The notes beneath the pieces are model-generated. The model was given only the letters and a program-made list of their open reading frames with translations, was not told the DNA's origin and made no database searches. Shown here piece after piece: positions 1-64,000 of a DNA stretch of 64,000 nt; position 1 is the stretch's first letter; each line of letters begins with the position of its first letter. This DNA is from Burkholderiaceae bacterium (GTDB lineage: Bacteria; Pseudomonadota; Gammaproteobacteria; Burkholderiales; Burkholderiaceae_C). Position numbers and translations under genes: made by a program. The stretch is from the NCBI GenBank assembly GCA_016790515.1, contig JAEUOY010000077.1, positions 58,928 through 122,927 on the forward strand. The letters run 5' to 3'.

Positions 1-1
1 G

Positions 2-694
2 GCCGAGCTGCTGGTCGACGCCGGCCGTGCCGTCGCCGTGCGCTTGCCGGCGGGCAGCGGCCTGGCCAGCCTGACCGCGCTGCGGCTGCCGCTGGCCGTC
101 GACGGCGACGGCGCCGAACTGCGGGTGGTGCTGTGGTCGGCCGACCCGTCGCAGCCCGGCGGCGTGCCGCTGGAACCGCTGCCGCGCGGCAGCAGCGAGC
201 CGGTCACGCTGAGCGCCGCCGCGCCGGGCGCCGCCGAGGTCTGGGTGCGCTTCGACTTCGCCGAGCCGCAGGCGCTCGACGACGGCGCGATGCCCTGGGC
301 GGTGCTGGTGGCCGCGCGCGGCAATGTGCGCTGGGCGCTGGCGGCGGCCAGCGCCAGCGCCGGCGACCCGCTGAACGCGCAGCTGCCGCGCCGCGGCCCG
401 CCCAACGGCCCGTTCAAGGCGCTGCCACAGCCCTTGCAGGACCCGGGCGGCGTGCTCGACGCGCGGGCCCGGCTGCGCCTGGTCGGCCTGCCGCCGAAGG
501 ACGCGCCGCTGGCGCCGCTGGACCTGCAGCTCGACGCCGCCGCCGCGGTGGCGCTGACCCCGACGGCCAAGGGTGCTGCCGGCAGCCTGGTCCCGCCCGG
601 CGGTGTCGCCAGCACCACGCCGTTGCTGCGCCTGACCAGCCGTGTCGCCGGCAGTGTCGTCTGGCGCGACATCGACGTGATCTCCGACGTCTGA
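2..694 (+). CDS. Hypothetical protein, 3' end (partial at window edge)
   Basis: The reading frame is open from the first bases of the window to a TGA at 692-694, so the gene begins outside; about 230 residues are visible. The protein is rich in Ala, Pro, Leu and Gly, predicted mostly beta, with no membrane segment and no motif I recognise. It ends 39 bases before the collagen-like gene on the same strand, so the two may be co-transcribed. The GTG at 38 could serve as a start, but nothing like a ribosome binding site precedes it and the frame reads through it. The style of both proteins (beta-rich, collagen-like) would fit a tail-fibre or surface-appendage locus, but that is inference. Function unknown. 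Confidence 0.6.
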   Translation, partial: AELLVDAGRAVAVRLPAGSGLASLTALRLPLAVDGDGAELRVVLWSADPSQPGGVPLEPLPRGSSEPVTLSAAAPGAAEVWVRFDFAEPQALDDGAMPWAVLVAARGNVRWALAAASASAGDPLNAQLPRRGPPNGPFKALPQPLQDPGGVLDARARLRLVGLPPKDAPLAPLDLQLDAAAAVALTPTAKGAAGSLVPPGGVASTTPLLRLTSRVAGSVVWRDIDVISDV

Positions 695-733
695 CCCCCG
701 CCGCGCTCCAACACCGAAATCGAGGATCCGACC

Positions 734-2158
734 ATGGCCGACGATGCACGCTCACAATTCGTCGAAGGCTTGCGCGTCACCGCCGAGCACTTGCAGCACC
801 TGCAGGACCGGCTGCGCGACGCGGTTACCGACCTGCGCCGCACCGTGGGCCTGCGCCACATCGCCTGGGGACTGCGGGTGCAGCTCGATGGCGGCCAGCT
901 GCAGGTGTCGCCCGGCGTCGCGCTCTCGCCCGGCGGCGTGCGGCTGGCGCTGGACAGCGCGGTCTCGCTGGGCGCGGCGCTGGCCGGCCAGCGCGTGGTG
1001 CTGCGCGCCAGCAATGGCGACCATGCCGCGCTGCGGGTGGGCAACACGCCGACCGTGATCACGCTGCTGACGCAGGCCACGCTGGAGGCCGACGACGGCA
1101 GCGACCCCGGGGCCGATGCACTGGTCATCGCCAGCGTGCTGGCCGGCGACGCCGGGCCGGTGGTGCAGCAGGCTGCCAGCCTGTTCGTCGCCACCGGTGC
1201 GCACAGCCACAGCGGCGAGCATCGCCAGGATGCCGAGGGGCGCTGGTACTACGACGGTGTGGCGCTGGCCGGGCCGCCTGGCCCGCCCGGCGCGGCTGGC
1301 CCGCCCGGAACCGCCGGTGAGGCCGGACCGCCCGGGCCGGCCGGCGAGGCTGGTGGGGCCGGTCCGCCCGGGCCCGCCGGCGAGGCCGGTCCGCCGGGAC
1401 CCGCCGGCGAGGCCGGTCCGCCCGGTCCGCCCGGACCGGCCGGCGCACAAGGTGAAAGCGGTGCCGCCGGCGCCCCGGGTGCCCCTGGCGCCCCTGGTGC
1501 CCCTGGTGCCGACGGTGCCACCGGTGCCGATGGCCCGGCGGGCCCGCCCGGACCACCGGGGCCTCAGGGATCGCCAGGCCCGGCAGGTGATCCGGCGGTG
1601 CTCGACTGGCCGTTCATCGCCCGCAGCAACTGGCCGCAGGACCAGCGCTTGACGGTCAGCGCCGCGATGGCACTGCTGGAACGCATCCACGTCGATCTCT
1701 CGGCGCCGCTGCTGCCCGATCTGCTCGAACGCCAACCGCAGGTGGTACAGCTGTGGTTCGAATCCGAGCCCCAGGTGGCCACCGGCAATGCGGCGACCCA
1801 GCCGGGTCCGGTGATGGCGATCCACGGCGTCGCCAAGCTGTCGCCGGGCAGCATCGATTGGTCGATGAGCGACGACCGCGAACGGCTGCAGGCCGTGCTC
1901 GGCGCGTCGGGCCGGCTGATGCTGCGCGTGCACTGCGGCTTTCTCGCCGATGTCGACAAGCGGCCGTTCTCGTCCTCGCTGGTCGCCTTGACCGGTCGTG
2001 ACCAGCCGCGCGTGCCGGCCGGGGTGTTCGAGGCCTGGTGCTTCGTGCCGCGCGCCGGCAACGCTGCGGCGCCGGCGCCGCTGGACCGGCTGGGCCCGCT
2101 GAACCCGCCGACGCCGCGGGCGGCACCGCCGCCGCGCAGGCGGCGAACGGGCGGCTGA
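734..2158 (+). CDS. Collagen-like repeat protein
   Basis: A 474-residue protein. Residues 1-170 form a non-repetitive N-terminal part with an amphipathic helix (about 5-40) followed by beta-rich sequence; around 155-163 is a His-rich HSHSGEH stretch, like the HxH metal-binding signatures of trimeric phage tail needles. Residues 180-287 are 36 uninterrupted Gly-X-Y triplets dominated by GPP, GPA, GEA and GAP, able to form a collagen triple helix. Residues 288-474 are a globular C-terminal part ending in a basic Pro/Ala/Arg tail. There is no signal peptide or LPXTG anchor, so export would need a dedicated system. The ATG at 734 follows the upstream partial gene closely. Bacterial collagen-like proteins are commonly trimeric surface or tail fibres; which applies here cannot be read from the sequence. 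Confidence 0.8.
1271..1594 (+). repeat. Gly-X-Y collagen-like coding repeat
   Basis: Thirty-six consecutive Gly-X-Y codon triplets. Within it a nine-residue unit GEA-GPP-GPA recurs three to four times with slight variation, and a GAP run (four triplets) follows. The DNA is correspondingly repetitive (GGxCCGCCCGGxCC), so copy number could change by slippage or recombination. Confidence 0.9.
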
Positions 2159-2170
2159 GACCGCCCCCAA

Positions 2171-2193
2171 GGCGGCGGCCGGGGTCCGCCGCC
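2171..2193. terminator. Bidirectional terminator-like hairpin
   Basis: Perfect 8-bp stem GGCGGCGG / CCGCCGCC with a 7-base loop, in the 48-base gap between the convergent collagen-like gene (ends 2158) and P-type ATPase gene (ends 2207). No T-tract on either side, so intrinsic termination is uncertain. Confidence 0.5.
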
Positions 2194-2206
2194 AGCGGCC
2201 CCTGCG

Positions 2207-4909
2207 TCATGAGCCGATGTCGGCTGATCTCCCTGGCATGGCGCCGCCGGGTGGACGCCTGGCACGGCCACGCAGCCATTTGACGCCCTCGAACCACAGA
2301 ACGCAGAGCAGGCCGAGCCCGCAGGCGGCCGCCAGCAAGTGCGCCGGCAGCGGGGCAAAGCGCAGCACGCCGACGGCCCAGGGGACCTGCAGCGCCGACA
2401 GCAGCAGCACGCAGGCCAGGCCGACCACCCGCCACAGCGTCCGGTTCGGCGTGCGCAGCGTGGCCCACAGCGACCCCGTGTCCGAACGGTTCGACAAGAT
2501 CGAGGCCAGGTTGCCGATCACCAGCGTCGCGAACGCGAACGCCCTGGCCTCGGCTTCGGGGTGCCGCGCTGCGGCCCAGGCGAACGCGCCCAACGCCGCG
2601 GCCAGGACGCCCAGGCCCTGGACCAGTGCCAGCCACAGGGTCGCGCCGTCGAACAGCGGCGCGCCGGCATCGCGAGGCGGCCGTCTCATCAGGTCGGACT
2701 CGGCCGGCTCGCTCTCGAACGCGATCGAACAGGCCGGGTCGATGATCAGCTGCAGCAGCGCGATGTGCATCGGGTACAGCAGAGCCGGCCAGCCCAGCAG
2801 CACCGGCAGCAGCGCCATGCCGGCGATCGGCACGTGGACGGCCAGAACGTAGGACATCGCCTTGCGCAGGTTGTCGAAGATGCGCCGCCCCAGGCGGACC
2901 GCACGCACGATCGCGGCGAAGTCGTCGTCGACCAGCACCAGCGAGGCCGATTCGCGCGCCACGTCGGTGCCGCGCGACCCCATCGCCACGCCCACATGCG
3001 CGGCACGCAGCGCCGGTGCGTCGTTGACGCCGTCGCCGGTCATCGCGACGATGTCGCCGCGAGCCTTCAGCGCCTGCACGATGCGCAGCTTCTGCTCCGG
3101 GGCGATGCGGGCGCAGACGCTGATGCCGGCCATGCGATCGCGCAAGGCCTCGTCGCCCAGCAGGGCCAGCTCGTCGCCCGACAGCACGTCGCGCTCGCTC
3201 TCGGCCAGGCCGGCCTGGCGGGCGATCGCGCGGGCCGTGACGGGGTGGTCGCCGGTGATCATCACCACCCGGATGCCGGCCGCGCGGCACTCGGCGATCG
3301 CCGCCGGCACCTGCGGCCGGATCGGGTCGGCAAGACCGAGCAGGCCGACGAAGTCGAAGTCGAAGTCATGCTCGCTCGCCGGCCAGTCCTGCCCCTCGAA
3401 GCTGCCGCTGGCCACCGCCAGAACGCGCAGGCCCGCGGCGGCCAGCTCGTCGACCAGGTCCATGATGTGGCGCTTCTGGCCGGGATCGAGGTGGCACAGG
3501 TCGATCACCGCTTCCGGCGCGCCCTTGGCGGCCACGGTCTGCGTGTCGCCTGCCGAGGCGGCCCAGACATGCGACATCGCACGCAGCGCCGGGCTGAGCG
3601 CATAGGTCTGCAGCAGGCGCCAATCGCGGTGCAGGTGCTCGGTGTCGGCCAGGAATCGCTCGCCGAGCCGATGAAACGCCTGTTCCATCGGGTCGAACGG
3701 GTCCGCCACACTGGCCAGGATCGAGTACTCCACCAGGCGGTGGAAGGCTTCGGGCAGGCTGCCCGGCTGCGACGCGGCCAGGTCCAGGCGGCTGCCGAGC
3801 GCGGCGCCGCCGGCGGCCAGCTGCGTCACGGTCATGCGGTTCTCGGTCAGCGTGCCGGTCTTGTCGCTGCACAGCACCGTGGTGGCGCCCAGCGTCTCGA
3901 TCGCGTTGATGCGGCGCGTCAGGACGCCCTCCCTGGACAGGCGCCGCGCGCCGAGCGCCGGGAACACGGTCAGCACCACCGGATATTCCTCGGGCAGCAT
4001 CGCCATCGCCAGCGCAATGCCGGCCAGCAGGGCCTGCAGCCAGTCACCCCGCACCAGGCCATGCACCGCCACCAGCGCCAGGCTGAGCGCCAGCGCCAGC
4101 AGCGCCAGGTAGCGCACCAGCGTCGCGGTCTGCAGCTGCAGCGGCGAGGGCTCGGCCCCCACCATGGCCAGCGCCGCGCCGATGCGGCCGATCTCGCTGC
4201 GCGCGCCGGTGGCCGAGACGCGCGCAACGGCGTGGCCCTGCACGATCAGCGTGCCGGCATACACCAGCGCAAGCTCGTCGCCGCCGGGCCGAACCCGGCT
4301 GCGTTCGCCCGATGCCGGCGCGGCGGCCGGCTCCGCGAGATCGGCCAGACCGGCCATTTCGCCCGCGCTCGCCGTCCGCTTGCCCACCGGCACCGCCTCG
4401 CCGGTCAACAGCGATTCGTCGCAGCGCAGGCCGTCGGCCGACACCAGCCAGGCATCGGCGGGAACCCGGTCGCCTTCACGCAGCAGCAGCAGGTCGCCAC
4501 GGACGACATCGCGCCCGGCGATGCGTTGCGGGCGGCCGTCCCGCACGACCAGCGCACGCGGACTCGTCAGGTCGCGCAGCGCCTCGATCGCGCGTTCGGT
4601 GCGGCCCTCCTGGTACAGCGTCAAACCGAGCGTGACGACCACGAAGCCGAGCAGCGTCGAGCCTTCCTGCCAGTCGCCGAACACGAGGTACAGCGCCGCG
4701 GCCGCCAGCAGCAGCAGGAACATCGGCTCGCGCAGCGTGTCGGCGGCGATCGACAGCAGGGTCCTGCGCTGTCCGCCCGGCAGCTCGTTGGGGCCGTCCG
4801 CAGCGAGACGCGCGGCGGCCTGTTCCGCCGACAGGCCGGGTCCGGCACCGCCGGCCGCAGTGTTCGACCGGCGATCGGCGGCGGCGGTGTCGCTGGCCAT
4901 CGTGGACAT
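2207..4909 (-). CDS. Cation-transporting P-type ATPase (P2-like)
   Basis: A 900-residue ATP-driven cation pump of the inner membrane. Seen: actuator motif LTGEAVP (about 168-174), membrane motif PEEYP (306-310) where SERCA-type pumps have PEGLP, phosphorylation motif DKTGTLT with Asp349, MITGDHP and TGDGVND in the P domain, and hydrophobic segments near 62-100, 265-305 and in the last 250 residues. The N-terminal layout is that of Ca2+/Na+-type P2 ATPases, but the PEE variant and lack of a metal-binding N-terminal domain leave the ion open. It is divergent from the acetate-CoA ligase operon with an FNR-like box between them; similar pumps occur in low-oxygen regulons of Burkholderiales. The start could be Met1 (4909) or Met4 (4900); neither has a good Shine-Dalgarno sequence. 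Confidence 0.9.
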   Translation of the reverse strand: MSTMASDTAAADRRSNTAAGGAGPGLSAEQAAARLAADGPNELPGGQRRTLLSIAADTLREPMFLLLLAAAALYLVFGDWQEGSTLLGFVVVTLGLTLYQEGRTERAIEALRDLTSPRALVVRDGRPQRIAGRDVVRGDLLLLREGDRVPADAWLVSADGLRCDESLLTGEAVPVGKRTASAGEMAGLADLAEPAAAPASGERSRVRPGGDELALVYAGTLIVQGHAVARVSATGARSEIGRIGAALAMVGAEPSPLQLQTATLVRYLALLALALSLALVAVHGLVRGDWLQALLAGIALAMAMLPEEYPVVLTVFPALGARRLSREGVLTRRINAIETLGATTVLCSDKTGTLTENRMTVTQLAAGGAALGSRLDLAASQPGSLPEAFHRLVEYSILASVADPFDPMEQAFHRLGERFLADTEHLHRDWRLLQTYALSPALRAMSHVWAASAGDTQTVAAKGAPEAVIDLCHLDPGQKRHIMDLVDELAAAGLRVLAVASGSFEGQDWPASEHDFDFDFVGLLGLADPIRPQVPAAIAECRAAGIRVVMITGDHPVTARAIARQAGLAESERDVLSGDELALLGDEALRDRMAGISVCARIAPEQKLRIVQALKARGDIVAMTGDGVNDAPALRAAHVGVAMGSRGTDVARESASLVLVDDDFAAIVRAVRLGRRIFDNLRKAMSYVLAVHVPIAGMALLPVLLGWPALLYPMHIALLQLIIDPACSIAFESEPAESDLMRRPPRDAGAPLFDGATLWLALVQGLGVLAAALGAFAWAAARHPEAEARAFAFATLVIGNLASILSNRSDTGSLWATLRTPNRTLWRVVGLACVLLLSALQVPWAVGVLRFAPLPAHLLAAACGLGLLCVLWFEGVKWLRGRARRPPGGAMPGRSADIGS

Positions 4910-4989
4910 GCACCAGCCTACCGCAGCGACCGGTGCGCCACGCAGCGGCCGGGCCTGCGTGTTGCGCCGCCTCCTTGCCTCGACCCGGC

Positions 4990-5003
4990 TTGACCAGGCT
5001 CAA
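4990..5003. promoter_or_regulatory. FNR/Anr-like box in a divergent promoter region
   Basis: TTGACCAGGCTCAA has the half-sites TTGA and TCAA separated by six bases, the FNR/Anr spacing. It lies between the P-type ATPase start (4909) and the acetate-CoA ligase start (5141). A GATGAT hexamer at 5025-5030 is placed, within one base, where the -10 element of a class II FNR promoter reading right would be, giving a start of transcription near 5037. Sequence match and geometry are seen; binding is inferred. Confidence 0.55.
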
Positions 5004-5069
5004 CCTCCTGGCGTCGCGCCTGGCGATGATCACGAGAGCCCGGGCGGGTCGCGGGCAAGGAGTTGGACG

Positions 5070-5140
5070 ATGGGCGCAGCTCGGCGGCCGGTCTTGATCG
5101 AGGCAGTGCGGCGGCGCTCGCGGCTGGGCGCAGGGCAGCG

Positions 5141-5156
<16 letters not shown>
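5070..5156 (+). CDS. Possible 28-residue leader peptide before acetate-CoA ligase
   Basis: ATG at 5070 has the best ribosome binding site in this leader (AAGGAG at 5057-5062, spacing 7) and opens a 28-codon Arg-rich frame that ends at 5156, overlapping the start of the next gene (5141) by 16 bases in another frame. This is the arrangement expected for translational coupling or a regulatory leader. It may also be chance, since nothing in the peptide is recognisable. Confidence 0.3.
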
Positions 5157-6894
<1,738 letters not shown>

Positions 6895-6898
<4 letters not shown>

Positions 6899-7878
6899 GT
6901 CTCGACCCTGACTCCTGGCCGCGCGACCAGGCGCTGGCCCGGCTGCACGACATGCTGCGCATCCGCCGGCTCGAGGAGCGCTGCGCGCAGCTCTACGGCG
7001 AGCAGAAGATCCGCGGCTTCCTGCACCTGGCGATCGGCGAGGAGGCGGTCGCCGCCGGCGTGCTGCCGCACCTGCAGCCGCAGGACAAGGTGGTGGCCAC
7101 CTACCGCGAGCATGGCCATGCGCTGCTGCGCGGCGTGACGATGAACACGATCATGGCCGAGATGTACGGCAAGCAGGAAGGCTGCTCGCGCGGCCGCGGC
7201 GGGTCGATGCACCTGTTCGACCGGGCGACGAACTTCTTCGGCGGCAACGCGATCGTCGGCGGCGGCCTGCCGCTGGCCGCCGGGCTGGCGCTGGCCGACC
7301 GGCAGCTCGGCCGCGAGGGCTGCGTCAGCGCCTGCTTCTTCGGCGAGGGCGCGGTGGCCGAGGGCGCGTTCCACGAATCGCTGAACCTGGCCTCGCTGTG
7401 GCGGCTGCCGGTGCTGTTCGTCTGCGAGAACAACCTGTACGCGATGGGCAGCGCGCTCGCCCGCACCCAGGGCGACATCGACCTGGTCGCCAAGGCGAAG
7501 AGCCTCGGCGTGCCCGGCGCCCAGATCAACGGCATGAGCCTGCCGGCGGTGCATGAGGCGGCGCGCCTGGCGGTGGCGCAGGTCAGGGCGCAGCAGACGC
7601 CGTTCTTCATCGAGCTGCACACCTACCGCTTCCGTGCGCATTCGATGTTCGACCCCGAGCTGTACCGCGACAAGGACGAGGTCGAGCGCTGGAAGCAGCA
7701 CGACCCGATCGCCCACTTCGCCGGGCTGCTGAAGGCCGCAGCGCTGGCGAGCGATACCGAGGTCCAGGCGCTGGACCGGCGGGCGCTGCAGGAGGTCGAG
7801 GCGGCGGTGCAGTTCGCCGAGGCCGGCAGCTGGGAGCCGGTGACCGACCTGCTGCGCGACGTGGTGGCCGCAGCATGA
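6895..7878 (+). CDS. pdhA: Pyruvate dehydrogenase E1 component, alpha subunit
   Basis: A 327-residue thiamine-diphosphate-binding subunit of a 2-oxoacid dehydrogenase E1 heterotetramer. Seen: the RGRGGSMHL segment (about 99-107), and the ThDP/Mg motif starting GEGAVAEG and ending CENN about 30 residues later. Length is usual for alpha subunits of pyruvate or acetoin dehydrogenases; the two substrates cannot be separated with certainty by eye, and acetoin dehydrogenase (AcoA) is the main alternative. The ATG overlaps the TGA of the acetate-CoA ligase gene, and its own end overlaps the E1-beta start, so the genes are translationally coupled. Pairing with acetate activation favours pyruvate/acetyl-CoA metabolism. 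Confidence 0.88.
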
Positions 7879-8858
7879 CCGCCACCACCTACCGCGACGC
7901 GCTGCGCGAGGCCCACCGCGAGGCGCTGCAGCGCGACCCGCGGGTGCTGCTGATGGGCGAGGACGTCGGCCGCTACGGCGGCAGCTACGCGGTCAGCAAG
8001 GGGCTGCTGGCCGAGTTCGGCGAGGCGCGCATCCGCGACACGCCGCTGTCCGAGCTGGGCTTCGTCGGTGCCGGCATCGGCGCGGCGCTGGGCGGCCTGC
8101 GGCCGATCGTCGAGATCATGACGGTGAACTTCAGCCTGCTGGCGCTGGATGCGATCGTCAACACCGCGGCGCTGTACCGCCACATGTCGGGCGGGCAGTT
8201 CCACGTGCCGGTGGTCATCCGCATGGCCAGCGGCGCCGGCCGGCAACTGGCGGCGCAGCATTCGCACAGCCTGGAGAACTGGTACGCCCATGTGCCGGGG
8301 CTGCGCGTGCTGGCGCCGGCCACCGTCGCCGACGCGCGTGGCATGCTGTGGCCGGCGCTGCAGGACCCCGACCCGGTGCTGATCTTCGAGCATGCCCAGC
8401 TCTACAACCTGGCCGGCGAGCTGCCGGACGAGGTGCCGTCGGACATCGCCCATGCCGCGGTGCGGCGCGAGGGCAGCGAGCTGTCGCTGATCACCTACGG
8501 CGGCAGCCTGCCGAAGGCGCTGGACGCCGCGGCGGCGCTGGCCGCCGACGGCATCTCGGCCGAGGTGATCGACCTGCGCGTGCTGCGGCCGCTGGACGAC
8601 GCGACGATCATGGCCTCGATCGCGAAGACGCGGCGCGCGCTGGTCGTCGACGAAGGCTGGCGCAGCGGCAGCCTGGCCGGCGAGGTGATCGCGCGCATCG
8701 TCGAGCAGGTGTTCTTCGAGCTCGATGCGCCGCCGGCGCGGGTCTGCAGCGAGGAGCTGCCGGTGCCCTATGCCAGGCACCTGGAAGAGGCCGCGCTGCC
8801 GCAGGTGACCAAGATCGTCGCCGCGGCGAAGCGCCTGCTCGGTCGGCCGGATGTTTGA
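7875..8858 (+). CDS. pdhB: Pyruvate dehydrogenase E1 component, beta subunit
   Basis: A 327-residue transketolase-type subunit that completes E1. Seen: N-terminal [13 protein letters not shown] and GEDVGRYGG, the [17 protein letters not shown] segment (about 56-72), [17 protein letters not shown], and the C-terminal transketolase domain from about 200 ([25 protein letters not shown]). It overlaps E1-alpha by four bases and E2 by eight bases, so the subunits should be made in fixed ratio. As with E1-alpha, acetoin dehydrogenase beta is the alternative reading. Confidence 0.9.
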
Positions 8859-10077
8859 ATTCAAGCTGCCGTCGCTGGGCTCGGACATGGACAGCGGCAC
8901 GCTGCTCGAATGGCGGGTCGCGCCCGGCGAGGAGGTCCGCAAGGGCGACGTGCTGGCGGTCGTCGACACCAGCAAGGCGGCGGTCGACGTCGAGACCTGG
9001 GTCGACGGCCGGGTGCTGCGGCTGGTCACCGAGGTCGGCCAGACGGTGCCGGTGGGCAGCGTGATGGCGCTGCTGCTGGCGCCCGGTGAGGTGCCGCCCG
9101 AGCACCTGCCGACCCAGCCCGTCGCAGCGGCCGTTCCCGTGGCCGGCGCCGCGCCGGCCGGGCAGCCGGCGCCCTCCCGCGCCCCGGTGGCTTCGGCGCA
9201 CGGGGGTTCGCGCGCCCGCGTGACCCCGGTCGCCCGGCGGCGCGCTGCGGCGCTCGGCCTGCCGCTGGACGCGCTGCAGGGCAGCGGCCCCGACGGCACG
9301 ATCACGCTGGACGACGTCGAGCGGGCCGGCCGATCGGCCATGCCTCCGGCGCCGCCGCCCCCGGCTGTCCCGCCAACCGCCGCCGACCGCGCTGCGGCGA
9401 TGCGGCAGGCGATCGCCGCCGCGATGGCAAGGTCCAAGCGCGAGATCCCGCACTACTACCTGGCACAGCAGGTCCCGATGCGCGCGGCGCTCGACTGGCT
9501 GCAGGCCTTCAATGCCGAGCGTCCGGTGACGCAGCGCCTGCTGCCGGCGGTGCTGCTGATCAAGGCGGTGGCGCTGGCGCTGCGCGAGGTGCCCGAGATC
9601 AACGGCCTGTTCGTCGACGGCGCGTTCCGGCCGGCGCCGACGGCGCATGTCGGCGTCGCGATCTCGCTGCGCCAGGGCGGCCTGGTCGCGCCGGCGCTGC
9701 ACGATGTGGCGGCCCAGCCGCTGGACCGGCTGATGGCCGCGCTGGCCGACCTGGTGCGGCGCGCCCGCGCCGGCAGCCTGCGCAGCTCGGAGATGGCCGA
9801 CCCGACGATCACCGTGACCAACCTGGGCGAGACCGGTGCCGACGAAGTCTTCGGCGTGATCTACCCGCCGCAGGTCGCGCTGGTCGGCTTCGGCCGCATC
9901 GCCGAGCGGCCCTGGGTCGAGGACGGCCGGCTCGTCGTGATGCCGACGCTGCAGGCCAGCCTGGCCGCCGACCACCGCGCCAGCGACGGCCACCGCGGCG
10001 CGGTCTTCCTCGCCCGGCTGGGCTCGCTGCTGCAGCAGCCCGACCGGCTGGCCGAAGCCGCCGACCCGAAAGGATGA
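8851..10077 (+). CDS. pdhC: Dihydrolipoamide acetyltransferase (E2)
   Basis: A 408-residue E2 core protein that transfers the acetyl group to CoA. Domains in order: one lipoyl domain (about 1-80) with the lipoylated Lys42 in [10 protein letters not shown]; an Ala/Pro linker (about 85-115); an E3-binding peripheral subunit domain (about 116-150, [14 protein letters not shown]...[11 protein letters not shown]); and the catalytic domain with the HRxxDG active-site motif near 375-380. No E3 (dihydrolipoamide dehydrogenase) gene follows, so E3 must come from elsewhere. The next gene is an acyl carrier protein, which starts at the E2 stop codon. Confidence 0.9.
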
Positions 10078-10079
10078 CG

Positions 10080-10337
10080 ATGACCGATGCCGGGATCCTG
10101 GCCGGCGTGCTGGACACGCTGGCGGCTATCGCCCCCGAGGTGGCGGGCGGCGAGTTGGTGGCCGACCGCGCGCTGCGCCAGCAGGTCGACCTCGATTCGA
10201 TGGACTGGCTGAACTTCCTGATCGGCCTGCACCAGCGCTTCGGCGTCGACATCCCCGAGGCCGACTACGCCAAGCTGGTCGACCTGCGCACGATCGTCGA
10301 CTACCTGGCGGCGCGGTCGGCGAAGCCGGCCGGCTGA
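10080..10337 (+). CDS. Acyl carrier protein
   Basis: An 85-residue acidic four-helix carrier. Ser40 in DLDSMDW is in the position of the 4'-phosphopantetheine attachment Ser. The ATG at 10080 is chosen because AAAGG lies six bases before it; an ATG at 10074 overlaps the E2 stop (ATGA) and would add two residues. It ends the acetyl-CoA operon, so the acyl group it carries may come from the acetyl-CoA made by the preceding enzymes. It is not the housekeeping AcpP (which lies with fab genes and has a different sequence around the Ser). No fatty-acid synthesis gene is adjacent. Confidence 0.85.
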   Translation: MTDAGILAGVLDTLAAIAPEVAGGELVADRALRQQVDLDSMDWLNFLIGLHQRFGVDIPEADYAKLVDLRTIVDYLAARSAKPAG

Positions 10338-10349
10338 AGCCCTGGCCCG

Positions 10350-10369
10350 GCCGCCGATCAGTCGGCGGC
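10350..10369. terminator. Bidirectional hairpin between convergent genes
   Basis: Perfect 8-bp stem GCCGCCGA / TCGGCGGC with a TCAG loop, right after the acyl carrier protein stop and overlapping the stop codon of the opposing USP-like gene. Well placed to end both transcripts, though without a T-tract. Confidence 0.55.
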
Positions 10370-11026
10370 GCCGACCAGCAGCGTGGCCTGCCGCGGCCGG
10401 CCGCTGGCATCGTGCGCCGCCTGCAGGCCGTACGGCAGCACCAGCAGATCGGCCGGGCCGGACAGCGTCCAGGCCGCGCCGGCGCGCACCGGCTGGCGCT
10501 GGATCCGCGCGCCCAGCACCTGGGCCAGCCGGGTGGCCAGCTGCACCGCCTGGGTGCCGGCGGGGCTGCCATCGTCGACCGCCACGACGGTGCGGCAGGG
10601 CGGACGCTGCTCGGTCAGCGCGAACTGCGGCGCCGCGCCGGCCAGCATCAGCAGATCGCACTGCGGCATCAGCGTGCGCGCCGCATCGGCCAGCCTGCCG
10701 CGCATCACCCGCATCGACCAGTGCACCGCCCGCTGCAGCGAGGCCTGTTCGGCCAGCACCCGCAGGCGGTCGGCCTCGAGGCGCCAGGCCTGCTCGACGT
10801 CCAGCGGCGCCAGCGGCGCCCAGTGCGCGCTGGCGGCGGCCAGCACCTGGGTGACGGGCAGCGCCGCGGCGGCCAGCGCCGCAGCATTCTCGACGTAGAC
10901 CACCTGCAGCTCGCGCTGCACCAGCTGCGCCAGCGCCGACGAGATCGCCAGCGCGGCCCGCGCGGCGCGGGCGTCGTCGACCAGCGTCAGCACCTGCGAA
11001 CGCTGCGCCGGCGCGGCCGCGTTCAT
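10358..11026 (-). CDS. Universal-stress-protein-like protein
   Basis: A 222-residue cytoplasmic protein with a USP-like alternating alpha/beta pattern: an N-terminal strand (QVLTLVDD), a Leu/Ala-rich helical middle and a C-terminal strand-helix (RTVVAVDDGS, then TQAVQLATRLAQ). The canonical ATP-binding GxxGxxxxxxxxxS of UspA is not evident, so the assignment rests on overall pattern and on context. It overlaps the end of the Lon-like protease gene by four bases and is therefore co-transcribed with it. USP genes next to Lon-type proteases and P-type ATPases are common in oxygen-limitation gene islands of Burkholderiales. Confidence 0.6.
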   Translation of the reverse strand: MNAAAPAQRSQVLTLVDDARAARAALAISSALAQLVQRELQVVYVENAAALAAAALPVTQVLAAASAHWAPLAPLDVEQAWRLEADRLRVLAEQASLQRAVHWSMRVMRGRLADAARTLMPQCDLLMLAGAAPQFALTEQRPPCRTVVAVDDGSPAGTQAVQLATRLAQVLGARIQRQPVRAGAAWTLSGPADLLVLPYGLQAAHDASGRPRQATLLVGAAD

Positions 11027-13464
11027 GGCTTGTCCCCGTTGTGGTTGTCACCGGCGCTGCGCGGCGCGCCCCGCCCGCGGTGCCTGACGGCCAGCGGCTC
11101 GCCGCGCTGCAGCTGGGCAAACTGCTGCAGGCGCCGCGCGATGCGGCCGTTGACGGTCTCGTTCGACGGCCGGTCGGGGCTGCCGGCGGGCAAGCCGGTC
11201 AGCACCGCCAGCGCATCGTCGACGGTGGCCACCGCATGCAGGCCGAAGCGGCCGGCGGCCACCGCCGCGATCACGTCCTCGCGCAGCATCAGGTGGGCCA
11301 CGTTGGCCTGCGGCAGCACCACGCCGTGGCTGCCGTCCAGGCCGCGGGCGGCGCAGATGTCGAAGAAGCCCTCGACCTTCTCGTTGATGCCGCCGATCGC
11401 CTGCACGTCGCCGAGCTGGTTGACCGAGCCGGTCACTGCCAGGCACTGGCACAGCGGCACGTCGGCGATCGACGACAGCAGCGCGACCAGCTCGGCCAGC
11501 GACGCGCTGTCGCCCTCGACGAGGCCGTAGGTCTGCTCGAACACCAGGCTGCCGGTGATCGAATGCGGCTGCAAGCGCGAATAGCGCGCCGCCAGGAACG
11601 ACGACAGGATCATCACCCCCTTGGCCTGCAGCGGGCCGCTGAGCGCCGCGTCGCGCTGCACGTCGACCACCTGGCCCTGGCCCAGCCGCGTCGTCGCGGT
11701 GATGCGCATCGGCGCGCCGAAGCGCTCGCCGTTGTACTCGAACACGCTCAAGGCATTGACCTGGCCGGTGCGCTGGCCGCTGGTGGCGATCATCACGATG
11801 TCGCGCAGCGTCGTCTCGCGCAGCCGTTCGTCGATGCGGCCTGCCCGCGCGCGCCGTGCGGTGATCGCGGCCTGCACGTCGGCGGCCTCGATCCGCGCCG
11901 CCTCGGGGCCCGGGGCGCGGCCACGCGCGACGTGGTCGGCCTCGTGCAGCAGGTCGAGCAGCGGCCGCACCTGCGCGCTCAGCCGGGTGCCGTCCTCGGC
12001 CAGCCGGGCGCCGTGCTCGAGCGTGCGGGCCAGCGCGCCGGCAGTGGCCGGCAGCAGGCCGCGCTGCCTGGCCTGCGCCGCCAGCGAGCGGGCCAGCGCG
12101 CGCTCGGTGTCGGCACCGCGCGGCATGTCGCTGCCCAGGTCGGCGACGACGCGGAACAGCGCGTCGAACTCCTCGTCGTAGGCCTGCAGCAGCGCGCAGA
12201 GATGGCGGTCGCCGACCAGCACCACCTGCAGCTTCAGCGGGATGGCCTCGGGTTCGAGCTGCACGGTGGCGATCACGCCGACCAGCTCGGCCATCGACTC
12301 GATGCGGATCTCGCCGCGCTGCAGCGCGCGCTTGAGCGTCTGCCAGGCGAAGGGCTGGGTCAGCAGCTTCAGCGCGTCGATCAGCAGGAAGCCGCCGTTG
12401 GCCTGGTGCAGCAGCCCGCCCTTGATCAGCCGGAAGTCGGTGACCAGCATGCCGAAGCGCGCGGTGTGGTCGACCCGGCCGACCAGGTTGGGGTGCGAGG
12501 GCAGGTCGGCCTCTACCACCGGTGCATGCTGGCTGGCGCTGGCGTCGAGCACCAGGTTGACCTCGTAGCGGGCCAGCGCGTCGCCGGCCTCGGCATTGGC
12601 GGCCTCGTCCTCGCGCGGGCGGAAGTCCTCGGCATGCTCGATCACGTCGGCGCTGACCGCGCCGAGGTAGGCGGCGACCTTGGGCAGGTCGGCGTAGCGC
12701 GCCTGCAGGTCGTCGATCGCATGGCCGACGGCCAGCCGGGTCATCGCGCGGTTCAGCTCGCGGACGCGGTCGGCATGCTCCTTGCGCAGCCGCATCGACG
12801 AGCGCAGCACCTTCAGCAGCTGCTCCTGCACCTCGGTCATCGCCTTCTTCAGCGCCTCGCGATCGGCCTCGGGCAGCGCCTCGAAGACCTCGGTGGGCAT
12901 CACCTCGCCGTCCTTCTGCGGCGTCACGGTGATGCCCATCGGCGTGCGCACCAGCGCCAGCCCGCGCTGCTGGGCCTCGCGGGCGACGCTGCCGAAGGCC
13001 TGGTCGGCGCGCTCCTTCAGGTCGGCGTTGATGCGCTCGACCTCGGTGGCGTATTCCTCCGACTCGAACATGCCGGGGATCATCGTGCGCAGGTCGCGCA
13101 CCAGCGCCTGCATGTCGGCCTTCAGCTGGGCGCCGCGGCCGGCCGGCAGTTCCAGCGCCAGCGGCTTGTGCGGCTGCGCGAAGTTGTTGACGTAGACCCA
13201 GTCGCTGCGGGTGCCGCCGTCGGCCTTCATTTGCGCGGCGATCGCCTGCCGCACCAGCGTGCGCCGGCCGGTGCCGGGCGGGCCCATCACGAACAGGTGG
13301 TGGCCGGCGTGGCGCATTGCGACGCCGAACTCCAGCGCCTCGACCGCGCGCCGCTGGCCGACGATCGACGCGGTGCCGGCCAGCGCCTCCAGGTCGCCGA
13401 GATCGAGCGAGTCCGGGTCGCAGCGGCTGATCAGTTCATGCGGGGCGAGGGTGCGTGCGGCCAT
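11023..13464 (-). CDS. Lon-like ATP-dependent protease (AAA_32/LonB type)
   Basis: An 813-residue cytoplasmic protein with an N-terminal AAA_32-type ATPase region and a C-terminal Lon (S16) protease domain. Protease dyad: Ser in EGDSASLAE and Lys in GINEKVEGF, in the usual order and spacing. The nucleotide site is unusual: the P-loop reads GPPGTGRRT, with Arg where Walker A normally has Lys, and the Walker B segment is FLLIDA without a following Glu. Degenerate ATPase motifs are known in parts of this family, so this may be typical. It lacks the N-terminal substrate-binding domain of LonA. It is first of a two-gene operon with the USP-like gene; a weak FNR-like sequence lies upstream at 13531. 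Confidence 0.85.
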   Translation of the reverse strand: MAARTLAPHELISRCDPDSLDLGDLEALAGTASIVGQRRAVEALEFGVAMRHAGHHLFVMGPPGTGRRTLVRQAIAAQMKADGGTRSDWVYVNNFAQPHKPLALELPAGRGAQLKADMQALVRDLRTMIPGMFESEEYATEVERINADLKERADQAFGSVAREAQQRGLALVRTPMGITVTPQKDGEVMPTEVFEALPEADREALKKAMTEVQEQLLKVLRSSMRLRKEHADRVRELNRAMTRLAVGHAIDDLQARYADLPKVAAYLGAVSADVIEHAEDFRPREDEAANAEAGDALARYEVNLVLDASASQHAPVVEADLPSHPNLVGRVDHTARFGMLVTDFRLIKGGLLHQANGGFLLIDALKLLTQPFAWQTLKRALQRGEIRIESMAELVGVIATVQLEPEAIPLKLQVVLVGDRHLCALLQAYDEEFDALFRVVADLGSDMPRGADTERALARSLAAQARQRGLLPATAGALARTLEHGARLAEDGTRLSAQVRPLLDLLHEADHVARGRAPGPEAARIEAADVQAAITARRARAGRIDERLRETTLRDIVMIATSGQRTGQVNALSVFEYNGERFGAPMRITATTRLGQGQVVDVQRDAALSGPLQAKGVMILSSFLAARYSRLQPHSITGSLVFEQTYGLVEGDSASLAELVALLSSIADVPLCQCLAVTGSVNQLGDVQAIGGINEKVEGFFDICAARGLDGSHGVVLPQANVAHLMLREDVIAAVAAGRFGLHAVATVDDALAVLTGLPAGSPDRPSNETVNGRIARRLQQFAQLQRGEPLAVRHRGRGAPRSAGDNHNGDKP

Positions 13465-13551
13465 GGGCTCCAGGGGTCGGATCGGGCTGCTGCCAGGTCA
13501 GCCACCTTACGACCCAGTGTGCCGGCGCGCTTGTCCTGGCGCAATGCGCGA

Positions 13552-14463
13552 TCACCTCGCGCGCGCGCTGCCGGCGTGGCGGCCGGTGCCGCGGCTGATC
13601 AGCGCATCGCCGGGCAGCAGCTGGCCGGGCTGGATCTCCGGCAGGCGCTCCAGGCGCTGGTAGATCGGCGCGAAATCGATGCGCGCCAGTTCCAGCAGCT
13701 CCTCGAGGTCGCGGATCACGAAGTAGCTTTCCTGGAAGTCGTCGATGCGGTAGAGCGTTCGCATCACCCGCTCGAGGTCGAAGCCGATGCGGTTCGGCGA
13801 CGGGTCGTCGATCGCGAACAGGCTCTCGGCATACGACGAGGCGATGCCGGCGCCGTAGATGCGCAGGCCGCCGTGCTGCTGCAGCAGGCCGAACTCGACC
13901 GTGTACCAGTAGACCCGCGCCAGCTGGTGCAGCTTGCCCAGCCGCTGCGCCTTCAACCCGCCTTCGCCGTAGGCCTGGATGAAGTCGGCGATGACCGGGT
14001 TCATCAGCATCGGCACATGGCCGAACACGTCGTGGAAGACATCCGGCTCCTCCAGGTAGTCCAGCTCCTCGGGGCGGCGGATGAACTGGCCCGACGGAAA
14101 GCGCCGGTGGGCCAGGTGCTCGAAGAACACCTCGTCGGGCACCAGGCCGGGCACCGCGACGACCTGCCAGCCGGTGGTCTTCATCAGCACATCGCTCAGG
14201 CGGCGGAAGTCGGGGATCTGGTCGGCGCCTATCGGCAGCGCCTGCATGCCATGGACGAACTCGTCGCAGGCGCGGCCCGGCAGCAGCCGGGTCTGGCGCT
14301 CGAACAGGGTCTTCCAGACCGCATGCTCGGCGGCGCTGTAGTGCTCCCAGCCCTGGTCTATCGTCCAGTCGGCGCGCTGGGGCGGCGCCGCATCGGCGGC
14401 CGCGGCGCCGTGCTTGGTGCTTTCGGTCGATGGGCTTTGCACGGTCGGTCCTCCTGGACTCAT
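13552..14463 (-). CDS. phhA: Phenylalanine 4-monooxygenase
   Basis: A 303-residue bacterial aromatic amino-acid hydroxylase that converts phenylalanine to tyrosine using O2 and tetrahydropterin. Non-haem iron ligands are visible: His144 and His149 in FHDVFGH, and Glu190 in YWYTVEFG. Length and a short Ala-rich N-terminal extension fit the single-domain bacterial enzymes, which lack the ACT domain of mammalian PAH. It follows the pterin carbinolamine dehydratase gene by six bases, the enzyme that recycles its cofactor. It is the last gene of the phenylalanine/tyrosine operon. Confidence 0.95.
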   Translation of the reverse strand: MSPGGPTVQSPSTESTKHGAAAADAAPPQRADWTIDQGWEHYSAAEHAVWKTLFERQTRLLPGRACDEFVHGMQALPIGADQIPDFRRLSDVLMKTTGWQVVAVPGLVPDEVFFEHLAHRRFPSGQFIRRPEELDYLEEPDVFHDVFGHVPMLMNPVIADFIQAYGEGGLKAQRLGKLHQLARVYWYTVEFGLLQQHGGLRIYGAGIASSYAESLFAIDDPSPNRIGFDLERVMRTLYRIDDFQESYFVIRDLEELLELARIDFAPIYQRLERLPEIQPGQLLPGDALISRGTGRHAGSARAR

Positions 14464-14469
14464 GGACGC

Positions 14470-14772
14470 TCAGGCGGTCAGGCGGCGATGGATCTCGTCG
14501 GCCTGGCGCGCCAGTTCGATGTCGAGTGGGGTCAGGCCACCGGCGTCGTGGGTGGTCAGCACGATGTCGACCCGGTTGTAGACGTTGCTCCACTCGGGAT
14601 GGTGGTTCATGCGCTCGGCCACCAGCGCCAGCTGCGCCATGAAGCCGAAGGCCTCGACGAAGTCGTCGAAGACGAACTGCCGGGCGATGGCGTCGCGCCG
14701 GGCGTCGTGCCGCCATTGCGGCAGCGCAGCGCGCTGGGCGACGGATTCGTCGGGGCTGAAGCGTCGGGCCAT
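14470..14772 (-). CDS. phhB: Pterin-4a-carbinolamine dehydratase
   Basis: A 100-residue enzyme that dehydrates the 4a-hydroxy-pterin released by phenylalanine hydroxylase, so the cofactor can be reduced again. The signature NHHPEW (about 57-62) and the later TTHD are visible; these carry the catalytic His residues. ATG 14772 gives the standard family length and begins MARRFSPDE. It sits between fahA and phhA, in the same direction, 25 bases after fahA. Confidence 0.93.
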
Positions 14773-14797
14773 CGTGCGTCTCCTCCAGTGGGTCTCG

Positions 14798-16075
14798 TCA
14801 GCTTCTCGCCGCCAGCACCGTGCCGGCACAGTCGCCGAAACCGATGCGGCGTGCGCCGGGCCGTTCGCAGTGGGCGCGCAGGATCACGCTGTCGCCGTCC
14901 TCGAGGAAGGCCCGGGTCTCGCCGTTGGCCAGCGCCAGCGGCTGGCGGCCGCCGCGGCTCAGTTCGAGCAGCGAGCCGGCCTGCCCCGGGCCGGGGCCCG
15001 AGATCGTGCCCGAGCCGAACAGGTCGCCGCTGCCGAGGTTGCAGCCGTTGACGCTGTGGTGCGCCACCAGCTGGGCGATCGCCCAGTAGGCATCGCGGAA
15101 GTTCGACGCCGACAGCCTTTCGGCAGGCCGGCCAGCCTCGCGCATCGCCGCAGTCTGCAGCCAGACTTCGAGCGTGATGTCGACCATGCCCGCTTCGCGC
15201 ACGGCCGGCGCGTCGAGGTAGGGCAGCGGCTGCGGATCACCCGCAGGCCGCTCGAACGGCGCGCGGAACGGCGCCAGCGCCTCCAGCGTGACGATCCACG
15301 GCGACAAGGTGGTCGCGAAGTTCTTTGCCAGGAACGGGCCCAGCGGCTGGTATTCCCAGGCCTGCACGTCGCGTGCGCTCCAGTCGTTGAGCAGGCCGAC
15401 GCCGAACACATGGTCCTCGCCTTCGGCGACCGGCACCGGCTCGCCGAGCGCATTGCCGCGGCCGATGAAGATGCCCAGCTCCAGCTCGTAGTCGAGCCGG
15501 GCGGTCGGCGCCAGCACCGGTGCCGCCGCGCCGGCGGCCACCAGCTGGGCCCTGGGCCGGTGGAAGGGCTGGCCGCTGGCGATGATCGAGCTGCTGCGGC
15601 CGTGGTAGCCGATCGGCACCCACTTGTAGTTCGGCAGCAGCGGGTTGTCGGGACGGAACAGCTGGCCGACCGTCGTCGCATGGTGGATGCCGGTGTAGAA
15701 GTCGGTGTAGTCGCCGATCGTGCAGGGCAGGCCCAGCTCGACCTCGCGCTGCGCCAGCATCGCCTCGGCGAAGCGGCCGCGCTCGGCGCTGCCGTCGCGC
15801 AGGCCGCGCGACAGCGCCAGCCGCAGCGCCCGTCGCGCGGCCGCGGTTCCGGCCATCAGCCGGTGCATGTCCTGGTGGCCGATCAGCCCGGCCGCTTCGA
15901 GGTCGAGCACCTGGTCGCCGATCGCCACGCCGATGCGCCAATCCAGCCCGGGCCCGCGGCGGAAGCGGCCGAACGGCAGGTTCTGGATCGGAAAGTCGGT
16001 CGCCGGGTGGTTGGCCGATTCGACCCAGCAGGCCAGTGCCGGGTCGTGGGTCTCGTCGAGTTCAGGACGGCTCAT
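14798..16075 (-). CDS. fahA: Fumarylacetoacetase
   Basis: A 425-residue hydrolase for the last step of tyrosine breakdown: fumarylacetoacetate to fumarate and acetoacetate. Seen: N-terminal FAH domain (NLPFGRF), the active-site stretch [12 protein letters not shown] with the conserved Asp and His, GYHGRSSS, and metal-binding ELELGIF near the middle. Length matches the family. ATG 16075 (MSRPELDE) is chosen over frames opening further upstream, since it begins the conserved part and overlaps the end of the VOC gene by 14 bases. Its presence implies that homogentisate is degraded, although no homogentisate dioxygenase or maleylacetoacetate isomerase gene is in the cluster. Confidence 0.95.
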
Positions 16076-16610
16076 GCGCCAGCTCCTTCGCATGCAGGAA
16101 CGCGGCATGCCGCGGCGCCCGCCTGGTGCGCGACCATTCGGTGAGCATGTCCCACTTGACCGCGTCGAGCCTGGCGTGGATCGCCGCGGCGTCGGGATCG
16201 GGGCAGGCCAGCTCGACCCGGTGGCCGTTCGGATCGAAGAAGTAGATCGAGTGGAAGGCGCCGTGGTCGGTGACGCCCAGCACCGGCACGCCCTGCGATT
16301 CGAGGTGGGCCTTGAAGGCCAGCAGCTCGGCCCGGTCCTTCACCTGGAACGCGATGTGCTGCACCCATTCGGGCGTGTTCGGGTCGCGGCCCATCGGGGC
16401 CTGCGTCGGCAGCTCGAAGAAGGCCAGCACGTTGCCTCCGCCGGCGTCGAGGAACACGTGCATGTACGGATCGGGCGCCTTGGTCGACGGCACCTCGTCC
16501 TCGGCGATAGCCAGCACGAAATCCATCTTCAGCATCTGGCCGTACCAGCGCACGGTCTCTTCGGCGTCCTTGCAGCGGTAGGCCACGTGGTGGATGCGGT
16601 CGATCTTCAT
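16062..16610 (-). CDS. VOC-family metalloenzyme in the tyrosine operon
   Basis: A 182-residue vicinal-oxygen-chelate protein with two beta-alpha-beta-beta-beta modules and a charged C-terminal tail of about 40 residues. His8, Glu66, His85 and Glu133 stand where the four metal ligands of glyoxalase I lie (His, Glu, His, Glu), so a divalent metal site is likely. The exact reaction is unknown: glyoxalase, isomerase, epimerase and dioxygenase activities all occur on this fold. It is between hppD and fahA, in the place where enzymes for homogentisate cleavage or maleylacetoacetate isomerisation would be expected; that it performs either is only a hypothesis. It overlaps fahA by 14 bases. Confidence 0.8.
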   Translation of the reverse strand: MKIDRIHHVAYRCKDAEETVRWYGQMLKMDFVLAIAEDEVPSTKAPDPYMHVFLDAGGGNVLAFFELPTQAPMGRDPNTPEWVQHIAFQVKDRAELLAFKAHLESQGVPVLGVTDHGAFHSIYFFDPNGHRVELACPDPDAAAIHARLDAVKWDMLTEWSRTRRAPRHAAFLHAKELAHEPS

Positions 16611-16629
16611 CGTTGCAGTCCCCGCGCCA

Positions 16630-17706
16630 TCAGGCCGTGGCCAGCACGCCGCGGCGCACCTGGTCGCGCTCGATCGACTCGAACAGCGCCTTGAAGTTGC
16701 CCTCGCCGAAGCCGTCGTCGCCCCGGCGCTGGATGAACTCGAAGAACACCGGCCCGAGCAGCGTGCCCGAGAAGATCTGCAGCAGCAGCCGCGGCTTGCC
16801 GCCGGCGGTGGAACCGTCGACCAGGATGCCGCGGGCCTGCAGCTCGCTGACCGGCTGGCCGTGGCCCGGCAGGCGTTCTTCGAGCATCTCGTAGTAGGCG
16901 TCGTTGGGTGCCGTCATCAGCGGGATTCCGGCCAGCTGCAGCCTGTCGACGGTGGCCAGGATGTCGTCGGTCAGCAGCGCGACATGCTGGATGCCCTCGC
17001 CGTTGAACTGCATCAGGAACTCCTCGATCTGGCCGCTGCCCTTCTTCGATTCCTCGTTCAGCGGGATGCGGATCTTGCCGTCGGGCGCGGTCATCGCCTT
17101 GCTGGTCAGCCCGGTGTACTCGCCCTGGATGTCGAAGTAGCGGATCTCGCGGAAGTTGAACAGCTTCTCGTAGAAGCCGGCCCAGTAGGCCATGCGGCCG
17201 CGGTAGACGTTGTGCGTCAGGTGGTCGATCAGCTTCAGGCCGTGGCCCTCGGGGTGGCGCTCGGTGCCGCCGACCCATTCGAAGTCGATGTCGTAGATCG
17301 AGCGGCCGGCCTCGAAGCGGTCGATCAGGTACAGCGGCGCACCGCCGATGCCCTTGATCGCCGGCAGGCGCAGCTCCATCGGGCCGGTCGGGATCTCGAC
17401 CGGCTGGGCGCCCAGTTCCAGCGCGCGGGCATAGGCCTGGTGCGAGTCCCTCACGCGGAAGGCCAGGCCGCAGGCCGACGGCCCGTGCTCGGCCGCGAAG
17501 TACGCGGCCAGGCTCCTGGGCTCGTTGTTGACGATGAAGTTGATGCCGCCCTGGCGGTACAGCAGCACGTTCTTCGAGCGGTGGCGGGCCACCAGCTCGA
17601 AGCCCATGGTCTCGAACAGCGGCTCCAGCACGCCGGGCGCCGGCGACGCGAACTCGACGAATTCGAAGCCCATCAGGCCCATCGGGTTGTCGAACAGATC
17701 GGACAT
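16630..17706 (-). CDS. hppD: 4-hydroxyphenylpyruvate dioxygenase
   Basis: A 358-residue Fe(II) dioxygenase converting 4-hydroxyphenylpyruvate to homogentisate and CO2. Iron ligands are visible: His162 (LIDHLTH), His241 (GIQHVALL) and Glu323 ([10 protein letters not shown]), one residue off the numbering of the Pseudomonas enzyme. The C-terminal helix that gates the active site ([14 protein letters not shown]) is complete. ATG 17706 begins [11 protein letters not shown], the conserved bacterial N-terminus, and AGGAGCAAG lies upstream on the coding strand. It follows the amino-acid dehydrogenase by 25 bases. Confidence 0.96.
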
Positions 17707-17731
17707 GGCTTGCTTGCTCCTGGTTGGCGGG

Positions 17732-18958
17732 TCAGACGAGTTGGTCGAGGGCGATCTCGAACGCGGTGCTGGCGATGCGCTGGTGGCCGGTCGAGCGGTC
17801 GTGGCAGCGCTGCAGCGCGTTGGCGATCGTGCTGGAGACATCGCCGAAGATCGCCTCGTCGGAGATCTCGACGTCGCGGCCCATCAGGTAGGCGAAGGCG
17901 CGCGCCATGCCGCAGTTGGCGATGAAGTCGGGGATCACCGCGACCTTGCGGTCGGCGTGCTCGTAGATCGGGCCGTAGAAGATCTCCTGGTCGGCAAACG
18001 GCACGTTGGCGCCGCTGGACACGACTTCGAGACCGTTGGCGACCAGCTGGTCGACCTGGTGCTGCGTCACCAGCCGCGACGCCGCGCAGGGCAGGAAGAC
18101 CTCGGCGCCGAGGGTCCAGATCTGCCGGTCGATCTCGTCGAAGGACAGCATCTTCGGCGCGTTCAGCGCATTGCCGTTCTTGCCAAGGAACAGGGCGCGG
18201 ATCTGCTCGAACGTGAAGCCTTCCTTGTTCAGCAGGCCGCCGTTGCGGTCGATGATGCCGACCACGCGGGCACCGGCCTGGGCCAGGTAGTAGGCGGCGG
18301 CCGAGCCGACGTTGCCCCAGCCCTGCACGATCACGCGCTTGCCGCTGACGCTGCCGCCATAGATGCCGTAATAGTGCAGCACCGATTCGGCGACGCCCCA
18401 GCCGGTGATCAGGTCGGCGACCAGGTACTTGCGGGCCATGTCGGGCGTGTAGCGCGGGTCCTCGACGACCTTGGCCACGCCCATGCGCAGCTGGCCGACC
18501 TTCTGGATGCGCTCGCTCTCGCTGGGCTGGAAGTGGCCGTTGACCACGCCTTCCTGCGGGTGCCACAGGCCGTAGCTCTCGGTGATCGGGATCACTTCAT
18601 GCACCTCGTCGACGTTGAGGTCGCCACCGGTGCCATAGTACGTCTTCAGCAGCGGCGTGACCGCCTTGTACCAGCGGCGCAGCACGCCGTCCTTGCGCGG
18701 GTCGGCCGGGTCGAAGTCGATGCCCGACTTGGCGCCGCCGATCGCCGGCCCGGAGACCGAGAATTTCACTTCCATCGTCTTGGCCAGCGATTCGACCTCG
18801 CGCCGGTCCAGGCCCTTGCGCATGCGGGTGCCGCCGCCGGCAGCACCGCCGCGCAGCGAGTTGATGACGACCCAGCCCTTGGCCGGGGTCTCGGAATCGT
18901 GCCATTCGAAGACAACCTCGGGGGCCTTGGTCTCGAAGCGGGTGAGCAGTTCAATCAT
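17732..18958 (-). CDS. Glu/Leu/Phe/Val-type amino-acid dehydrogenase
   Basis: A 408-residue NAD(P)-dependent dehydrogenase that oxidatively deaminates an amino acid. Seen: the ELFV dimerisation domain with [10 protein letters not shown] and the catalytic Lys region [11 protein letters not shown] (about 72-82), and a C-terminal Rossmann domain with [12 protein letters not shown] (about 203-214). Being the first gene of the operon before HppD, it probably makes 4-hydroxyphenylpyruvate from tyrosine, or phenylpyruvate from phenylalanine, a step usually done by an aminotransferase; that is inference. Leucine/valine or glutamate as substrate cannot be excluded. ATG 18958 ([10 protein letters not shown]) fits the family. 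Two hairpins lie in the upstream region. Confidence 0.85.
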
Positions 18959-18984
18959 CGGAGTCTTTCGGTATTGGGGTGTTC

Positions 18985-19000
18985 GCGGCCGGCAGGCCGC
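18985..19000 (-). promoter_or_regulatory. Small hairpin in the leader of the tyrosine operon
   Basis: Perfect 6-bp stem GCGGCC / GGCCGC with a 4-base loop, 27 bases upstream of the dehydrogenase start. It would fold in the 5' leader of the operon mRNA; role unknown. Confidence 0.3.
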
Positions 19001-19016
19001 TTCGGAATTCATGCTG

Positions 19017-19039
19017 GAGCCCCCGCTCGGAGGGGGCTC
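19017..19039 (-). terminator. Terminator-like hairpin after the ABC importer operon
   Basis: Perfect 8-bp stem GAGCCCCC / GGGGGCTC with a 7-base loop, 36 bases past the ABC ATPase stop codon and before the tyrosine operon. No T-tract follows, so it may instead define the transcript end by stalling or protect the 3' end. Confidence 0.5.
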
Positions 19040-19074
19040 GGGGGAGTCGTGCGGACAGCGCAAGCTGTTGCTGG

Positions 19075-19869
19075 CTAGGCCAGCAACAACTTGTCGTCGT
19101 CGAGCTTCTCGCCGCGGGTCTTTTCGAACATGTGCAGCAGGTCTTCGACGCTGAGGCCCTTGCGCTCGGGGCCCGACACGTCGAGGATCACGCGGCCTTC
19201 GTGCAGCATCACGGTGCGGCTGCCGTAGTCCAGCGCCTGGCGCATCGAATGGGTGACCATCATCGCGGTCAGCTTCGCGCCTTCGACGATGCGGGCGGTC
19301 AGCTCGAGCACGAAGGCGGCGGTCTTCGGATCGAGCGCCGCGGTGTGCTCGTCGAGCAGCAGGATGCGCGAGGGCTGCAGCGAGGCCATCAGCAGGCTCA
19401 CCGCCTGGCGCTGGCCGCCCGACAGCAGGCCGATGCGGTCGGCCAGCCGGTTCTCCAGCCCCAGCTTCAGGATCGCCAGCTTCTCGCGGAACAGCTCGCG
19501 CAGCGGCCGGGTCACCGCGAAGCCGAAGCCCCGGCCCGCGCCGCGCTTGTAGGCCAGCGCCATGTTCTCCTCGATCGTCAGGCTCTCGCAGGTGCCGGCC
19601 ATCGGGTCCTGGAACACGCGGGCGACCAGCCCGGCGCGCTGCGCCGCGGGCATCTTCGTGACGTCGGTCTGGTCGATGTGCAGGCTGCCGCGGTCGACGA
19701 TCAGGTCACCGCTGACGGCGTTCAGGAAGGTCGACTTGCCGGCACCGTTGGAGCCGATCACGGTGACGAACTGGCCGGTCGGGATCTCCAGGTCGAGACC
19801 GCGCAGGACGCGGTTCTCGATCGGCGTGCCGGGGTTGAAGGTCATCTCGAGGTTCTGGGCGCGCAACAT
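19075..19869 (-). CDS. ABC importer ATP-binding protein (TrpZ-like)
   Basis: A 264-residue ATPase that powers the importer encoded with it. Seen: canonical Walker A GSNGAGKST (about 38-46), signature LLSGGQRQAVSLLMA, Walker B ILLLDEHTAAL, and the H-loop VTHSMRQAL. It is the last gene of a three-gene operon and starts at the stop of the permease gene. The Lrp-divergent operon and the neighbouring phenylalanine/tyrosine genes suggest aromatic amino acids as substrate. Confidence 0.88.
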   Translation of the reverse strand: MLRAQNLEMTFNPGTPIENRVLRGLDLEIPTGQFVTVIGSNGAGKSTFLNAVSGDLIVDRGSLHIDQTDVTKMPAAQRAGLVARVFQDPMAGTCESLTIEENMALAYKRGAGRGFGFAVTRPLRELFREKLAILKLGLENRLADRIGLLSGGQRQAVSLLMASLQPSRILLLDEHTAALDPKTAAFVLELTARIVEGAKLTAMMVTHSMRQALDYGSRTVMLHEGRVILDVSGPERKGLSVEDLLHMFEKTRGEKLDDDKLLLA

Positions 19870-20807
19870 CAGCGGGCCTCCTTCTGCTGGGCGTTGACGG
19901 GAAGGGCCTTGGGCGCCTTGGCGGCGAACAGGCCGGCGAGCTTGCGCTTGTAGCCGGGCACCAGCAGGGCCAGTGCGACGAGCATCGCGGTGACCAGGTT
20001 CAGGTCCTGCGCCTGCAGGCCCATGAAGTCGGTGTTCAGCGCCGCGGCGATGAAGAAGCGGTAGAGCACCGCGCCGAGCACGCAGGCCAGCGTCGTGATC
20101 ACCAGGCTGCGTGCCGGCATCAGCGTCTCGCCGATGATCACCGCGGCCAGGCCGATGACGATCGTGCCGACGCCCATCGAGATGTCGGCGCCGCCCTGGC
20201 TCTGCGCGAACAGCGCACCGGCCAGCGCGACCAGCGCGTTCGACAGCGCCAGCCCGAGGATGGTCTGGCGATCGGTCGAGATGCCCTGGGCGCGGGCCAT
20301 GCGCGGGTTGCCGCCGGTGGCGCGCATCGCCAGGCCGGCCTCGGAGGCGAAGAACAGGTCGATCAGCAGCTTGGCGACGACCACGACACCCAGCAGCACC
20401 AGCGGCTTGAGCCAGTACTCGGGCAGGCCGTCGACGGTGAACAGCGTGAAGACCGTGGCGTCGTTGATCAGCGCGACGTTGGGCTTGCCCATCACGCGCA
20501 GGTTGATCGAGTACAGCGCGATCATCACCAGGATGCTGGCCAGCAGCTGCATGATCTTCAGGCTGACGTTGAGCCAGGCGGTCAGCGCACCGGCCGCGGC
20601 GCCGGCCGCGACGGCCGCCGCGGTGGCCAGCAGGGGGTCGACGCCGGCGACGATCAGCGCCGCGGCGACGGCGCCGCCGAGCGGAAAGCTGCCGTCGACC
20701 GTCAGGTCGGGGAAGTTGATGACGCGGAACGAGAGGTACACGCCGAGCGCGACCAGGCCGAAGATCAGGCCGATCTCGAGTGCGCCGAGCGACGCGATGA
20801 GGGACAT
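19869..20807 (-). CDS. ABC importer permease (TrpY-like)
   Basis: A 312-residue inner-membrane permease of the BPD_transp_2 (LivH/RbsC-like) class. About eight hydrophobic segments are visible, the first at 7-25, with a cytoplasmic EAA-like loop containing GLAMRATGGNPRMARAQG (about 168-185). It is the only permease in the operon, so it should act as a homodimer, as in TrpXYZ-type transporters. It overlaps the ATPase gene by one base. The 117-base gap to the upstream binding-protein gene holds a long hairpin. Confidence 0.87.
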   Translation of the reverse strand: MSLIASLGALEIGLIFGLVALGVYLSFRVINFPDLTVDGSFPLGGAVAAALIVAGVDPLLATAAAVAAGAAAGALTAWLNVSLKIMQLLASILVMIALYSINLRVMGKPNVALINDATVFTLFTVDGLPEYWLKPLVLLGVVVVAKLLIDLFFASEAGLAMRATGGNPRMARAQGISTDRQTILGLALSNALVALAGALFAQSQGGADISMGVGTIVIGLAAVIIGETLMPARSLVITTLACVLGAVLYRFFIAAALNTDFMGLQAQDLNLVTAMLVALALLVPGYKRKLAGLFAAKAPKALPVNAQQKEAR

Positions 20808-20837
20808 GGGTGGGGGTTCCAGGCAGGTTCGGGCAAC

Positions 20838-20895
20838 GGCACCCCCACCGCGCCGCGCCAGGGGCGCCGCGGGTCGGGATGCGGTGGGGGGTGGC
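20838..20895 (-). promoter_or_regulatory. Long intercistronic hairpin between binding-protein and permease genes
   Basis: Arms ACCCCC-ACCGC (20841-20851) and GCGGTGGGGGGT (20881-20892) pair over about 11 bp with one bulged G, and the loop itself holds CGCGCC/GGCGCCGCG complementarity. The site is downstream of the binding-protein gene and upstream of the permease gene, where such structures stabilise the 5' message or reduce downstream expression. Structure seen; role inferred. Confidence 0.45.
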
Positions 20896-20924
20896 GCCGA
20901 ATCAGGCGCCGGCGGCGATCGGGC

Positions 20925-21914
20925 TCAGCGGACGACGACCTTGGCCGACTTGACCAGCTCGTCGCTCAGCGCAATGCCCTGCTTCTGCGCCGCGGCCGGG
21001 TTGACGTGCAGCTCGAAGGTGGTGCTGACCTGCGAGGGCATCTTGCCGGCGCTCTCGCCGTTGAGGATGCGCACCACCAGCTTGCCGGTCTGGCGGCCCA
21101 GGTCGTAGTAGTTCAGGCCCAGCGCCGCGACGGCGCCGCGCTTGACGGCGTCGGTGTCGGCGGCGACGACCGGCAGCTTGGCCTGCTGGGCGACCTTGAC
21201 GATGCCCTCGAAGGCCGACATCACGTTGTTGTCGGTCGGCGCGTAGATCACGTCGGCCTTGCCGACCAGGCTCTGCGCGGCGCTGGGCACGTCGACGGTG
21301 CGGGCGGCGGCGGCCTCGACCAGCGTCAGGCCGGCGGCAGCGCAGGCCTTCTTCAGCGCCTCGACGATGGCCACCGAGTTGGCTTCGCCCGGGCTGTAGA
21401 TCACGCCGACGCGCTTGGCGGCCGGGGCGACCTTCTTGATCAGCTCGAGGTGCTTTTCCAGCGGCGACAGGTCGGACACGCCGGTGACGTTGCTGCCCGA
21501 GGCGTCCCAGGTCTTGACCAGCTTGGCGGCGACCGGGTCGGTGACGGCGCTGTAGACCACCGGGATGTCCTTGGTCGCGGCGACGACGGCCTGCGCCGAC
21601 GGCGTGGCGATCGCGACGATCACGTCGGGCCTGGCGCCGACGTACTTGCGGGCGATCTGCGCCGCGGTGCCGGTGTTGCCCTGGGCGCTCTGGTACTCGA
21701 ACTTCAGGTTCTTGCCGGCTTCGTAGCCGGCGGCCTTCAGCTCGTCCTTGACGCCGTCGCGGGCGGCGTCGAGCGCCGGGTGCTCGACGATCGCGGTCAG
21801 CGCGACCGACTTCTCGGCGGCGGCGGTGAAGGCCGGGGCGGCGGCGGCGACCAGCGCGGCGGCGACGAGGCTGGCCAGGGCGGCACGGCGGGGGCTGAAC
21901 GGGCGGGTGGGCAT
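20925..21914 (-). CDS. ABC importer substrate-binding protein (TrpX-like)
   Basis: A 329-residue periplasmic binding protein of the ABC_sub_bind family. A signal peptide is visible at about 1-33 (RRAALASLVAAALVAAAAPAFTAAA). The mature protein has the repeated VGVIYSPGEANSVAIVEALKKA and VIYAPTDNNVMSAF features of the TrpX group. It is the first gene of the importer operon and divergent from an Lrp/AsnC regulator. With the tyrosine-degradation operon following, aromatic amino acid uptake is the likeliest role; the ligand cannot be read from the sequence. ATG 21914 gives the complete signal peptide. Confidence 0.87.
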   Translation of the reverse strand: MPTRPFSPRRAALASLVAAALVAAAAPAFTAAAEKSVALTAIVEHPALDAARDGVKDELKAAGYEAGKNLKFEYQSAQGNTGTAAQIARKYVGARPDVIVAIATPSAQAVVAATKDIPVVYSAVTDPVAAKLVKTWDASGSNVTGVSDLSPLEKHLELIKKVAPAAKRVGVIYSPGEANSVAIVEALKKACAAAGLTLVEAAAARTVDVPSAAQSLVGKADVIYAPTDNNVMSAFEGIVKVAQQAKLPVVAADTDAVKRGAVAALGLNYYDLGRQTGKLVVRILNGESAGKMPSQVSTTFELHVNPAAAQKQGIALSDELVKSAKVVVR

Positions 21915-22112
21915 GTCTTGCGATCCTGGTGGGATGGTTCTCGAGGCAGCCGTGGCGGGGATGGTGCCTGGGCTGGAAGGGGGGGCCGAGACTTGATCTC
22001 GGACAAGCGAAACTTTATCGGCCGGAGCCCCAAATTTCATTGCGTAACATCGCCGGGTGAACCCCTGTTCCCGCAATCCGCTTGCATCGGGTGGCGCATC
22101 GAGGAGATAAAC
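21915..22112. promoter_or_regulatory. Divergent promoter region of ABC importer and Lrp gene
   Basis: A 198-base gap that is markedly more AT-rich in its right half (around 22005-22055: GAAACTTTATC, CCCAAATTTCATTGCG) than the surroundings. GAAACTTT and AAATTTC form a loose inverted repeat 15 bases apart, a plausible Lrp-type operator. No unambiguous -35/-10 pair. Confidence 0.4.
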
Positions 22113-22586
22113 GTGTACGAGATTGATCTGGATCGAATCGACCGGCGCATCCTCGACCACCTGCAGGGCAACGCCCGGGCATCGAACCTCGAACTGGCCG
22201 AGGCCGCCAGCCTGTCGCCGGCGCAGTGCCATCGCCGCCACCGCCGGCTGGAGGAGGCCGGCTTCATCGCCCGCTACGAGACGCGGCTGAATGCCGCGCG
22301 CATCGGGCTGACGGTGGTGGCCTTCATCCATGTCTCGATGGAGCGCGGCCATGTGCGCGAACTGCAGAAGTTCAAGGACCTGCTGGCCAGCCTGGTCGAG
22401 GTGCAGGAGTGCTACGCCGTCACCGGCGACTTCGACTACGTGCTGAAGGTCGTCGCGCGCGACCTGCCGGCGCTGTCGCGCTTCCTGATGGACACGCTGA
22501 TGCGGCTGCCCGGCGTCGCCGCGGTGCGCTCCAGCGTCTGCATGGAGGAGATCAAGTGCACCAGCGCGCTGCCGCTGCCGGCCTGA
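22113..22586 (+). CDS. Lrp/AsnC family transcriptional regulator
   Basis: A 157-residue regulator with an N-terminal winged helix-turn-helix (about 5-60: IDRRILDHLQGNARASNLELAE, then SPAQCHRRHRRLEEAGFI) and a C-terminal RAM ligand-binding domain (VVAFIHVSMERG, VQECYAVTGDFDYVLKVV). The start is the GTG at 22113, preceded at good spacing by GAGGAG (22101-22106). It is divergent from the aromatic-type ABC importer and probably controls it, and perhaps the tyrosine operon, in response to an amino acid. Confidence 0.9.
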   Translation: MYEIDLDRIDRRILDHLQGNARASNLELAEAASLSPAQCHRRHRRLEEAGFIARYETRLNAARIGLTVVAFIHVSMERGHVRELQKFKDLLASLVEVQECYAVTGDFDYVLKVVARDLPALSRFLMDTLMRLPGVAAVRSSVCMEEIKCTSALPLPA

Positions 22587-22623
22587 CCGTCCCGCGCAGT
22601 GCCTGAGCGCGCGCCGGGCCGCG

Positions 22624-24813
22624 TCACATCATGCCGGCCAGCCGCAGCGCCAGCATGGTCCGGCGCTGCAGATGCAGTTCCTCGGGCCCGCTGGCGGTGG
22701 CCAGCTGCATGCGCTCGAGCATCGGCAGGATGCCGGCAGGGGGCTGCGCCGGCAGTTGCCGCGCCAGCGCGGCCAGTTCGGCGGGATCCTTCAGCGCGAC
22801 AGCCGACTTCAGGGCCTTCAGCGCCGCGGCCAGCGCCATCTCGACACGGCTGAACTCCGAGCCGAACGGGAAGGGCGGAAAGCTGCCATCGCGCTTGAAG
22901 CCCTCGAGCGCCTCGGTCAGGCGTTCGGGCGTGTTCCGGCGCCACGCGTCGGGGATGACGAAGCCCACCGGCAGCTTCTGGTGGCGCTTGGCCTCGGCCA
23001 GCAACTCGTCCTGGAAGCGCGAGTCGGTCACCGCGAGCATGGCCATGATCACCTCCTGATCGCTCTTGCCGCGCAGGTCGGCGATGCCGTATTCGGTGAC
23101 CACCAGGTCACGCAGGTGACGCGGGATCGTGACGTGGCCGTAGTTGTAGACGATGTTCGACAGCACCCGGTCGCCCTCGTGGCGGGTGCTCTTGACCATC
23201 ATCACCAGCCGGGCATCGGGCAGCGCATGGGCCATCGCCACGAAGTTGTACTGGCCGCCCACGCCCGAGACCACCCAGCCGTCGTCGTAGCCGTCGGACA
23301 CCAGGTTGCCGAGCAGCGTCGCCTTCATCGCGGTGTTGCAGAAGCGTCCGTCCTTGCGCTGCAGTGCGCGCAGGCGCTCCTCGCCGTACAGCTGGTTGGC
23401 CACCTCGACGCCGGTCATCTCGAACAGCCGGCGCTCCTGTTCCGGCATGTCGCGCAGCGTCTGGTAGAAGTCATTGGGGCCGATGAAGAAGCCACCGGTC
23501 AGCACCACGCCGTTCTTCAGCGCCGGTCCCAGGCAGCGCGCCAGGCGTTGGCGGTTCGCCGGGCGGTCGATCAGCGCGCTGAAGCGCTCGTCGCCATCGA
23601 CGATCTCGCCGTCCTCCCAGCGCAGGTGCTCGCGCAGCACGCCGTGGCGCTGCAGCGCCTCGAAGTCCTTGCGCGCCAGGTAGGGCGGGATCAGTTCCTG
23701 CTCGAGCAGGCGGTCGATCACGTCGGCCGGGATGTGCTCGTCCCGCACCACACCTTGGTTGACCAGCGCCTGGATGCCGGCGTGTTGGTAGACGCGGCGC
23801 TTGGTGATGCCGCTCTTGTAGAGCTGCAGGAAGCCGTCGACCAGCATCTCGGTCGAGCCGTAGAGGCCGCGCTGGAACGGCTCGGTGCCGCCCACCCGGT
23901 CGATCAGGGCACCATGGCGCGCGGCGATGCCGGTGGCATCGAGCACCTGGCGGTACTGCGCGTTGTCGAGGTGACGCAGCCGCAGCGCATAGGCCACCGC
24001 ATCGCCCAGTGCGCCGATGCCGATCTGCAGCGTGCCGCCGTCCTTGACCAGGGCGCTGGCGTGCAGCCCGATCAGGTAGTCGGCGTCGGCCACCGGCAGG
24101 CGTGGCGTGGAGAACAGCTTGTAGTCGCCCTCGGGCGTGTCGATCACGATGTCGTACATCGAGCCGTCGACCTCGGCATCGCCGTACATGAACGGCAGCT
24201 CGGGGTTGACCATCGCGATGCGCAGCCGCTTCTCGCCCTGCCGTTGATCTTCGGCGAAGCTGCGCAAGGTCTTCAGCGAGGTGTCGGCGTTGCAGCTGGC
24301 GCTGTAGTGAACGCCGCCGTCGGCCGTCTCGCGTCGCGCCACGATGTGGGCGAACACGGCGTTGCCGTTGATCGTGCAGTCGCGCACCACATGGGTGTAG
24401 TTGGAGCAGATGTGGTCGCGCTGCATCGCTGCTTCCTGGCGGTAGGCGCCGGCCTTGAAGAAGATCTCGTGCACGCGCACATTGGGCGGCAGGCCGCCGC
24501 GACGCAGGTCGCGCATGAACTCGAGGTCGGGCACGCCGGCCCAGACCCGCTCGACGAAGGGTTGCAGGAAGCGGCGCTCCAGTTCGCCGCCCCAGGTCGG
24601 CTTCTCCAGTGACAGCGCGGTGAAGATCGTCAGATGCAACGACGCGTCGGCCTTGACGCGGCGGTAGAGCGCATTGATCAGCGGCACCGGCTTGCCCAGC
24701 CCCAGCGGCATGCCGAAGCGGATGTCGCGGCCGAAGGCCTCGATGATGTGGTCGACGCATTCGTCAACGCTCAGGTGCAATGGCCTGCGGGCCGGTGCGG
24801 CGGTGATGCTCAC
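22624..24813 (-). CDS. Acetyl-CoA hydrolase/transferase family protein
   Basis: A 729-residue CoA-transferase-superfamily protein. The C-terminal half holds the family core: GSTEMLVDGF (with the Glu typical of the family), GVGGQYNFVAMA, STRHEGDRVLSNIV and VTEYGIADLRGKSDQE. The N-terminal part (1-about 200) is an extra region also found in long Burkholderiales members. It could move CoA between acyl groups or hydrolyse acyl-CoA. GTG 24813 is chosen: GGAG precedes it and it begins VSITAAPARR; the frame is open further upstream without a start of equal quality. It is the last gene of the nine-gene LIV-importer/lipid-storage operon, 47 bases after the lipase-like gene. Confidence 0.85.
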   Translation of the reverse strand: MSITAAPARRPLHLSVDECVDHIIEAFGRDIRFGMPLGLGKPVPLINALYRRVKADASLHLTIFTALSLEKPTWGGELERRFLQPFVERVWAGVPDLEFMRDLRRGGLPPNVRVHEIFFKAGAYRQEAAMQRDHICSNYTHVVRDCTINGNAVFAHIVARRETADGGVHYSASCNADTSLKTLRSFAEDQRQGEKRLRIAMVNPELPFMYGDAEVDGSMYDIVIDTPEGDYKLFSTPRLPVADADYLIGLHASALVKDGGTLQIGIGALGDAVAYALRLRHLDNAQYRQVLDATGIAARHGALIDRVGGTEPFQRGLYGSTEMLVDGFLQLYKSGITKRRVYQHAGIQALVNQGVVRDEHIPADVIDRLLEQELIPPYLARKDFEALQRHGVLREHLRWEDGEIVDGDERFSALIDRPANRQRLARCLGPALKNGVVLTGGFFIGPNDFYQTLRDMPEQERRLFEMTGVEVANQLYGEERLRALQRKDGRFCNTAMKATLLGNLVSDGYDDGWVVSGVGGQYNFVAMAHALPDARLVMMVKSTRHEGDRVLSNIVYNYGHVTIPRHLRDLVVTEYGIADLRGKSDQEVIMAMLAVTDSRFQDELLAEAKRHQKLPVGFVIPDAWRRNTPERLTEALEGFKRDGSFPPFPFGSEFSRVEMALAAALKALKSAVALKDPAELAALARQLPAQPPAGILPMLERMQLATASGPEELHLQRRTMLALRLAGMM

Positions 24814-24860
24814 GAGGGTCTCCTGCTGTGGGTCTGTCGAGGTTCGGGCGCGGCAGGGGG

Positions 24861-25667
24861 TCAGTCCGGATGGGGATGGTCGGCCGCGGGTTCGCCGAAC
24901 AGCCAGCCACGCCAGCCTTCGCGGGCGAACGGCACCCACGCGCCTTCGGCCTGCGCCAGCCGGTCGGCCACCGCCCACAGGGCCAGCGGGTTCAGCCCCA
25001 GGCCGAGATGGCTGGCCTCGACCTCGATGTTCTCGGCCAGCGTGCGGCGGCGTTCGACGCTGCAGTGCCACGACACCACGCCGTCGCTGCGGCTGTAGAT
25101 CGAGGTGGTGGGCACCGGTGGCGTTTCGCGCAGCGGCCGGTGCAGGTCGTCCGAGTTGATGCGATGGCCGCTGACGAATTCGTAGAGCCGCCAGGCATGG
25201 GTCTGGCGCGGGTGGCCGGTGAAGGGCGAGCCCAGCGTGATGACGCAGCGCACCTGATCGGGCAACTCCTTGGCCAGCTCGCGCGCCATGACGCCGCCCA
25301 GGCTCCAGCCCACCAGGCTGACCTTGCGCCGGCTGTCGCGTGCCAACTGCTGCAACTGGGTGCGCAGCCCGTCCATCACGCCAGGCCTGAAGCCCAGGTT
25401 CAGGCCCTGGTTCCAGCCGTGTGGTGACCAGCCACGGGCCTGCAGGAACTGGCGCATCAGCGCGGTGCTGGCGTCACCCGCGCTGAGGCCCGGCAGCACC
25501 AGCACCGCATGGCCGTCACCGCGCGGCGCGAGCGGCCACAGCGGCAGCAGCGACAGCGAGACGGCCGCCTCGAGCGGCGCCCGCAGTTCCAGCCAGCGCA
25601 GCAGCGCAGACGGTCCGCGGTGCTCGGTGTCGGCGGCCGCGGCAGCCTGGGCGGGGGCAGTGGACAT
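24861..25667 (-). CDS. Alpha/beta hydrolase (lipase/esterase-like)
   Basis: A 268-residue hydrolase. Nucleophile elbow GWSLGG (Ser about 122), a likely acid Asp in SRSDGVVSW and His in ASHLGLG complete a Ser-Asp-His triad. The N-terminal segment VLVLPGLSAGD is the usual first strand and oxyanion region. There is no signal peptide, so it acts inside the cell. AGGAG lies six bases before the ATG. Between a phasin and a CoA transferase gene, a role in mobilising stored wax ester, triacylglycerol or PHA is likely but inferred. Confidence 0.85.
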   Translation of the reverse strand: MSTAPAQAAAAADTEHRGPSALLRWLELRAPLEAAVSLSLLPLWPLAPRGDGHAVLVLPGLSAGDASTALMRQFLQARGWSPHGWNQGLNLGFRPGVMDGLRTQLQQLARDSRRKVSLVGWSLGGVMARELAKELPDQVRCVITLGSPFTGHPRQTHAWRLYEFVSGHRINSDDLHRPLRETPPVPTTSIYSRSDGVVSWHCSVERRRTLAENIEVEASHLGLGLNPLALWAVADRLAQAEGAWVPFAREGWRGWLFGEPAADHPHPD

Positions 25668-25753
25668 CGCGCTCTCCTGTTGGCATTCGTTGCAACGGTC
25701 GGGCTGGCGTTGCGGTCGCGCCGTGCCGTCGGGCAGTGGCTTCAGCGGCGGCT

Positions 25754-26290
25754 TCAGCGGGGCGGGCGCGCGGTGCGCCCGGCCGCCGCGCGGCGCCGCG
25801 ATGGCGGCTGCGCCTGTGGCGCGTCGTCGGCCACGGCCTCGGTGGCGACCTTGCCGGCGCCGGTCGTCAGGCCGATCTCCTGCAGGCGCTGCCCGGCGCG
25901 CTCGTTGAGCACGCCCAGCACCTGGCGATTCGACGCCACCGCCATCTCGGCCAGGTCGCGCAGGTCGGCCAGGGCCTCGCTGAAGGCCTGCTGCGAGCGC
26001 TTGGCGGATTGCCGGGCCTTGCTGGCCAGGTCGGGGGCTGCGATCACCTCGCGCGTGCCCGTCTGCCAGGCGTCGTAGGCGGCGCGCAGCAACTCCTGCT
26101 GGCGCTTGCCCAGGGCCTCCAGTGCCAGGTAGGCCTGGCGGTTGGCCTCGACCAGCGCCTCGATGTCCTTGCGTTGCCCGGCGACGAGCCTGCGTCCCAC
26201 CTCGGGCAGCTCGAGCTTGTCGATCAGCTTGCGCAGGTCGAGCGCGGGCGGGATCCTGCCCCAGGGGGCGGCGGTGGTCTTCTGGCTCAT
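25754..26290 (-). CDS. Phasin-like granule-associated protein
   Basis: A 178-residue soluble protein, nearly all helical with heptad-like stretches from 25 to 145 (LPEVGRRLVAGQRKDIEALVEANRQ; segments such as YLALEALGKRQQELLRAA and FSEALADLRDLAEMAV are phasin-like). The last 30 residues are basic, Pro/Arg/Ala-rich, as in PHA-granule phasins that bind DNA. AAAGG is six bases before ATG 26290; an ATG at 26296 overlapping the wax synthase stop would add Met-Thr. Directly following a wax ester synthase gene, it probably coats storage bodies. Confidence 0.8.
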   Translation of the reverse strand: MSQKTTAAPWGRIPPALDLRKLIDKLELPEVGRRLVAGQRKDIEALVEANRQAYLALEALGKRQQELLRAAYDAWQTGTREVIAAPDLASKARQSAKRSQQAFSEALADLRDLAEMAVASNRQVLGVLNERAGQRLQEIGLTTGAGKVATEAVADDAPQAQPPSRRRAAAGRTARPPR

Positions 26291-26292
26291 GG

Positions 26293-27822
26293 TCATCCTT
26301 TGACGGTGGTGGCGGGAACGGCGCTGGGGGCGACGCGCTTGCGCGGCGCGCGTTTGGCAGGGGCGATGGCGGCCTTTGCCGCCGCGCCCGACCCTGCGGT
26401 CACCGTGGGGGTGAACTTGCGCAGCACGGCGGCCTCGAGCTCGTCCAGCGCCGGCAGCAGCCGGTCGGCGAGTTCGGCCAGGTCGGGCACCGTGCGCCGG
26501 CACGCGACCAGGCCGAAGTCCAGCGCATCGCAGTAGCTCTCGACGGTGATGTTCAGCGACTGGCCGTGGTAGGGCATCGAGCAGGGCGACATCGTCAGCA
26601 ACCTGGCGCCGGCGATGTACAGCGGCACCGGCGGGCCGGGCACGTTGGAGATCGGCAGGTTGGCCAGCGGCGGCAGGCGGTCGGCCAGCCGGGCGCGCCG
26701 GTAGAGATCGACCACGCCGCGCATCACCGGCGCGGTGCCCATCAGCGACAGGTCGGGAACCAGCAGGTCGCGCATGTTCGCCAGCTGCTTCTTCTGGTCA
26801 CCGGTCGAGGCCCTGATCGCCGCCAGCCGCTTGACGGGATCGGCCACATCGGTGGCCAGGCTGCACAGGATCGCGGCGTTCTGGTTTGCGCTCTGGGTGT
26901 CGCCGGCCTCGCGCAGCGAGACCGGCACCATCGCCGTCAGCGTGCTCCTGGGCAACTCGCCATGGTCCTTCAGGTAGCCGCGCAGCACCGCCGAGCAGAC
27001 CGCCAGCACCACGTCGTTGAGCTTGACGTCGGCCAGCCTGGCGATGCGCTTGAAGCGCGCCAGCGGCAGCGAGCGCGCAGCGAACGCGCGCTGGCTGGAG
27101 ATTGCGACGTTGAACCGCGTGCGTGGCGGTCGCAGCGGCGGCAACTTCGGTCGGTCGAACTTCAGCGTGCCGGCATCGGGCAGCGCGATGCGCGACAGCG
27201 CCTTCAGAACGTCGGGCACGGCCTGCAGCGCGCGGATCTCGCGCCGCACCGCATGCTCGGCCAGGCCGCGCAGGACCGCCGGCACGCTGAGCGGGGCGTC
27301 GGCATGGGCGCGCTTCGGCGGCGCCGGCGCCAGCTGGCGCGGCACCGGGGTCGGGTCGTACATCGTCGTCATCAGGTGCTGGCTCGCACCGCCGTCCATC
27401 GCCGCGTGATGGATCTTGGTGTAGATCGCCAGCTGCCCGCTCTCCAGCCCCTGGATGACGTAGAACTCCCACAGCGGGCGGCTGCGGTCGAGGAAGTTGG
27501 AGTGCAGCCGGCCCACCAGCTCCTCGAGCTGGCTCGGACGGCCGGGCGAGGGCAGGGTCTGCTGGCGGATGTGGTAGTCGACGTCGACCGCGTCGTCCTC
27601 GGTCCAGTAGGGGTGGTCGATGTCGAAGGGCAGGGCCACCAGCTTGCGGTGCATCAGCGGGATCAGGTGCATGCGCGCGGCGATGTGGCGCTTGTAGTCG
27701 TCGTAGAAGTTGCCGCCGTAGTCAGGCGGCAGCTGCACCAGGCTGACGCCGCCCACATGCTGCGGCGTTTCCGGGGTTTCCAGGTACAGGAAGCCGGCGT
27801 CCTGTTCGCTGAGTTGTTCCAT
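26293..27822 (-). CDS. Wax ester synthase/acyl-CoA:diacylglycerol acyltransferase
   Basis: A 509-residue bifunctional WS/DGAT-type acyltransferase that joins acyl-CoA to a fatty alcohol or diacylglycerol, making storage lipid. Catalytic motif HHAAMDG (about 137-143) is present, with the family features PLWEFYVIQGL before it and NISNVPGP-type segment (LPISNVPGPP) later. The C-terminal 40 residues are basic and Ala-rich. Length is slightly above the usual 450-480. It starts 24 bases after livF and is followed at once by the phasin gene, so transport and storage genes share a transcript. Confidence 0.92.
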   Translation of the reverse strand: MEQLSEQDAGFLYLETPETPQHVGGVSLVQLPPDYGGNFYDDYKRHIAARMHLIPLMHRKLVALPFDIDHPYWTEDDAVDVDYHIRQQTLPSPGRPSQLEELVGRLHSNFLDRSRPLWEFYVIQGLESGQLAIYTKIHHAAMDGGASQHLMTTMYDPTPVPRQLAPAPPKRAHADAPLSVPAVLRGLAEHAVRREIRALQAVPDVLKALSRIALPDAGTLKFDRPKLPPLRPPRTRFNVAISSQRAFAARSLPLARFKRIARLADVKLNDVVLAVCSAVLRGYLKDHGELPRSTLTAMVPVSLREAGDTQSANQNAAILCSLATDVADPVKRLAAIRASTGDQKKQLANMRDLLVPDLSLMGTAPVMRGVVDLYRRARLADRLPPLANLPISNVPGPPVPLYIAGARLLTMSPCSMPYHGQSLNITVESYCDALDFGLVACRRTVPDLAELADRLLPALDELEAAVLRKFTPTVTAGSGAAAKAAIAPAKRAPRKRVAPSAVPATTVKG

Positions 27823-27846
27823 CGCCTGTTTCCTCTTGGGGCGGGG

Positions 27847-28542
27847 TCAGACACCCAGCCATTCCTGGCAGATGCCCGGGTCGGCCAGCAGCGCCTGCGG
27901 GGTGCTCTCGTGCAGGATGCGGCCGTGGCCCATCACCACCACCCGCTGCGAGATGCGCAGCGCGATGTCGAGCTTCTGTTCCACCAGCAGGATCGCCACG
28001 CCGCGGCGCGTGATCTCGGCCAGCAACTCGCCCACCCGCTCGACGATGCGCGGCGCCAGGCCCTCGGTGGGCTCGTCGATCATCACCAGCGCCGGGTCGC
28101 CCATCAGCGTGCGCGCCAGCGTCAGCATCTGCTGCTCGCCGCCGGACATCACGCCGGCCGGCTCGTCGGCACGCTCCGCGAGGATCGGGAACATCGCGTA
28201 GAAGTCGTCGATCGTCCAGCGCGGCCGCCCGCCGCCGCCCTTGGCGCCGAGCATCAGGTTCTCGCGCACCGTCAGGCGGGCGAAGATCTCGCGGTTCTCG
28301 GGCACGTAGCCCAGGCCCTGCCGGGCGATGTGGAAGGGTTTCATGCCCAGCAGTTCGCGCCCCTTGAAGCGCACCGTGCCGCTGGCCTGCACATGGCCCA
28401 TCAGCGCGCGCAGCGTGGTCGAGCGGCCCACGCCGTTGCGGCCGAGCAGGCTGACGATCTCGCCTTCGCCGACCTGCAGGTCCACACCGTGCAGGATGTG
28501 GCTCTTGCCGTACCAGGCGTTCAGGCCGCGCACCTCAAGCAT
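27847..28542 (-). CDS. livF: LIV-type ABC importer ATPase LivF
   Basis: A 231-residue ATPase of a LIV-type importer. Signature MSGGEQQML, Walker B LVMIDEPTEGL and the H-loop region LLVEQ are canonical, but Walker A reads GRNGVGRST: the invariant Lys is Arg (codon CGC on the coding strand). Some LivF-like proteins may share this variant; if catalysis is reduced, the pump would rely on LivG (whose P-loop is intact). It overlaps livG by eight bases and precedes the wax ester synthase gene. Confidence 0.92.
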   Translation of the reverse strand: MLEVRGLNAWYGKSHILHGVDLQVGEGEIVSLLGRNGVGRSTTLRALMGHVQASGTVRFKGRELLGMKPFHIARQGLGYVPENREIFARLTVRENLMLGAKGGGGRPRWTIDDFYAMFPILAERADEPAGVMSGGEQQMLTLARTLMGDPALVMIDEPTEGLAPRIVERVGELLAEITRRGVAILLVEQKLDIALRISQRVVVMGHGRILHESTPQALLADPGICQEWLGV

Positions 28543-29314
28543 GGACGGCTCCTGCTCGATCAGCGCCGGCGTGGCCCAGATAGGCCTCCTGGACCTGGGT
28601 GTTGGCGCGGATCGATGCCGGATCGCCGGTGGCGACCAGCGCGCCGTGCACCAGCACCGAGATCCGGTCGGCCAGGTCGAAGACCACGTGCATGTCGTGC
28701 TCCACCATCATCAGCGTTCGCCCGGCGCTGACCTTGCGGATCAGCTCGACCGCGCGCTCGGTCTCCGAGCGGCTCATGCCGGCGGTGGGTTCGTCCAGCA
28801 GGATCACCTCGGCGCCGCCGGCCACCGTCAGCCCGATCTCCAGTGCGCGCTGCTCGGCGTAGGACAGTGCGCCGGCCGGCACGTCGGCGCGCGTGGCCAG
28901 GCCGATGTCGGTGATGAGTTCGCGCGCGCGGTCGTTGACATCGTGCAGGCGCGAAAAGCGGCGCCAGAACGCATGGCCGTGGCCGCCGGCCCACAGCAGC
29001 GCGCAGGCCAGGTTGTCGAAGGCCGACAGGCGCGGGAACAGGTTGGTGATCTGGAAGCTGCGCGCCAGGCCGAGGCGGCAGACCTGGTGCGGCGCCAGCC
29101 CCGAGATGCGCCGTCCGTGCAGCAGCACCTCGCCGCCCGACAGCGGCGTGCGGGCCGAGATCAGGTTGAACAGCGTGGACTTGCCGGCACCGTTGGGGCC
29201 GATCAAGGCATGGCGCTCGCCGCGCTGCACCGACAGGTCGACGCCGCGGATGATCTCGGTGCGGCCGAAGCGCTTGGCCACGCCGCGCAGTTCCAGCACG
29301 GTCTGCCCGTTCAT
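28535..29314 (-). CDS. livG: LIV-type ABC importer ATPase LivG
   Basis: A 259-residue ATPase. Walker A GPNGAGKST (about 39-47), signature LSYAEQRALEIG (the LivG-type variant of LSGGQ), Walker B VILLDEPTAGM and EHDMHVVF are visible. It overlaps livM by four bases and livF by eight. Together with LivF it powers the importer whose other parts are LivH, LivM and the binding protein upstream. Confidence 0.93.
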   Translation of the reverse strand: MNGQTVLELRGVAKRFGRTEIIRGVDLSVQRGERHALIGPNGAGKSTLFNLISARTPLSGGEVLLHGRRISGLAPHQVCRLGLARSFQITNLFPRLSAFDNLACALLWAGGHGHAFWRRFSRLHDVNDRARELITDIGLATRADVPAGALSYAEQRALEIGLTVAGGAEVILLDEPTAGMSRSETERAVELIRKVSAGRTLMMVEHDMHVVFDLADRISVLVHGALVATGDPASIRANTQVQEAYLGHAGADRAGAVHA

Positions 29315-30606
29315 GACGCTGCCTTCTCCGATGCGCGGCGCGCCAGCGCGAGCGCCGCCAGTTCGGTGCCCAGCGCCGAGGCGGCGTCGCCGGTTCGCGT
29401 CACGCCCGAGCGCATCAGCACGACGCCGGCAGCCAGCAGCGCCGTGGCCAGCAGCCAGGGCAGGGGGCCGCTGGCGTCGAGCGTCAGGCCGCCCAGCACC
29501 CAGGGCTGGTGGTCGCCGCCGCCGAAGCGCCGGTAGGCGCTCTCGACGCCGAACATCGCTGCCCCCACCAGCAGCAGCGCGGCCAGCGCGATGCGCCCGT
29601 ACGGCGCGGCCAGCCGACGCAGCCAGTGCGGATGGCGCCGCTGCGGCCGGGTGACGACCACCAGGCTGGCAAAGCCGCCCGGAACGTAGACCACCATCGC
29701 CAGGAACAGCAGGCCGAAGTAGAACGGCCAGGCCGGCGTGACGGTGGAGACCACGCTCTGCAGCAGCACCACGATCAGCGCGCCGATGATCGGCCCGAAG
29801 AACACGCCCGCGCCGCCGATGAACACCATCAGCAGCACGACGCCCGAGGCATGCGCGCCGACCGACTCGATGGTGACGATCTCGTCGGCCAGCGCGCCCA
29901 GCCCGCCGGCGATGCCGGCGAAGAAGCCGGCCATCACCAGCAACTGGTAGCGCAGGCGGTGGGTGCTGTAGCCGATGAAGGCCACACGCTCGGGGTTGTC
30001 ACGCACCGCGTTGGCCATGCGGCCGAACGGCGTGCGGGTGATGCCGAACATCGCCGCGGCACAGAGCAGGGTCCACGTCGCCACCAGGCCGTAGGTCTGG
30101 CGCGTCGAGCCGAAGTCGATGCCCAGCCAGGGTTGGCCGGTGACGCGGTTGGCGTTGACGCCGGCCTCGCCGCCGAAGAAGGCCGGCAGCATCAGCACGC
30201 AGGCGGCCACCAGTTCGGCGATGCCCAGCGAGATCATCGCGAAGGTGGTGCCGGCGCGGCGCGTGCTGACCCAGCCCAGCAGCAGTGCAAAGCCCAGGCC
30301 CGCCACCCCGCCGACCACCGGCAGCAGGCTCACCGGCAGCCAGATCGCGCCCTGGTTGAGGCTGCGCAGCGCATGGATCGTGAAGTAGGCGCCGAGGCCG
30401 GAGTACACCGCATGGCCGAAGCTCAGCATGCCTCCCTGGCCGAGCAGCATGTTGTAGGACAGTGCGAAGACGATCGCGATGCAGGCCTTGGTGGCCACCG
30501 AGAGCGCGAAGTCGCTGTGTGCGATCCAGGGCAGCGCTGCCAGCACCAGGGCGAAGGTTCCCCAGGGCAGGGCCGGGTGCTGCAGCAGGGGGCGGGTCGG
30601 GTTCAT
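29311..30606 (-). CDS. livM: LIV-type ABC importer permease LivM
   Basis: A 431-residue inner-membrane permease. The LivM core with about ten hydrophobic segments covers residues 15-320 and includes the loop RTPFGRMANAVRDNPERVAFIGY and GGAGVFFGPIIGA. An extra C-terminal region of about 100 residues carries two more hydrophobic segments (about 330-350 and 378-396), longer than usual LivM proteins. It starts one base after the livH stop codon. Confidence 0.92.
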   Translation of the reverse strand: MNPTRPLLQHPALPWGTFALVLAALPWIAHSDFALSVATKACIAIVFALSYNMLLGQGGMLSFGHAVYSGLGAYFTIHALRSLNQGAIWLPVSLLPVVGGVAGLGFALLLGWVSTRRAGTTFAMISLGIAELVAACVLMLPAFFGGEAGVNANRVTGQPWLGIDFGSTRQTYGLVATWTLLCAAAMFGITRTPFGRMANAVRDNPERVAFIGYSTHRLRYQLLVMAGFFAGIAGGLGALADEIVTIESVGAHASGVVLLMVFIGGAGVFFGPIIGALIVVLLQSVVSTVTPAWPFYFGLLFLAMVVYVPGGFASLVVVTRPQRRHPHWLRRLAAPYGRIALAALLLVGAAMFGVESAYRRFGGGDHQPWVLGGLTLDASGPLPWLLATALLAAGVVLMRSGVTRTGDAASALGTELAALALARRASEKAAS

Positions 30607-30607
30607 G

Positions 30608-31543
30608 TCAGTCTTCCCGCGTGCCCATCAGCCCGCGCGGGCGGACGATCAGCATCAGCACCATCAGCAGATAGGGCAGGATCGGCGCCATCTGGGACAG
30701 CTTCAGGCCCGCCACCTGGCGCTGCACCGAACCCGGCGCGCCCGGGCCCAGCAGCGCCAGCGGCTGGAACTCCGAGGCTACCGAGAAGGTCTGCAGCACG
30801 CCGATCAGGATCGAGGCGATGAATGCCCCGCCCAGCGAGCCGAGCCCGCCGACGACCACGATCACGAACACGATGCTGCCCACCCCCGCGGCCATCGACG
30901 GCTCGGTGACGAAGGCATTGCCGCCGATCACGCCGGCCAGGCCGGCCAGTGCGCAGCCACCGCCGAAGACCCCCATGAAGACCCGCGGCACGTCGTGGCC
31001 GAGCGACTCCACCATCTCGGGGTTGCCGAGCGCGGCACGGATGATCTGGCCGATGCGGGTGCGCGCCAGCAACAGCCACACCGCCAGCATCATCGCCGCC
31101 GACACCGCGATCATGAAGCCGCGGTAGGCGGGGAAGGCCGTGTCGTAGAGCGTGAACAGCGTGCCCGACATCGCCGCCGGCACCGGGTAGTCCACCGGAT
31201 TGCGGCCCCAGGCCAGGTGCACGAACTCCTCGATCAGGAAGGCCAGGCCGAAGGTGAACAGCAGCTCGGCCACGTGGCCGTGGCGGTGCACCCGGCGCAG
31301 GCCGAAGCGCTCGACGCCGGCGCCCAGCAGGCCGGCCAGCAGGGGCACCACCGCCAGCGCGATCCAGAAGCCGAGGCGCGCATCGATGCTGTAGGCCAGG
31401 TAGGCGCCCAGCATGTAGAAGCTGGCATGGGCGAAGTTCAGCACGCCCATCATGCCGAAGATCAGCGTCAGGCCGGCCGACAGCATGAACAGCAGCATGC
31501 TGTAGGCCAGGCCGTTCAGCAGCGAGACGGCGAGGAACTCCAT
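30608..31543 (-). CDS. livH: LIV-type ABC importer permease LivH
   Basis: A 311-residue inner-membrane permease with about eight hydrophobic segments. LivH signatures are visible: NGLAYSMLLFMLSAGLTLIF at the start (residues 10-29), GVLNFAHASFYMLGAY, and the cytoplasmic loop TRIGQIIRAALGNPEMVESLG. It follows the binding-protein gene by 54 bases and precedes livM by one. Confidence 0.93.
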   Translation of the reverse strand: MEFLAVSLLNGLAYSMLLFMLSAGLTLIFGMMGVLNFAHASFYMLGAYLAYSIDARLGFWIALAVVPLLAGLLGAGVERFGLRRVHRHGHVAELLFTFGLAFLIEEFVHLAWGRNPVDYPVPAAMSGTLFTLYDTAFPAYRGFMIAVSAAMMLAVWLLLARTRIGQIIRAALGNPEMVESLGHDVPRVFMGVFGGGCALAGLAGVIGGNAFVTEPSMAAGVGSIVFVIVVVGGLGSLGGAFIASILIGVLQTFSVASEFQPLALLGPGAPGSVQRQVAGLKLSQMAPILPYLLMVLMLIVRPRGLMGTRED

Positions 31544-31597
31544 CGCGGGCCTTTCGAAGGGCAGCGTGGTCGGGGCCCGTGGCCGGGCGCGTGGGGG

Positions 31598-32845
31598 TCA
31601 GCCGGCGGGGCGGACCAGCTTGCAGCTGGTGGGCAGGGTGATGTCCTTGGCCGGGATCACCACCGCATTGCCGAAGCCGAAGCCGCTGCCCTCCAGCCCG
31701 AGTCGGACGCCGGGCGCGCCTTCCTTGGCGAAGGTGGGGATGTACATCGGCAGCAGCAGTTGATGGTCGTCGGCACGCATCGTCACCTCACCCAGGTCGC
31801 CGGCGAACTTCATGCCTTCCAGCGCCTGTGCCAGCTTGGCTGGATCGGTGCTCTTGCTGCGCTCGATCGCCTGGCCCAGCAGGCCCACCATCAGCTTCAT
31901 GCGGTAGTAGTAGAACTCGTCGGGGGCGGCGGGGTGGCGCTGCTTGTAGGCGGCATTGAACGCGTCCATCTTCGCGTTGGGCAGATTCGGGCTCCACTCG
32001 ACCACCACCTTCACCTGGCCGATGCCGGCTTCGCCGATGGCCGCCGCCGAGCCGTAGGCACCGGCGTAATAGGTGTACCAGTTGACGTCGAACCTGGCGT
32101 CCTTGGCGGCGCGCACCAGCAGCGTGAGGTCGGCGCCCCAATCACCGCTGATCACGGTGTCGGCACCGGCCGCGCGCATCTTGGCGATGTACGGGGAGAA
32201 GTCCTTCACGCGACCGAAGGGGTGCAGGTCCTCGCCGACGATCTGGATGTCGGGCCGCTTGGCCGCCAGCATTTCCTTGGCGGCGCGCGTGACCTGGTGG
32301 CCGAAGGCGTAGTCCTGGTTGATCAGGTAGACCTTCTTGACGCTCCTGTCCTGGCGGATGGCATCGGTGATGGCCGCCATCTTCATGTCGCTGTTCGCGT
32401 CGAAGCGGAAGTGCCAGTAGTTGCACTTGTCGTTGGTCAGGTCGGGATCGACCGCACCGAAGTTCAGGAACAGCACCCGCTTGTCCGGGCTGCGCTGGTT
32501 GTGCTTGTCGATGGCCTCGATCAGCGCACCGGCCACTGCCGAGCTGTTGCCCTGGGTGACGATCTGGATGCCCTGGTCGATGGCCAGCTTCAGCGCAGCC
32601 AGCGCCTCCTGCGGGCTGCCCTTGCTGTCGAAGCGAACGACCTCGAACTTGCGCCCGAGTGCGCCGCCCCTGGCGTTGGCGTCGTCGACGATGAACTGCA
32701 GGTTCTTGCCCGACAGCTCGCCGACATTGCCCATGGTGCCCGAAAGCACCTCGATGAAGGCGACCTTGATCGGCTGCGCCCAGGCGGACACGCTGCCGAG
32801 GACGCACCACAGGCCGACCAGGCCCCAGCCCAAGCACTTGTTCAT
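31598..32845 (-). CDS. LIV-type ABC importer substrate-binding protein
   Basis: A 415-residue periplasmic binding protein (Peripla_BP_6/LivK-like). The signal peptide is clear (1-22, MNKCLGWGLVGLW...SAWAQ). The mature protein starts PIKVAFIEVLSG and has typical segments such as VTQGNSSAVAGAL and VYLINQDYAFGHQ. The ligand is unknown: these proteins bind branched-chain amino acids, amides, urea or small aromatic and aliphatic acids. It is the first gene of the nine-gene operon; a palindrome shared with the HMGR/luxR promoter lies about 155 bases upstream. Confidence 0.9.
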   Translation of the reverse strand: MNKCLGWGLVGLWCVLGSVSAWAQPIKVAFIEVLSGTMGNVGELSGKNLQFIVDDANARGGALGRKFEVVRFDSKGSPQEALAALKLAIDQGIQIVTQGNSSAVAGALIEAIDKHNQRSPDKRVLFLNFGAVDPDLTNDKCNYWHFRFDANSDMKMAAITDAIRQDRSVKKVYLINQDYAFGHQVTRAAKEMLAAKRPDIQIVGEDLHPFGRVKDFSPYIAKMRAAGADTVISGDWGADLTLLVRAAKDARFDVNWYTYYAGAYGSAAAIGEAGIGQVKVVVEWSPNLPNAKMDAFNAAYKQRHPAAPDEFYYYRMKLMVGLLGQAIERSKSTDPAKLAQALEGMKFAGDLGEVTMRADDHQLLLPMYIPTFAKEGAPGVRLGLEGSGFGFGNAVVIPAKDITLPTSCKLVRPAG

Positions 32846-33000
32846 CTTCAGTCTCCGTTTCGGGGGATGGGCGGGACACCTGGCCGGCGCTGCCCTGTTC
32901 CCCTCGGGTTGCATCGCATCGATCTGGCGGCTGCCGAGTGGCCCTGGAGCCGTCGCGGCCGTTCGAGGTCACTGTGCGGCCAAGCCTGCCGACGATTGAT

Positions 33001-33014
33001 CCCCCGCATGGGGG
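33001..33014. promoter_or_regulatory. Shared palindrome, copy 1 (upstream of the importer/storage operon)
   Basis: CCCCCGCATGGGGG, with identical flanks AT and AC (18 identical bases with copy 2). It lies in the 199-base gap between the HMG-CoA reductase stop (33045) and the binding-protein start (32845), about 155 bases upstream of the operon. As the only copies seen are here and beside the LuxR gene, it is a candidate binding site for that regulator. Confidence 0.6.
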
Positions 33015-33044
33015 ACGCCGCTGCCTTGCGACGGGGGGCGCCGA

Positions 33045-34238
33045 TCAGGGCCGGTTGCGTCCGAGCCGGTCGTGGCTGCTGACCCAGTCGCCGTGGATCA
33101 CCGCACTGGACAGCGAGATCTCGCCGGCCAGCGCCAGCCCGGCGCAGATCTCGGCGAACTTGTCGGCCTGCCCGCTGCCATAGCAGCCCAGCAGTTCCAG
33201 GCATTCGCGCTGCGTGGCCAGGCCGGTGCCGCCACCGTAGGTGCCGACGATCAGCGACGGCAGCGTGATCGACCAGTAGTAGTCGCCATTGGCCAGCAAC
33301 TGGTTGTAGACGATCCCGGCATGCGACTCGGCGATGTTGGCCACATCCTGTCCGCAGGCGATGAACAGCGCGGTCAGGCCGTTGGCCGCATGCGAGCCGT
33401 TGTTGGCCGATCCGGCCAGGAACGCGCCGACGTTGGACACCTGGCGCAAGGCGAAGGCTTCGGCGCTGTCCACGCCCATCAGGCGCTCGAGCACCTCCTT
33501 GCGCACCACGGCCTCGGCCACCACGCGCTTGCCCCGCGTGACGAGCATGTTCAGCTGCGAGTGCTTCTTGTCGGTGTCCATGTTGCCCGACAGCAGGAAC
33601 CTCGCGCCGCCCGGGTGGTTCGCTGCGATCCACTCGCAGGCCGCCAGCGTGGCCTTGCCGGTCATGTTCTGGCCGGCAGCGTCCCCGGTGGTGTAGTTGA
33701 AGCGCAGGTGGCGCATCGGCCCGATCGGGTACTGGTAGATGTTGACCAGCCGGCCGACATGCGTGGTGGCCTCGGCAGCCGCCTTGATCGCCTCGAAGTG
33801 GTGTTCGACCCAACGGCCGAACTCGCGCGCCGCCAGCGCGTCGTCGAACAGGAAGGCCGGCGAGCGCTGCATGTACTGCTCGACCACGGTGGTCTTGACG
33901 CCGCCGCATTCGGCCAGCAGCCGCATGCCGCGGTTGTAGCTGGCCACCAGCGTGCCCTCGGTGGTGGCCATCGGCACGTAGAAGTCGCCCTGCGCGCGCT
34001 CGCCCACCAGGTGCAGCGGGCCGGCCAGTCCGATCGGCACCTGGGCCACGCCAACGAAGTTCTCGATGTTGCCCGGCAGGGTGGCCGGATCCAGCGAGTA
34101 GTGGCTCAGGTGCCGCAGCGCGCCGCCGGTGTGCTGGCGCAGGAAGTTGCGCCGGCGCTCGGCCATCTCGGGTGTGTAGTCGTTGGCGGCGTCACGCGGC
34201 ACCTTGTCATGGGCGGGGTCGGACGGGTGGTTGGTCAT
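33045..34238 (-). CDS. Hydroxymethylglutaryl-CoA reductase, class I
   Basis: A 397-residue enzyme interconverting HMG-CoA and mevalonate with NAD(P)H. It matches class I (eukaryote/archaeal type), not the class II enzymes usual in bacteria: Glu94 in MATTEGTL, NYTTGDAAGQNM (181-192), Lys224 in TDKKH, Asp298 in ACGQDVAN, GGGTGLATQ (335-343) and a C-terminal His389 in SSHDRLG correspond to the class I catalytic residues. There is no membrane domain. TGGAGG precedes ATG 34238. No other mevalonate-pathway gene is in the window, so it could act in mevalonate use or synthesis. It is divergent from the LuxR regulator. Confidence 0.93.
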   Translation of the reverse strand: MTNHPSDPAHDKVPRDAANDYTPEMAERRRNFLRQHTGGALRHLSHYSLDPATLPGNIENFVGVAQVPIGLAGPLHLVGERAQGDFYVPMATTEGTLVASYNRGMRLLAECGGVKTTVVEQYMQRSPAFLFDDALAAREFGRWVEHHFEAIKAAAEATTHVGRLVNIYQYPIGPMRHLRFNYTTGDAAGQNMTGKATLAACEWIAANHPGGARFLLSGNMDTDKKHSQLNMLVTRGKRVVAEAVVRKEVLERLMGVDSAEAFALRQVSNVGAFLAGSANNGSHAANGLTALFIACGQDVANIAESHAGIVYNQLLANGDYYWSITLPSLIVGTYGGGTGLATQRECLELLGCYGSGQADKFAEICAGLALAGEISLSSAVIHGDWVSSHDRLGRNRP

Positions 34239-34462
34239 GGTGGCCTCCAGTTCCAGTCTGCGGCGACGCGCGAGGGGCCCGCGGCGGCGGTGTTTGTCAT
34301 GAGGCGAGCCGGGGCGGTTCCGGCCTAGCATTCGCCGTGGCCCACCGACTGCTCGACCTCGACAGGCATCCACCGCGACGGCGGCGCGCGACCGGCCCGG
34401 CCGGCCGGCAGTCGCGGCGATCGATGCGCGTCACTGTCGGCCCCGCCGCGCCGGTTGTTCAT

Positions 34463-34476
34463 CCCCCGCATGGGGG
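34463..34476. promoter_or_regulatory. Shared palindrome, copy 2 (HMGR/luxR divergent region)
   Basis: CCCCCGCATGGGGG with the same AT/AC flanks as copy 1. It lies in the 283-base divergent gap, 225 bases upstream of the HMG-CoA reductase start and immediately before the LuxR coding region. Its right arm (GGGGGA) is also just ahead of an in-frame ATG (34480), so the site may overlap the regulator's own translation start region. Confidence 0.6.
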
Positions 34477-34521
34477 ACCATGGCGCGGCGCTGCGCCGGT
34501 GCGGGCCGGGATGGTGGAGCG

Positions 34522-37239
34522 GTGAAGCTAGGCGACGATCTCGGACTGCTGAGCCGGACGCGGCCGCCGCAGCCGGCCCGCGGCGTGATCGCCCGGCCTC
34601 GGCTGCAAGCCCAGTGCGATTTGGTGCGCAACCGGCTGCTGACCCTGGTGACCGCGCCACCGGGCTACGGCAAGACCAGCGTCGCCCTGGGCTGGTGCCA
34701 CGCGCTGGCCGGTGACGGGGCCTGTGTCGCCTGGTTGCGGCTGGGCCCCGACGACAACCATGCCGAGCGCTTTCTCGGCGTGCTGGCCGTCGCGCTGCGC
34801 CGGGCCTGCGGCAGCGAGGACAGGTTCGACATGCCCTGGGCGCCGGGCGATCTGTCGATCCCGGCGCCGCAGCGGCTCGAATGGCTGCTCGAGCTGGTCG
34901 CCAGCCAGGGCCGGACGGTGGTCCTGTTCATCGACAACGCCCATGAACTGCAGAGCGCCGCGCCGCTGCACGCGCTGTCGACCCTGCTGAGCTTCGCGCC
35001 CGAGGAGTTTCACCTGGTGCTGATCGGGCGCGCTGAGCTCGCGCTGCCGCTGGCTTCGCTGCGGGCGCAGGACGCCGTGCTCGACGTTCCGGCCGAGGCG
35101 CTGCGATTCGATCTGGTCGAGACCGAGCAGCTGCTGCGCAAGAGCCGCAGCGCCGCGGTGGACACCGAGCAGGCGGCGCAGCTTCAGGCCTATACCGGCG
35201 GCTGGATCGCCGCGATGCGCGCCGCCCTGCTGACCTGGCAGGTGGCGCCGGGCCCTGGCCTGCAGGGCACGCCGGGGCTTCCCGGCATTGGTACGGGCAC
35301 GCCGCTGAAGTCGGTGCAGGCGCTGTTCAACGAGCTGCTGCAGCAACTGCCGGCGGCGACGCTGGAGTTCATCGAACAGCTCAGCATCGCCGATCGCATG
35401 TGTCCGGCGCTGGCTGTCCACCTGACCGGCCGTGCCGAGGCGTCCGAGCTGCTGGACGCGCTCGAGCGCCAGCAGCTGTTCATCACGCCGCTGGACGACG
35501 AAGGCTGGACCGAGTTCCATCCGCTGTTCCGCGACTTCGTGCGACGCCGGGCGCAGGGGCGCGACGCGCCGCGCCGGGTCGCGCTGCATCGCGCTGCGGC
35601 GGCCTGGTTCGCCGAGCGCTCGCTGTGGGCCGACGCGATCGAGCATGCGCTGGCCGGTGCCGACAACGCCCAGGCGCTGGCCTGGATCGAGCAGCAGGCG
35701 ATGACCCTGGTGGGTGCCGGCGACCTGCTCACGCTGCTGGCCTGGGAGCGCCAGCTGCGGGCGCACCTGGTGCAGAGTCCGCGCCGCCTGCGCCTGGCCT
35801 TTGCCTGGAGCCTGAGCCTGGCCATGGCCTGTGACCGGGCACTGGCGCTGCTCGACGGCGTGGAGGCCGAACTCGACACCGACCCGGTCGACGCCGCTGC
35901 GGCGCCGTGGCGCGACGAATGCCTGGCGCTGCGTGCCGTACTGGTGGCCAACACCGGCGACAATGAGTTCGCCGCCGAGATCGCTGCGCGGGTCCGCGGC
36001 GGCGCCGGCCAGCCGCCCTGGGTGGCCAACGCGGTGCGCAACGTGGTCGCCGCGGCGCACCTGCATGCCGGGCGCTGGCGCCATCTCTACGGAACTGCGC
36101 CGCTGGTCGGTGTCGCGCGCACCGGGGCCCGGCCCGGGGATCCGATGTCGATCGACTACCGGCTGTCGATCCATGGCCTGGCCGAGTTTCGCCAGGGCCA
36201 CCTCGACGACGCCTCGATGCAGCTCGAGCAGGCGATGGCGATGGCCCGACGTGCCGAGCGCGGGCCGCAGAGCAGGGTGCTGGCCGCGCTGCCGGCGCCC
36301 ACCCTGGCGATGGTGCGCTACGAGCAGGATCGCGTCGCCGAGGCGGCGCGCATCAATGCCGAGCACTTCGACGTCAATCGGCGGGTGGGACCGATCGAGG
36401 GCCTCTACTTCGCCTACCTGTTGGCCGCGCGTGCCGCGCGGTTGGATGGCCAGGCGGTGCGCGCCCGTTACCTGCTCGACGAGGGTGAGTGCATCGCGGC
36501 GGCCCGCGGCTGGCGGCGTGCCGTCGTGGCGCTGCGCCTGGAGCGCCTGCGCATGTGCCTGCTCGATGGCCGGATCGCCGAAGGCGGCGCCGCGGTCGAC
36601 GGCATCGCCGCGATGGCGCATCCCGGCCCCGGGCGGCCGGCACTGGAATGCCGTGACTTTGCGCAGGCGGCCGACGTGGCCCGCGGCTGGCATGCGCTGG
36701 TCGACGGCAGGGCGGAGATGGCCATCGAACCGCTCGTCCGGTCGCGCGACAGCGCCGCGGCCAGCGGCCGCCAGCTCGACGTGATCCTGCTCGACACCTC
36801 GCTGGCGCTGGCGCACCACGCCAGCGGCGCGAAGCCGGCGGCCCTCGAGCACTTGCTGCTGGCCTGCCGTGCGGCGCTGGCCGTGGGTGCGCTGCGCTCG
36901 ATGGTCGACCAGCCGGCGCCTCTGCAGCCGCTGCTGCAGCTCTGGCTGGCGCGGCGCCGCGAGCTGGCGCCCGACGAGGCGCTCGATGCGCTGGTGCAGC
37001 GGTTGCTGAACGCTGCCGGCGCCGGCACGGCACGGCGCGGCGCGGCCTCGCTGATAGAGACCTTGTCGCCGCGCGAACTGCACATCCTCAAGCTGGTGGC
37101 CGACGGCCAGTCGAACAAGGAGATAGCCCGCGGCCTGGGCATCGCGCCCGAGACGGTCAAGACCCACGTCAGCAAGGTCTTCGGCAAGCTCGGTGCCAGC
37201 AACCGCGCGCAGGCCGCGGCAATGATTGCCAACGGTTGA
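34522..37239 (+). CDS. MalT-like (LAL) LuxR-family transcriptional activator
   Basis: A 905-residue ATP-binding regulator. Residues near 40-48 form a P-loop (TAPPGYGKTS), followed by a STAND/AAA-like NTPase region (VLFIDNAHEL as Walker B, about 130-140), a long helical tetratricopeptide-type middle region, and a C-terminal LuxR helix-turn-helix (about 838-905: LSPRELHILKLVADGQSNKEIA, spread over 22 residues, and TVKTHVSKVFGKLG). Such proteins are activated by a small ligand with ATP. GTG 34522 fits the family N-terminus (LLSRTRPPQPARGVIARPRL), though its Shine-Dalgarno spacing is short; ATG 34480 is the alternative (919 residues). It is divergent from HMG-CoA reductase and probably controls it and the importer/storage operon. 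Confidence 0.9.
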   Translation: MKLGDDLGLLSRTRPPQPARGVIARPRLQAQCDLVRNRLLTLVTAPPGYGKTSVALGWCHALAGDGACVAWLRLGPDDNHAERFLGVLAVALRRACGSEDRFDMPWAPGDLSIPAPQRLEWLLELVASQGRTVVLFIDNAHELQSAAPLHALSTLLSFAPEEFHLVLIGRAELALPLASLRAQDAVLDVPAEALRFDLVETEQLLRKSRSAAVDTEQAAQLQAYTGGWIAAMRAALLTWQVAPGPGLQGTPGLPGIGTGTPLKSVQALFNELLQQLPAATLEFIEQLSIADRMCPALAVHLTGRAEASELLDALERQQLFITPLDDEGWTEFHPLFRDFVRRRAQGRDAPRRVALHRAAAAWFAERSLWADAIEHALAGADNAQALAWIEQQAMTLVGAGDLLTLLAWERQLRAHLVQSPRRLRLAFAWSLSLAMACDRALALLDGVEAELDTDPVDAAAAPWRDECLALRAVLVANTGDNEFAAEIAARVRGGAGQPPWVANAVRNVVAAAHLHAGRWRHLYGTAPLVGVARTGARPGDPMSIDYRLSIHGLAEFRQGHLDDASMQLEQAMAMARRAERGPQSRVLAALPAPTLAMVRYEQDRVAEAARINAEHFDVNRRVGPIEGLYFAYLLAARAARLDGQAVRARYLLDEGECIAAARGWRRAVVALRLERLRMCLLDGRIAEGGAAVDGIAAMAHPGPGRPALECRDFAQAADVARGWHALVDGRAEMAIEPLVRSRDSAAASGRQLDVILLDTSLALAHHASGAKPAALEHLLLACRAALAVGALRSMVDQPAPLQPLLQLWLARRRELAPDEALDALVQRLLNAAGAGTARRGAASLIETLSPRELHILKLVADGQSNKEIARGLGIAPETVKTHVSKVFGKLGASNRAQAAAMIANG

Positions 37240-37366
37240 GCAACGGCCGGGCCGGGCCGTGCTGCCTGCGCTGATCGAGGGCTGGCCGGGTGCACGGGGA
37301 AACTCCTGCCGCGGTGCCCACTGCGGCCTCCCTAGAATGGGCCTTCCGTTCATGGAGTTCTTCGCG

Positions 37367-37951
37367 ATGCCATCCCACCGCCGCAGCGCCGCCCCCGACG
37401 CTGAAGCCGCCGCCGAAGGCTCGGTGCGGATCCTGAAGAAATACCCGAACCGCCGTCTCTACGACACCCGCACCAGCAGCTACATCACCTTGTCCGACGT
37501 CAAGCAGATGGTGCTCGACGGCGAGTCCTTCGAGGTCCGCGACGCCAAGACCGGCGACGAGCTGACGCGCAGCATCCTGCTGCAGATCATCCTGGAAGAA
37601 GAGACCGGCGGCATGCCGATGTTCACCACCCAGATGCTGGCGCAGGTGATCCGGTTCTACGGCCACGCGATGCAGGGCCTGATGGGCTCGTACCTCGAGA
37701 ACAACCTGCAGGCCTTCGTCGACCTGCAGACCCGCATCGCCGAGCAGGCCAAGGGCCTGTACGACCCGAAGGCCTTCACCCCCGAGACCTGGGCCCAGCT
37801 GATGACCGGCCAGGCGCCGCTGATGCAGGGGCTGATGGGCGGCTACCTCGAGCAGAGCCAGAAGGCCTTCGCGCAGATGCAGGAGAAGATGAAGGAGCAG
37901 CTCGAGAGCGGGGTGCTGTTCCCGATCCCGGGGCTGGGGCCGAAGAAGTAG
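37367..37951 (+). CDS. phaR: Polyhydroxyalkanoate synthesis repressor PhaR
   Basis: A 194-residue DNA- and PHB-binding repressor of phasin and PHB genes. The PHB/PHA accumulation DNA-binding domain is clear at about 20-80 (RILKKYPNRRLYDTRTSSYI), followed by the PHB_acc domain with LEEETGGMPMF and a C-terminal helix rich in Met and Gln. GGAG lies nine bases before ATG 37367. Usually phaR is with phaC/A/B; here it is alone, between the LuxR gene and a hydrolase gene, yet near the phasin operon it may help control. Confidence 0.95.
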   Translation: MPSHRRSAAPDAEAAAEGSVRILKKYPNRRLYDTRTSSYITLSDVKQMVLDGESFEVRDAKTGDELTRSILLQIILEEETGGMPMFTTQMLAQVIRFYGHAMQGLMGSYLENNLQAFVDLQTRIAEQAKGLYDPKAFTPETWAQLMTGQAPLMQGLMGGYLEQSQKAFAQMQEKMKEQLESGVLFPIPGLGPKK

Positions 37952-37978
37952 CGCAGCGCGCCGGCGTGGGTCGGCGCC

Positions 37979-38001
37979 GGGCGGGCCGCGTTCGGCCGCC
38001 C
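37979..38001. terminator. Bidirectional terminator-like hairpin
   Basis: GGGCGGGCCG and CGGCCGCCC pair with one bulged base around a CGTT loop, in the 84-base gap between the convergent phaR and hydrolase genes. GC-rich, without a T-tract. Confidence 0.45.
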
Positions 38002-38035
38002 TGCGGGGTCCGGAACGCGCCGGCCGACATCGGCT

Positions 38036-39007
38036 TCAGTCGCCCGGCGAAGGTCCGCGGGCGAGTGCTTGCGAAGGCAGCTCGTGTTGCCCGTCAGGCG
38101 ATACCTGCAGCAGGCCCGTCGCCAGCAGGCGCACGCATTCGTCGAAGCGGTTGACGACGATCGACAGGTGTCCTTCTTCGGGGCAATCGTGGTAGCTGCC
38201 GCCGGCGAGCCGCCCGGCCATGAAGCGGCCCATCGGCGGTGGAACGTTGTGGTCCTGCCCGCTCTGGAACACGTGCACCGGCACCGGGATGCCGTCCAGT
38301 CCCGCGTCGCCGAAGCGGGCGATGCGGCCCGCCTCCTGCAAGGCGCCACCGATGCCCTGGCGGTAGGCCTCGGCAAGGCTGGCGCCGAAGGCCGTCCGAA
38401 GGTCCGCCGATGCCTCGACCAGTCTGCGGTCCGGTGGCGTCATCATCGACGCGAGCGCCCGCACGGCGCGCTCGGGGTTGCGGCGGAACATCAGCCGGTC
38501 GAGGGCGAGCAAGGGACTGATGAGCCACGGCTGCCAGCCTGCCAGTGCGAACATCGCCCGCAGCAGCGGCAGCTGCCCCTTGCGCAGTTCGGGCCGGTCC
38601 ATCGGCCCGATCCCTGCGAGCAGGCCGACCGCGGTGATCCGGTCGGGGGCGAGCCGGGCGGCGGCCAGCGCATGCGGCCCGCCGCACGACACGCCGATCA
38701 CGGCGAGGCGGCGATGGCCCAGCGCATCGGCCAGCTCGAACACGTCGCCGGCGATGCTGTCGACCGTCGGCGCCGGTGCCGGGTCGGACAGGCCGAAGCC
38801 CGGGCGGTCGAAGGCCACCAGCGCGACGCCGGCGGCCAGGGCTTGCCGGTGCAGCAGCGCCGCCTGCAGCCGGCTGCCGGGAAAGCCATGGAAGAAGTAC
38901 ACCGGCCTGCCGTCGGACAGCCCGTAGATCCGGTATCCCACCCGTCGCCCGGCCGCCAGGCGGACCTGGCCGTCGACGCTCGCCCGATCCGCTGCCGCCC
39001 GCGTCAT
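38036..39007 (-). CDS. Alpha/beta hydrolase
   Basis: A 323-residue hydrolase. Motifs: HGFPGS (oxyanion region, about 42-47), FDRPGFGLSD, the nucleophile elbow GVSCGGPHA in which Cys takes the position usually held by Ser (GxSxG read as G-V-S-C-G, with Ser as nucleophile), a late Asp in QSGQDHN, and His in EEGHLS. ATG 39007 has AGGGAG seven bases upstream; ATG 39043 is an alternative adding 12 residues. Substrate unknown. There is no signal peptide. It is a single gene, facing phaR. Confidence 0.8.
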   Translation of the reverse strand: MTRAAADRASVDGQVRLAAGRRVGYRIYGLSDGRPVYFFHGFPGSRLQAALLHRQALAAGVALVAFDRPGFGLSDPAPAPTVDSIAGDVFELADALGHRRLAVIGVSCGGPHALAAARLAPDRITAVGLLAGIGPMDRPELRKGQLPLLRAMFALAGWQPWLISPLLALDRLMFRRNPERAVRALASMMTPPDRRLVEASADLRTAFGASLAEAYRQGIGGALQEAGRIARFGDAGLDGIPVPVHVFQSGQDHNVPPPMGRFMAGRLAGGSYHDCPEEGHLSIVVNRFDECVRLLATGLLQVSPDGQHELPSQALARGPSPGD

Positions 39008-39119
39008 GGCCGCGCTCCCTGCGCTGCCGGCGCCGGCGGCCATTCAGAAATGACTCTTCGATCGTTCATTGTTGCTCCTCTTCGCGCCTGAAACCCTGCC
39101 CGGCCCGGACCCGGATGCC

Positions 39120-39800
39120 TCAGCGTAGCGGACTCGCCGGGGCGGCGCCGAGGACCGCATCCGCCGCCATCGGCCTGGCAAGCCATTGGGCAAACCGGCC
39201 GGCGACGACAAGGGTCTGGGTCCGGGCATGGCCGAGGTCCGAGAACGAGTCGCTGAAGTCCCGCAGGCCGGCCCGGCCGGCCAGGGCCATGGCCGCCACG
39301 CGGCTGCCGCTGGCCGCATCGAAGGCCTCGATCTCGACCGACAGCCCGCCGTAGGACAGCGGCGCGAACAGCAGCACCGTCGTCACCGCGTTGAGCGCAG
39401 GCCGGGTCCGTTCGACGGCGGTGATCGTCGCGCGCAGCCGCAGCCGGTCGCCGGCGTCGCCGGCGTCGCCCGGGCCCGTCACGCGGAGGCCGGCCGCGCC
39501 GAGGCGGTCGACGAGTGCCTGGCGCAAGTCGTCGCGCAGCATTTGCCGCTCGTCAGCGTCGAGCCGCACGCCGGCGCCGAAGCCGATGGCGGTGGCATCG
39601 ACCTCGACGGCCGTGTGCCGCCCTGGCTCGGCAGTGCGCCAGGCGCGCGTACCGTCGGGCTGTGCCTGCAGCGCCGCGGCGTCGGCCAGGCCGGGTGCAT
39701 CGGGCGGTGCGCCGACGCTGGCGCAGCCGGTCACGAACGCCGCGGCGAATGCCGCGACGGCGCCCAAGCAGGGCCCGGGACGGGAATGATGAATCAGCAT
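39120..39800 (-). CDS. Predicted outer-membrane lipoprotein (DUF3313-like)
   Basis: A 226-residue lipoprotein: signal peptide with lipobox VTGC (Cys26) then ASVGAPP. The rest is a soluble alpha/beta domain (DATAIGFG, ADERQMLRDDLRQALVDRL, LRLRATITAVERTRP, LSVEIEAFDAASGSRV) similar in pattern to DUF3313 proteins; this family call is tentative. It is the last gene of the RND efflux operon, 31 bases after the pump gene, so it may support the pump or simply share its regulation. Confidence 0.7.
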   Translation of the reverse strand: MLIHHSRPGPCLGAVAAFAAAFVTGCASVGAPPDAPGLADAAALQAQPDGTRAWRTAEPGRHTAVEVDATAIGFGAGVRLDADERQMLRDDLRQALVDRLGAAGLRVTGPGDAGDAGDRLRLRATITAVERTRPALNAVTTVLLFAPLSYGGLSVEIEAFDAASGSRVAAMALAGRAGLRDFSDSFSDLGHARTQTLVVAGRFAQWLARPMAADAVLGAAPASPLR

Positions 39801-39831
39801 GGGATCGCTCCGGGTTCGGGGTCGGACTTGC

Positions 39832-42800
39832 TCAAGGGGCCGGCGCCGCCGACGAGGCCGGGTGCATCCAGCGCGCCAGCTGGCGCTTCGCGTCGTCCAC
39901 CAGCGTGAAGACCACCGGGATGTAGAACAGCGACAGCACGGTCGACGTGACCAGGCCGCCGATGACCGCGATCGCCATCGGCGCGCGGAAGTCGGCATCG
40001 GCGCCGATCTTCAGCGCGATCGGCAACATGCCGGCGCCCATCGCCACGGTGGTCATCAGGATCGGCCGCGCGCGCTTCGCGCAGGCGTCGAGCAGCGCCT
40101 CGTGCCGTGCCGAGCCCCTGTGCAGCGCGACCAGCGCGTACTCGACCAGCAGGATCGAGTTCTTCGTGACGATGCCCATCAGCATCAGCAGGCCGATGGT
40201 CGCCGGCAGCGACATCGCCTGGCCGGCCAACAGCAGCAGGCCGAGCGCGCCGCCCAGCGACAGCGGCAGCGCGGCCATGATCGTCGCCGGCTGCGCGAAG
40301 TCGTGGAACAGCAGCACCAGCACGCAGTAGACGAGCAGCACGCCGGCGGCCATCGCGATGCCGAAGTCGGCGAACAGCTGGTTCATGCGTTCGGTATCGC
40401 CGAAGCTGGCCTGCTTCACGTCCGGCGGCAGGTCGCGCATCGCCGGCAACTGCGCGATCGCCGCGTTCACCGCGCCCAGCGCGGCGCCGCCGACATCGGC
40501 CTTGATGCTGACGCTGCGCCGCCGGTCGAAGCGCGTGATCTGCGCGGCGCCGCTGCCCATCTGCAGTTGCGCCACGGTGTCCAGCGTCACGCTGCCGCCG
40601 TTGGCGGTGGGCACGCGCAGCAGGCGCAGCGCGTCGAGGTCGGCGCGCGCCGCGCCGGCCAGCTGCGCGCGCACCGCCAGGCTGCGCTCGTCCAGGTGCA
40701 GCTTCGGCAGCTGCGCCGACGCGTCGCCGATCGTCGCCACGCGTACCGTGGTCGCGATGTCGGCCACCGTCACGCCCAGGTCGGCGGCGCGCGCCGGATC
40801 CGGCTTCACCAGCAGCTCGGGCCGGCGCAGGCTCGATGCCGCGGCCGGGTTGCCGACGCCGGGCACGCCGCGCATCTGCTGCTCCACGCGCTCAGCGGCG
40901 CGCTCCAGCGACTTCGGGTCGTCGCCCACCAGGATCAGCTCGAGCACCTCGCCGGCCTCGCCGCCGCCGAAGCGAAAGCGCAGGCCCGGGATCTTCCTCA
41001 GCTCGGACTGCACCTGCTTCTCGAACTCGCGCTGCGTCAGCCTGCGCTCGGCCGGCGGCACCAGCGACACGGTCAGCGTGCCCACACGCTCCTCGGCGCT
41101 GCCGCGCGTGCCCATCGCATCGAGCTGCGCGCCGTTGCCGATCGTCGCCAGCACATGCGCCACCTCGGGTCGGCGCATCAGCACCCGGCGCGCATGCTCT
41201 GCCGCTGCCGCGGTGTCGGCCAGCCGCGTGCCCGGCGGCAGCTCGAAGTTGATCGTGCTCATCGAGCGGTCGCTGGCCGGGATGAAGGTCTTCGGCAGCA
41301 GCGGCGCCAGCGCCAGCGACGCGGCGAACAGCAGCGCTCCCGACAGCATTGCCGCCCCGCGGTGCGCCAGCCCCCAGCGCACGAGCCGCAGGTACGCCGC
41401 CAGCAGGCGGCCCTCGCGCTCGGGCCGGTGCTGCGGTTTCAGCAGGTACGCGCCCATCACCGGCGTCAGCAGCCTGGCGACCAGCAGCGAGATCAGCACC
41501 GCGATCGCCACCGAGATGCCGAACTGGCGGAAGAACTGCCCCGGCACGCCGGACATGAAGCTCACCGGCACGAACACCGCCACGATCGCCAGCGTCGTGG
41601 CCACCACCGCCAGGCCGATCTCGTCGGCCGCGTCCATCGCCGCCTGCCAGGCGCTCTTGCCCATGGCCATGTGGCGCACGATGTTCTCGATCTCGACGAT
41701 CGCGTCGTCGACCAGGATGCCCACCACCAGCGACAGCCCGAGCAGCGTGATCAGGTTCAGCGAATAGCCGAGCCAGTGCATGAAGAAGAAGGTCGGGATC
41801 ACCGACAGCGGCATCGCCAGCGCGGCGATCAGCGTCGCGCGCCAGTCGCGCAGGAAGGCCCAGACGACGATCACCGCCAGCATGGCGCCGAGCAGCAGCG
41901 CCTCGATCGACGCGTGGTACGACTCCTCGGTGAAGTCCACCGTCGCGCTGAACAGCTTCAGCTCGATCTCCGGGTGTGCGGCATCGAGCCGCTGGACCGC
42001 GCGTTCGACGCGCCGTGCCACGTCGAGCGACGACGAGCCGACCGCCCTCAGCACCTGGAACGCCACCACCCGCTCGCCGTCGACGAAGGCGTCCTGCACC
42101 GCATCGGCCGCGCCGTCGACGACCTCGGCCACGTCGGCCAGGCGCAGCGCGCGGCCGTCGCGCAGCGTTATCTGCAGACTGCGCAGCACGTCGACGCTGG
42201 CCGCGCCGCCGAGCGTGCGGATGCTCTGCGACTGGCCGCCGATCTCGGCCCTGCCGCCCGGCAGGTTCAGGTTCACGGCCCGCAGCTGGCGGCTCAGCTC
42301 GGCCGCGGTCAGGCCCCAGGCGTTGAGCCGCTCGGGCTGCAGCACGATGCGCACCTCGCGGTCGACGCCGCCGATGCGCCGCACCTGGCCGACGCCGGGC
42401 ACCGCGAGCAGCGCCTTCGCGACCTCGTGGTCGACGAACCACGACAGCTCGGCCGCGGTGCGCTGCGCGGCCGCGGTGGACCCGAGCGTGAAGGTCATCA
42501 TCGGCCCGCCCGAGGTGGTGCTGCGCGTGATCACCGGCTCGTCGATGTCGCCCGGCAGCTCGCCGCGCACGCGCGTCAGCGCATCGCGCACGTCGTTCAC
42601 CGCGCGGTCCAGGTCCTTGCCGAACTGGAACTCGATCGTCGTCACCGACATGCCGTCGCTCACCGTCGACAGGAGGTGCGATACGTCGCCCACCGTCGCC
42701 ACCGCGTTCTCGACGATGCGCGTGACCTGCGTCTCGAGCTCGGCCGGTGCCGCGCCGGGCTGGCCGACGCTCACCGTCACGTACGGAATGTCGACGTCTG

Positions 42801-42918
42801 GAAACTGATTGATGCCCAGCTTGCCGAAGCCCAGCAGCCCGGCGAAGGCCAGCAGCACGAACAGCATGATCGGCGGGATGGGCTTGCGGATCGCGTTCGC
42901 GGACAGGTTCTGCAACAT
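39832..42918 (-). CDS. RND efflux pump, inner-membrane transporter (HAE1 type)
   Basis: A 1028-residue proton-driven transporter. Twelve hydrophobic segments in the 1+5+1+5 RND pattern flank two large periplasmic domains. The proton relay is intact: paired Asp in GILVDDAIVEIEN (TM4) and Lys in GIVTKNSILLVEY (TM10). FPDVDIPYVTV near the start and LPLSLGGALG in the second half are family signatures. Sequence style is that of MdtC/MexF-like drug or organic-compound exporters rather than metal pumps. It follows the membrane-fusion gene by two bases. Confidence 0.95.
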   Translation of the reverse strand: MLQNLSANAIRKPIPPIMLFVLLAFAGLLGFGKLGINQFPDVDIPYVTVSVGQPGAAPAELETQVTRIVENAVATVGDVSHLLSTVSDGMSVTTIEFQFGKDLDRAVNDVRDALTRVRGELPGDIDEPVITRSTTSGGPMMTFTLGSTAAAQRTAAELSWFVDHEVAKALLAVPGVGQVRRIGGVDREVRIVLQPERLNAWGLTAAELSRQLRAVNLNLPGGRAEIGGQSQSIRTLGGAASVDVLRSLQITLRDGRALRLADVAEVVDGAADAVQDAFVDGERVVAFQVLRAVGSSSLDVARRVERAVQRLDAAHPEIELKLFSATVDFTEESYHASIEALLLGAMLAVIVVWAFLRDWRATLIAALAMPLSVIPTFFFMHWLGYSLNLITLLGLSLVVGILVDDAIVEIENIVRHMAMGKSAWQAAMDAADEIGLAVVATTLAIVAVFVPVSFMSGVPGQFFRQFGISVAIAVLISLLVARLLTPVMGAYLLKPQHRPEREGRLLAAYLRLVRWGLAHRGAAMLSGALLFAASLALAPLLPKTFIPASDRSMSTINFELPPGTRLADTAAAAEHARRVLMRRPEVAHVLATIGNGAQLDAMGTRGSAEERVGTLTVSLVPPAERRLTQREFEKQVQSELRKIPGLRFRFGGGEAGEVLELILVGDDPKSLERAAERVEQQMRGVPGVGNPAAASSLRRPELLVKPDPARAADLGVTVADIATTVRVATIGDASAQLPKLHLDERSLAVRAQLAGAARADLDALRLLRVPTANGGSVTLDTVAQLQMGSGAAQITRFDRRRSVSIKADVGGAALGAVNAAIAQLPAMRDLPPDVKQASFGDTERMNQLFADFGIAMAAGVLLVYCVLVLLFHDFAQPATIMAALPLSLGGALGLLLLAGQAMSLPATIGLLMLMGIVTKNSILLVEYALVALHRGSARHEALLDACAKRARPILMTTVAMGAGMLPIALKIGADADFRAPMAIAVIGGLVTSTVLSLFYIPVVFTLVDDAKRQLARWMHPASSAAPAP

Positions 42919-42920
42919 GC

Positions 42921-44069
42921 TCAGCTCCCCACGTCGGCCGGCGCGCCGTCGGCGGCGACCTGCACGCGTTCACCGTCCTTGACGAAGCCGGCGCCGGTGG
43001 CGACGACACGCGCATCGGGCGCCAGGCCCAGCACCTGGACGCGGCCATCGCGCCGCACGCCGGTCTGCACCGGCATGGCCCGCGCCATGCCGTGGTCGCC
43101 GACGACGTAGACGAAGGGCTGGCCATCGCGGCTGAGCAGCACGGCTTCGGGCAGCGTCCACGCCTGCACCTGCCCGACCTCGATCTCGCCCTGTGCGTGG
43201 CTGCCCGGCCTCAGCGGCGTGCCCGCAGGCAGGTCGACGTGCACGGTGCCGTTGCGCGTGCGCGCATCCACCGTCGGCGCCACCACGCGCACCCGGCCTT
43301 CGACCGTGCGCACGGCGTCGACGCGCAGCCGCACGCGCGCGCCGGGCTCGACCTGGCCGAGCGCGGTGTCGGGCAGCTCGGCGCGCCACTCGACCTGGCC
43401 GCCGCGGATCAGCCGGAACAGCTCGACGCCCGGCTGCATCACCGTGCCGACCGTCGCCGTGCGGCGGGCGATCACGCCGTCGGCCGGCGCGTGCACGCGC
43501 GTCTGCGCCAGCCTCGCGTCGAGCTCGCGGCGCTGCGCCAGCGCCAGCTCGAGCCTGGCCGCCGCGGCCTCGGCCGCGGTGCGCCGGGTCTGCAGCGCCT
43601 CGGTGCTGTAGACGCCGGCGTCCTTCACGCTCTCGGCGCGGTCGAGGTTGGCCTGCGCCTGCAACGCGTCGGCGCGTGCCTGGCGCACCTGCGCATCCTG
43701 CTGCGCGAGCTGCGCCAGCAGCTGCGTGTCGTCGCCGCGCGCCAGCAGCTGGCCGCGCTTGACCCGCGCGCCGACATCGGCCGTCACCTCGAGCAGGCGC
43801 ACGCCGCCGGCGTCGCTGCCGATCGCCAGTTCGTCGCGTGCCTGCACGCTGCCGCTGGCGGCCAGCGAGGTCTGCAGCGTCTGGCGTTGCGGCGCCACGG
43901 TCTGCACCGTCAGCGCGGCGGGCGGTGGTGGCGGGCTCGCGGCCGCCTTCGGCGCACGCGCGGCGTCGGCGTGGCGGCCGATCACCACGAATGCGGCACC
44001 GGCCACCAGGAGCCCGGCCATGGCCACGGCGGTCGCGAACCGATGCCGTTGCGAGGGGTTGGGGTTCAT
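42921..44069 (-). CDS. RND efflux periplasmic adaptor (membrane fusion protein)
   Basis: A 382-residue adaptor linking pump and outer-membrane channel. One N-terminal hydrophobic anchor (about 11-31) is followed by a Pro/Ala linker, a lipoyl half-motif (VGARVKRGQLLARGD), a coiled-coil hairpin (about 105-180, Gln/Ala-rich), the second lipoyl half (RVHAPADGVIARRTA) and beta-barrel and membrane-proximal domains. Its ATG overlaps the stop codon of the outer-membrane factor gene (four bases). Confidence 0.93.
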   Translation of the reverse strand: MNPNPSQRHRFATAVAMAGLLVAGAAFVVIGRHADAARAPKAAASPPPPPAALTVQTVAPQRQTLQTSLAASGSVQARDELAIGSDAGGVRLLEVTADVGARVKRGQLLARGDDTQLLAQLAQQDAQVRQARADALQAQANLDRAESVKDAGVYSTEALQTRRTAAEAAAARLELALAQRRELDARLAQTRVHAPADGVIARRTATVGTVMQPGVELFRLIRGGQVEWRAELPDTALGQVEPGARVRLRVDAVRTVEGRVRVVAPTVDARTRNGTVHVDLPAGTPLRPGSHAQGEIEVGQVQAWTLPEAVLLSRDGQPFVYVVGDHGMARAMPVQTGVRRDGRVQVLGLAPDARVVATGAGFVKDGERVQVAADGAPADVGS

Positions 44070-45610
44070 CGATCGACTCCGGTTTCAGGGTTGTGAGACT
44101 GCCCCCGGGCGGCGGCGAACGCCCGCCGCGCCCCCCGAGGGGATCGGGTCGGCTCGGGAGCAGCCCGTCCTTGACCCACGAGCCTCGGGTCGGCGTCGTG
44201 TCCGCCGCCGAGCGCCTTGAACACCGCCACCTGGCCGATCAGCCGGTCGCGGTAGGCGTCGACCTCGGCCAGCTGCGCCTGGAACTGCTGCCGCTCGGCG
44301 TCGAGCACGTCGAGCTGGGTCGTCGCGCCAGCCTGCTCGCCCAGCCGCGCCAGCCGCGTCGCGCGGTCGAGCGCGGCGACACGCTCGCGCTCGGCGGCGA
44401 GCGCACGCTGTGCGATGTCGAGCGCGGCATAGGCATCGCGGATCTCGACCAGCGCATTGGCGACGCTGTGGCCGTACTGCGCCAGCGCGGCATCGGCACG
44501 CGCCTCGGCCTGCTGCACGCGCGTGCGCAACTGGCCGCCGTCGAAGATCGGCTGTGCCAGCCCGGCGGCCATGGACCAGGCGAAGCCCCGCCAGTCGAAC
44601 AGGTGCGACAGGTCGACGGCGTCGCCGCCGGCATTGCCGGTCAGGCGCAGCGACGGCAGCAGCGCTGCGCGCGCCGCGGCGGTGTCGGCGTCGGCCGCGG
44701 CGAGCAGCGACTCGGCCTGGCGCAGGTCGGGGCGCTGGCGCAGCCAGTCCGCCAGTTCGCCCTGCGGCAGCCGCGGCATGAAGTCGAGCGTCGGGTCGAG
44801 CGGCGCCGCGGCCGCGGCGATCGTGCCGAGCGCCGACGGCGCGTCGCCGGCCAGCAGCGCGATGACGCCGACGGCCGCCAGCCGCTGCCGCTGCAGCGCG
44901 GCGAGCGTGGCCGCCGCGCCGGCCCGCTCGGCCTCGGCCCGGCGCAGTTCCAGCTCGCTGGCGCCGCCCGCGGCCCGTTCGATGCGGCGCAGCGCCTCAG
45001 CGCGCGCGCGGCCGTCGCGCACCGCCGCCGCGATGTCGATCTGCCGCTGCAGCGCACGGTGCCTGAAGTGCGCCTCGGCCAGCTGCGCGCTCAGGCTCCA
45101 TTCGACCGCGGCGCGCGCCCAGGCCTGGGCCGCGAGGCGCGCTCCGGCCGCATCGGTGGCCGAGGCCAGGCGCCCCCACAGGTCGACGTCGAACTGCGCG
45201 GCGAGCTTGACCTGCTGGTTCGACGCGATGAACGCCTGGCCGCTGCCGGAGGCTTCGGCCGAGGCGCGCAGCCGGCCGGCCGAGGCCTGCAGCTCGAGCG
45301 TCGGCAGCTCGGCGCCGCGCAGTTCGTCGAAGCGCGAGCGCGCTTCGCGCAGCCGCGCCGCCGCCACCGCGAGGTCGGCGTTGTGCTGCAGCGCCTGCGC
45401 GACCAGGCGGTCGAGTTCGGCGTCGCCGAACAGCGTCCACCAGCGGCCGATCTGCAGCCCCGGCACCACCGGCACGCCGGCCGGCACGGTCAGCACCGGC
45501 AGCGGGCCGACGGCGGCGGCGCGCGGCACGCTGGCGCTGCAGCCGGCCAGTGCCAGCGCAACGGCCAGCGGCAGCAGGGCGCGCGCGAAGGCGGACGAGG
45601 GCTCAGCCAC
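44066..45610 (-). CDS. RND efflux outer-membrane factor lipoprotein (NodT family)
   Basis: A 514-residue TolC-like channel protein. Lipoprotein signal (LPLAVALALAGC, Cys about 23), then two OEP repeats; WWTLFGDAELDRLVAQAL and PIFDGGQL are NodT-type signatures. A C-terminal extension of about 40 residues is rich in Arg, Ala and Pro. The start is placed at GTG 45610, which overlaps the DUF1127 gene by eight bases; the frame is open further upstream but only this start gives a normal signal peptide. Confidence 0.88.
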   Translation of the reverse strand: MAEPSSAFARALLPLAVALALAGCSASVPRAAAVGPLPVLTVPAGVPVVPGLQIGRWWTLFGDAELDRLVAQALQHNADLAVAAARLREARSRFDELRGAELPTLELQASAGRLRASAEASGSGQAFIASNQQVKLAAQFDVDLWGRLASATDAAGARLAAQAWARAAVEWSLSAQLAEAHFRHRALQRQIDIAAAVRDGRARAEALRRIERAAGGASELELRRAEAERAGAAATLAALQRQRLAAVGVIALLAGDAPSALGTIAAAAAPLDPTLDFMPRLPQGELADWLRQRPDLRQAESLLAAADADTAAARAALLPSLRLTGNAGGDAVDLSHLFDWRGFAWSMAAGLAQPIFDGGQLRTRVQQAEARADAALAQYGHSVANALVEIRDAYAALDIAQRALAAERERVAALDRATRLARLGEQAGATTQLDVLDAERQQFQAQLAEVDAYRDRLIGQVAVFKALGGGHDADPRLVGQGRAAPEPTRSPRGARRAFAAARGQSHNPETGVDR

Positions 45611-45848
45611 GCTGGCCGCCAATGGTGACGCGCCGCCGCGTGCCCGGCGCTGCGCCGGCGGCTTCGGCGGCGATCGAACCGATCTCGCTGGCGTCGACGC
45701 CGAGGTCGCGCAGCGTGTGCGCATCGACGCCGCGCCAGCCGTCGGTGCGACGCAGCGCAGCGGCGAAGCGGTCGAAGCGGGTGTCGCGCAGCCGGTCGAT
45801 CAGGCGCCACGGCCAGGGGCGCGACAGACGAATGACGGTGGTGTCCAT
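45603..45848 (-). CDS. DUF1127-type small protein
   Basis: An 81-residue basic protein. The helical WRLIDRLRDTRFDRF region and the DUF1127 core HTLRDLGVDASEIGSIAAEA (about 44-63) are visible; the last 18 residues are Gly/Arg-rich. DUF1127 proteins are small, Arg-rich and in several cases linked to RNA- or stress-related regulation. It is directly upstream of, and overlaps, the outer-membrane factor gene of the RND pump. Confidence 0.75.
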   Translation of the reverse strand: MDTTVIRLSRPWPWRLIDRLRDTRFDRFAAALRRTDGWRGVDAHTLRDLGVDASEIGSIAAEAAGAAPGTRRRVTIGGQRG

Positions 45849-45869
45849 GGGGATCCTCGATCGCGATGT

Positions 45870-46127
45870 TCAGAAGCCGCCGAGCGAGTGCAGGCGCAGG
45901 ACCAGCGTGCGCTGCTGCTGTTCTTCGGCGAGGGCTTCGATCAGGCCGGGGTCGACGCCGATGTCGGCCAGCAGATGGCGGTCCAGGCCAAGCAGTTCGT
46001 CGCGCCCGGCGGGGCCGCGCCGGGGCCTGCCGAGCCCATCGCCGGCCGCTGCGCCGACCGCTTCGCCAATCGCTTCGAACAGGCGCCGGTGCCAGGGGCA
46101 GAACAGGCTGGGCGCGCGGGTGGTCAT
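45870..46127 (-). CDS. Second DUF1127-like small protein
   Basis: An 85-residue protein with a C-terminal segment matching the DUF1127 pattern (LDRHLLADIGVDPGLIEAL, about 48-66). The N-terminal half is Gly/Arg-rich and less conserved. Its ATG overlaps the stop of a 50-residue membrane peptide gene (ATGA), and it ends 21 bases before the other DUF1127 gene. All lie at the head of the RND operon. Confidence 0.65.
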   Translation of the reverse strand: MTTRAPSLFCPWHRRLFEAIGEAVGAAAGDGLGRPRRGPAGRDELLGLDRHLLADIGVDPGLIEALAEEQQQRTLVLRLHSLGGF

Positions 46128-46276
46128 GGCGCGGGCTCCAGGTTCGAATGCGACGGCGCGGGCAGCTCGGGCAGGGCCGGCGGATCGCCGACCGCCACCA
46201 GCGCGGCGCTGGCGCCGAGCGCGACGATCAGCGCCAGCAGGGCCGGCGTGGCGGGGCGGGAGGGCAGTCGGGGCAT
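46124..46276 (-). CDS. Small membrane peptide, 50 residues
   Basis: A 50-residue frame with one hydrophobic segment (about 11-29, PALLALIVALGASAALVAV) after a basic N-terminus and followed by a Pro-rich, acidic tail. GGAG lies six bases before its ATG, and its stop overlaps the next start. Codon use is the local high-GC pattern. No known family. Probably the first gene of the RND operon. Confidence 0.55.
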   Translation of the reverse strand: MPRLPSRPATPALLALIVALGASAALVAVGDPPALPELPAPSHSNLEPAP

Positions 46277-46392
46277 CGGGGTCTCCAAGGGGCGGCGAGC
46301 AGGTCGGCTCGACGAGGGGCATTTCCTCATCCGGCGGTTTCGGTGCCACGTCGAGGCGAAGGGCTCGCGTTGCGTCTGAAACCGTTCCGGCT

Positions 46393-47556
46393 TCAGCGGT
46401 AGACCAGTCCCGACAAGCGCCAGGCCAGCTGCCTCTGCACCGCCGGCAGCTTCGCCAGCAGCGACAGCAGCAGGTTGCGCGCGCCGCGCAGCGCGCGCGG
46501 CGCCGTGGCCAGCCGCGTCAGCCGGTGGGCGAAGCGCACCACCTCCAGCGCCACCGGGCGGCGCTGCGCGCCGTAGGCATCGAGCGACGCGCCGCGGCCG
46601 GCCAGCGCCTCGACCAGCGCATCGGCCAGGCAGATCGCGTCGACGATGCCGACGTTCATGCCCTGCCCGCCGGCCGGGCTGTGCACGTGCGCGGCGTCGC
46701 CGGCGAGCAGCACGCGCCCGGCGCGGTAGCTGTCGGCCACGCGGTGCTGCAGCTTGAAGCGCGAGCTCCACAGCAGCTCGCGCACCACCGCCCGCGTGGC
46801 CCGCGGGCCGCGCGCGTCGAGCAGCGCCTGCACGTCGGCGATGCCGGGCTGCGCCGGCGCTTCGCCCACCGTGGCGACGATGCGGCGCACGCCGTCGGGC
46901 AGCGGCGCGATCACCACCATGCCGGCCGGCGAGAAGAACAGCATCACCTCGCGCCGCGGCAGTGCGGCATCGTCCTGCAGCCGCACGTCGGCCAGCACGA
47001 AGGATTCGCCGTAGGCGCCGCCGCTGAAGGCGATGCCGGCGGCCTGCCGCACGACGCTGTGCATGCCGTCGGCGCCGACCGCCCAGCGTGCGCGCAGCGT
47101 GCGGCCGTCGTCCAGCGTGGCGCTGACGCCGGTCTCGTCCTGCACCAGCGCGGCCAGCGCGGCGCCGCGCTGCACGCGCCCGCCCAGCTCGACCAGGCGC
47201 TCGTGCAGCAGGCTTTCGGTCACCGCCTGCGACAGCATCAGCGTGTACGGGTAGCGCGTCGGCAGGCCGCCGAATTCCACCGGCACGAGCACGCGGTCGC
47301 GGTCGCGGATCGTGAAGCGCGGCGTCTGCACGCCGCGCGCCACCAGCCGCGGCGTCACCGCCAGCCGCTCCAGCGCCTCGAGCGTGTGCGCATGGATCAC
47401 CGCCGCGCGCGAGGTGTTGGCGCCCTGCGCCTGGCGGTCGATGACGAGGGCCTCGACGCCGCGCGCGGCCAGTGCGGCGGCCAGCGTCAGGCCGGTGGGC
47501 CCGGCGCCGACGATCAGGATGTCGGCGTCGAAGGCGGCAGGGTGGGTCGGGTTCAT
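46393..47556 (-). CDS. FAD-dependent monooxygenase (PHBH/UbiH class)
   Basis: A 387-residue class A flavoprotein monooxygenase. Seen: N-terminal dinucleotide-binding motif VGAGPTGLTLA (about 16-26), the middle DG-type motif (VGADGMHSVVR), and the second FAD motif LAGDAAHVHSPAGGQGMN. Substrates of this group are aromatic or polyketide-like; none can be chosen from the sequence. It precedes the RND efflux operon in the same direction (116-base gap), so it could modify a compound that the pump exports. Confidence 0.87.
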   Translation of the reverse strand: MNPTHPAAFDADILIVGAGPTGLTLAAALAARGVEALVIDRQAQGANTSRAAVIHAHTLEALERLAVTPRLVARGVQTPRFTIRDRDRVLVPVEFGGLPTRYPYTLMLSQAVTESLLHERLVELGGRVQRGAALAALVQDETGVSATLDDGRTLRARWAVGADGMHSVVRQAAGIAFSGGAYGESFVLADVRLQDDAALPRREVMLFFSPAGMVVIAPLPDGVRRIVATVGEAPAQPGIADVQALLDARGPRATRAVVRELLWSSRFKLQHRVADSYRAGRVLLAGDAAHVHSPAGGQGMNVGIVDAICLADALVEALAGRGASLDAYGAQRRPVALEVVRFAHRLTRLATAPRALRGARNLLLSLLAKLPAVQRQLAWRLSGLVYR

Positions 47557-47614
47557 CGTGGCTTTCCTTTCCAGGGTCGGTGGGTGGGTCGGGCGGCCGT
47601 GGCCGGCAGCGCGG

Positions 47615-49198
47615 TCACAGCAGCTCCTCGGGAACGAACAGCGACAGCAGCGACAGCAGCAGCCGGCGCCCGGCGCCGAAGCCGGGTTCGGCGGCGAGCG
47701 CCTGCCCGTCGCGCACGCCCTGCCACACCAGCGCGCCGTTGCTGCCGGCCGGGCGCACGCGCCAGGCGTCGTCGAGCACCTGGCCGGGGGCGCCGTGCAG
47801 CAGTTCGTGCGCGAGTTCGGGGCTGTCGATCAGCAGGCCCAGCTCGGTGTTCAGCAGCGCCGAGCGCGGGTCCAGGTTCATCGAGCCGACCAGTACGCGG
47901 CGGCGGTCCACCACCGCCCACTTGGCGTGCAGGCGGCCGTGCGACGACGCCGAGTCGCCGGCCGTGCCGCGGCGGCGGCCGGCCAGCGTGGCGCTCAGCT
48001 CGTAGACCTCGACGCCGAGCTCGACCACCTGGCGCCGGTAGACGGCGTAGCGCGCATGGGCCAGCGGCTCGTCGGTGGCGCTGGCCGAATTGGTCAGCAC
48101 GCGCACCTGCAGGCCGCGCGCGCGGGCGGCGGCGATGCGCGCCAGGCCTTCGCTGCCGGGGATGAAATAGGGCGAGACCACCAGCAGCTCGCTGTCGCCC
48201 TGCGCCAGCGCGGCCACCGCGCCGAGCACGGCGCCGTCGCGCTCGGGCTCGGCCGGGCCGGCATGCGGCGCGCCGCGCGAGGCGCGCTCCGGCGGGTCGG
48301 CGAAGAGCCGCGCGCGGCCCCAGTGCAGCGGCAGCCGGCCCTGGTCCAAAGCCTGGCTCGGGCCAGGCGAGGGCGGCACGGTTCCCGCCGCCGCCGCTGC
48401 ATCCTCGGGCGCCTCGTGGCCCGGCGGCGCGGCCGCGTCCGCGGCCAGGCCCACCTCGGCCAGCGGGCGCGACGCGGTGCTGTTCCAGAAGCGGTCGAAC
48501 AGGGCGGACAGTTCCTGCACCGCGGCGCCGGCGGCCAGCAGGTCCAGGTCGATGAAGAAGGCGTCGCCGGTGCCGAAGTAGGCGTCGCCGATGTTGCGCC
48601 CGCCGGTGATGGCCAGCCGGTGGTCGGCCAGCAGCAGCTTGTTGTGCATGCGCCGGTTGATGCGCCCGAACTCGTGCACCGAGCGCAGCAGCCGCAGCGC
48701 GAGCGGGCCCTCGCGCGCGGGCAGCGGGTTGAAGAGGCGCACCTCGGCCATCGGCTGCCGCGCCAGCGCGTGCAGCAGCGCCGCGGACTCGTGCGCGTAC
48801 AGGTCGTCGACCAGCAGCCGCACGCGCACGCCGCGCGCCGCGGCGCGGCGCAGCGCGCCGACGAAGGCGCGGCCGCTGGCGTCGGCGGCGATCGAGTAGG
48901 TCTGCGCGTCGAGGCTGCGCTCGGCGCGGTCGATCAGCGCGAGCCGCGCCTCCCAGGCGGGGCCGCCGTCGGCCAGCAGGCGAAAGCCCGACAGCCCGGC
49001 CGCATCGGCCGGCGTCGAGGCGGCGACGATCTGCGCCAGCGTGGTGTCGGCGACATCGTCATCGGCGAACGAGGCCGTGCGCGGCGCCGGCGGCGGCAGG
49101 CTGGCACAGGCGGCGAGCGCGGCCGCAGCGAGGACCGCGACGGTGCGGGCGAGAAGGCGCACAGCGGGGTGCAGCAGGGGCAAGCGGGGCAGCGCCAT
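47615..49198 (-). CDS. Phospholipase D-family lipoprotein
   Basis: A 527-residue secreted PLD-superfamily protein. A lipoprotein signal peptide ends at LAAC (Cys about 31). Two HKD motifs are present: HNKLLLADHRLAITGG and HAKWAVVDRRRVLVGS, each followed by conserved Asn/Gly (GGRN, GSMN), so both half-sites are intact. This is the layout of cardiolipin-synthase-like or nuclease-like exported PLDs. ATG 49198 is chosen since it gives a normal signal. The 279-base gap upstream to the TetR gene holds no gene I can support. Confidence 0.85.
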   Translation of the reverse strand: MALPRLPLLHPAVRLLARTVAVLAAAALAACASLPPPAPRTASFADDDVADTTLAQIVAASTPADAAGLSGFRLLADGGPAWEARLALIDRAERSLDAQTYSIAADASGRAFVGALRRAAARGVRVRLLVDDLYAHESAALLHALARQPMAEVRLFNPLPAREGPLALRLLRSVHEFGRINRRMHNKLLLADHRLAITGGRNIGDAYFGTGDAFFIDLDLLAAGAAVQELSALFDRFWNSTASRPLAEVGLAADAAAPPGHEAPEDAAAAAGTVPPSPGPSQALDQGRLPLHWGRARLFADPPERASRGAPHAGPAEPERDGAVLGAVAALAQGDSELLVVSPYFIPGSEGLARIAAARARGLQVRVLTNSASATDEPLAHARYAVYRRQVVELGVEVYELSATLAGRRRGTAGDSASSHGRLHAKWAVVDRRRVLVGSMNLDPRSALLNTELGLLIDSPELAHELLHGAPGQVLDDAWRVRPAGSNGALVWQGVRDGQALAAEPGFGAGRRLLLSLLSLFVPEELL

Positions 49199-49477
49199 GC
49201 CGCCATTGCAGCGGCGCGCGGTTGCGTGGCGGTTGCGGCAAGCTGCCATCCGTCTTGCATCTGCAATGCGACGGCACGCGAGTCGAGCGCTGGCCGGTCC
49301 TCGGCTCGAACGCGCGGTTGCAGCCAGTCGTGACCGCCGACAACCTGTCGTTGTCGTGCGCCAGCCAAACGAAGCCCTGCGCGGCCGCTGATGGCGAGGT
49401 CGATGGGCGATCGTCAGGCGAGCCCTGCTGCGCCCTGCGACACGATCCGCAGGGGGCGCGGCAACCAGCCTGCGCTG

Positions 49478-50143
49478 TCAACGTCGCCGGCACGCGGCCA
49501 TCAACAGGTCCACCGCAGCATGCGTCTGCGCGTCGATCTGCTGGCGCGGCATCGGCTGACCGAGCACGGCCCGCAGACGCGGCACCGAAGCGCTCATCTC
49601 GATGAACAGCGTGGCCGCCAGCCGCACATCGCCCAGTCCGGGCAGGTGGCCCGCGTCGCGCAGTCCGATCAAGACCTTGCTCACGGCATCGATGGCGCGC
49701 TCGTAGATGTCGGCGAACAGACGAGCCAGCACGGGCACGTGCGCGGCCTCGGCCAGGATCAGTCGGTTCAGACCCGCCACTGGGGCCGATGACGACAGGC
49801 TGGCCAGCTCTCGTGCCAGCGCCAGCAGCGATGCCCGCGGATCCTGCTTCGACGGGCCGGCTGCCGTCGTTGGGTCCGGCCCCAGCGAACCGACGAGCAG
49901 TCGATCGACCACCGCGGCCAGCACCTCGGCCTTGTTGGCATAGCGGGCATACAGCGTCTTGCGTGAAACGCCGGCGGCGCGCGAGATGGTGTCCATCGAT
50001 GCGCGGGCGTAGCCGTGCTCCGTGAACACCAGGAGCGCTGCATCCAGAAGTCGTCGAGGCAAGGCAGCCGCCTCGGCTGCGGATGGGCGGCCCTGGGTGC
50101 GGCGGGTTGGCCGCACGGCGGTCTGCGATGCCGGATCGGACAT
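49478..50143 (-). CDS. TetR family transcriptional regulator
   Basis: A 221-residue repressor. The N-terminal helix-turn-helix lies at about 28-75 (LLDAALLVFTEHGYARASMDTI and SRAAGVSRKTLYARYANKAEVL in consecutive short pieces). The C-terminal ligand-binding domain is all helical. It is divergent from a serine hydrolase gene; the 148-base gap has a strong-looking promoter and a 16-bp palindrome that is probably its operator. Confidence 0.92.
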   Translation of the reverse strand: MSDPASQTAVRPTRRTQGRPSAAEAAALPRRLLDAALLVFTEHGYARASMDTISRAAGVSRKTLYARYANKAEVLAAVVDRLLVGSLGPDPTTAAGPSKQDPRASLLALARELASLSSSAPVAGLNRLILAEAAHVPVLARLFADIYERAIDAVSKVLIGLRDAGHLPGLGDVRLAATLFIEMSASVPRLRAVLGQPMPRQQIDAQTHAAVDLLMAACRRR

Positions 50144-50189
50144 GGTCGTGAGCTCGGATTACTAAAGAAACATGCATGACACTTTAACC

Positions 50190-50218
50190 TTGACGTCCGG
50201 ATCGTTGGCGCCTATTTT
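50190..50218 (+). promoter_or_regulatory. Sigma-70-like promoter of the serine hydrolase operon
   Basis: TTGACG (50190-50195) and TATTTT (50213-50218) separated by 17 bases. Transcription would start near 50225, five bases before the palindromic operator. Confidence 0.6.
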
Positions 50219-50229
50219 TCGCCTGAAAC

Positions 50230-50245
50230 GAAACACTCGTGTTTC
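50230..50245. promoter_or_regulatory. Palindromic operator, probable TetR site
   Basis: GAAACACTCGTGTTTC: 7-bp perfect arms (GAAACAC/GTGTTTC) around TC. It lies just downstream of the predicted transcription start of the serine hydrolase gene, between it and the TetR gene. A second, looser inverted repeat (AAAG...CATGCATG...CTTT) is at about 50165-50186. Confidence 0.6.
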
Positions 50246-50291
50246 TTTCAAGCCGATCACCGTACTGACCATCTGCCGCACGGAGGCGCAC

Positions 50292-51503
50292 ATGCTTGCT
50301 CCCGCATCGCACGGATCCCAGTGGAATCCGACCGTCTCGACCGCGCCTGCGGTGTGGCCGCAGATCGAGGCGGCACGCATCGAAGGCCTTTGCCCGGACC
50401 GCTTCGAGCCGGTGCGGCAGGCGCTTCAGCGCAGCCTCGACTCAGGCGAGGACATCGGGGCCTCGGTCGCCGTGTTCGTCCACGGCGAGCCGGTGGTCGA
50501 TCTCTGGGGCGGCTATCTGGACGCCAGGTTCGATCGACCTTGGGGGCGTGACACCCTCATCACCACGCACTCGATCACCAAGACGATGACCGGCATGGCC
50601 GCGCTGGTGCTGGCCGATTCCGGCGAGCTCGATTTCGACGCACCGGTCGCCCGCTACTGGCCGGAATTCGCCCAGAACGGCAAGGCGGGTGTGCTCGTCA
50701 AGCACATCCTGAGCCACACCTCCGGTCTCGCCGGCTGGACCGAGGATGTCACCTGGGACGATGTCTACGACCACGACAAGGCCTGCGACCTGCTGGCGCG
50801 GCAGGCGCCCTGGTGGCAGCCAGGCACGGCAGCGGCCTATCACGGCCTCAGCATCGGCCACCTCGTCAGCGGGGTCATCCAGCGCATCACCGGGCTGACG
50901 CTGGGCAAGTACTTCGCCGAGCATGTGGCGCGGCCGCTGGGCGCGGACTATCACATCGGCATCGGCCCCGAGCACGATCAGCGCATCGCCTGCTTCGTGC
51001 AGGGATGTCGCGACTGGCTGCCGAGCGGCAATCCGATCGCCGAGCGCGTCGGGCTCAACCCGCAGCTGACGCCGCAGACCTCGGCGACGACGGCATGGCG
51101 GCGCGCCGAGGTGGGGGGCGCCAACGGCCACGGCAATGCGCGTTCGGTGGCCACCATCCACTCGGCGCTTGCCACGGGCGGCGCCAAGGGCCGGCGGCTG
51201 CTTTCGGACAAGGGGCGCCTTCGCGCGCTCGAGCCGATGTCGGACGGCATCGATCTGTTGCTGGGCGTTCCGATCAAGTGGGGCGCGGCGGCCTTTGCCC
51301 TGGATGCGCCGCTGCTATGTCCGAACGCCCCGGGCCACCGCATCGCCTTCTGGGGCGGGCAAGGCGGTTCGATCGCGGTCGTCGATTTCGACGAGTGCAT
51401 GTCGATCAGCTTCGTCATGAACCGCTGGCTGAAGGGGCCCTACGAGCTGATGCGGGGCCAGCGCATCGTTGCGTCGGTCTACGAGAGCCTGGGCAAGCGC
51501 TGA
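50292..51503 (+). CDS. Beta-lactamase-fold serine hydrolase (family VIII esterase-like)
   Basis: A 403-residue penicillin-binding-protein-fold hydrolase. SxxK nucleophile motif SITK (Ser94, Lys97) and a Tyr in AAYHGLS in the place of the YxN motif are visible; a late HRIAFWGGQGG replaces the KTG box. No signal peptide, so cytoplasmic. Such enzymes are esterases, lactonases or D-amino-acid peptidases rather than true beta-lactamases. GGAGG lies five bases before ATG 50292. It is the first gene after the TetR-controlled promoter, followed by the AOC-like gene 56 bases later. Confidence 0.88.
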   Translation: MLAPASHGSQWNPTVSTAPAVWPQIEAARIEGLCPDRFEPVRQALQRSLDSGEDIGASVAVFVHGEPVVDLWGGYLDARFDRPWGRDTLITTHSITKTMTGMAALVLADSGELDFDAPVARYWPEFAQNGKAGVLVKHILSHTSGLAGWTEDVTWDDVYDHDKACDLLARQAPWWQPGTAAAYHGLSIGHLVSGVIQRITGLTLGKYFAEHVARPLGADYHIGIGPEHDQRIACFVQGCRDWLPSGNPIAERVGLNPQLTPQTSATTAWRRAEVGGANGHGNARSVATIHSALATGGAKGRRLLSDKGRLRALEPMSDGIDLLLGVPIKWGAAAFALDAPLLCPNAPGHRIAFWGGQGGSIAVVDFDECMSISFVMNRWLKGPYELMRGQRIVASVYESLGKR

Positions 51504-51559
51504 CCGGTCCTGACCCTGCCCGCCTGCGTCGAACAGCGAATTACACAAGGAGCGCACTC

Positions 51560-52273
51560 ATGAACACGACACTCAAACTCCTGGCGGCTTTGTTGGCCGG
51601 GGCGGCCGCCGGCGCACTCGGGCTGCTGGCCGCGTCCTGGGCCGGCGTCACCGGGGGGCGGACAGCGCCCGCTGCGCCGCTGGTGGCGACTGGCACCGAC
51701 GGTCTGGTGCACGAGACCCTGTACTTCCATGCACCCGAGGACGGCATCGCCGCCACGCACGATGGACGCAAGCCGATTCGTGTCTTCCCCAACGGGATCA
51801 CGCCGCTCGACGACAAGGCACTGGCATCGGCCTTCGTGCTGGTGGCCAAGGCACGCAACCGCGACGGCGAGATCGTCGGCTTCGCGTCGGAGATGGAGGA
51901 CGTCGCACCCGAGACCGACATCCTGCGCGGGCGCATGGTCATGCGCTCGACCTGGACGGTCGAACTTCCGGGCCGCGGAACCTTGTTCTGCGATCAGGTG
52001 GAGGACGCGAGCGAGTTCGCGCGCAAGGTGGTGATGCCGGCCTTCCTGCTCGGCCAGACCTGGGATGCGCCGTGGACCTTCGTCACCACGGTCGGTCCCG
52101 GACCGCTGGGGCGTGGCGTGATCGTCGGCGGCACCGGCGAGTTCGAAGGAGTGACGGGGCACTGCGTCGAAGTCACGCACCTGCGCCGATTCACGCCGCA
52201 GGGCGAGATGACGCTGACGATGGAGTTGCAGCTCGCCTATGGGAAGCCTGCAGCCGGCAGCCCGAAACAGTGA
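51560..52273 (+). CDS. Exported protein with possible allene-oxide-cyclase-like barrel
   Basis: A 237-residue protein with an N-terminal hydrophobic segment (about 6-30: signal peptide or anchor). The rest is beta-rich; the C-terminal GGTGEFEGVTGHCVEVTHL resembles the G-T-G-x-F-x-G-x-x-G turn of allene-oxide-cyclase/dirigent barrels, so a small lipocalin-like ligand-binding or cyclase barrel is plausible but not certain. AAGGAG precedes the ATG. It follows the serine hydrolase in the same operon. Confidence 0.6.
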   Translation: MNTTLKLLAALLAGAAAGALGLLAASWAGVTGGRTAPAAPLVATGTDGLVHETLYFHAPEDGIAATHDGRKPIRVFPNGITPLDDKALASAFVLVAKARNRDGEIVGFASEMEDVAPETDILRGRMVMRSTWTVELPGRGTLFCDQVEDASEFARKVVMPAFLLGQTWDAPWTFVTTVGPGPLGRGVIVGGTGEFEGVTGHCVEVTHLRRFTPQGEMTLTMELQLAYGKPAAGSPKQ

Positions 52274-52290
52274 CCACCAGGAGCAATGAC

Positions 52291-52524
52291 ATGTACCTTC
52301 CGTAGCAACATGGCGGGCATCGCATCGACGAAGACCACCGCCTCGACCGCGAGAACCCGCTGGGCATGCGCGTTCGACACACGGCGTCCGGCTTCGAAGC
52401 CGGGCACCTGCCGGTCCTGCCGGACGTCGATCAGGACTCGAGCGGCGTGCTGCGTTCGCCTTGCGGCGAAGACCGCCGATTCGCGATGCACCCCGACTTC
52501 ACCGAGGAGCCGATGGCATGTTGA
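52291..52524 (+). pseudogene. Small ORF interrupted by an amber stop at codon 5
   Basis: ATG 52291 has an ideal ribosome binding site (AGGAG 52279-52283, spacing 7) but codon 5 (52303-52305) is TAG. After it the same frame is open for 72 codons with clear coding character (third positions mostly G/C) to a TGA at 52522 that overlaps the thioesterase start (52518). The peptide (HRIDEDHRLDRENPLGMRVR, ... MHPDFTEEPMAC) is not one I recognise. It is either a recently disabled gene, a base-call error, or a read-through case. Confidence 0.55.
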
Positions 52525-52964
52525 CCTACCGAGGAACGGTTTATCCGTGGCACTGCGACCACATGGGCCACATGAATGTCATGTGGTACGTCGGCAAGTT
52601 CGATGAGGCCACATGGCAGCTCTTCAGCGCCATCGGCCTCGGGCCGTCCCGCCTGGCGGCCTCTCAGCGCGGCATGGCGGCAGTCGACCAGCGAATCACC
52701 TACGCGCGTGAAGTGAAGGCAGGCGCCGTCGTGTCGATCGCGAGCGTGCTGGGCGAAGTCCATGAGCGGAAGATCCGCTTCACCCACGAGATGCGCAACG
52801 ACGAAACCGGTGTCCTCGTGGCAAGCACGACCCTCGTGGGTGTGCACATGGATACCCTTGCGAGGCGGGCCGTTGCCTTTCCGGAGGGCGTCATCGAGGC
52901 CGCCAAGGCGTTGCTGTCGGCGGATCGATCGACTGCCACGGATGCCGTTTCTGCCCGAACCTGA
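52518..52964 (+). CDS. Hot-dog acyl-CoA thioesterase (4HBT type), copy 1
   Basis: A 148-residue hot-dog-fold thioesterase. The YbgC/4HBT motif [11 protein letters not shown] (about 11-21) carries the catalytic Asp. Its first 34 residues are identical to those of a second copy at 58316, and the two are alike throughout. ATG 52518 overlaps the end of the interrupted ORF. In the TetR-linked operon it follows a serine hydrolase and a barrel protein; substrate unknown. Confidence 0.87.
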   Translation: MLTYRGTVYPWHCDHMGHMNVMWYVGKFDEATWQLFSAIGLGPSRLAASQRGMAAVDQRITYAREVKAGAVVSIASVLGEVHERKIRFTHEMRNDETGVLVASTTLVGVHMDTLARRAVAFPEGVIEAAKALLSADRSTATDAVSART

Positions 52965-53196
52965 TGTGCAAAGGTACCGGGCACGTTCGAGGAGAACGCG
53001 ATGATGGAACTGGATCCACCGCAGTTCATCGTCGACGTCGCTGCGCCGGAGGCAGCTGGCGAACTCGGGCGCGGCATCGATCGGCGGGCCATCGTCGCGG
53101 AAGGCCGGCTGCATCAGGGCGCGCTCAGGCGGGCTGGTCTCGGTCAGTGCCCCAGTGAGACTTCGTCATCCACGTGCGGCGCCCCGCTGCCCGGGT

Positions 53197-54144
53197 TCAA
53201 TTGCGTCGCCCACGCGGCGCACCCTGAACCGCTCCGGTCGTCGCCATGGTGGCCGGCGACGCCATCTGCCCGGCGACGAAATCCAGGAACGCGCCGACTC
53301 TCCTGGACAGTTGGCGCGATGGCGCGAAGACACCGTAGACGCTGTGCGGCGCCGGCCGGTGCGCCGGCAGCACCTCCACCAGCCGGCCCGCGGCCACCAG
53401 GTCGGCGACGACGAAGTCCGGCGTCAGGGTCAGGCCCAGCCCGGCCAGCAGCAGTTCGCGCAGCATGACGCTGTTGTTCACCCGGAAGAAGCCGTCGATG
53501 CGCAGCGGCGCGGCGCCGTGCAGCGGCCAGTCGACCGGGCCGCCGTCCTGCGTGTACACCAGGCAGGCGTGCGCGCCCAGGTCCTGTGGCGTCGCCAGCG
53601 GCGGCGCCAGCTCCAGGTACGCCGGCGCGGTGACCAGCAGCCGCTGCACGCTGCCCAGCCGGCGCGCCACGAGCGTGGAATCGGGCAACTGCGTGGCGAT
53701 GCGGATGGCGCAGTCGAAGCCTTCGTGCACGATGTCGACATAGCGGTCGTTCAGCGCCAGGTCCAGCTCGATCTGCGGGTGCGCACGCACGAAGGCCGGC
53801 AGGCGTGCGGCCAGCCAGGCCAGCGCGAACGAGGTCGGCAGCGAGACCCGAAGCCGGCCGGCGGGCGTGGCCGCACCCCGGCTCACGGCCTCGGCGGCGG
53901 CATCCACGTCGTCGAGGATGCGCACCGCGTCCAGGTAAAAGGCCCGCCCCTCCGCCGTGACGCTCACGCTGCGTGTCGTGCGATGCAGCAGGCGCACGCC
54001 CAGGTCGCGCTCGAGCTGCGCCACGAGCTTGCTCACCGAGCCACCGGTGATCTGCAGGCTGCGTGCGGCGGCGCCGAAGGATTGCTGTTCGACCACGCGC
54101 CGGAACGCGTGCATCGCGGGAAGGCTGGGGCGCTGGGTCGTCAT
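53197..54144 (-). CDS. LysR family transcriptional regulator
   Basis: A 315-residue regulator with an N-terminal helix-turn-helix (about 5-62; FGAAARSLQITGGSVSKLVA and LGVRLLHRTTRSVSVT) and a periplasmic-binding-type ligand domain. It is of the CrgA/DsdC-like size class common in Burkholderiales. ATG 54144 (MTTQRPSLPAM) is chosen. It is divergent from a small membrane protein gene, and the 143-base gap holds a 19-bp palindrome with the form of a LysR box. The upstream side of its end (52965-53196) has no supported gene. Confidence 0.92.
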   Translation of the reverse strand: MTTQRPSLPAMHAFRRVVEQQSFGAAARSLQITGGSVSKLVAQLERDLGVRLLHRTTRSVSVTAEGRAFYLDAVRILDDVDAAAEAVSRGAATPAGRLRVSLPTSFALAWLAARLPAFVRAHPQIELDLALNDRYVDIVHEGFDCAIRIATQLPDSTLVARRLGSVQRLLVTAPAYLELAPPLATPQDLGAHACLVYTQDGGPVDWPLHGAAPLRIDGFFRVNNSVMLRELLLAGLGLTLTPDFVVADLVAAGRLVEVLPAHRPAPHSVYGVFAPSRQLSRRVGAFLDFVAGQMASPATMATTGAVQGAPRGRRN

Positions 54145-54170
54145 CTCTGGCGCTCCGTCTGATTCCGGAT

Positions 54171-54189
54171 TGGAAGCAATATTCTTCCA
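54171..54189. promoter_or_regulatory. Probable LysR-type operator
   Basis: TGGAAGCAATATTCTTCCA: 6-bp perfect arms TGGAAG/CTTCCA around an AT-rich centre, 27 bases upstream of the LysR gene and about 100 bases upstream of the divergent membrane protein gene. Confidence 0.55.
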
Positions 54190-54287
54190 GATCAAGGCTA
54201 TCGAAGACGATCCTGCATCAATACAGTGCGCACACCTTCAACCCGACCGGCGGCCATCGACCGCCGCCTCTCCCAGAGGAGTGCCCG

Positions 54288-54731
54288 ATGAACGAGACCT
54301 GGATCAAGCGGCTGCTGCTGGTGTGCGCGGCATGGAACATCGCCGGCGCGGCGACATCGCTCGCAGCCCCCGCCAACCACTTCGCGCAGATGTACCACCT
54401 GGCGCCGGCCGTCGCCGACGATGCGCTGCTGATGTACTTCTTCCAGTGCACCTGGATCAACGTGCTGGCATGGGGCGGGGCCTACGCGTTGGCCGCGTTC
54501 TGGCCGCGATCGCGCGCGGCGGTGCTGGCCGCGGGCGGTGCGGGCAAGGCGATGTATTTCGTCGCCTGCGCGATGCTGGTGGCCTCCGGCGTCGGCAAGC
54601 CGCTGGTGCTGGCCTTTGGCCTCGGCGACCTGCTGATGGCTGGCTTGTTCGGCTGGGCGCTGCTGTCGCAGCGGCGCCGTGATCGGCAAGCGGGCCTGGC
54701 CGAGCCGCAGCGCCCTTGGCTGCCCGCTTGA
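54288..54731 (+). CDS. Small four-helix membrane protein
   Basis: A 147-residue inner-membrane protein with four hydrophobic segments (about 7-27, 46-68, 78-97, 104-124) and a basic C-terminal tail. AGAGGAG precedes ATG 54288. No recognised catalytic motif. It is probably the target of the divergent LysR regulator. It faces the response-regulator gene; between them a weak hairpin (GGCGGC/GCCGCC, 54760-54783) may end transcription. Confidence 0.75.
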   Translation: MNETWIKRLLLVCAAWNIAGAATSLAAPANHFAQMYHLAPAVADDALLMYFFQCTWINVLAWGGAYALAAFWPRSRAAVLAAGGAGKAMYFVACAMLVASGVGKPLVLAFGLGDLLMAGLFGWALLSQRRRDRQAGLAEPQRPWLPA

Positions 54732-54783
54732 CGGCCGGGGGCGCGAAGCGCTCCTGGCTGGCGGCAGATCGAGGAACGCCGCC

Positions 54784-55524
54784 TCAGCGCACCGTCTCGA
54801 CCTCGGCGTCGAACAGGTACCCCGCCCCGCGCTGCGTGACGATGAAGCTCGGCCGCGACGGGTCGGCCTCGATCTTGCGCCGCAGCCGCAGCACCTGCAC
54901 GTCGATCGAGCGGTCGTAGACCTCGGCGTTGTGCAGCCTGGACAGCTCCAGCAGCTGGTCGCGCGACAGCGTGCGCCGCGGCGCCGACAGCAGCGCGATC
55001 AGCAGGCTGAACTCGCCGTTGGTCAGCTCCACCGGCCGGCCCTGCGGGTCCTTCAGCCGGCGCAGGCCGATGTTCAGCTCCCAGCCGCCGAAGCGGTAGG
55101 CGCGTGCCCGGTTCATCGCATCGGCCACGCTGGCCTGCGCCTGCGCGCGGCGCAGCAGCGCGCGGATGCGCGCCAGCAGCTCGCGGCTGGAAAAGGGCTT
55201 GGTCAGGTAGTCGTCGGCGCCGAGTTCCAGCCCCATCACGCGGTCGGCCTCCTCGGCGCGGCCGGTCAGCATCAGGATCGGCATCGTCGCCGACGCCTCG
55301 CGCAGCCGGCGCGCGATCTGCAGGCCGTCCTCGCCTGGCAGGCGCACGTCCAGCACCACCAGGTCGACGGTCTCGCGCGCCAGCAGCGCCATCAGCTCGG
55401 CGCCGCTGGCCAGCGCGCTGACGCGCAGCTCGTTGTCGCCCAGGTAGTCGCGCAGCAGCTCGCGGATCGCCGCGTCGTCGTCGACGGCGGCAATGTGGGG
55501 CCAGGCGTTGGCGGGCGGGTTCAT
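54784..55524 (-). CDS. OmpR-family response regulator
   Basis: A 246-residue regulator. Receiver domain (about 10-125) with acidic pair in AVDDD, phospho-acceptor Asp in LVVLDVRLPG and Lys in YLTKPF; C-terminal winged helix (about 145-240) with the OmpR-type ELTNGEFSLLIALL and VYDRSIDVQVLRLRRKIE. It starts 19 bases after the hybrid kinase gene, its likely partner. Target genes unknown. Confidence 0.93.
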   Translation of the reverse strand: MNPPANAWPHIAAVDDDAAIRELLRDYLGDNELRVSALASGAELMALLARETVDLVVLDVRLPGEDGLQIARRLREASATMPILMLTGRAEEADRVMGLELGADDYLTKPFSSRELLARIRALLRRAQAQASVADAMNRARAYRFGGWELNIGLRRLKDPQGRPVELTNGEFSLLIALLSAPRRTLSRDQLLELSRLHNAEVYDRSIDVQVLRLRRKIEADPSRPSFIVTQRGAGYLFDAEVETVR

Positions 55525-55543
55525 CGTCGGGCCGCAGCTTCAC

Positions 55544-58120
55544 CTACTTCGCCGGCATCTGCAAGCCGCGCCGCGCTCGCGCCAGCGCCGCGGCGATGTC
55601 GGCCGCCACCAGCGGCTTGCCCAGCACCGCGGCCGCGCCCAGCTCGCGCGCACGCTGCTGCAGCGCCGGCGTGACGAAGCCGCTCATCAGCACGACGGGC
55701 AGGTCGGGCCGCAGCGCGCGCGCGGCCAAGGCCAGCTCCGATCCCGTCAGCCCGGGCATCGCCTCGTCGCTGAGCAGCAGGTCGACGCGTTGCGGGTCGG
55801 CGCGCAGCGCTTGCAGCGCGTCGGCGCCGGACGTGAAGCCCACCGGCTCGTAGCCGAGTTCGGCCAGCATCTCCTCGCCCAGGCGCACCAGCGGTTCCTC
55901 GTCGTCGACCAGCAGCACCAGCTGCCCCTGGCCGCGCTCGACGGCCAACGCGGCGGGTGCGCGCGGTGCCGCCGCGTGGGCGCGCACCGGCAGGTAGACG
56001 CTGAATCGGCTGCCTTCGCCGACGGCACTGTCCACCGCGATGCCGCCGCCCAGCTCGGTGACGATGCCGTGCACCAGCGACAGGCCGAGCCCGGTGCCCA
56101 CGCCGACCTCCTTGGTGGTGAAGAAGGGGTCGAAGATGCGTTCGAGCAGCGCCGGCGCGATGCCGGCGCCGTTGTCGGCGACCCCCAGCCGCAGGTATTC
56201 GCCGGCGGGCAGCGTGCTGGTCGCCACCGCGCGCGGTACGGCGATCGTCTCCAGGTCCAGCGTCACCTCGAGCCGGCCCTGGCCGCGCAGCGCCTGCAGC
56301 GCGTTGGCGCACAGGTTCATCACCACCTGGTGGATCTGCGTCGCATCGCCGAGCACGCCGGCATCACCGGCGACCAGCTTGCGGCGCAGCGTGACGCCGG
56401 CGGGCAGTGTGGCCGCGACGCCGTCGAGCGCCTCGTCGACCACCGACTGAACGTGCACCGGCACGCGCGTGCCGGCGTCGCCGCCGCGCGCGAAGGCCAG
56501 GATTCGCTCGACCAGCGACTTGCCGCGCTGGCCGGCGGCGGCGATGGCGTCCAGGTGGCGGCGCAGCGGCGTGCCCTCGGGCGCGGCTTTCTGCGCCAGC
56601 TCGCCGTAGCCGACGATCGCCGACAGGATGTTGTTGAAGTCGTGCGCGATGCCGCCGGCCAGCGTGCCGATCGCCTCCAGCTTGCGCGCCTGCAGCAGCT
56701 GCTCCTCGAGCCGCCGGCGCTCGATCTCGGCCTGCTTGCGCCGCGTGATGTCGACGGTGGAGCCGGCCAGGCGCAGCGGCTGCCCGGCGGCGTCGCGGAA
56801 GCACTGCGCGCGGGTGTGGATCCAGCGTTCGCCGCCGTCCGCCGTGACGACGCGGAACTCGTGGTCCAGCCTCGGCGTGCGGCCGGCGACATGCTCTTCG
56901 CGGTTGTGGTGCACGCGCTCGCGGTCGTCGGGGTGCAGCGGCAGGCGCGAGAAGTACTCGCCGGCGCTGAGCACCTGCGCGCCGCCGGCCATGCCGAAGA
57001 GTTCGGACAGCCGGGCCGAGACGTAGACCTGCTGCGCCGGGATGTCCCACAGCCAGTGGCCTTCGTCCGAGCCGGTCATCGCCAGCGCATAGCGCTGCTC
57101 GGAGACCAGCAGCGAGCGGCGTGCGGCGTCGGCGCGCGCCAGCTGGCGCAGCGCCAGCCACAGCAGGCCGGCCGCCAGTGCACCCAGGCCCAGCGTGCGC
57201 AGCGTGGTGGTCAGCGCCTGCGCGCGCCACGGCGCCAGCGCGGCGCCGGCGTCGCGCGAGACGGCGACCACCAGCGGGTAGTCGGGCACCACCTGCAGCG
57301 CGACGAAGTGGTCGGCGCCGTCCACCGGGCTGGGCAGCCGCGCCACCGCCGAGGTCGCCGGCCCGCCCGGCGGCAGCAGCCGGTCGAGCACGTCCAGGCG
57401 CCTGCCCAGCATGCCCTCGGCCGACGGGTAGCGCGCGAGCAGCCAGCCTTGCCGGTGCGCCAGCGCAATGCGGGTGGCCGAGTCGGGGTAGCTGTCGCGG
57501 TAGAAGTTCTGGAAGTACTCGACGCGCCCCGGCGCGCCGACCACGCCGGCAAAGCGGCCGCTGCCGTCCTCGAAGCGGCGCCCGATGGGAAAGACGCGGC
57601 GCTGGGTGCCCGGGCTCGTGCGCACGTTCTCGATCGTCAGCCCGGCGCCGCGCTCGTCGCGCAGCCGGCCGAATGGCGCCTGTGCGGCGATGCTCAGCGG
57701 CGCCATCATCGACGACGGCACCTGCGACACCGCACGCGCCTGGCCGTCGGGCCCGAACACGACCAGGCCGTCGGTCTGCACCAGCCCCTGGGCTTCGGCA
57801 TGCAGGTGGCGGTGCAGCGCGTCGGTATCGGCCAGCGAGAGCGTGCCGCGCTTCAGCTCCTGCGCCAGGTGCGTGAGCACCACGTCGACGGCCTGGATGC
57901 TGCGCGCGGTCTGCTCGGCGATGACCCTGGCCTGCGATGCGAGTTCGCGTTCGGTGCTGCGCACCGTCTCGGCCTGGCTGCGCCAGATGTCGTGGCCCGC
58001 CTGCGCCGCCATCACGGCGATGAAGGCGCCGCCCAGCCAGGCGAGCCGGCGCGGCGACCAGCCGCCGGGCAGGTCGTGCACCGGCGGCGCGGCCGGTTGG
58101 GGGTCGGGGGCGGGTTGCAT
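55544..58120 (-). CDS. Hybrid sensor histidine kinase with PAS and receiver domains
   Basis: An 858-residue membrane kinase. Two membrane segments (about 27-42 and 306-326) enclose a periplasmic dCache-like sensor of about 260 residues; then a PAS/PAC domain (about 335-462, ending [10 protein letters not shown]), a HisKA-type domain with His493 in AHDFNNILS, the ATPase domain ([23 protein letters not shown]) and a C-terminal receiver with Asp in [10 protein letters not shown]. There is no HPt domain. ATG 58120 fits a normal N-terminus; the open frame upstream is not supported. It is co-transcribed with the response regulator and divergent from thioesterase copy 2. Confidence 0.92.
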
Positions 58121-58315
58121 GGCGATGGCTGCCACTGTGGCATCGGTCCGCCGCCGCTGCGTTGCGCGCGCCCGGTCACTGCGTTTCAACTGAAATGTCC
58201 GGGTGCCCGATGTCCGATGAAACAAGCGCCGTGGCCGGCCGCAACCGCGCTGCAACCGGGCGCGGGCGCAATCGTGGCCATGGACTCCCGTCACCCCACC
58301 GAACGAGGCATCGGC

Positions 58316-58741
58316 ATGCTGACCTACCGCGGTACCGTCTACCCCTGGCATTGCGACCACATGGGCCACATGAACGTGATGTGGTACGTGGGCAAGTTCG
58401 ACGAAGCCACCTGGCAGTTCTTCCACGCGATCGGCCTGTCGCCGGCCTTCCTGCGCGCCCAGTCGCGCGGCATGGCGGCGGTCGAACAGCGCATCACCTA
58501 TGTGCGCGAACTGCGGGCCGGCGCGGTGGTATCGATCCGGACGACGGTCTCCGAGGTCCACGCCAGGCGCCTGGTGTTCTCGCACGAGATGCTGAACGAC
58601 GAAACCGGCCTGCTGGCCGCCAGCACCAGCTTGACCGGCGTGCACATGGACACTGCAGCGCGCAGGTCCTGCGCGTTGCCGGAGGCGGTGACGGCCGCCG
58701 CCCGGGCACTGCTGGCGACACCGGAAACCGGGACACGCTGA
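58316..58741 (+). CDS. Hot-dog acyl-CoA thioesterase (4HBT type), copy 2
   Basis: A 141-residue paralogue of the protein at 52518. Residues 1-34 are identical (with the catalytic [11 protein letters not shown]), though 14 of the 34 codons differ, all silently; the rest is clearly similar with conservative changes. The later segments [17 protein letters not shown] and GVHMDT also match. It is a single gene between the hybrid kinase and rimO. The 195-base upstream gap has a short palindrome (TTTCAACTGAAA, 58184). Confidence 0.87.
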
Positions 58742-58848
58742 CCCCGGGGCAAGCCATCGATGCCAGCGGGCCAGGGCTGGCGATCGCTCGTCCAGCGCGC
58801 CGATACCCGGCGCGACCTTGCGGGCCGCCGATCGGCGAAAATCTACCG

Positions 58849-60261
58849 ATGTCCCCTGACACCGCCACCGCCGACGCCGCCAGCGCGCCCAGGATCGGCT
58901 TCGTCTCGCTCGGCTGCCCGAAGGCGCTGACCGATTCCGAACTGATCCTGACCCAGCTCAGCGCCGAGGGCTACCAGACCAGCAAGCGCTTCGAAGGCGC
59001 CGACCTGGTGATCGTCAACACCTGCGGCTTCATCGACGATGCGGTCAAGGAGAGCCTGGACACCATCGGCGAGGCACTGGCCGCCAACGGCCGGGTGATC
59101 GTCACCGGCTGCCTGGGCGCGCGCGCCGGCGACGACGGCGGCAACCTGGTGCGGCAGATGCACCCCAGCGTGCTGGCCGTCACCGGCCCGCATGCGACGC
59201 AGGAGGTGATGGACGCGGTGCACCGGCATGTGCCGAAGCCGCACGACCCGTTCGTCGACCTGGTGCCCGAGGTCCGGTCGCAGTTCCGCGGCGAAGCCGG
59301 CATCAAGCTGACGCCTCGTCACTACGCGTATCTCAAGATCAGCGAGGGCTGCAACCACCACTGCAGCTTCTGCATCATCCCCAGCATGCGCGGCACGCTG
59401 GCGTCGCGGCCGGTCGGCGAGGTGCTGTCCGAAGCCCGGGCGCTGTTCGAGTCGGGCGTCAAGGAACTGCTGGTCGTCAGCCAGGACACCAGCGCCTACG
59501 GGGTCGATGTCAAGTACCGCACCGGCTTCTTCGACGGCCGGCCGGTCAGGACCCGGCTGACCGAGCTGTGCGAGGCGCTGGCCGATCTGGCCCGGCCACA
59601 TGGCGCCTGGGTGCGGCTGCACTACGTCTACCCCTATCCGCATGTCGACGAGCTGCTGCCGCTGATGGCCGACGGGCGCATCCTGCCGTACCTGGACGTG
59701 CCGTTCCAGCACTCGCACCCCGACGTGCTGCGCCGCATGAAGCGCCCGGCCAGCGGCGAGCGCAACCTCGACCGGCTGCTGGCCTGGCGCGAGGCCTGCC
59801 CCGAACTGGTCGTCCGCTCGACCTTCATCGCCGGCTTCCCCGGCGAGACCGAGGCCGAGTTCGAGCACCTGCTGAACTTCGTGCGCGAGGCGCAGATCGA
59901 CCGTGCCGGCTGCTTCGCGTACTCGCCGGTCAAGGGCGCGGCGGCCAACGATCTGCCCGGCGCGCTGCCGGCCGGGCTGCGCGAGGAGCGCCGCGCGCGC
60001 TTCATGGCGGTGGCCGAGGAAGTCTCGATCGCCCGGCTGCGGCGGCGCATCGGCGCGACGATGCAGGTGCTGGTCGACCACGCGCCGGCGCTGGGCCGCA
60101 AGGGCGGCGTCGGCCGCAGCTACGCCGATGCGCCCGAGATCGACGGCACGGTGCGGCTGCTGCCGCCCGAGAAGGCCAGCAAGACCCTGAAGGCGGGTGA
60201 ATTCACCCGCGCCCGCATCGTGGCCGCGGAGGGCCACGACCTGATCGGACAACCCGTCTGA
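58849..60261 (+). CDS. rimO: Ribosomal protein S12 methylthiotransferase
   Basis: A 470-residue radical-SAM enzyme that adds a methylthio group to Asp of ribosomal protein S12. Domains in order: UPF0004 with Cys in GCPK, NTCGF and GCLG (second 4Fe-4S cluster); radical-SAM core with CNHHCSFC (about 167-174); and a C-terminal TRAM domain (about 395-470). [12 protein letters not shown] is the RimO form. The ATG at 58849 has only a weak ribosome binding site. Length is usual for the family. Confidence 0.96.
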
Positions 60262-60309
60262 CCGACCGAATCCGACCGACCGAATCCGACCGACCGAATC
60301 CGACCGACC
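60260..60309. repeat. 14-bp tandem repeat in the rimO-cystathionine lyase gap
   Basis: Three full copies and one 8-base partial copy of GACCGACCGAATCC, filling the whole space between the rimO stop codon (60259-60261, which it overlaps) and the ATG at 60310. It leaves no Shine-Dalgarno sequence in front of the downstream gene. Confidence 0.95.
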
Positions 60310-61482
60310 ATGAGCGACCCTCGAGACCTGACCACCCACCTGCTGCATCACCCCTACCAGCCGCCCGACAGCTGGGGCGCCGTGCCGCCCGGCGTGTTCA
60401 AGGCCTCGACGGTGATCTTTCCCGATGTCGCCGCGCTGCGCGGGCGCACCTACACCGCGAAGACCGGCTACACCTACGGTCTTCGCGGCACGCCGACCAC
60501 CTACCTGCTGGAAGAACGCCTGGCCACGCTGGAAGGCGGCCGCTTCTGCATCCTGTCGCCCAGCGGGCTGGCGGCGATCATGAACGTCGACCTCGCGCTG
60601 CTGAACCAGGGCGACGAGCTGCTGCTGCCGGACAACGTCTACGGCCCGTCGGCCGACCTGGCCGCCAGCGTGCTGTCGCGCTGGGGCATCACCCACCAGC
60701 GCTACGACCCGATGAACCCGGCCGACCTGGCGGCGCGCATCAGCGAGCGCACCAAGCTGGTCTGGATCGAGGCGCCAGGGTCGGTGACGATGGAATTCCC
60801 CGATCTGCCGGCGCTGGTGGCGGCGGCCAAGGCGCGTGGCGTGCTGACCGCGCTGGACAACACCTGGGGCGCCGGGCTCGCCTTTCGCCCGTTCGACCTG
60901 GACGTCGACATCGTGATGCATGCGCTGACCAAGTACCCCTCGGGCGGCGCCGACGTGCTGATGGGCTCGGTCGTCAGCCGCGACGAGGCACTGCACCTGA
61001 AGATCCTGAAGGTGCACGGCCAGCTCGGCCTGGGTGTCGCGGCCAACGATGCCGAGTTCATCCTGCGCGGGCTGAACACGATGGCCTTGCGCTACCACGC
61101 GCACGACGCCGCGGCGCGCGAGCTCGCCGCCTTCCTCGGCCGTCAGCCGCAGGTCACCCGGGTGCTGCACCCGGCGCTGCCCGGCTCGCCCGGCCACGAC
61201 CACTGGGCCGCCAACTGCAGCGCCGCGGCCGGCCTGTTCTCGGTGCTGTTCGACCCGGCGCTGCGCCAGCAACAGGTCGACGCCTTCGTCGATGCGCTGC
61301 AGCTGTTTCGGATCGGTTATTCCTGGGGCGGCCCGGTCAGCCTGGTCGTGCCCTACGACCTGGGCGCGATGCGCGCCGACCGCTCGGTGCTGCCGGGCCA
61401 CCTGGTTCGATTCTCGATCGGGCTCGAGGCGGTGGCCGACCTGCAGGCCGACCTGGCGCAGGCCTTGCGCGTGATGGGCTGA
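60310..61482 (+). CDS. metC: Cystathionine beta-lyase
   Basis: A 390-residue PLP enzyme (Cys/Met metabolism family) that cleaves cystathionine to homocysteine, pyruvate and ammonia. Seen: KTGYTYGLRGTPT, the cofactor pocket SPSGLAA, LDNTWGAG (Asp binding the pyridine N), and the PLP Lys in HALTKYPSGG (about 208-213). C-terminal FRIGYSWGG and VRFSIGLE bind the substrate carboxylate. The MetC-like form of these loops favours beta-lyase over gamma-synthase. It directly follows a tandem repeat with no ribosome binding site and may be translated by read-on from rimO. Confidence 0.9.
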   Translation: MSDPRDLTTHLLHHPYQPPDSWGAVPPGVFKASTVIFPDVAALRGRTYTAKTGYTYGLRGTPTTYLLEERLATLEGGRFCILSPSGLAAIMNVDLALLNQGDELLLPDNVYGPSADLAASVLSRWGITHQRYDPMNPADLAARISERTKLVWIEAPGSVTMEFPDLPALVAAAKARGVLTALDNTWGAGLAFRPFDLDVDIVMHALTKYPSGGADVLMGSVVSRDEALHLKILKVHGQLGLGVAANDAEFILRGLNTMALRYHAHDAAARELAAFLGRQPQVTRVLHPALPGSPGHDHWAANCSAAAGLFSVLFDPALRQQQVDAFVDALQLFRIGYSWGGPVSLVVPYDLGAMRADRSVLPGHLVRFSIGLEAVADLQADLAQALRVMG

Positions 61483-61663
61483 TGCGCAGGCCTGCGCCGT
61501 GACGGCGGCCGGCTGTGATCGCCAGTGCGGCGGGGGCCGCCGCCAGGCGGTCGCCCCGGTCGGCGAGGGCCTGCGCGGGGCGGCTCAAGTCGGCCGCATC
61601 TTCGGTCGATAAGCCAGCGATGCACCCGGACCCCGGCCCCGTGTCGTCGCTGGCATTCGCCGC

Positions 61664-63472
61664 ATGCCCAGCGTGCTGAAGGCCGCGCCGCGCCGGCGTG
61701 CCGCTGCCCAGCCGGTCCGGCGACGGCAGCGCCTGCCGGTTGCGCCGTCGGTTGGATCGAAGCCGGCGCCGGCCCACCCGCCGGTGCCGCACGCGCTGTA
61801 CCAGTTCGCCATCGAACAATTGCCCCATGGCCTGAGCATGTTCGACGGCGACGACCGGCTGGTCGTGGCCAATCGGCGCTACCGCCTGATCTGGCAGCTG
61901 CCCGACCACCTCTGCCGCCCCGGCACGCATTTCGCCGACATCATCGCTGCCAGCCACGGCGCCCGGCTGGTCGTCGACGAACTCGAGCCGGTGACCGATC
62001 CGACGCAACCCGGCCGGCGGCGGCGCGAATGGCAGCTCGACGATGGCCGCATCATCGAGGTGACGATCACCCGCCTGCCCGGCGGCGCCTGCGTGGCGCT
62101 GCATGCCGACGTCACCGAGCAGCGCCAGGCGCAGATGCAGGTCGCCCACATGGCCCGTCACGACATGCTGACCGGCCTGTGCAACCGGGCCCAGTTGGTC
62201 GAGCAGATGCTGAAGCTGCTGCCGCGCACCCAGCGTGGCGAGGCGCTGGCGGTGCTGCTGGTCGACCTGGACCGCTTCAAGACCGTCAACGACACGCTGG
62301 GCCACGGCGCGGGCGATGCCCTGCTGCGGCAGGTGGCCGGGCGCATGCGCGAATGCGTGCGCGAGGGCGACACCATCGCCCGCCTGGGTGGCGACGAATT
62401 CGCGGTGCTCCAGGCCGGCAGCCACCAGCCGTCGGCCGCCAGCGCGCTGGCGCGGCGGCTGGTCGACGTGCTGTCGCTGCCCTTCGACCTGGCCGGCCAG
62501 CTGGCCCATATCGGGGCCAGCGTCGGCATCGCGGTGGCGCCGTTCGACGCCACCGAGGTCGAGCCGCTGCTCGAGTGCGCCGATCTGGCGCTGTACCGGG
62601 CCAAGTCGGCGGGCCGCGGCGTGCTGCGCTTCTTCGAGCCCGAGATGGATGCCTGTGTGCAGCTGCGCCGCCAGATGGAAGTCGACCTGCGCCGTGCCAT
62701 CGACCAGCAGGACTTCGAGCTCGCCTACCAGGCGCAGGTGGCGCTGCCCGGGCTCGCGCTGACGGGCGCGGAGGCGCTGATCCACTGGCGGCACCCGACG
62801 CGCGGCCGGATCTCGCCGGCCGACTTCGTTCCGGTGGCCGAGGAGACCGGCCTGATCATCCCGATCGGCCGCTGGGTGCTGCACCAGGCCTGCCGGGATG
62901 CCGCCGGCTGGCCGGCGCCGCTGCGCGTCGCGGTCAAGGTCTCGGCGGTGCAGTTCAGGAGCCGCAGCCTGATGCACGACGTGCTGGCGGCGCTGCAGGA
63001 CAGCGGCCTGCCGCCGCAGCGGCTGGAACTGGAGATCACCGAGGCGGTGCTGCTGGCCGACACCGGGCACACGCTGTCGGTTCTGCACGCGCTGCGCGAG
63101 CGCGGGGTGCGCACCTCGCTGGACGATTTCGGCGCCGGCTACGCGTCGCTGAGCCATCTGCGGCGCTTCCCGTTCGACAAGCTCCAGATCGACCGCTCGC
63201 TCATCGCCGACCTGCACCGCGGCGGCGACGCCCGGGCGATCGTCGAGGCGATCGCCGGGCTCGGCCGCGGCCTGGGCATGACGATCACCGCCGAAGGCGT
63301 CGAGACCGCCGGACAGCTGGCCGCGCTGCAGGCCGCCGGCTGTGGCGAGGTGCAGGGCGACCTGTTCAGCCGGCCCTGTGCAGCGGACGATCTGTCGAAA
63401 CTGATCGCCGACAGCGCCGCCGCGGGACGGCTGCACGGCGGCGCCGACGCCGCCACCGCCGGTCCGGCCTGA
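61664..63472 (+). CDS. PAS-GGDEF-EAL cyclic-di-GMP protein
   Basis: A 602-residue cytoplasmic protein. A basic N-terminal 40 residues, a PAS domain (about 44-155), a GGDEF domain with intact GGDEF (242-246) and I-site RxxD (233-236), and an EAL domain with EAL (370-372), DDFG (487-490), Lys506, Glu544 and Gln564. One metal-site position is changed: VxVSAVQF has Lys425 where active EAL phosphodiesterases have Asn (VNLS). It thus likely makes c-di-GMP under product control, while its phosphodiesterase activity is doubtful. It has no membrane segment. The 181-base upstream gap shows no clear promoter. Confidence 0.92.
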   Translation: MPSVLKAAPRRRAAAQPVRRRQRLPVAPSVGSKPAPAHPPVPHALYQFAIEQLPHGLSMFDGDDRLVVANRRYRLIWQLPDHLCRPGTHFADIIAASHGARLVVDELEPVTDPTQPGRRRREWQLDDGRIIEVTITRLPGGACVALHADVTEQRQAQMQVAHMARHDMLTGLCNRAQLVEQMLKLLPRTQRGEALAVLLVDLDRFKTVNDTLGHGAGDALLRQVAGRMRECVREGDTIARLGGDEFAVLQAGSHQPSAASALARRLVDVLSLPFDLAGQLAHIGASVGIAVAPFDATEVEPLLECADLALYRAKSAGRGVLRFFEPEMDACVQLRRQMEVDLRRAIDQQDFELAYQAQVALPGLALTGAEALIHWRHPTRGRISPADFVPVAEETGLIIPIGRWVLHQACRDAAGWPAPLRVAVKVSAVQFRSRSLMHDVLAALQDSGLPPQRLELEITEAVLLADTGHTLSVLHALRERGVRTSLDDFGAGYASLSHLRRFPFDKLQIDRSLIADLHRGGDARAIVEAIAGLGRGLGMTITAEGVETAGQLAALQAAGCGEVQGDLFSRPCAADDLSKLIADSAAAGRLHGGADAATAGPA

Positions 63473-63489
63473 CCGGTGCCGCGGCGGCG

Positions 63490-64000
<511 letters not shown>

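Follow-up and report, generated by a model that had tools for sequence, protein, structure and literature searches.

A Rare 18-nt Repeat in Two Promoter Gaps as a Candidate Operator of the MalT-Like LuxR Regulator Beside an HMG-CoA Reductase Gene and an Import-and-Storage Operon

Gene Content of the Locus

The window considered here, the whole 64,000-nucleotide stretch of DNA analyzed from a Burkholderiaceae bacterium, contains a gene for an HMG-CoA reductase (33045..34238, minus strand) whose product matches PF00368 over residues 26-394 with 402.4 bits, against a cut-off of 27. The nearest models for this enzyme are those of the NADPH (class I) type: it scores 316.8 bits with TIGR00533 (NADPH type), which is below the cut-off of 441.8 yet the best model, and 27.5 bits with TIGR00532 (degradative, class II), below the cut-off of 259.95. 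Also on the minus strand lies an operon that begins with the substrate-binding protein of a LIV-type (branched-chain-amino-acid-type) importer (31598..32845) and continues with profile matches to a LivH-like permease (30608..31543), a LivM-like permease (29311..30606), a LivG-like ATPase (28535..29314), and a LivF-like ATPase (27847..28542). These are followed, on the same strand, by a wax ester synthase/diacylglycerol acyltransferase (WS/DGAT; 26293..27822, above the TIGR02946 cut-off), a phasin (25754..26503, PF09361), an alpha/beta hydrolase recognized in the Pfam scan (24861..25667), and a protein with an acetyl-CoA hydrolase/transferase C-terminal domain (22624..24858, PF13336), whose gene is provisionally counted in the operon from its order and strand.

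Divergent from the reductase gene, a MalT-like LuxR regulator (LAL) of 919 aa is encoded on the plus strand (34480..37239), though its start is uncertain, as an in-frame GTG is present at 34522. Residues 33-414 of the LAL align to a solved MalT chain (8bob) with an E-value of 9.3e-34, and its N-terminal P-loop ATPase is recognized by PF13401 above the cut-off, with APPGYGKTS present in the translation. At the C-terminus, residues 861-915 form a LuxR-type HTH (PF00196, 71.1 bits against 23.5), while the Pfam scan reported no family for the part between the ATPase and the HTH. Identification of the protein as MalT itself was considered and rejected, given a score of 253.5 bits against an NCBIfam equivalog cut-off of 537. 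Directly downstream of the LAL gene is that of PhaR, a PHB accumulation regulator (37367..37951, plus strand) that is a possible rival or partner regulator for the cluster. A Pfam scan of 28 open frames of the window found three DNA-binding domains, namely those of the LuxR protein, PhaR, and a TetR protein (49478-50143). The arrangement of reductase, importer operon, and LAL is as the initial annotation described it; the neighborhood is wider than it had recorded, as it includes the PhaR gene along with the WS/DGAT, the phasin, and two hydrolases. Elsewhere in the window, about three copies of a 14-bp unit (GACCGACCGAATCC) are repeated in tandem at 60260-60308.

The Repeat and Its Rarity

The gap between the reductase stop codon and the first importer gene and the divergent gap between the reductase and LAL genes each contain the identical 18-nt block ATCCCCCGCATGGGGGAC, at 32999-33016 (site 1) and 34461-34478 (site 2), respectively, neither of which is assigned a strand. 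Within it lies a 14-nt core, CCCCCGCATGGGGG, found at 33001-33014 and 34463-34476, and the shared block grows to TTNATCCCCCGCATGGGGGAC if one mismatch is tolerated. The core of site 1 lies 30 nt beyond the reductase stop codon and 155 nt upstream of the first ATG of the importer, while that of site 2 lies 224 nt upstream of the reductase ATG, 3 nt upstream of the listed LAL ATG, and 45 nt upstream of the alternative GTG. The block was originally described as an 18-bp palindrome, a wording that holds for the length of the identical block (18 nt) and is loose for the symmetry, since the dyad proper, TCCCCC-GCAT-GGGGGA, extends over just 16 bp, with 6-bp arms and a 4-bp spacer. No sigma-70-type promoter and no terminator-like site was found in the two gaps.

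Exactly two copies of the repeat had been reported, at 33001 and 34463, and this proved correct on a larger scale: the core is present at both positions and nowhere else in the source assembly (5,005,045 bases, 82% complete). The looser pattern C5-N4-G5 has 17 forward matches in the assembly, corresponding to 15 distinct places as two pairs overlap, and the GCAT spacer occurs among these 17 at sites 1 and 2 only. In the window, there are no further copies of the core with one or two mismatches and 16 with three; the resulting 18 matches compare with 32 expected from shuffles, so that loose matches are not enriched, and it is the exact repeat that carries the signal. Between the two gaps, which measure 199 and 283 bp, the longest stretch shared exactly is 18 nt, compared with 8 to 12 in 150 dinucleotide-shuffled pairs. 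Both the copy number and this comparison uphold the view that one rare sequence marks the two promoter gaps, and the many unrelated copies genome-wide that were named as evidence against it are not seen, with two copies in the assembly and three occurrences of the 14-mer in 99 other genomes. No LAL or HMG-CoA reductase was recognized by eye in the open frames up to 1.5 kb from those three occurrences.

A duplication without function, whether it arose from a mobile palindromic repeat or by local copying, is a highly improbable source of the two sites. In its favor, elsewhere in the assembly several C5-N4-G5 places resemble, in the analyst's reading, a palindromic repeat family with GCGCC/GGCGC arms, and the 14-mer stands alone in 3 of the 99 other relatives. 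Sites 1 and 2, however, lack the flanks of that family, their identity stops at the edge of the block, and each occupies a promoter-sized gap of the same cluster, while a dispersed repeat would be expected in many genome copies, and the exact core has two. As an observation in its own right, G/C-run palindromes with GCGCC/GGCGC arms at six inspected loci look by eye like a dispersed repeat family of this genome. A third place matching ATCCCCC-N4-GGGGGA (C153) lies beside an apparent MerR/acyl-CoA dehydrogenase gene pair, and a link to leucine breakdown was considered for it. That link was dropped, since the corresponding region of relatives contains a distinct TTTACGTAAA-type box, along with different palindromes close to what may be a small RNA. 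Near the MerR/acyl-CoA dehydrogenase pair, TTGACGT..ACGTCAA boxes were seen at four loci, and in some of these relatives a G/C-run palindrome is followed by the terminator-like hairpin of what may be a small RNA, for which Rfam gave no match above threshold.

DNA Element or RNA Hairpin

The repeats might alternatively act as RNA, through hairpins that mask a ribosome-binding site, terminate transcription, or shield an RNA end. Read as RNA, site 2 is part of a strong 46-nt stem that encloses the listed ATG (-30.2 kcal/mol, z -3.38, with none of 200 shuffles as good), and the minus strand of site 1 folds as well (-18.5, z -1.43). A hairpin at site 2 is thus a live rival with real support at that position. 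When 96 nt around site 2 are folded, on the other hand, the result is no better than shuffles (z 0.29), and neither a terminator-like site nor an Rfam family above threshold accompanies the repeats. Moreover, transcription toward the LAL and toward the importer would read the copies on opposite strands and hence give different RNAs, and a hairpin has no need of an identical spacer and identical flanks. The opposite reading strands and the identity of spacer and flanks favor DNA over RNA, and as a general account of both copies the RNA reading is very unlikely. An identical GCAT spacer with identical flanks is instead what is expected of a protein-binding site.

Resemblance to the MalT Box

Each palindrome arm, GGGGGA, resembles the start of the MalT box, which is published as GGGGA(T/G)GAGG in the excerpt of the source consulted (PMC7567727). 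Across both strands of the window, GGGGGA occurs six times, and five of these six lie within the 482 bp of the two gaps, where 0.05 would be expected; the five comprise the four palindrome arms and one extra half-site. Apart from the palindromes, one of the two remaining occurrences lies in the gaps, compared with about 0.015 expected. This possible half-site, GGGGGAT (32862..32868, plus strand), is located 16 nt upstream of the first ATG of the importer and sits in a degenerate copy of the 18-mer (four mismatches, minus strand, from 32851), though the window has three further places with an equally good match to the 18-mer, which makes it weak. The two gaps contain no full MalT box, the best matches having two mismatches. 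Three such matches were found compared with 0.8 expected, one of them unrelated to the repeats. Of the four arms, a single one has the box core GGA(T/G)GA (34459, minus strand); there, the minus strand of site 2 reads GGGGGATGAAC and contains GGATGA. This hexamer is found at 22 places in the window, a frequency at which 0.17 would be expected in the gaps, and one of them is in site 2.

PhaR as a Possible Rival Binding Protein

It has also to be considered that the two copies are operators of another regulator, either PhaR or a protein encoded elsewhere, in which case the cluster would be run by storage state or by a global signal. The position of the phaR gene directly downstream of the LAL gene speaks for PhaR, as do the absence of any further PF07879 match from the assembly and its single copy in 34 of 40 relatives. 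The operon moreover contains a phasin, described as a classic PhaR target in the portions of the literature consulted (PMC3206438, PMC12542648), and a TetR gene at 49478-50143 adds a further candidate regulator. PhaR sites, according to the same excerpts, are TGC-N3-GCA dyads, and one such core at 32910 in the importer promoter gap could be a PhaR site, with about 0.3 cores of this kind expected there by chance. The palindromes themselves lack the TGC-N3-GCA signature, however, and neither CTGC-N3/4-GCAG nor TG-N-TGC-N3-GCAA is present in the two gaps. A global regulator should likewise have more copies than the two of the GCAT core in the assembly. Taken together, binding by PhaR or a distant protein is an unlikely explanation of the repeat, ranked second after binding by the LAL.

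The LAL and the Reductase Cluster in Related Genomes

A search of 32 genomes, 30 of them reached through their reductase loci in addition to G018 and G062, returned one likely orthologue of the window LAL, a G607 protein whose sensor part is identical at 219 of 437 positions and its HTH at 47 of 64. The G607 genome, which was examined because of its reductase, also has that enzyme at 78%, though the two genes are not adjacent and an IclR gene lies beside the reductase. The G607 contig ends before the LAL promoter, leaving the exact site out of reach of footprinting through this orthologue. In a sample of 200 genomes of the family (at most four candidates scored in each), the best other LAL match is 34% identical, and no other match at E 1e-70 was found in a sample of 399 genomes of the order (two candidates scored where listed). 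Among the ten matches listed for plasmid records, LALs are 30 to 33% identical, and the neighborhoods of two of these showed no reductase.

For the reductase, 80 loci, 51 of which span 21 kb or more, were kept from 165 relatives. It was suggested at the outset that related genomes keeping the genes and lacking the palindrome would count against the proposed regulon. Taken literally this is what is seen, as C5-N4-G5 is absent from all 80 loci (1.46 Mb searched), but none of them carries a LAL at E 1e-10 near the reductase, and the absence of the palindrome there consequently does not decide the matter. The gene set around the reductase recurs without the LAL: a WS/DGAT is found at 6 of the 80 loci, and within 7 kb of the reductase, families clustered by BLAST include the hydrolase at five loci, the phasin at four, and an AMP-forming ligase at eight. 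One locus (L031) brings together the importer, hydrolase, WS/DGAT, phasin, and reductase, in a record that begins inside the importer, placing its promoter beyond the edge. In a Bradyrhizobium locus, an MFS transporter adjoins the reductase in place of the importer, and G018, a second species of the genus, has consecutive genes for the phasin, the hydrolase, an acetyl-CoA hydrolase-like protein, and the reductase. At seven inspected loci, a WS/DGAT, a phasin-like protein, a hydrolase, and an AMP-forming ligase recur in varying combinations; the records with the recurring reductase set are named as several phyla, and their transporter varies between LIV and MFS types.

Contig 44 of G018 contains, at about 7688-13714, a class II HMG-CoA reductase (above the TIGR00532 cut-off) immediately followed by a complete LIV-type importer, which is likely a mevalonate importer. 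The proximity of this degradative reductase to a LIV importer provides a precedent for the pairing of reductase and importer.

A Second LAL with a Related Promoter Element

The genome encodes a second LAL on contig 176, and the promoter of this gene contains CCCCC-GGCG-GGGGG. The surrounding 16-nt block, CCCCCGGCGGGGGGGC, is identical at 16 of 16 positions in the G018 orthologue and is the longest identical block of the promoter gap between the two species, while the rest of that gap is identical at 52 of 125 positions (with borders chosen by the analyst) and includes a second identical stretch of 11 nt near CCCCCGGCGGGGGGGC. Across six orthologues of this type, an exact C5-N4-G5 is present in two, a G7 run with a weakened left (C) arm in two others (G016 and G053), and no recognizable element in the remaining two (G015 and G003). 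Inspection of nine LAL promoters of the genus found C5-N4-G5 in the two contig-176-type orthologues only. In other genomes of the family, it was absent within 500 bp upstream of each of 29 LAL genes, and the element is therefore not a general LAL mark.

The HTH of the contig-176 LAL is identical to that of the window LAL at only 22 of 56 positions, and its promoter element may belong instead to the divergent gene, which the analyst reads as universal-stress-type. Judged from its conservation, the palindrome would provide an independent line of support for the LAL as the binding protein in the window. The divergent gap that precedes the contig-176 LAL, like the one preceding its orthologue in G018, also has a conserved TCATGCTAGGC alongside the conserved C5-N4-G5.

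A Proposed Two-Site Switch

On the strength of the sequence evidence, both 18-bp copies are probably operators of one factor, for which the adjacent LAL is the foremost candidate. The MalT-box-like arms, the concentration of GGGGGA in the gaps, and the palindrome of the contig-176 LAL make it the best candidate binder, and the original suggestion that the LuxR protein binds the repeats accordingly points to a good candidate, as far as sequence can indicate. In such a mechanism, the sensor domain of the LAL would bind a ligand linked to the pathway, and the liganded protein would assemble with ATP, as MalT does. It would then bind GGGGGA-type arms in the gap between the LAL and HMG-CoA reductase genes and ahead of the importer operon, such that regulator, reductase, and import-and-storage genes would change together. 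We infer in this model the binding by the LAL, the sign of its effect, the autoregulation, and the ligand.

From the gene families, our guess is that the pathway takes up, degrades, and stores mevalonate or some other compound linked to HMG-CoA. A fuller version, in which the ligand sensed by the MalT-like regulator is mevalonate, HMG-CoA, or a related isoprenoid acid and the regulator works as an autoregulated two-site switch over import, conversion by the class I-like reductase, and wax-ester/PHB-type storage, is speculative and in this specific form decidedly unlikely. Were it true, this mevalonate-to-storage route with its own sensor would be an undescribed one. If the two-site operator reading itself holds, the repeat would be one of few predicted LAL operators outside the maltose and antibiotic systems. 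A bacterial HMG-CoA reductase of class I-like type would then be linked with import and storage rather than with isoprenoid synthesis, and the locus would offer a small two-promoter switch open to testing. In the open-access library searched, no paper was found that joins HMG-CoA reductase, wax ester synthase, and phasin, nor one that joins mevalonate, catabolism, LuxR, HMG-CoA reductase, and Pseudomonas.

Comparison with Known Systems

The PAS-LuxR regulator PimM has the operator CTVGGGAWWTCCCBAG, which resembles the present element in being a 16-bp dyad of G/C runs bound by a LuxR-type HTH, although its runs are in the opposite order (GGGA..TCCC) and PimM is a small PAS regulator. The PhaR/PhbF regulon of PHB storage shares with this locus a phasin in the operon and, through the phaR gene next door, its regulator, but the TGC-N3-GCA dyads given for it in the excerpted literature are absent from the palindromes here.

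Closer in protein type is the LAL SCO6993 of Streptomyces coelicolor, for which the excerpt of its report describes footprints on palindromic sites, including two in the regulator's own promoter (PMC9628970). A LAL acting on palindromic sites that include its own promoter would match the arrangement proposed here, while the excerpt indicates different site sequences, a length of 606 aa, and antibiotic regulators as targets. The MalT-like activator of Actinoplanes sp. SE50/110 has the palindromic site TCATCC-N5-GGATGA, again according to an excerpt (PMC7567727). It, too, combines a MalT-like LuxR protein with a palindrome, and site 2 here begins with TCATCC; by comparison with the excerpted site, the arms here are 5 bp further apart and the right one is GGACCA or GGACGC. 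The Actinoplanes regulon is also described there as large, compared with two site copies here.

With respect to MalT of Escherichia coli and Klebsiella, the boxes at this locus are inverted around a 4-bp spacer rather than arranged as direct repeats and include no complete MalT box, the cluster is without maltose genes, and the LAL is not a MalT orthologue. What the two systems share, as far as the excerpts of the MalT literature extend, is a large P-loop LuxR protein, G-rich boxes starting with GGGGA, and an ABC importer that is controlled in the MalT regulon, and would be controlled here, together with catabolic genes (PMC7567727, PMC4381067).
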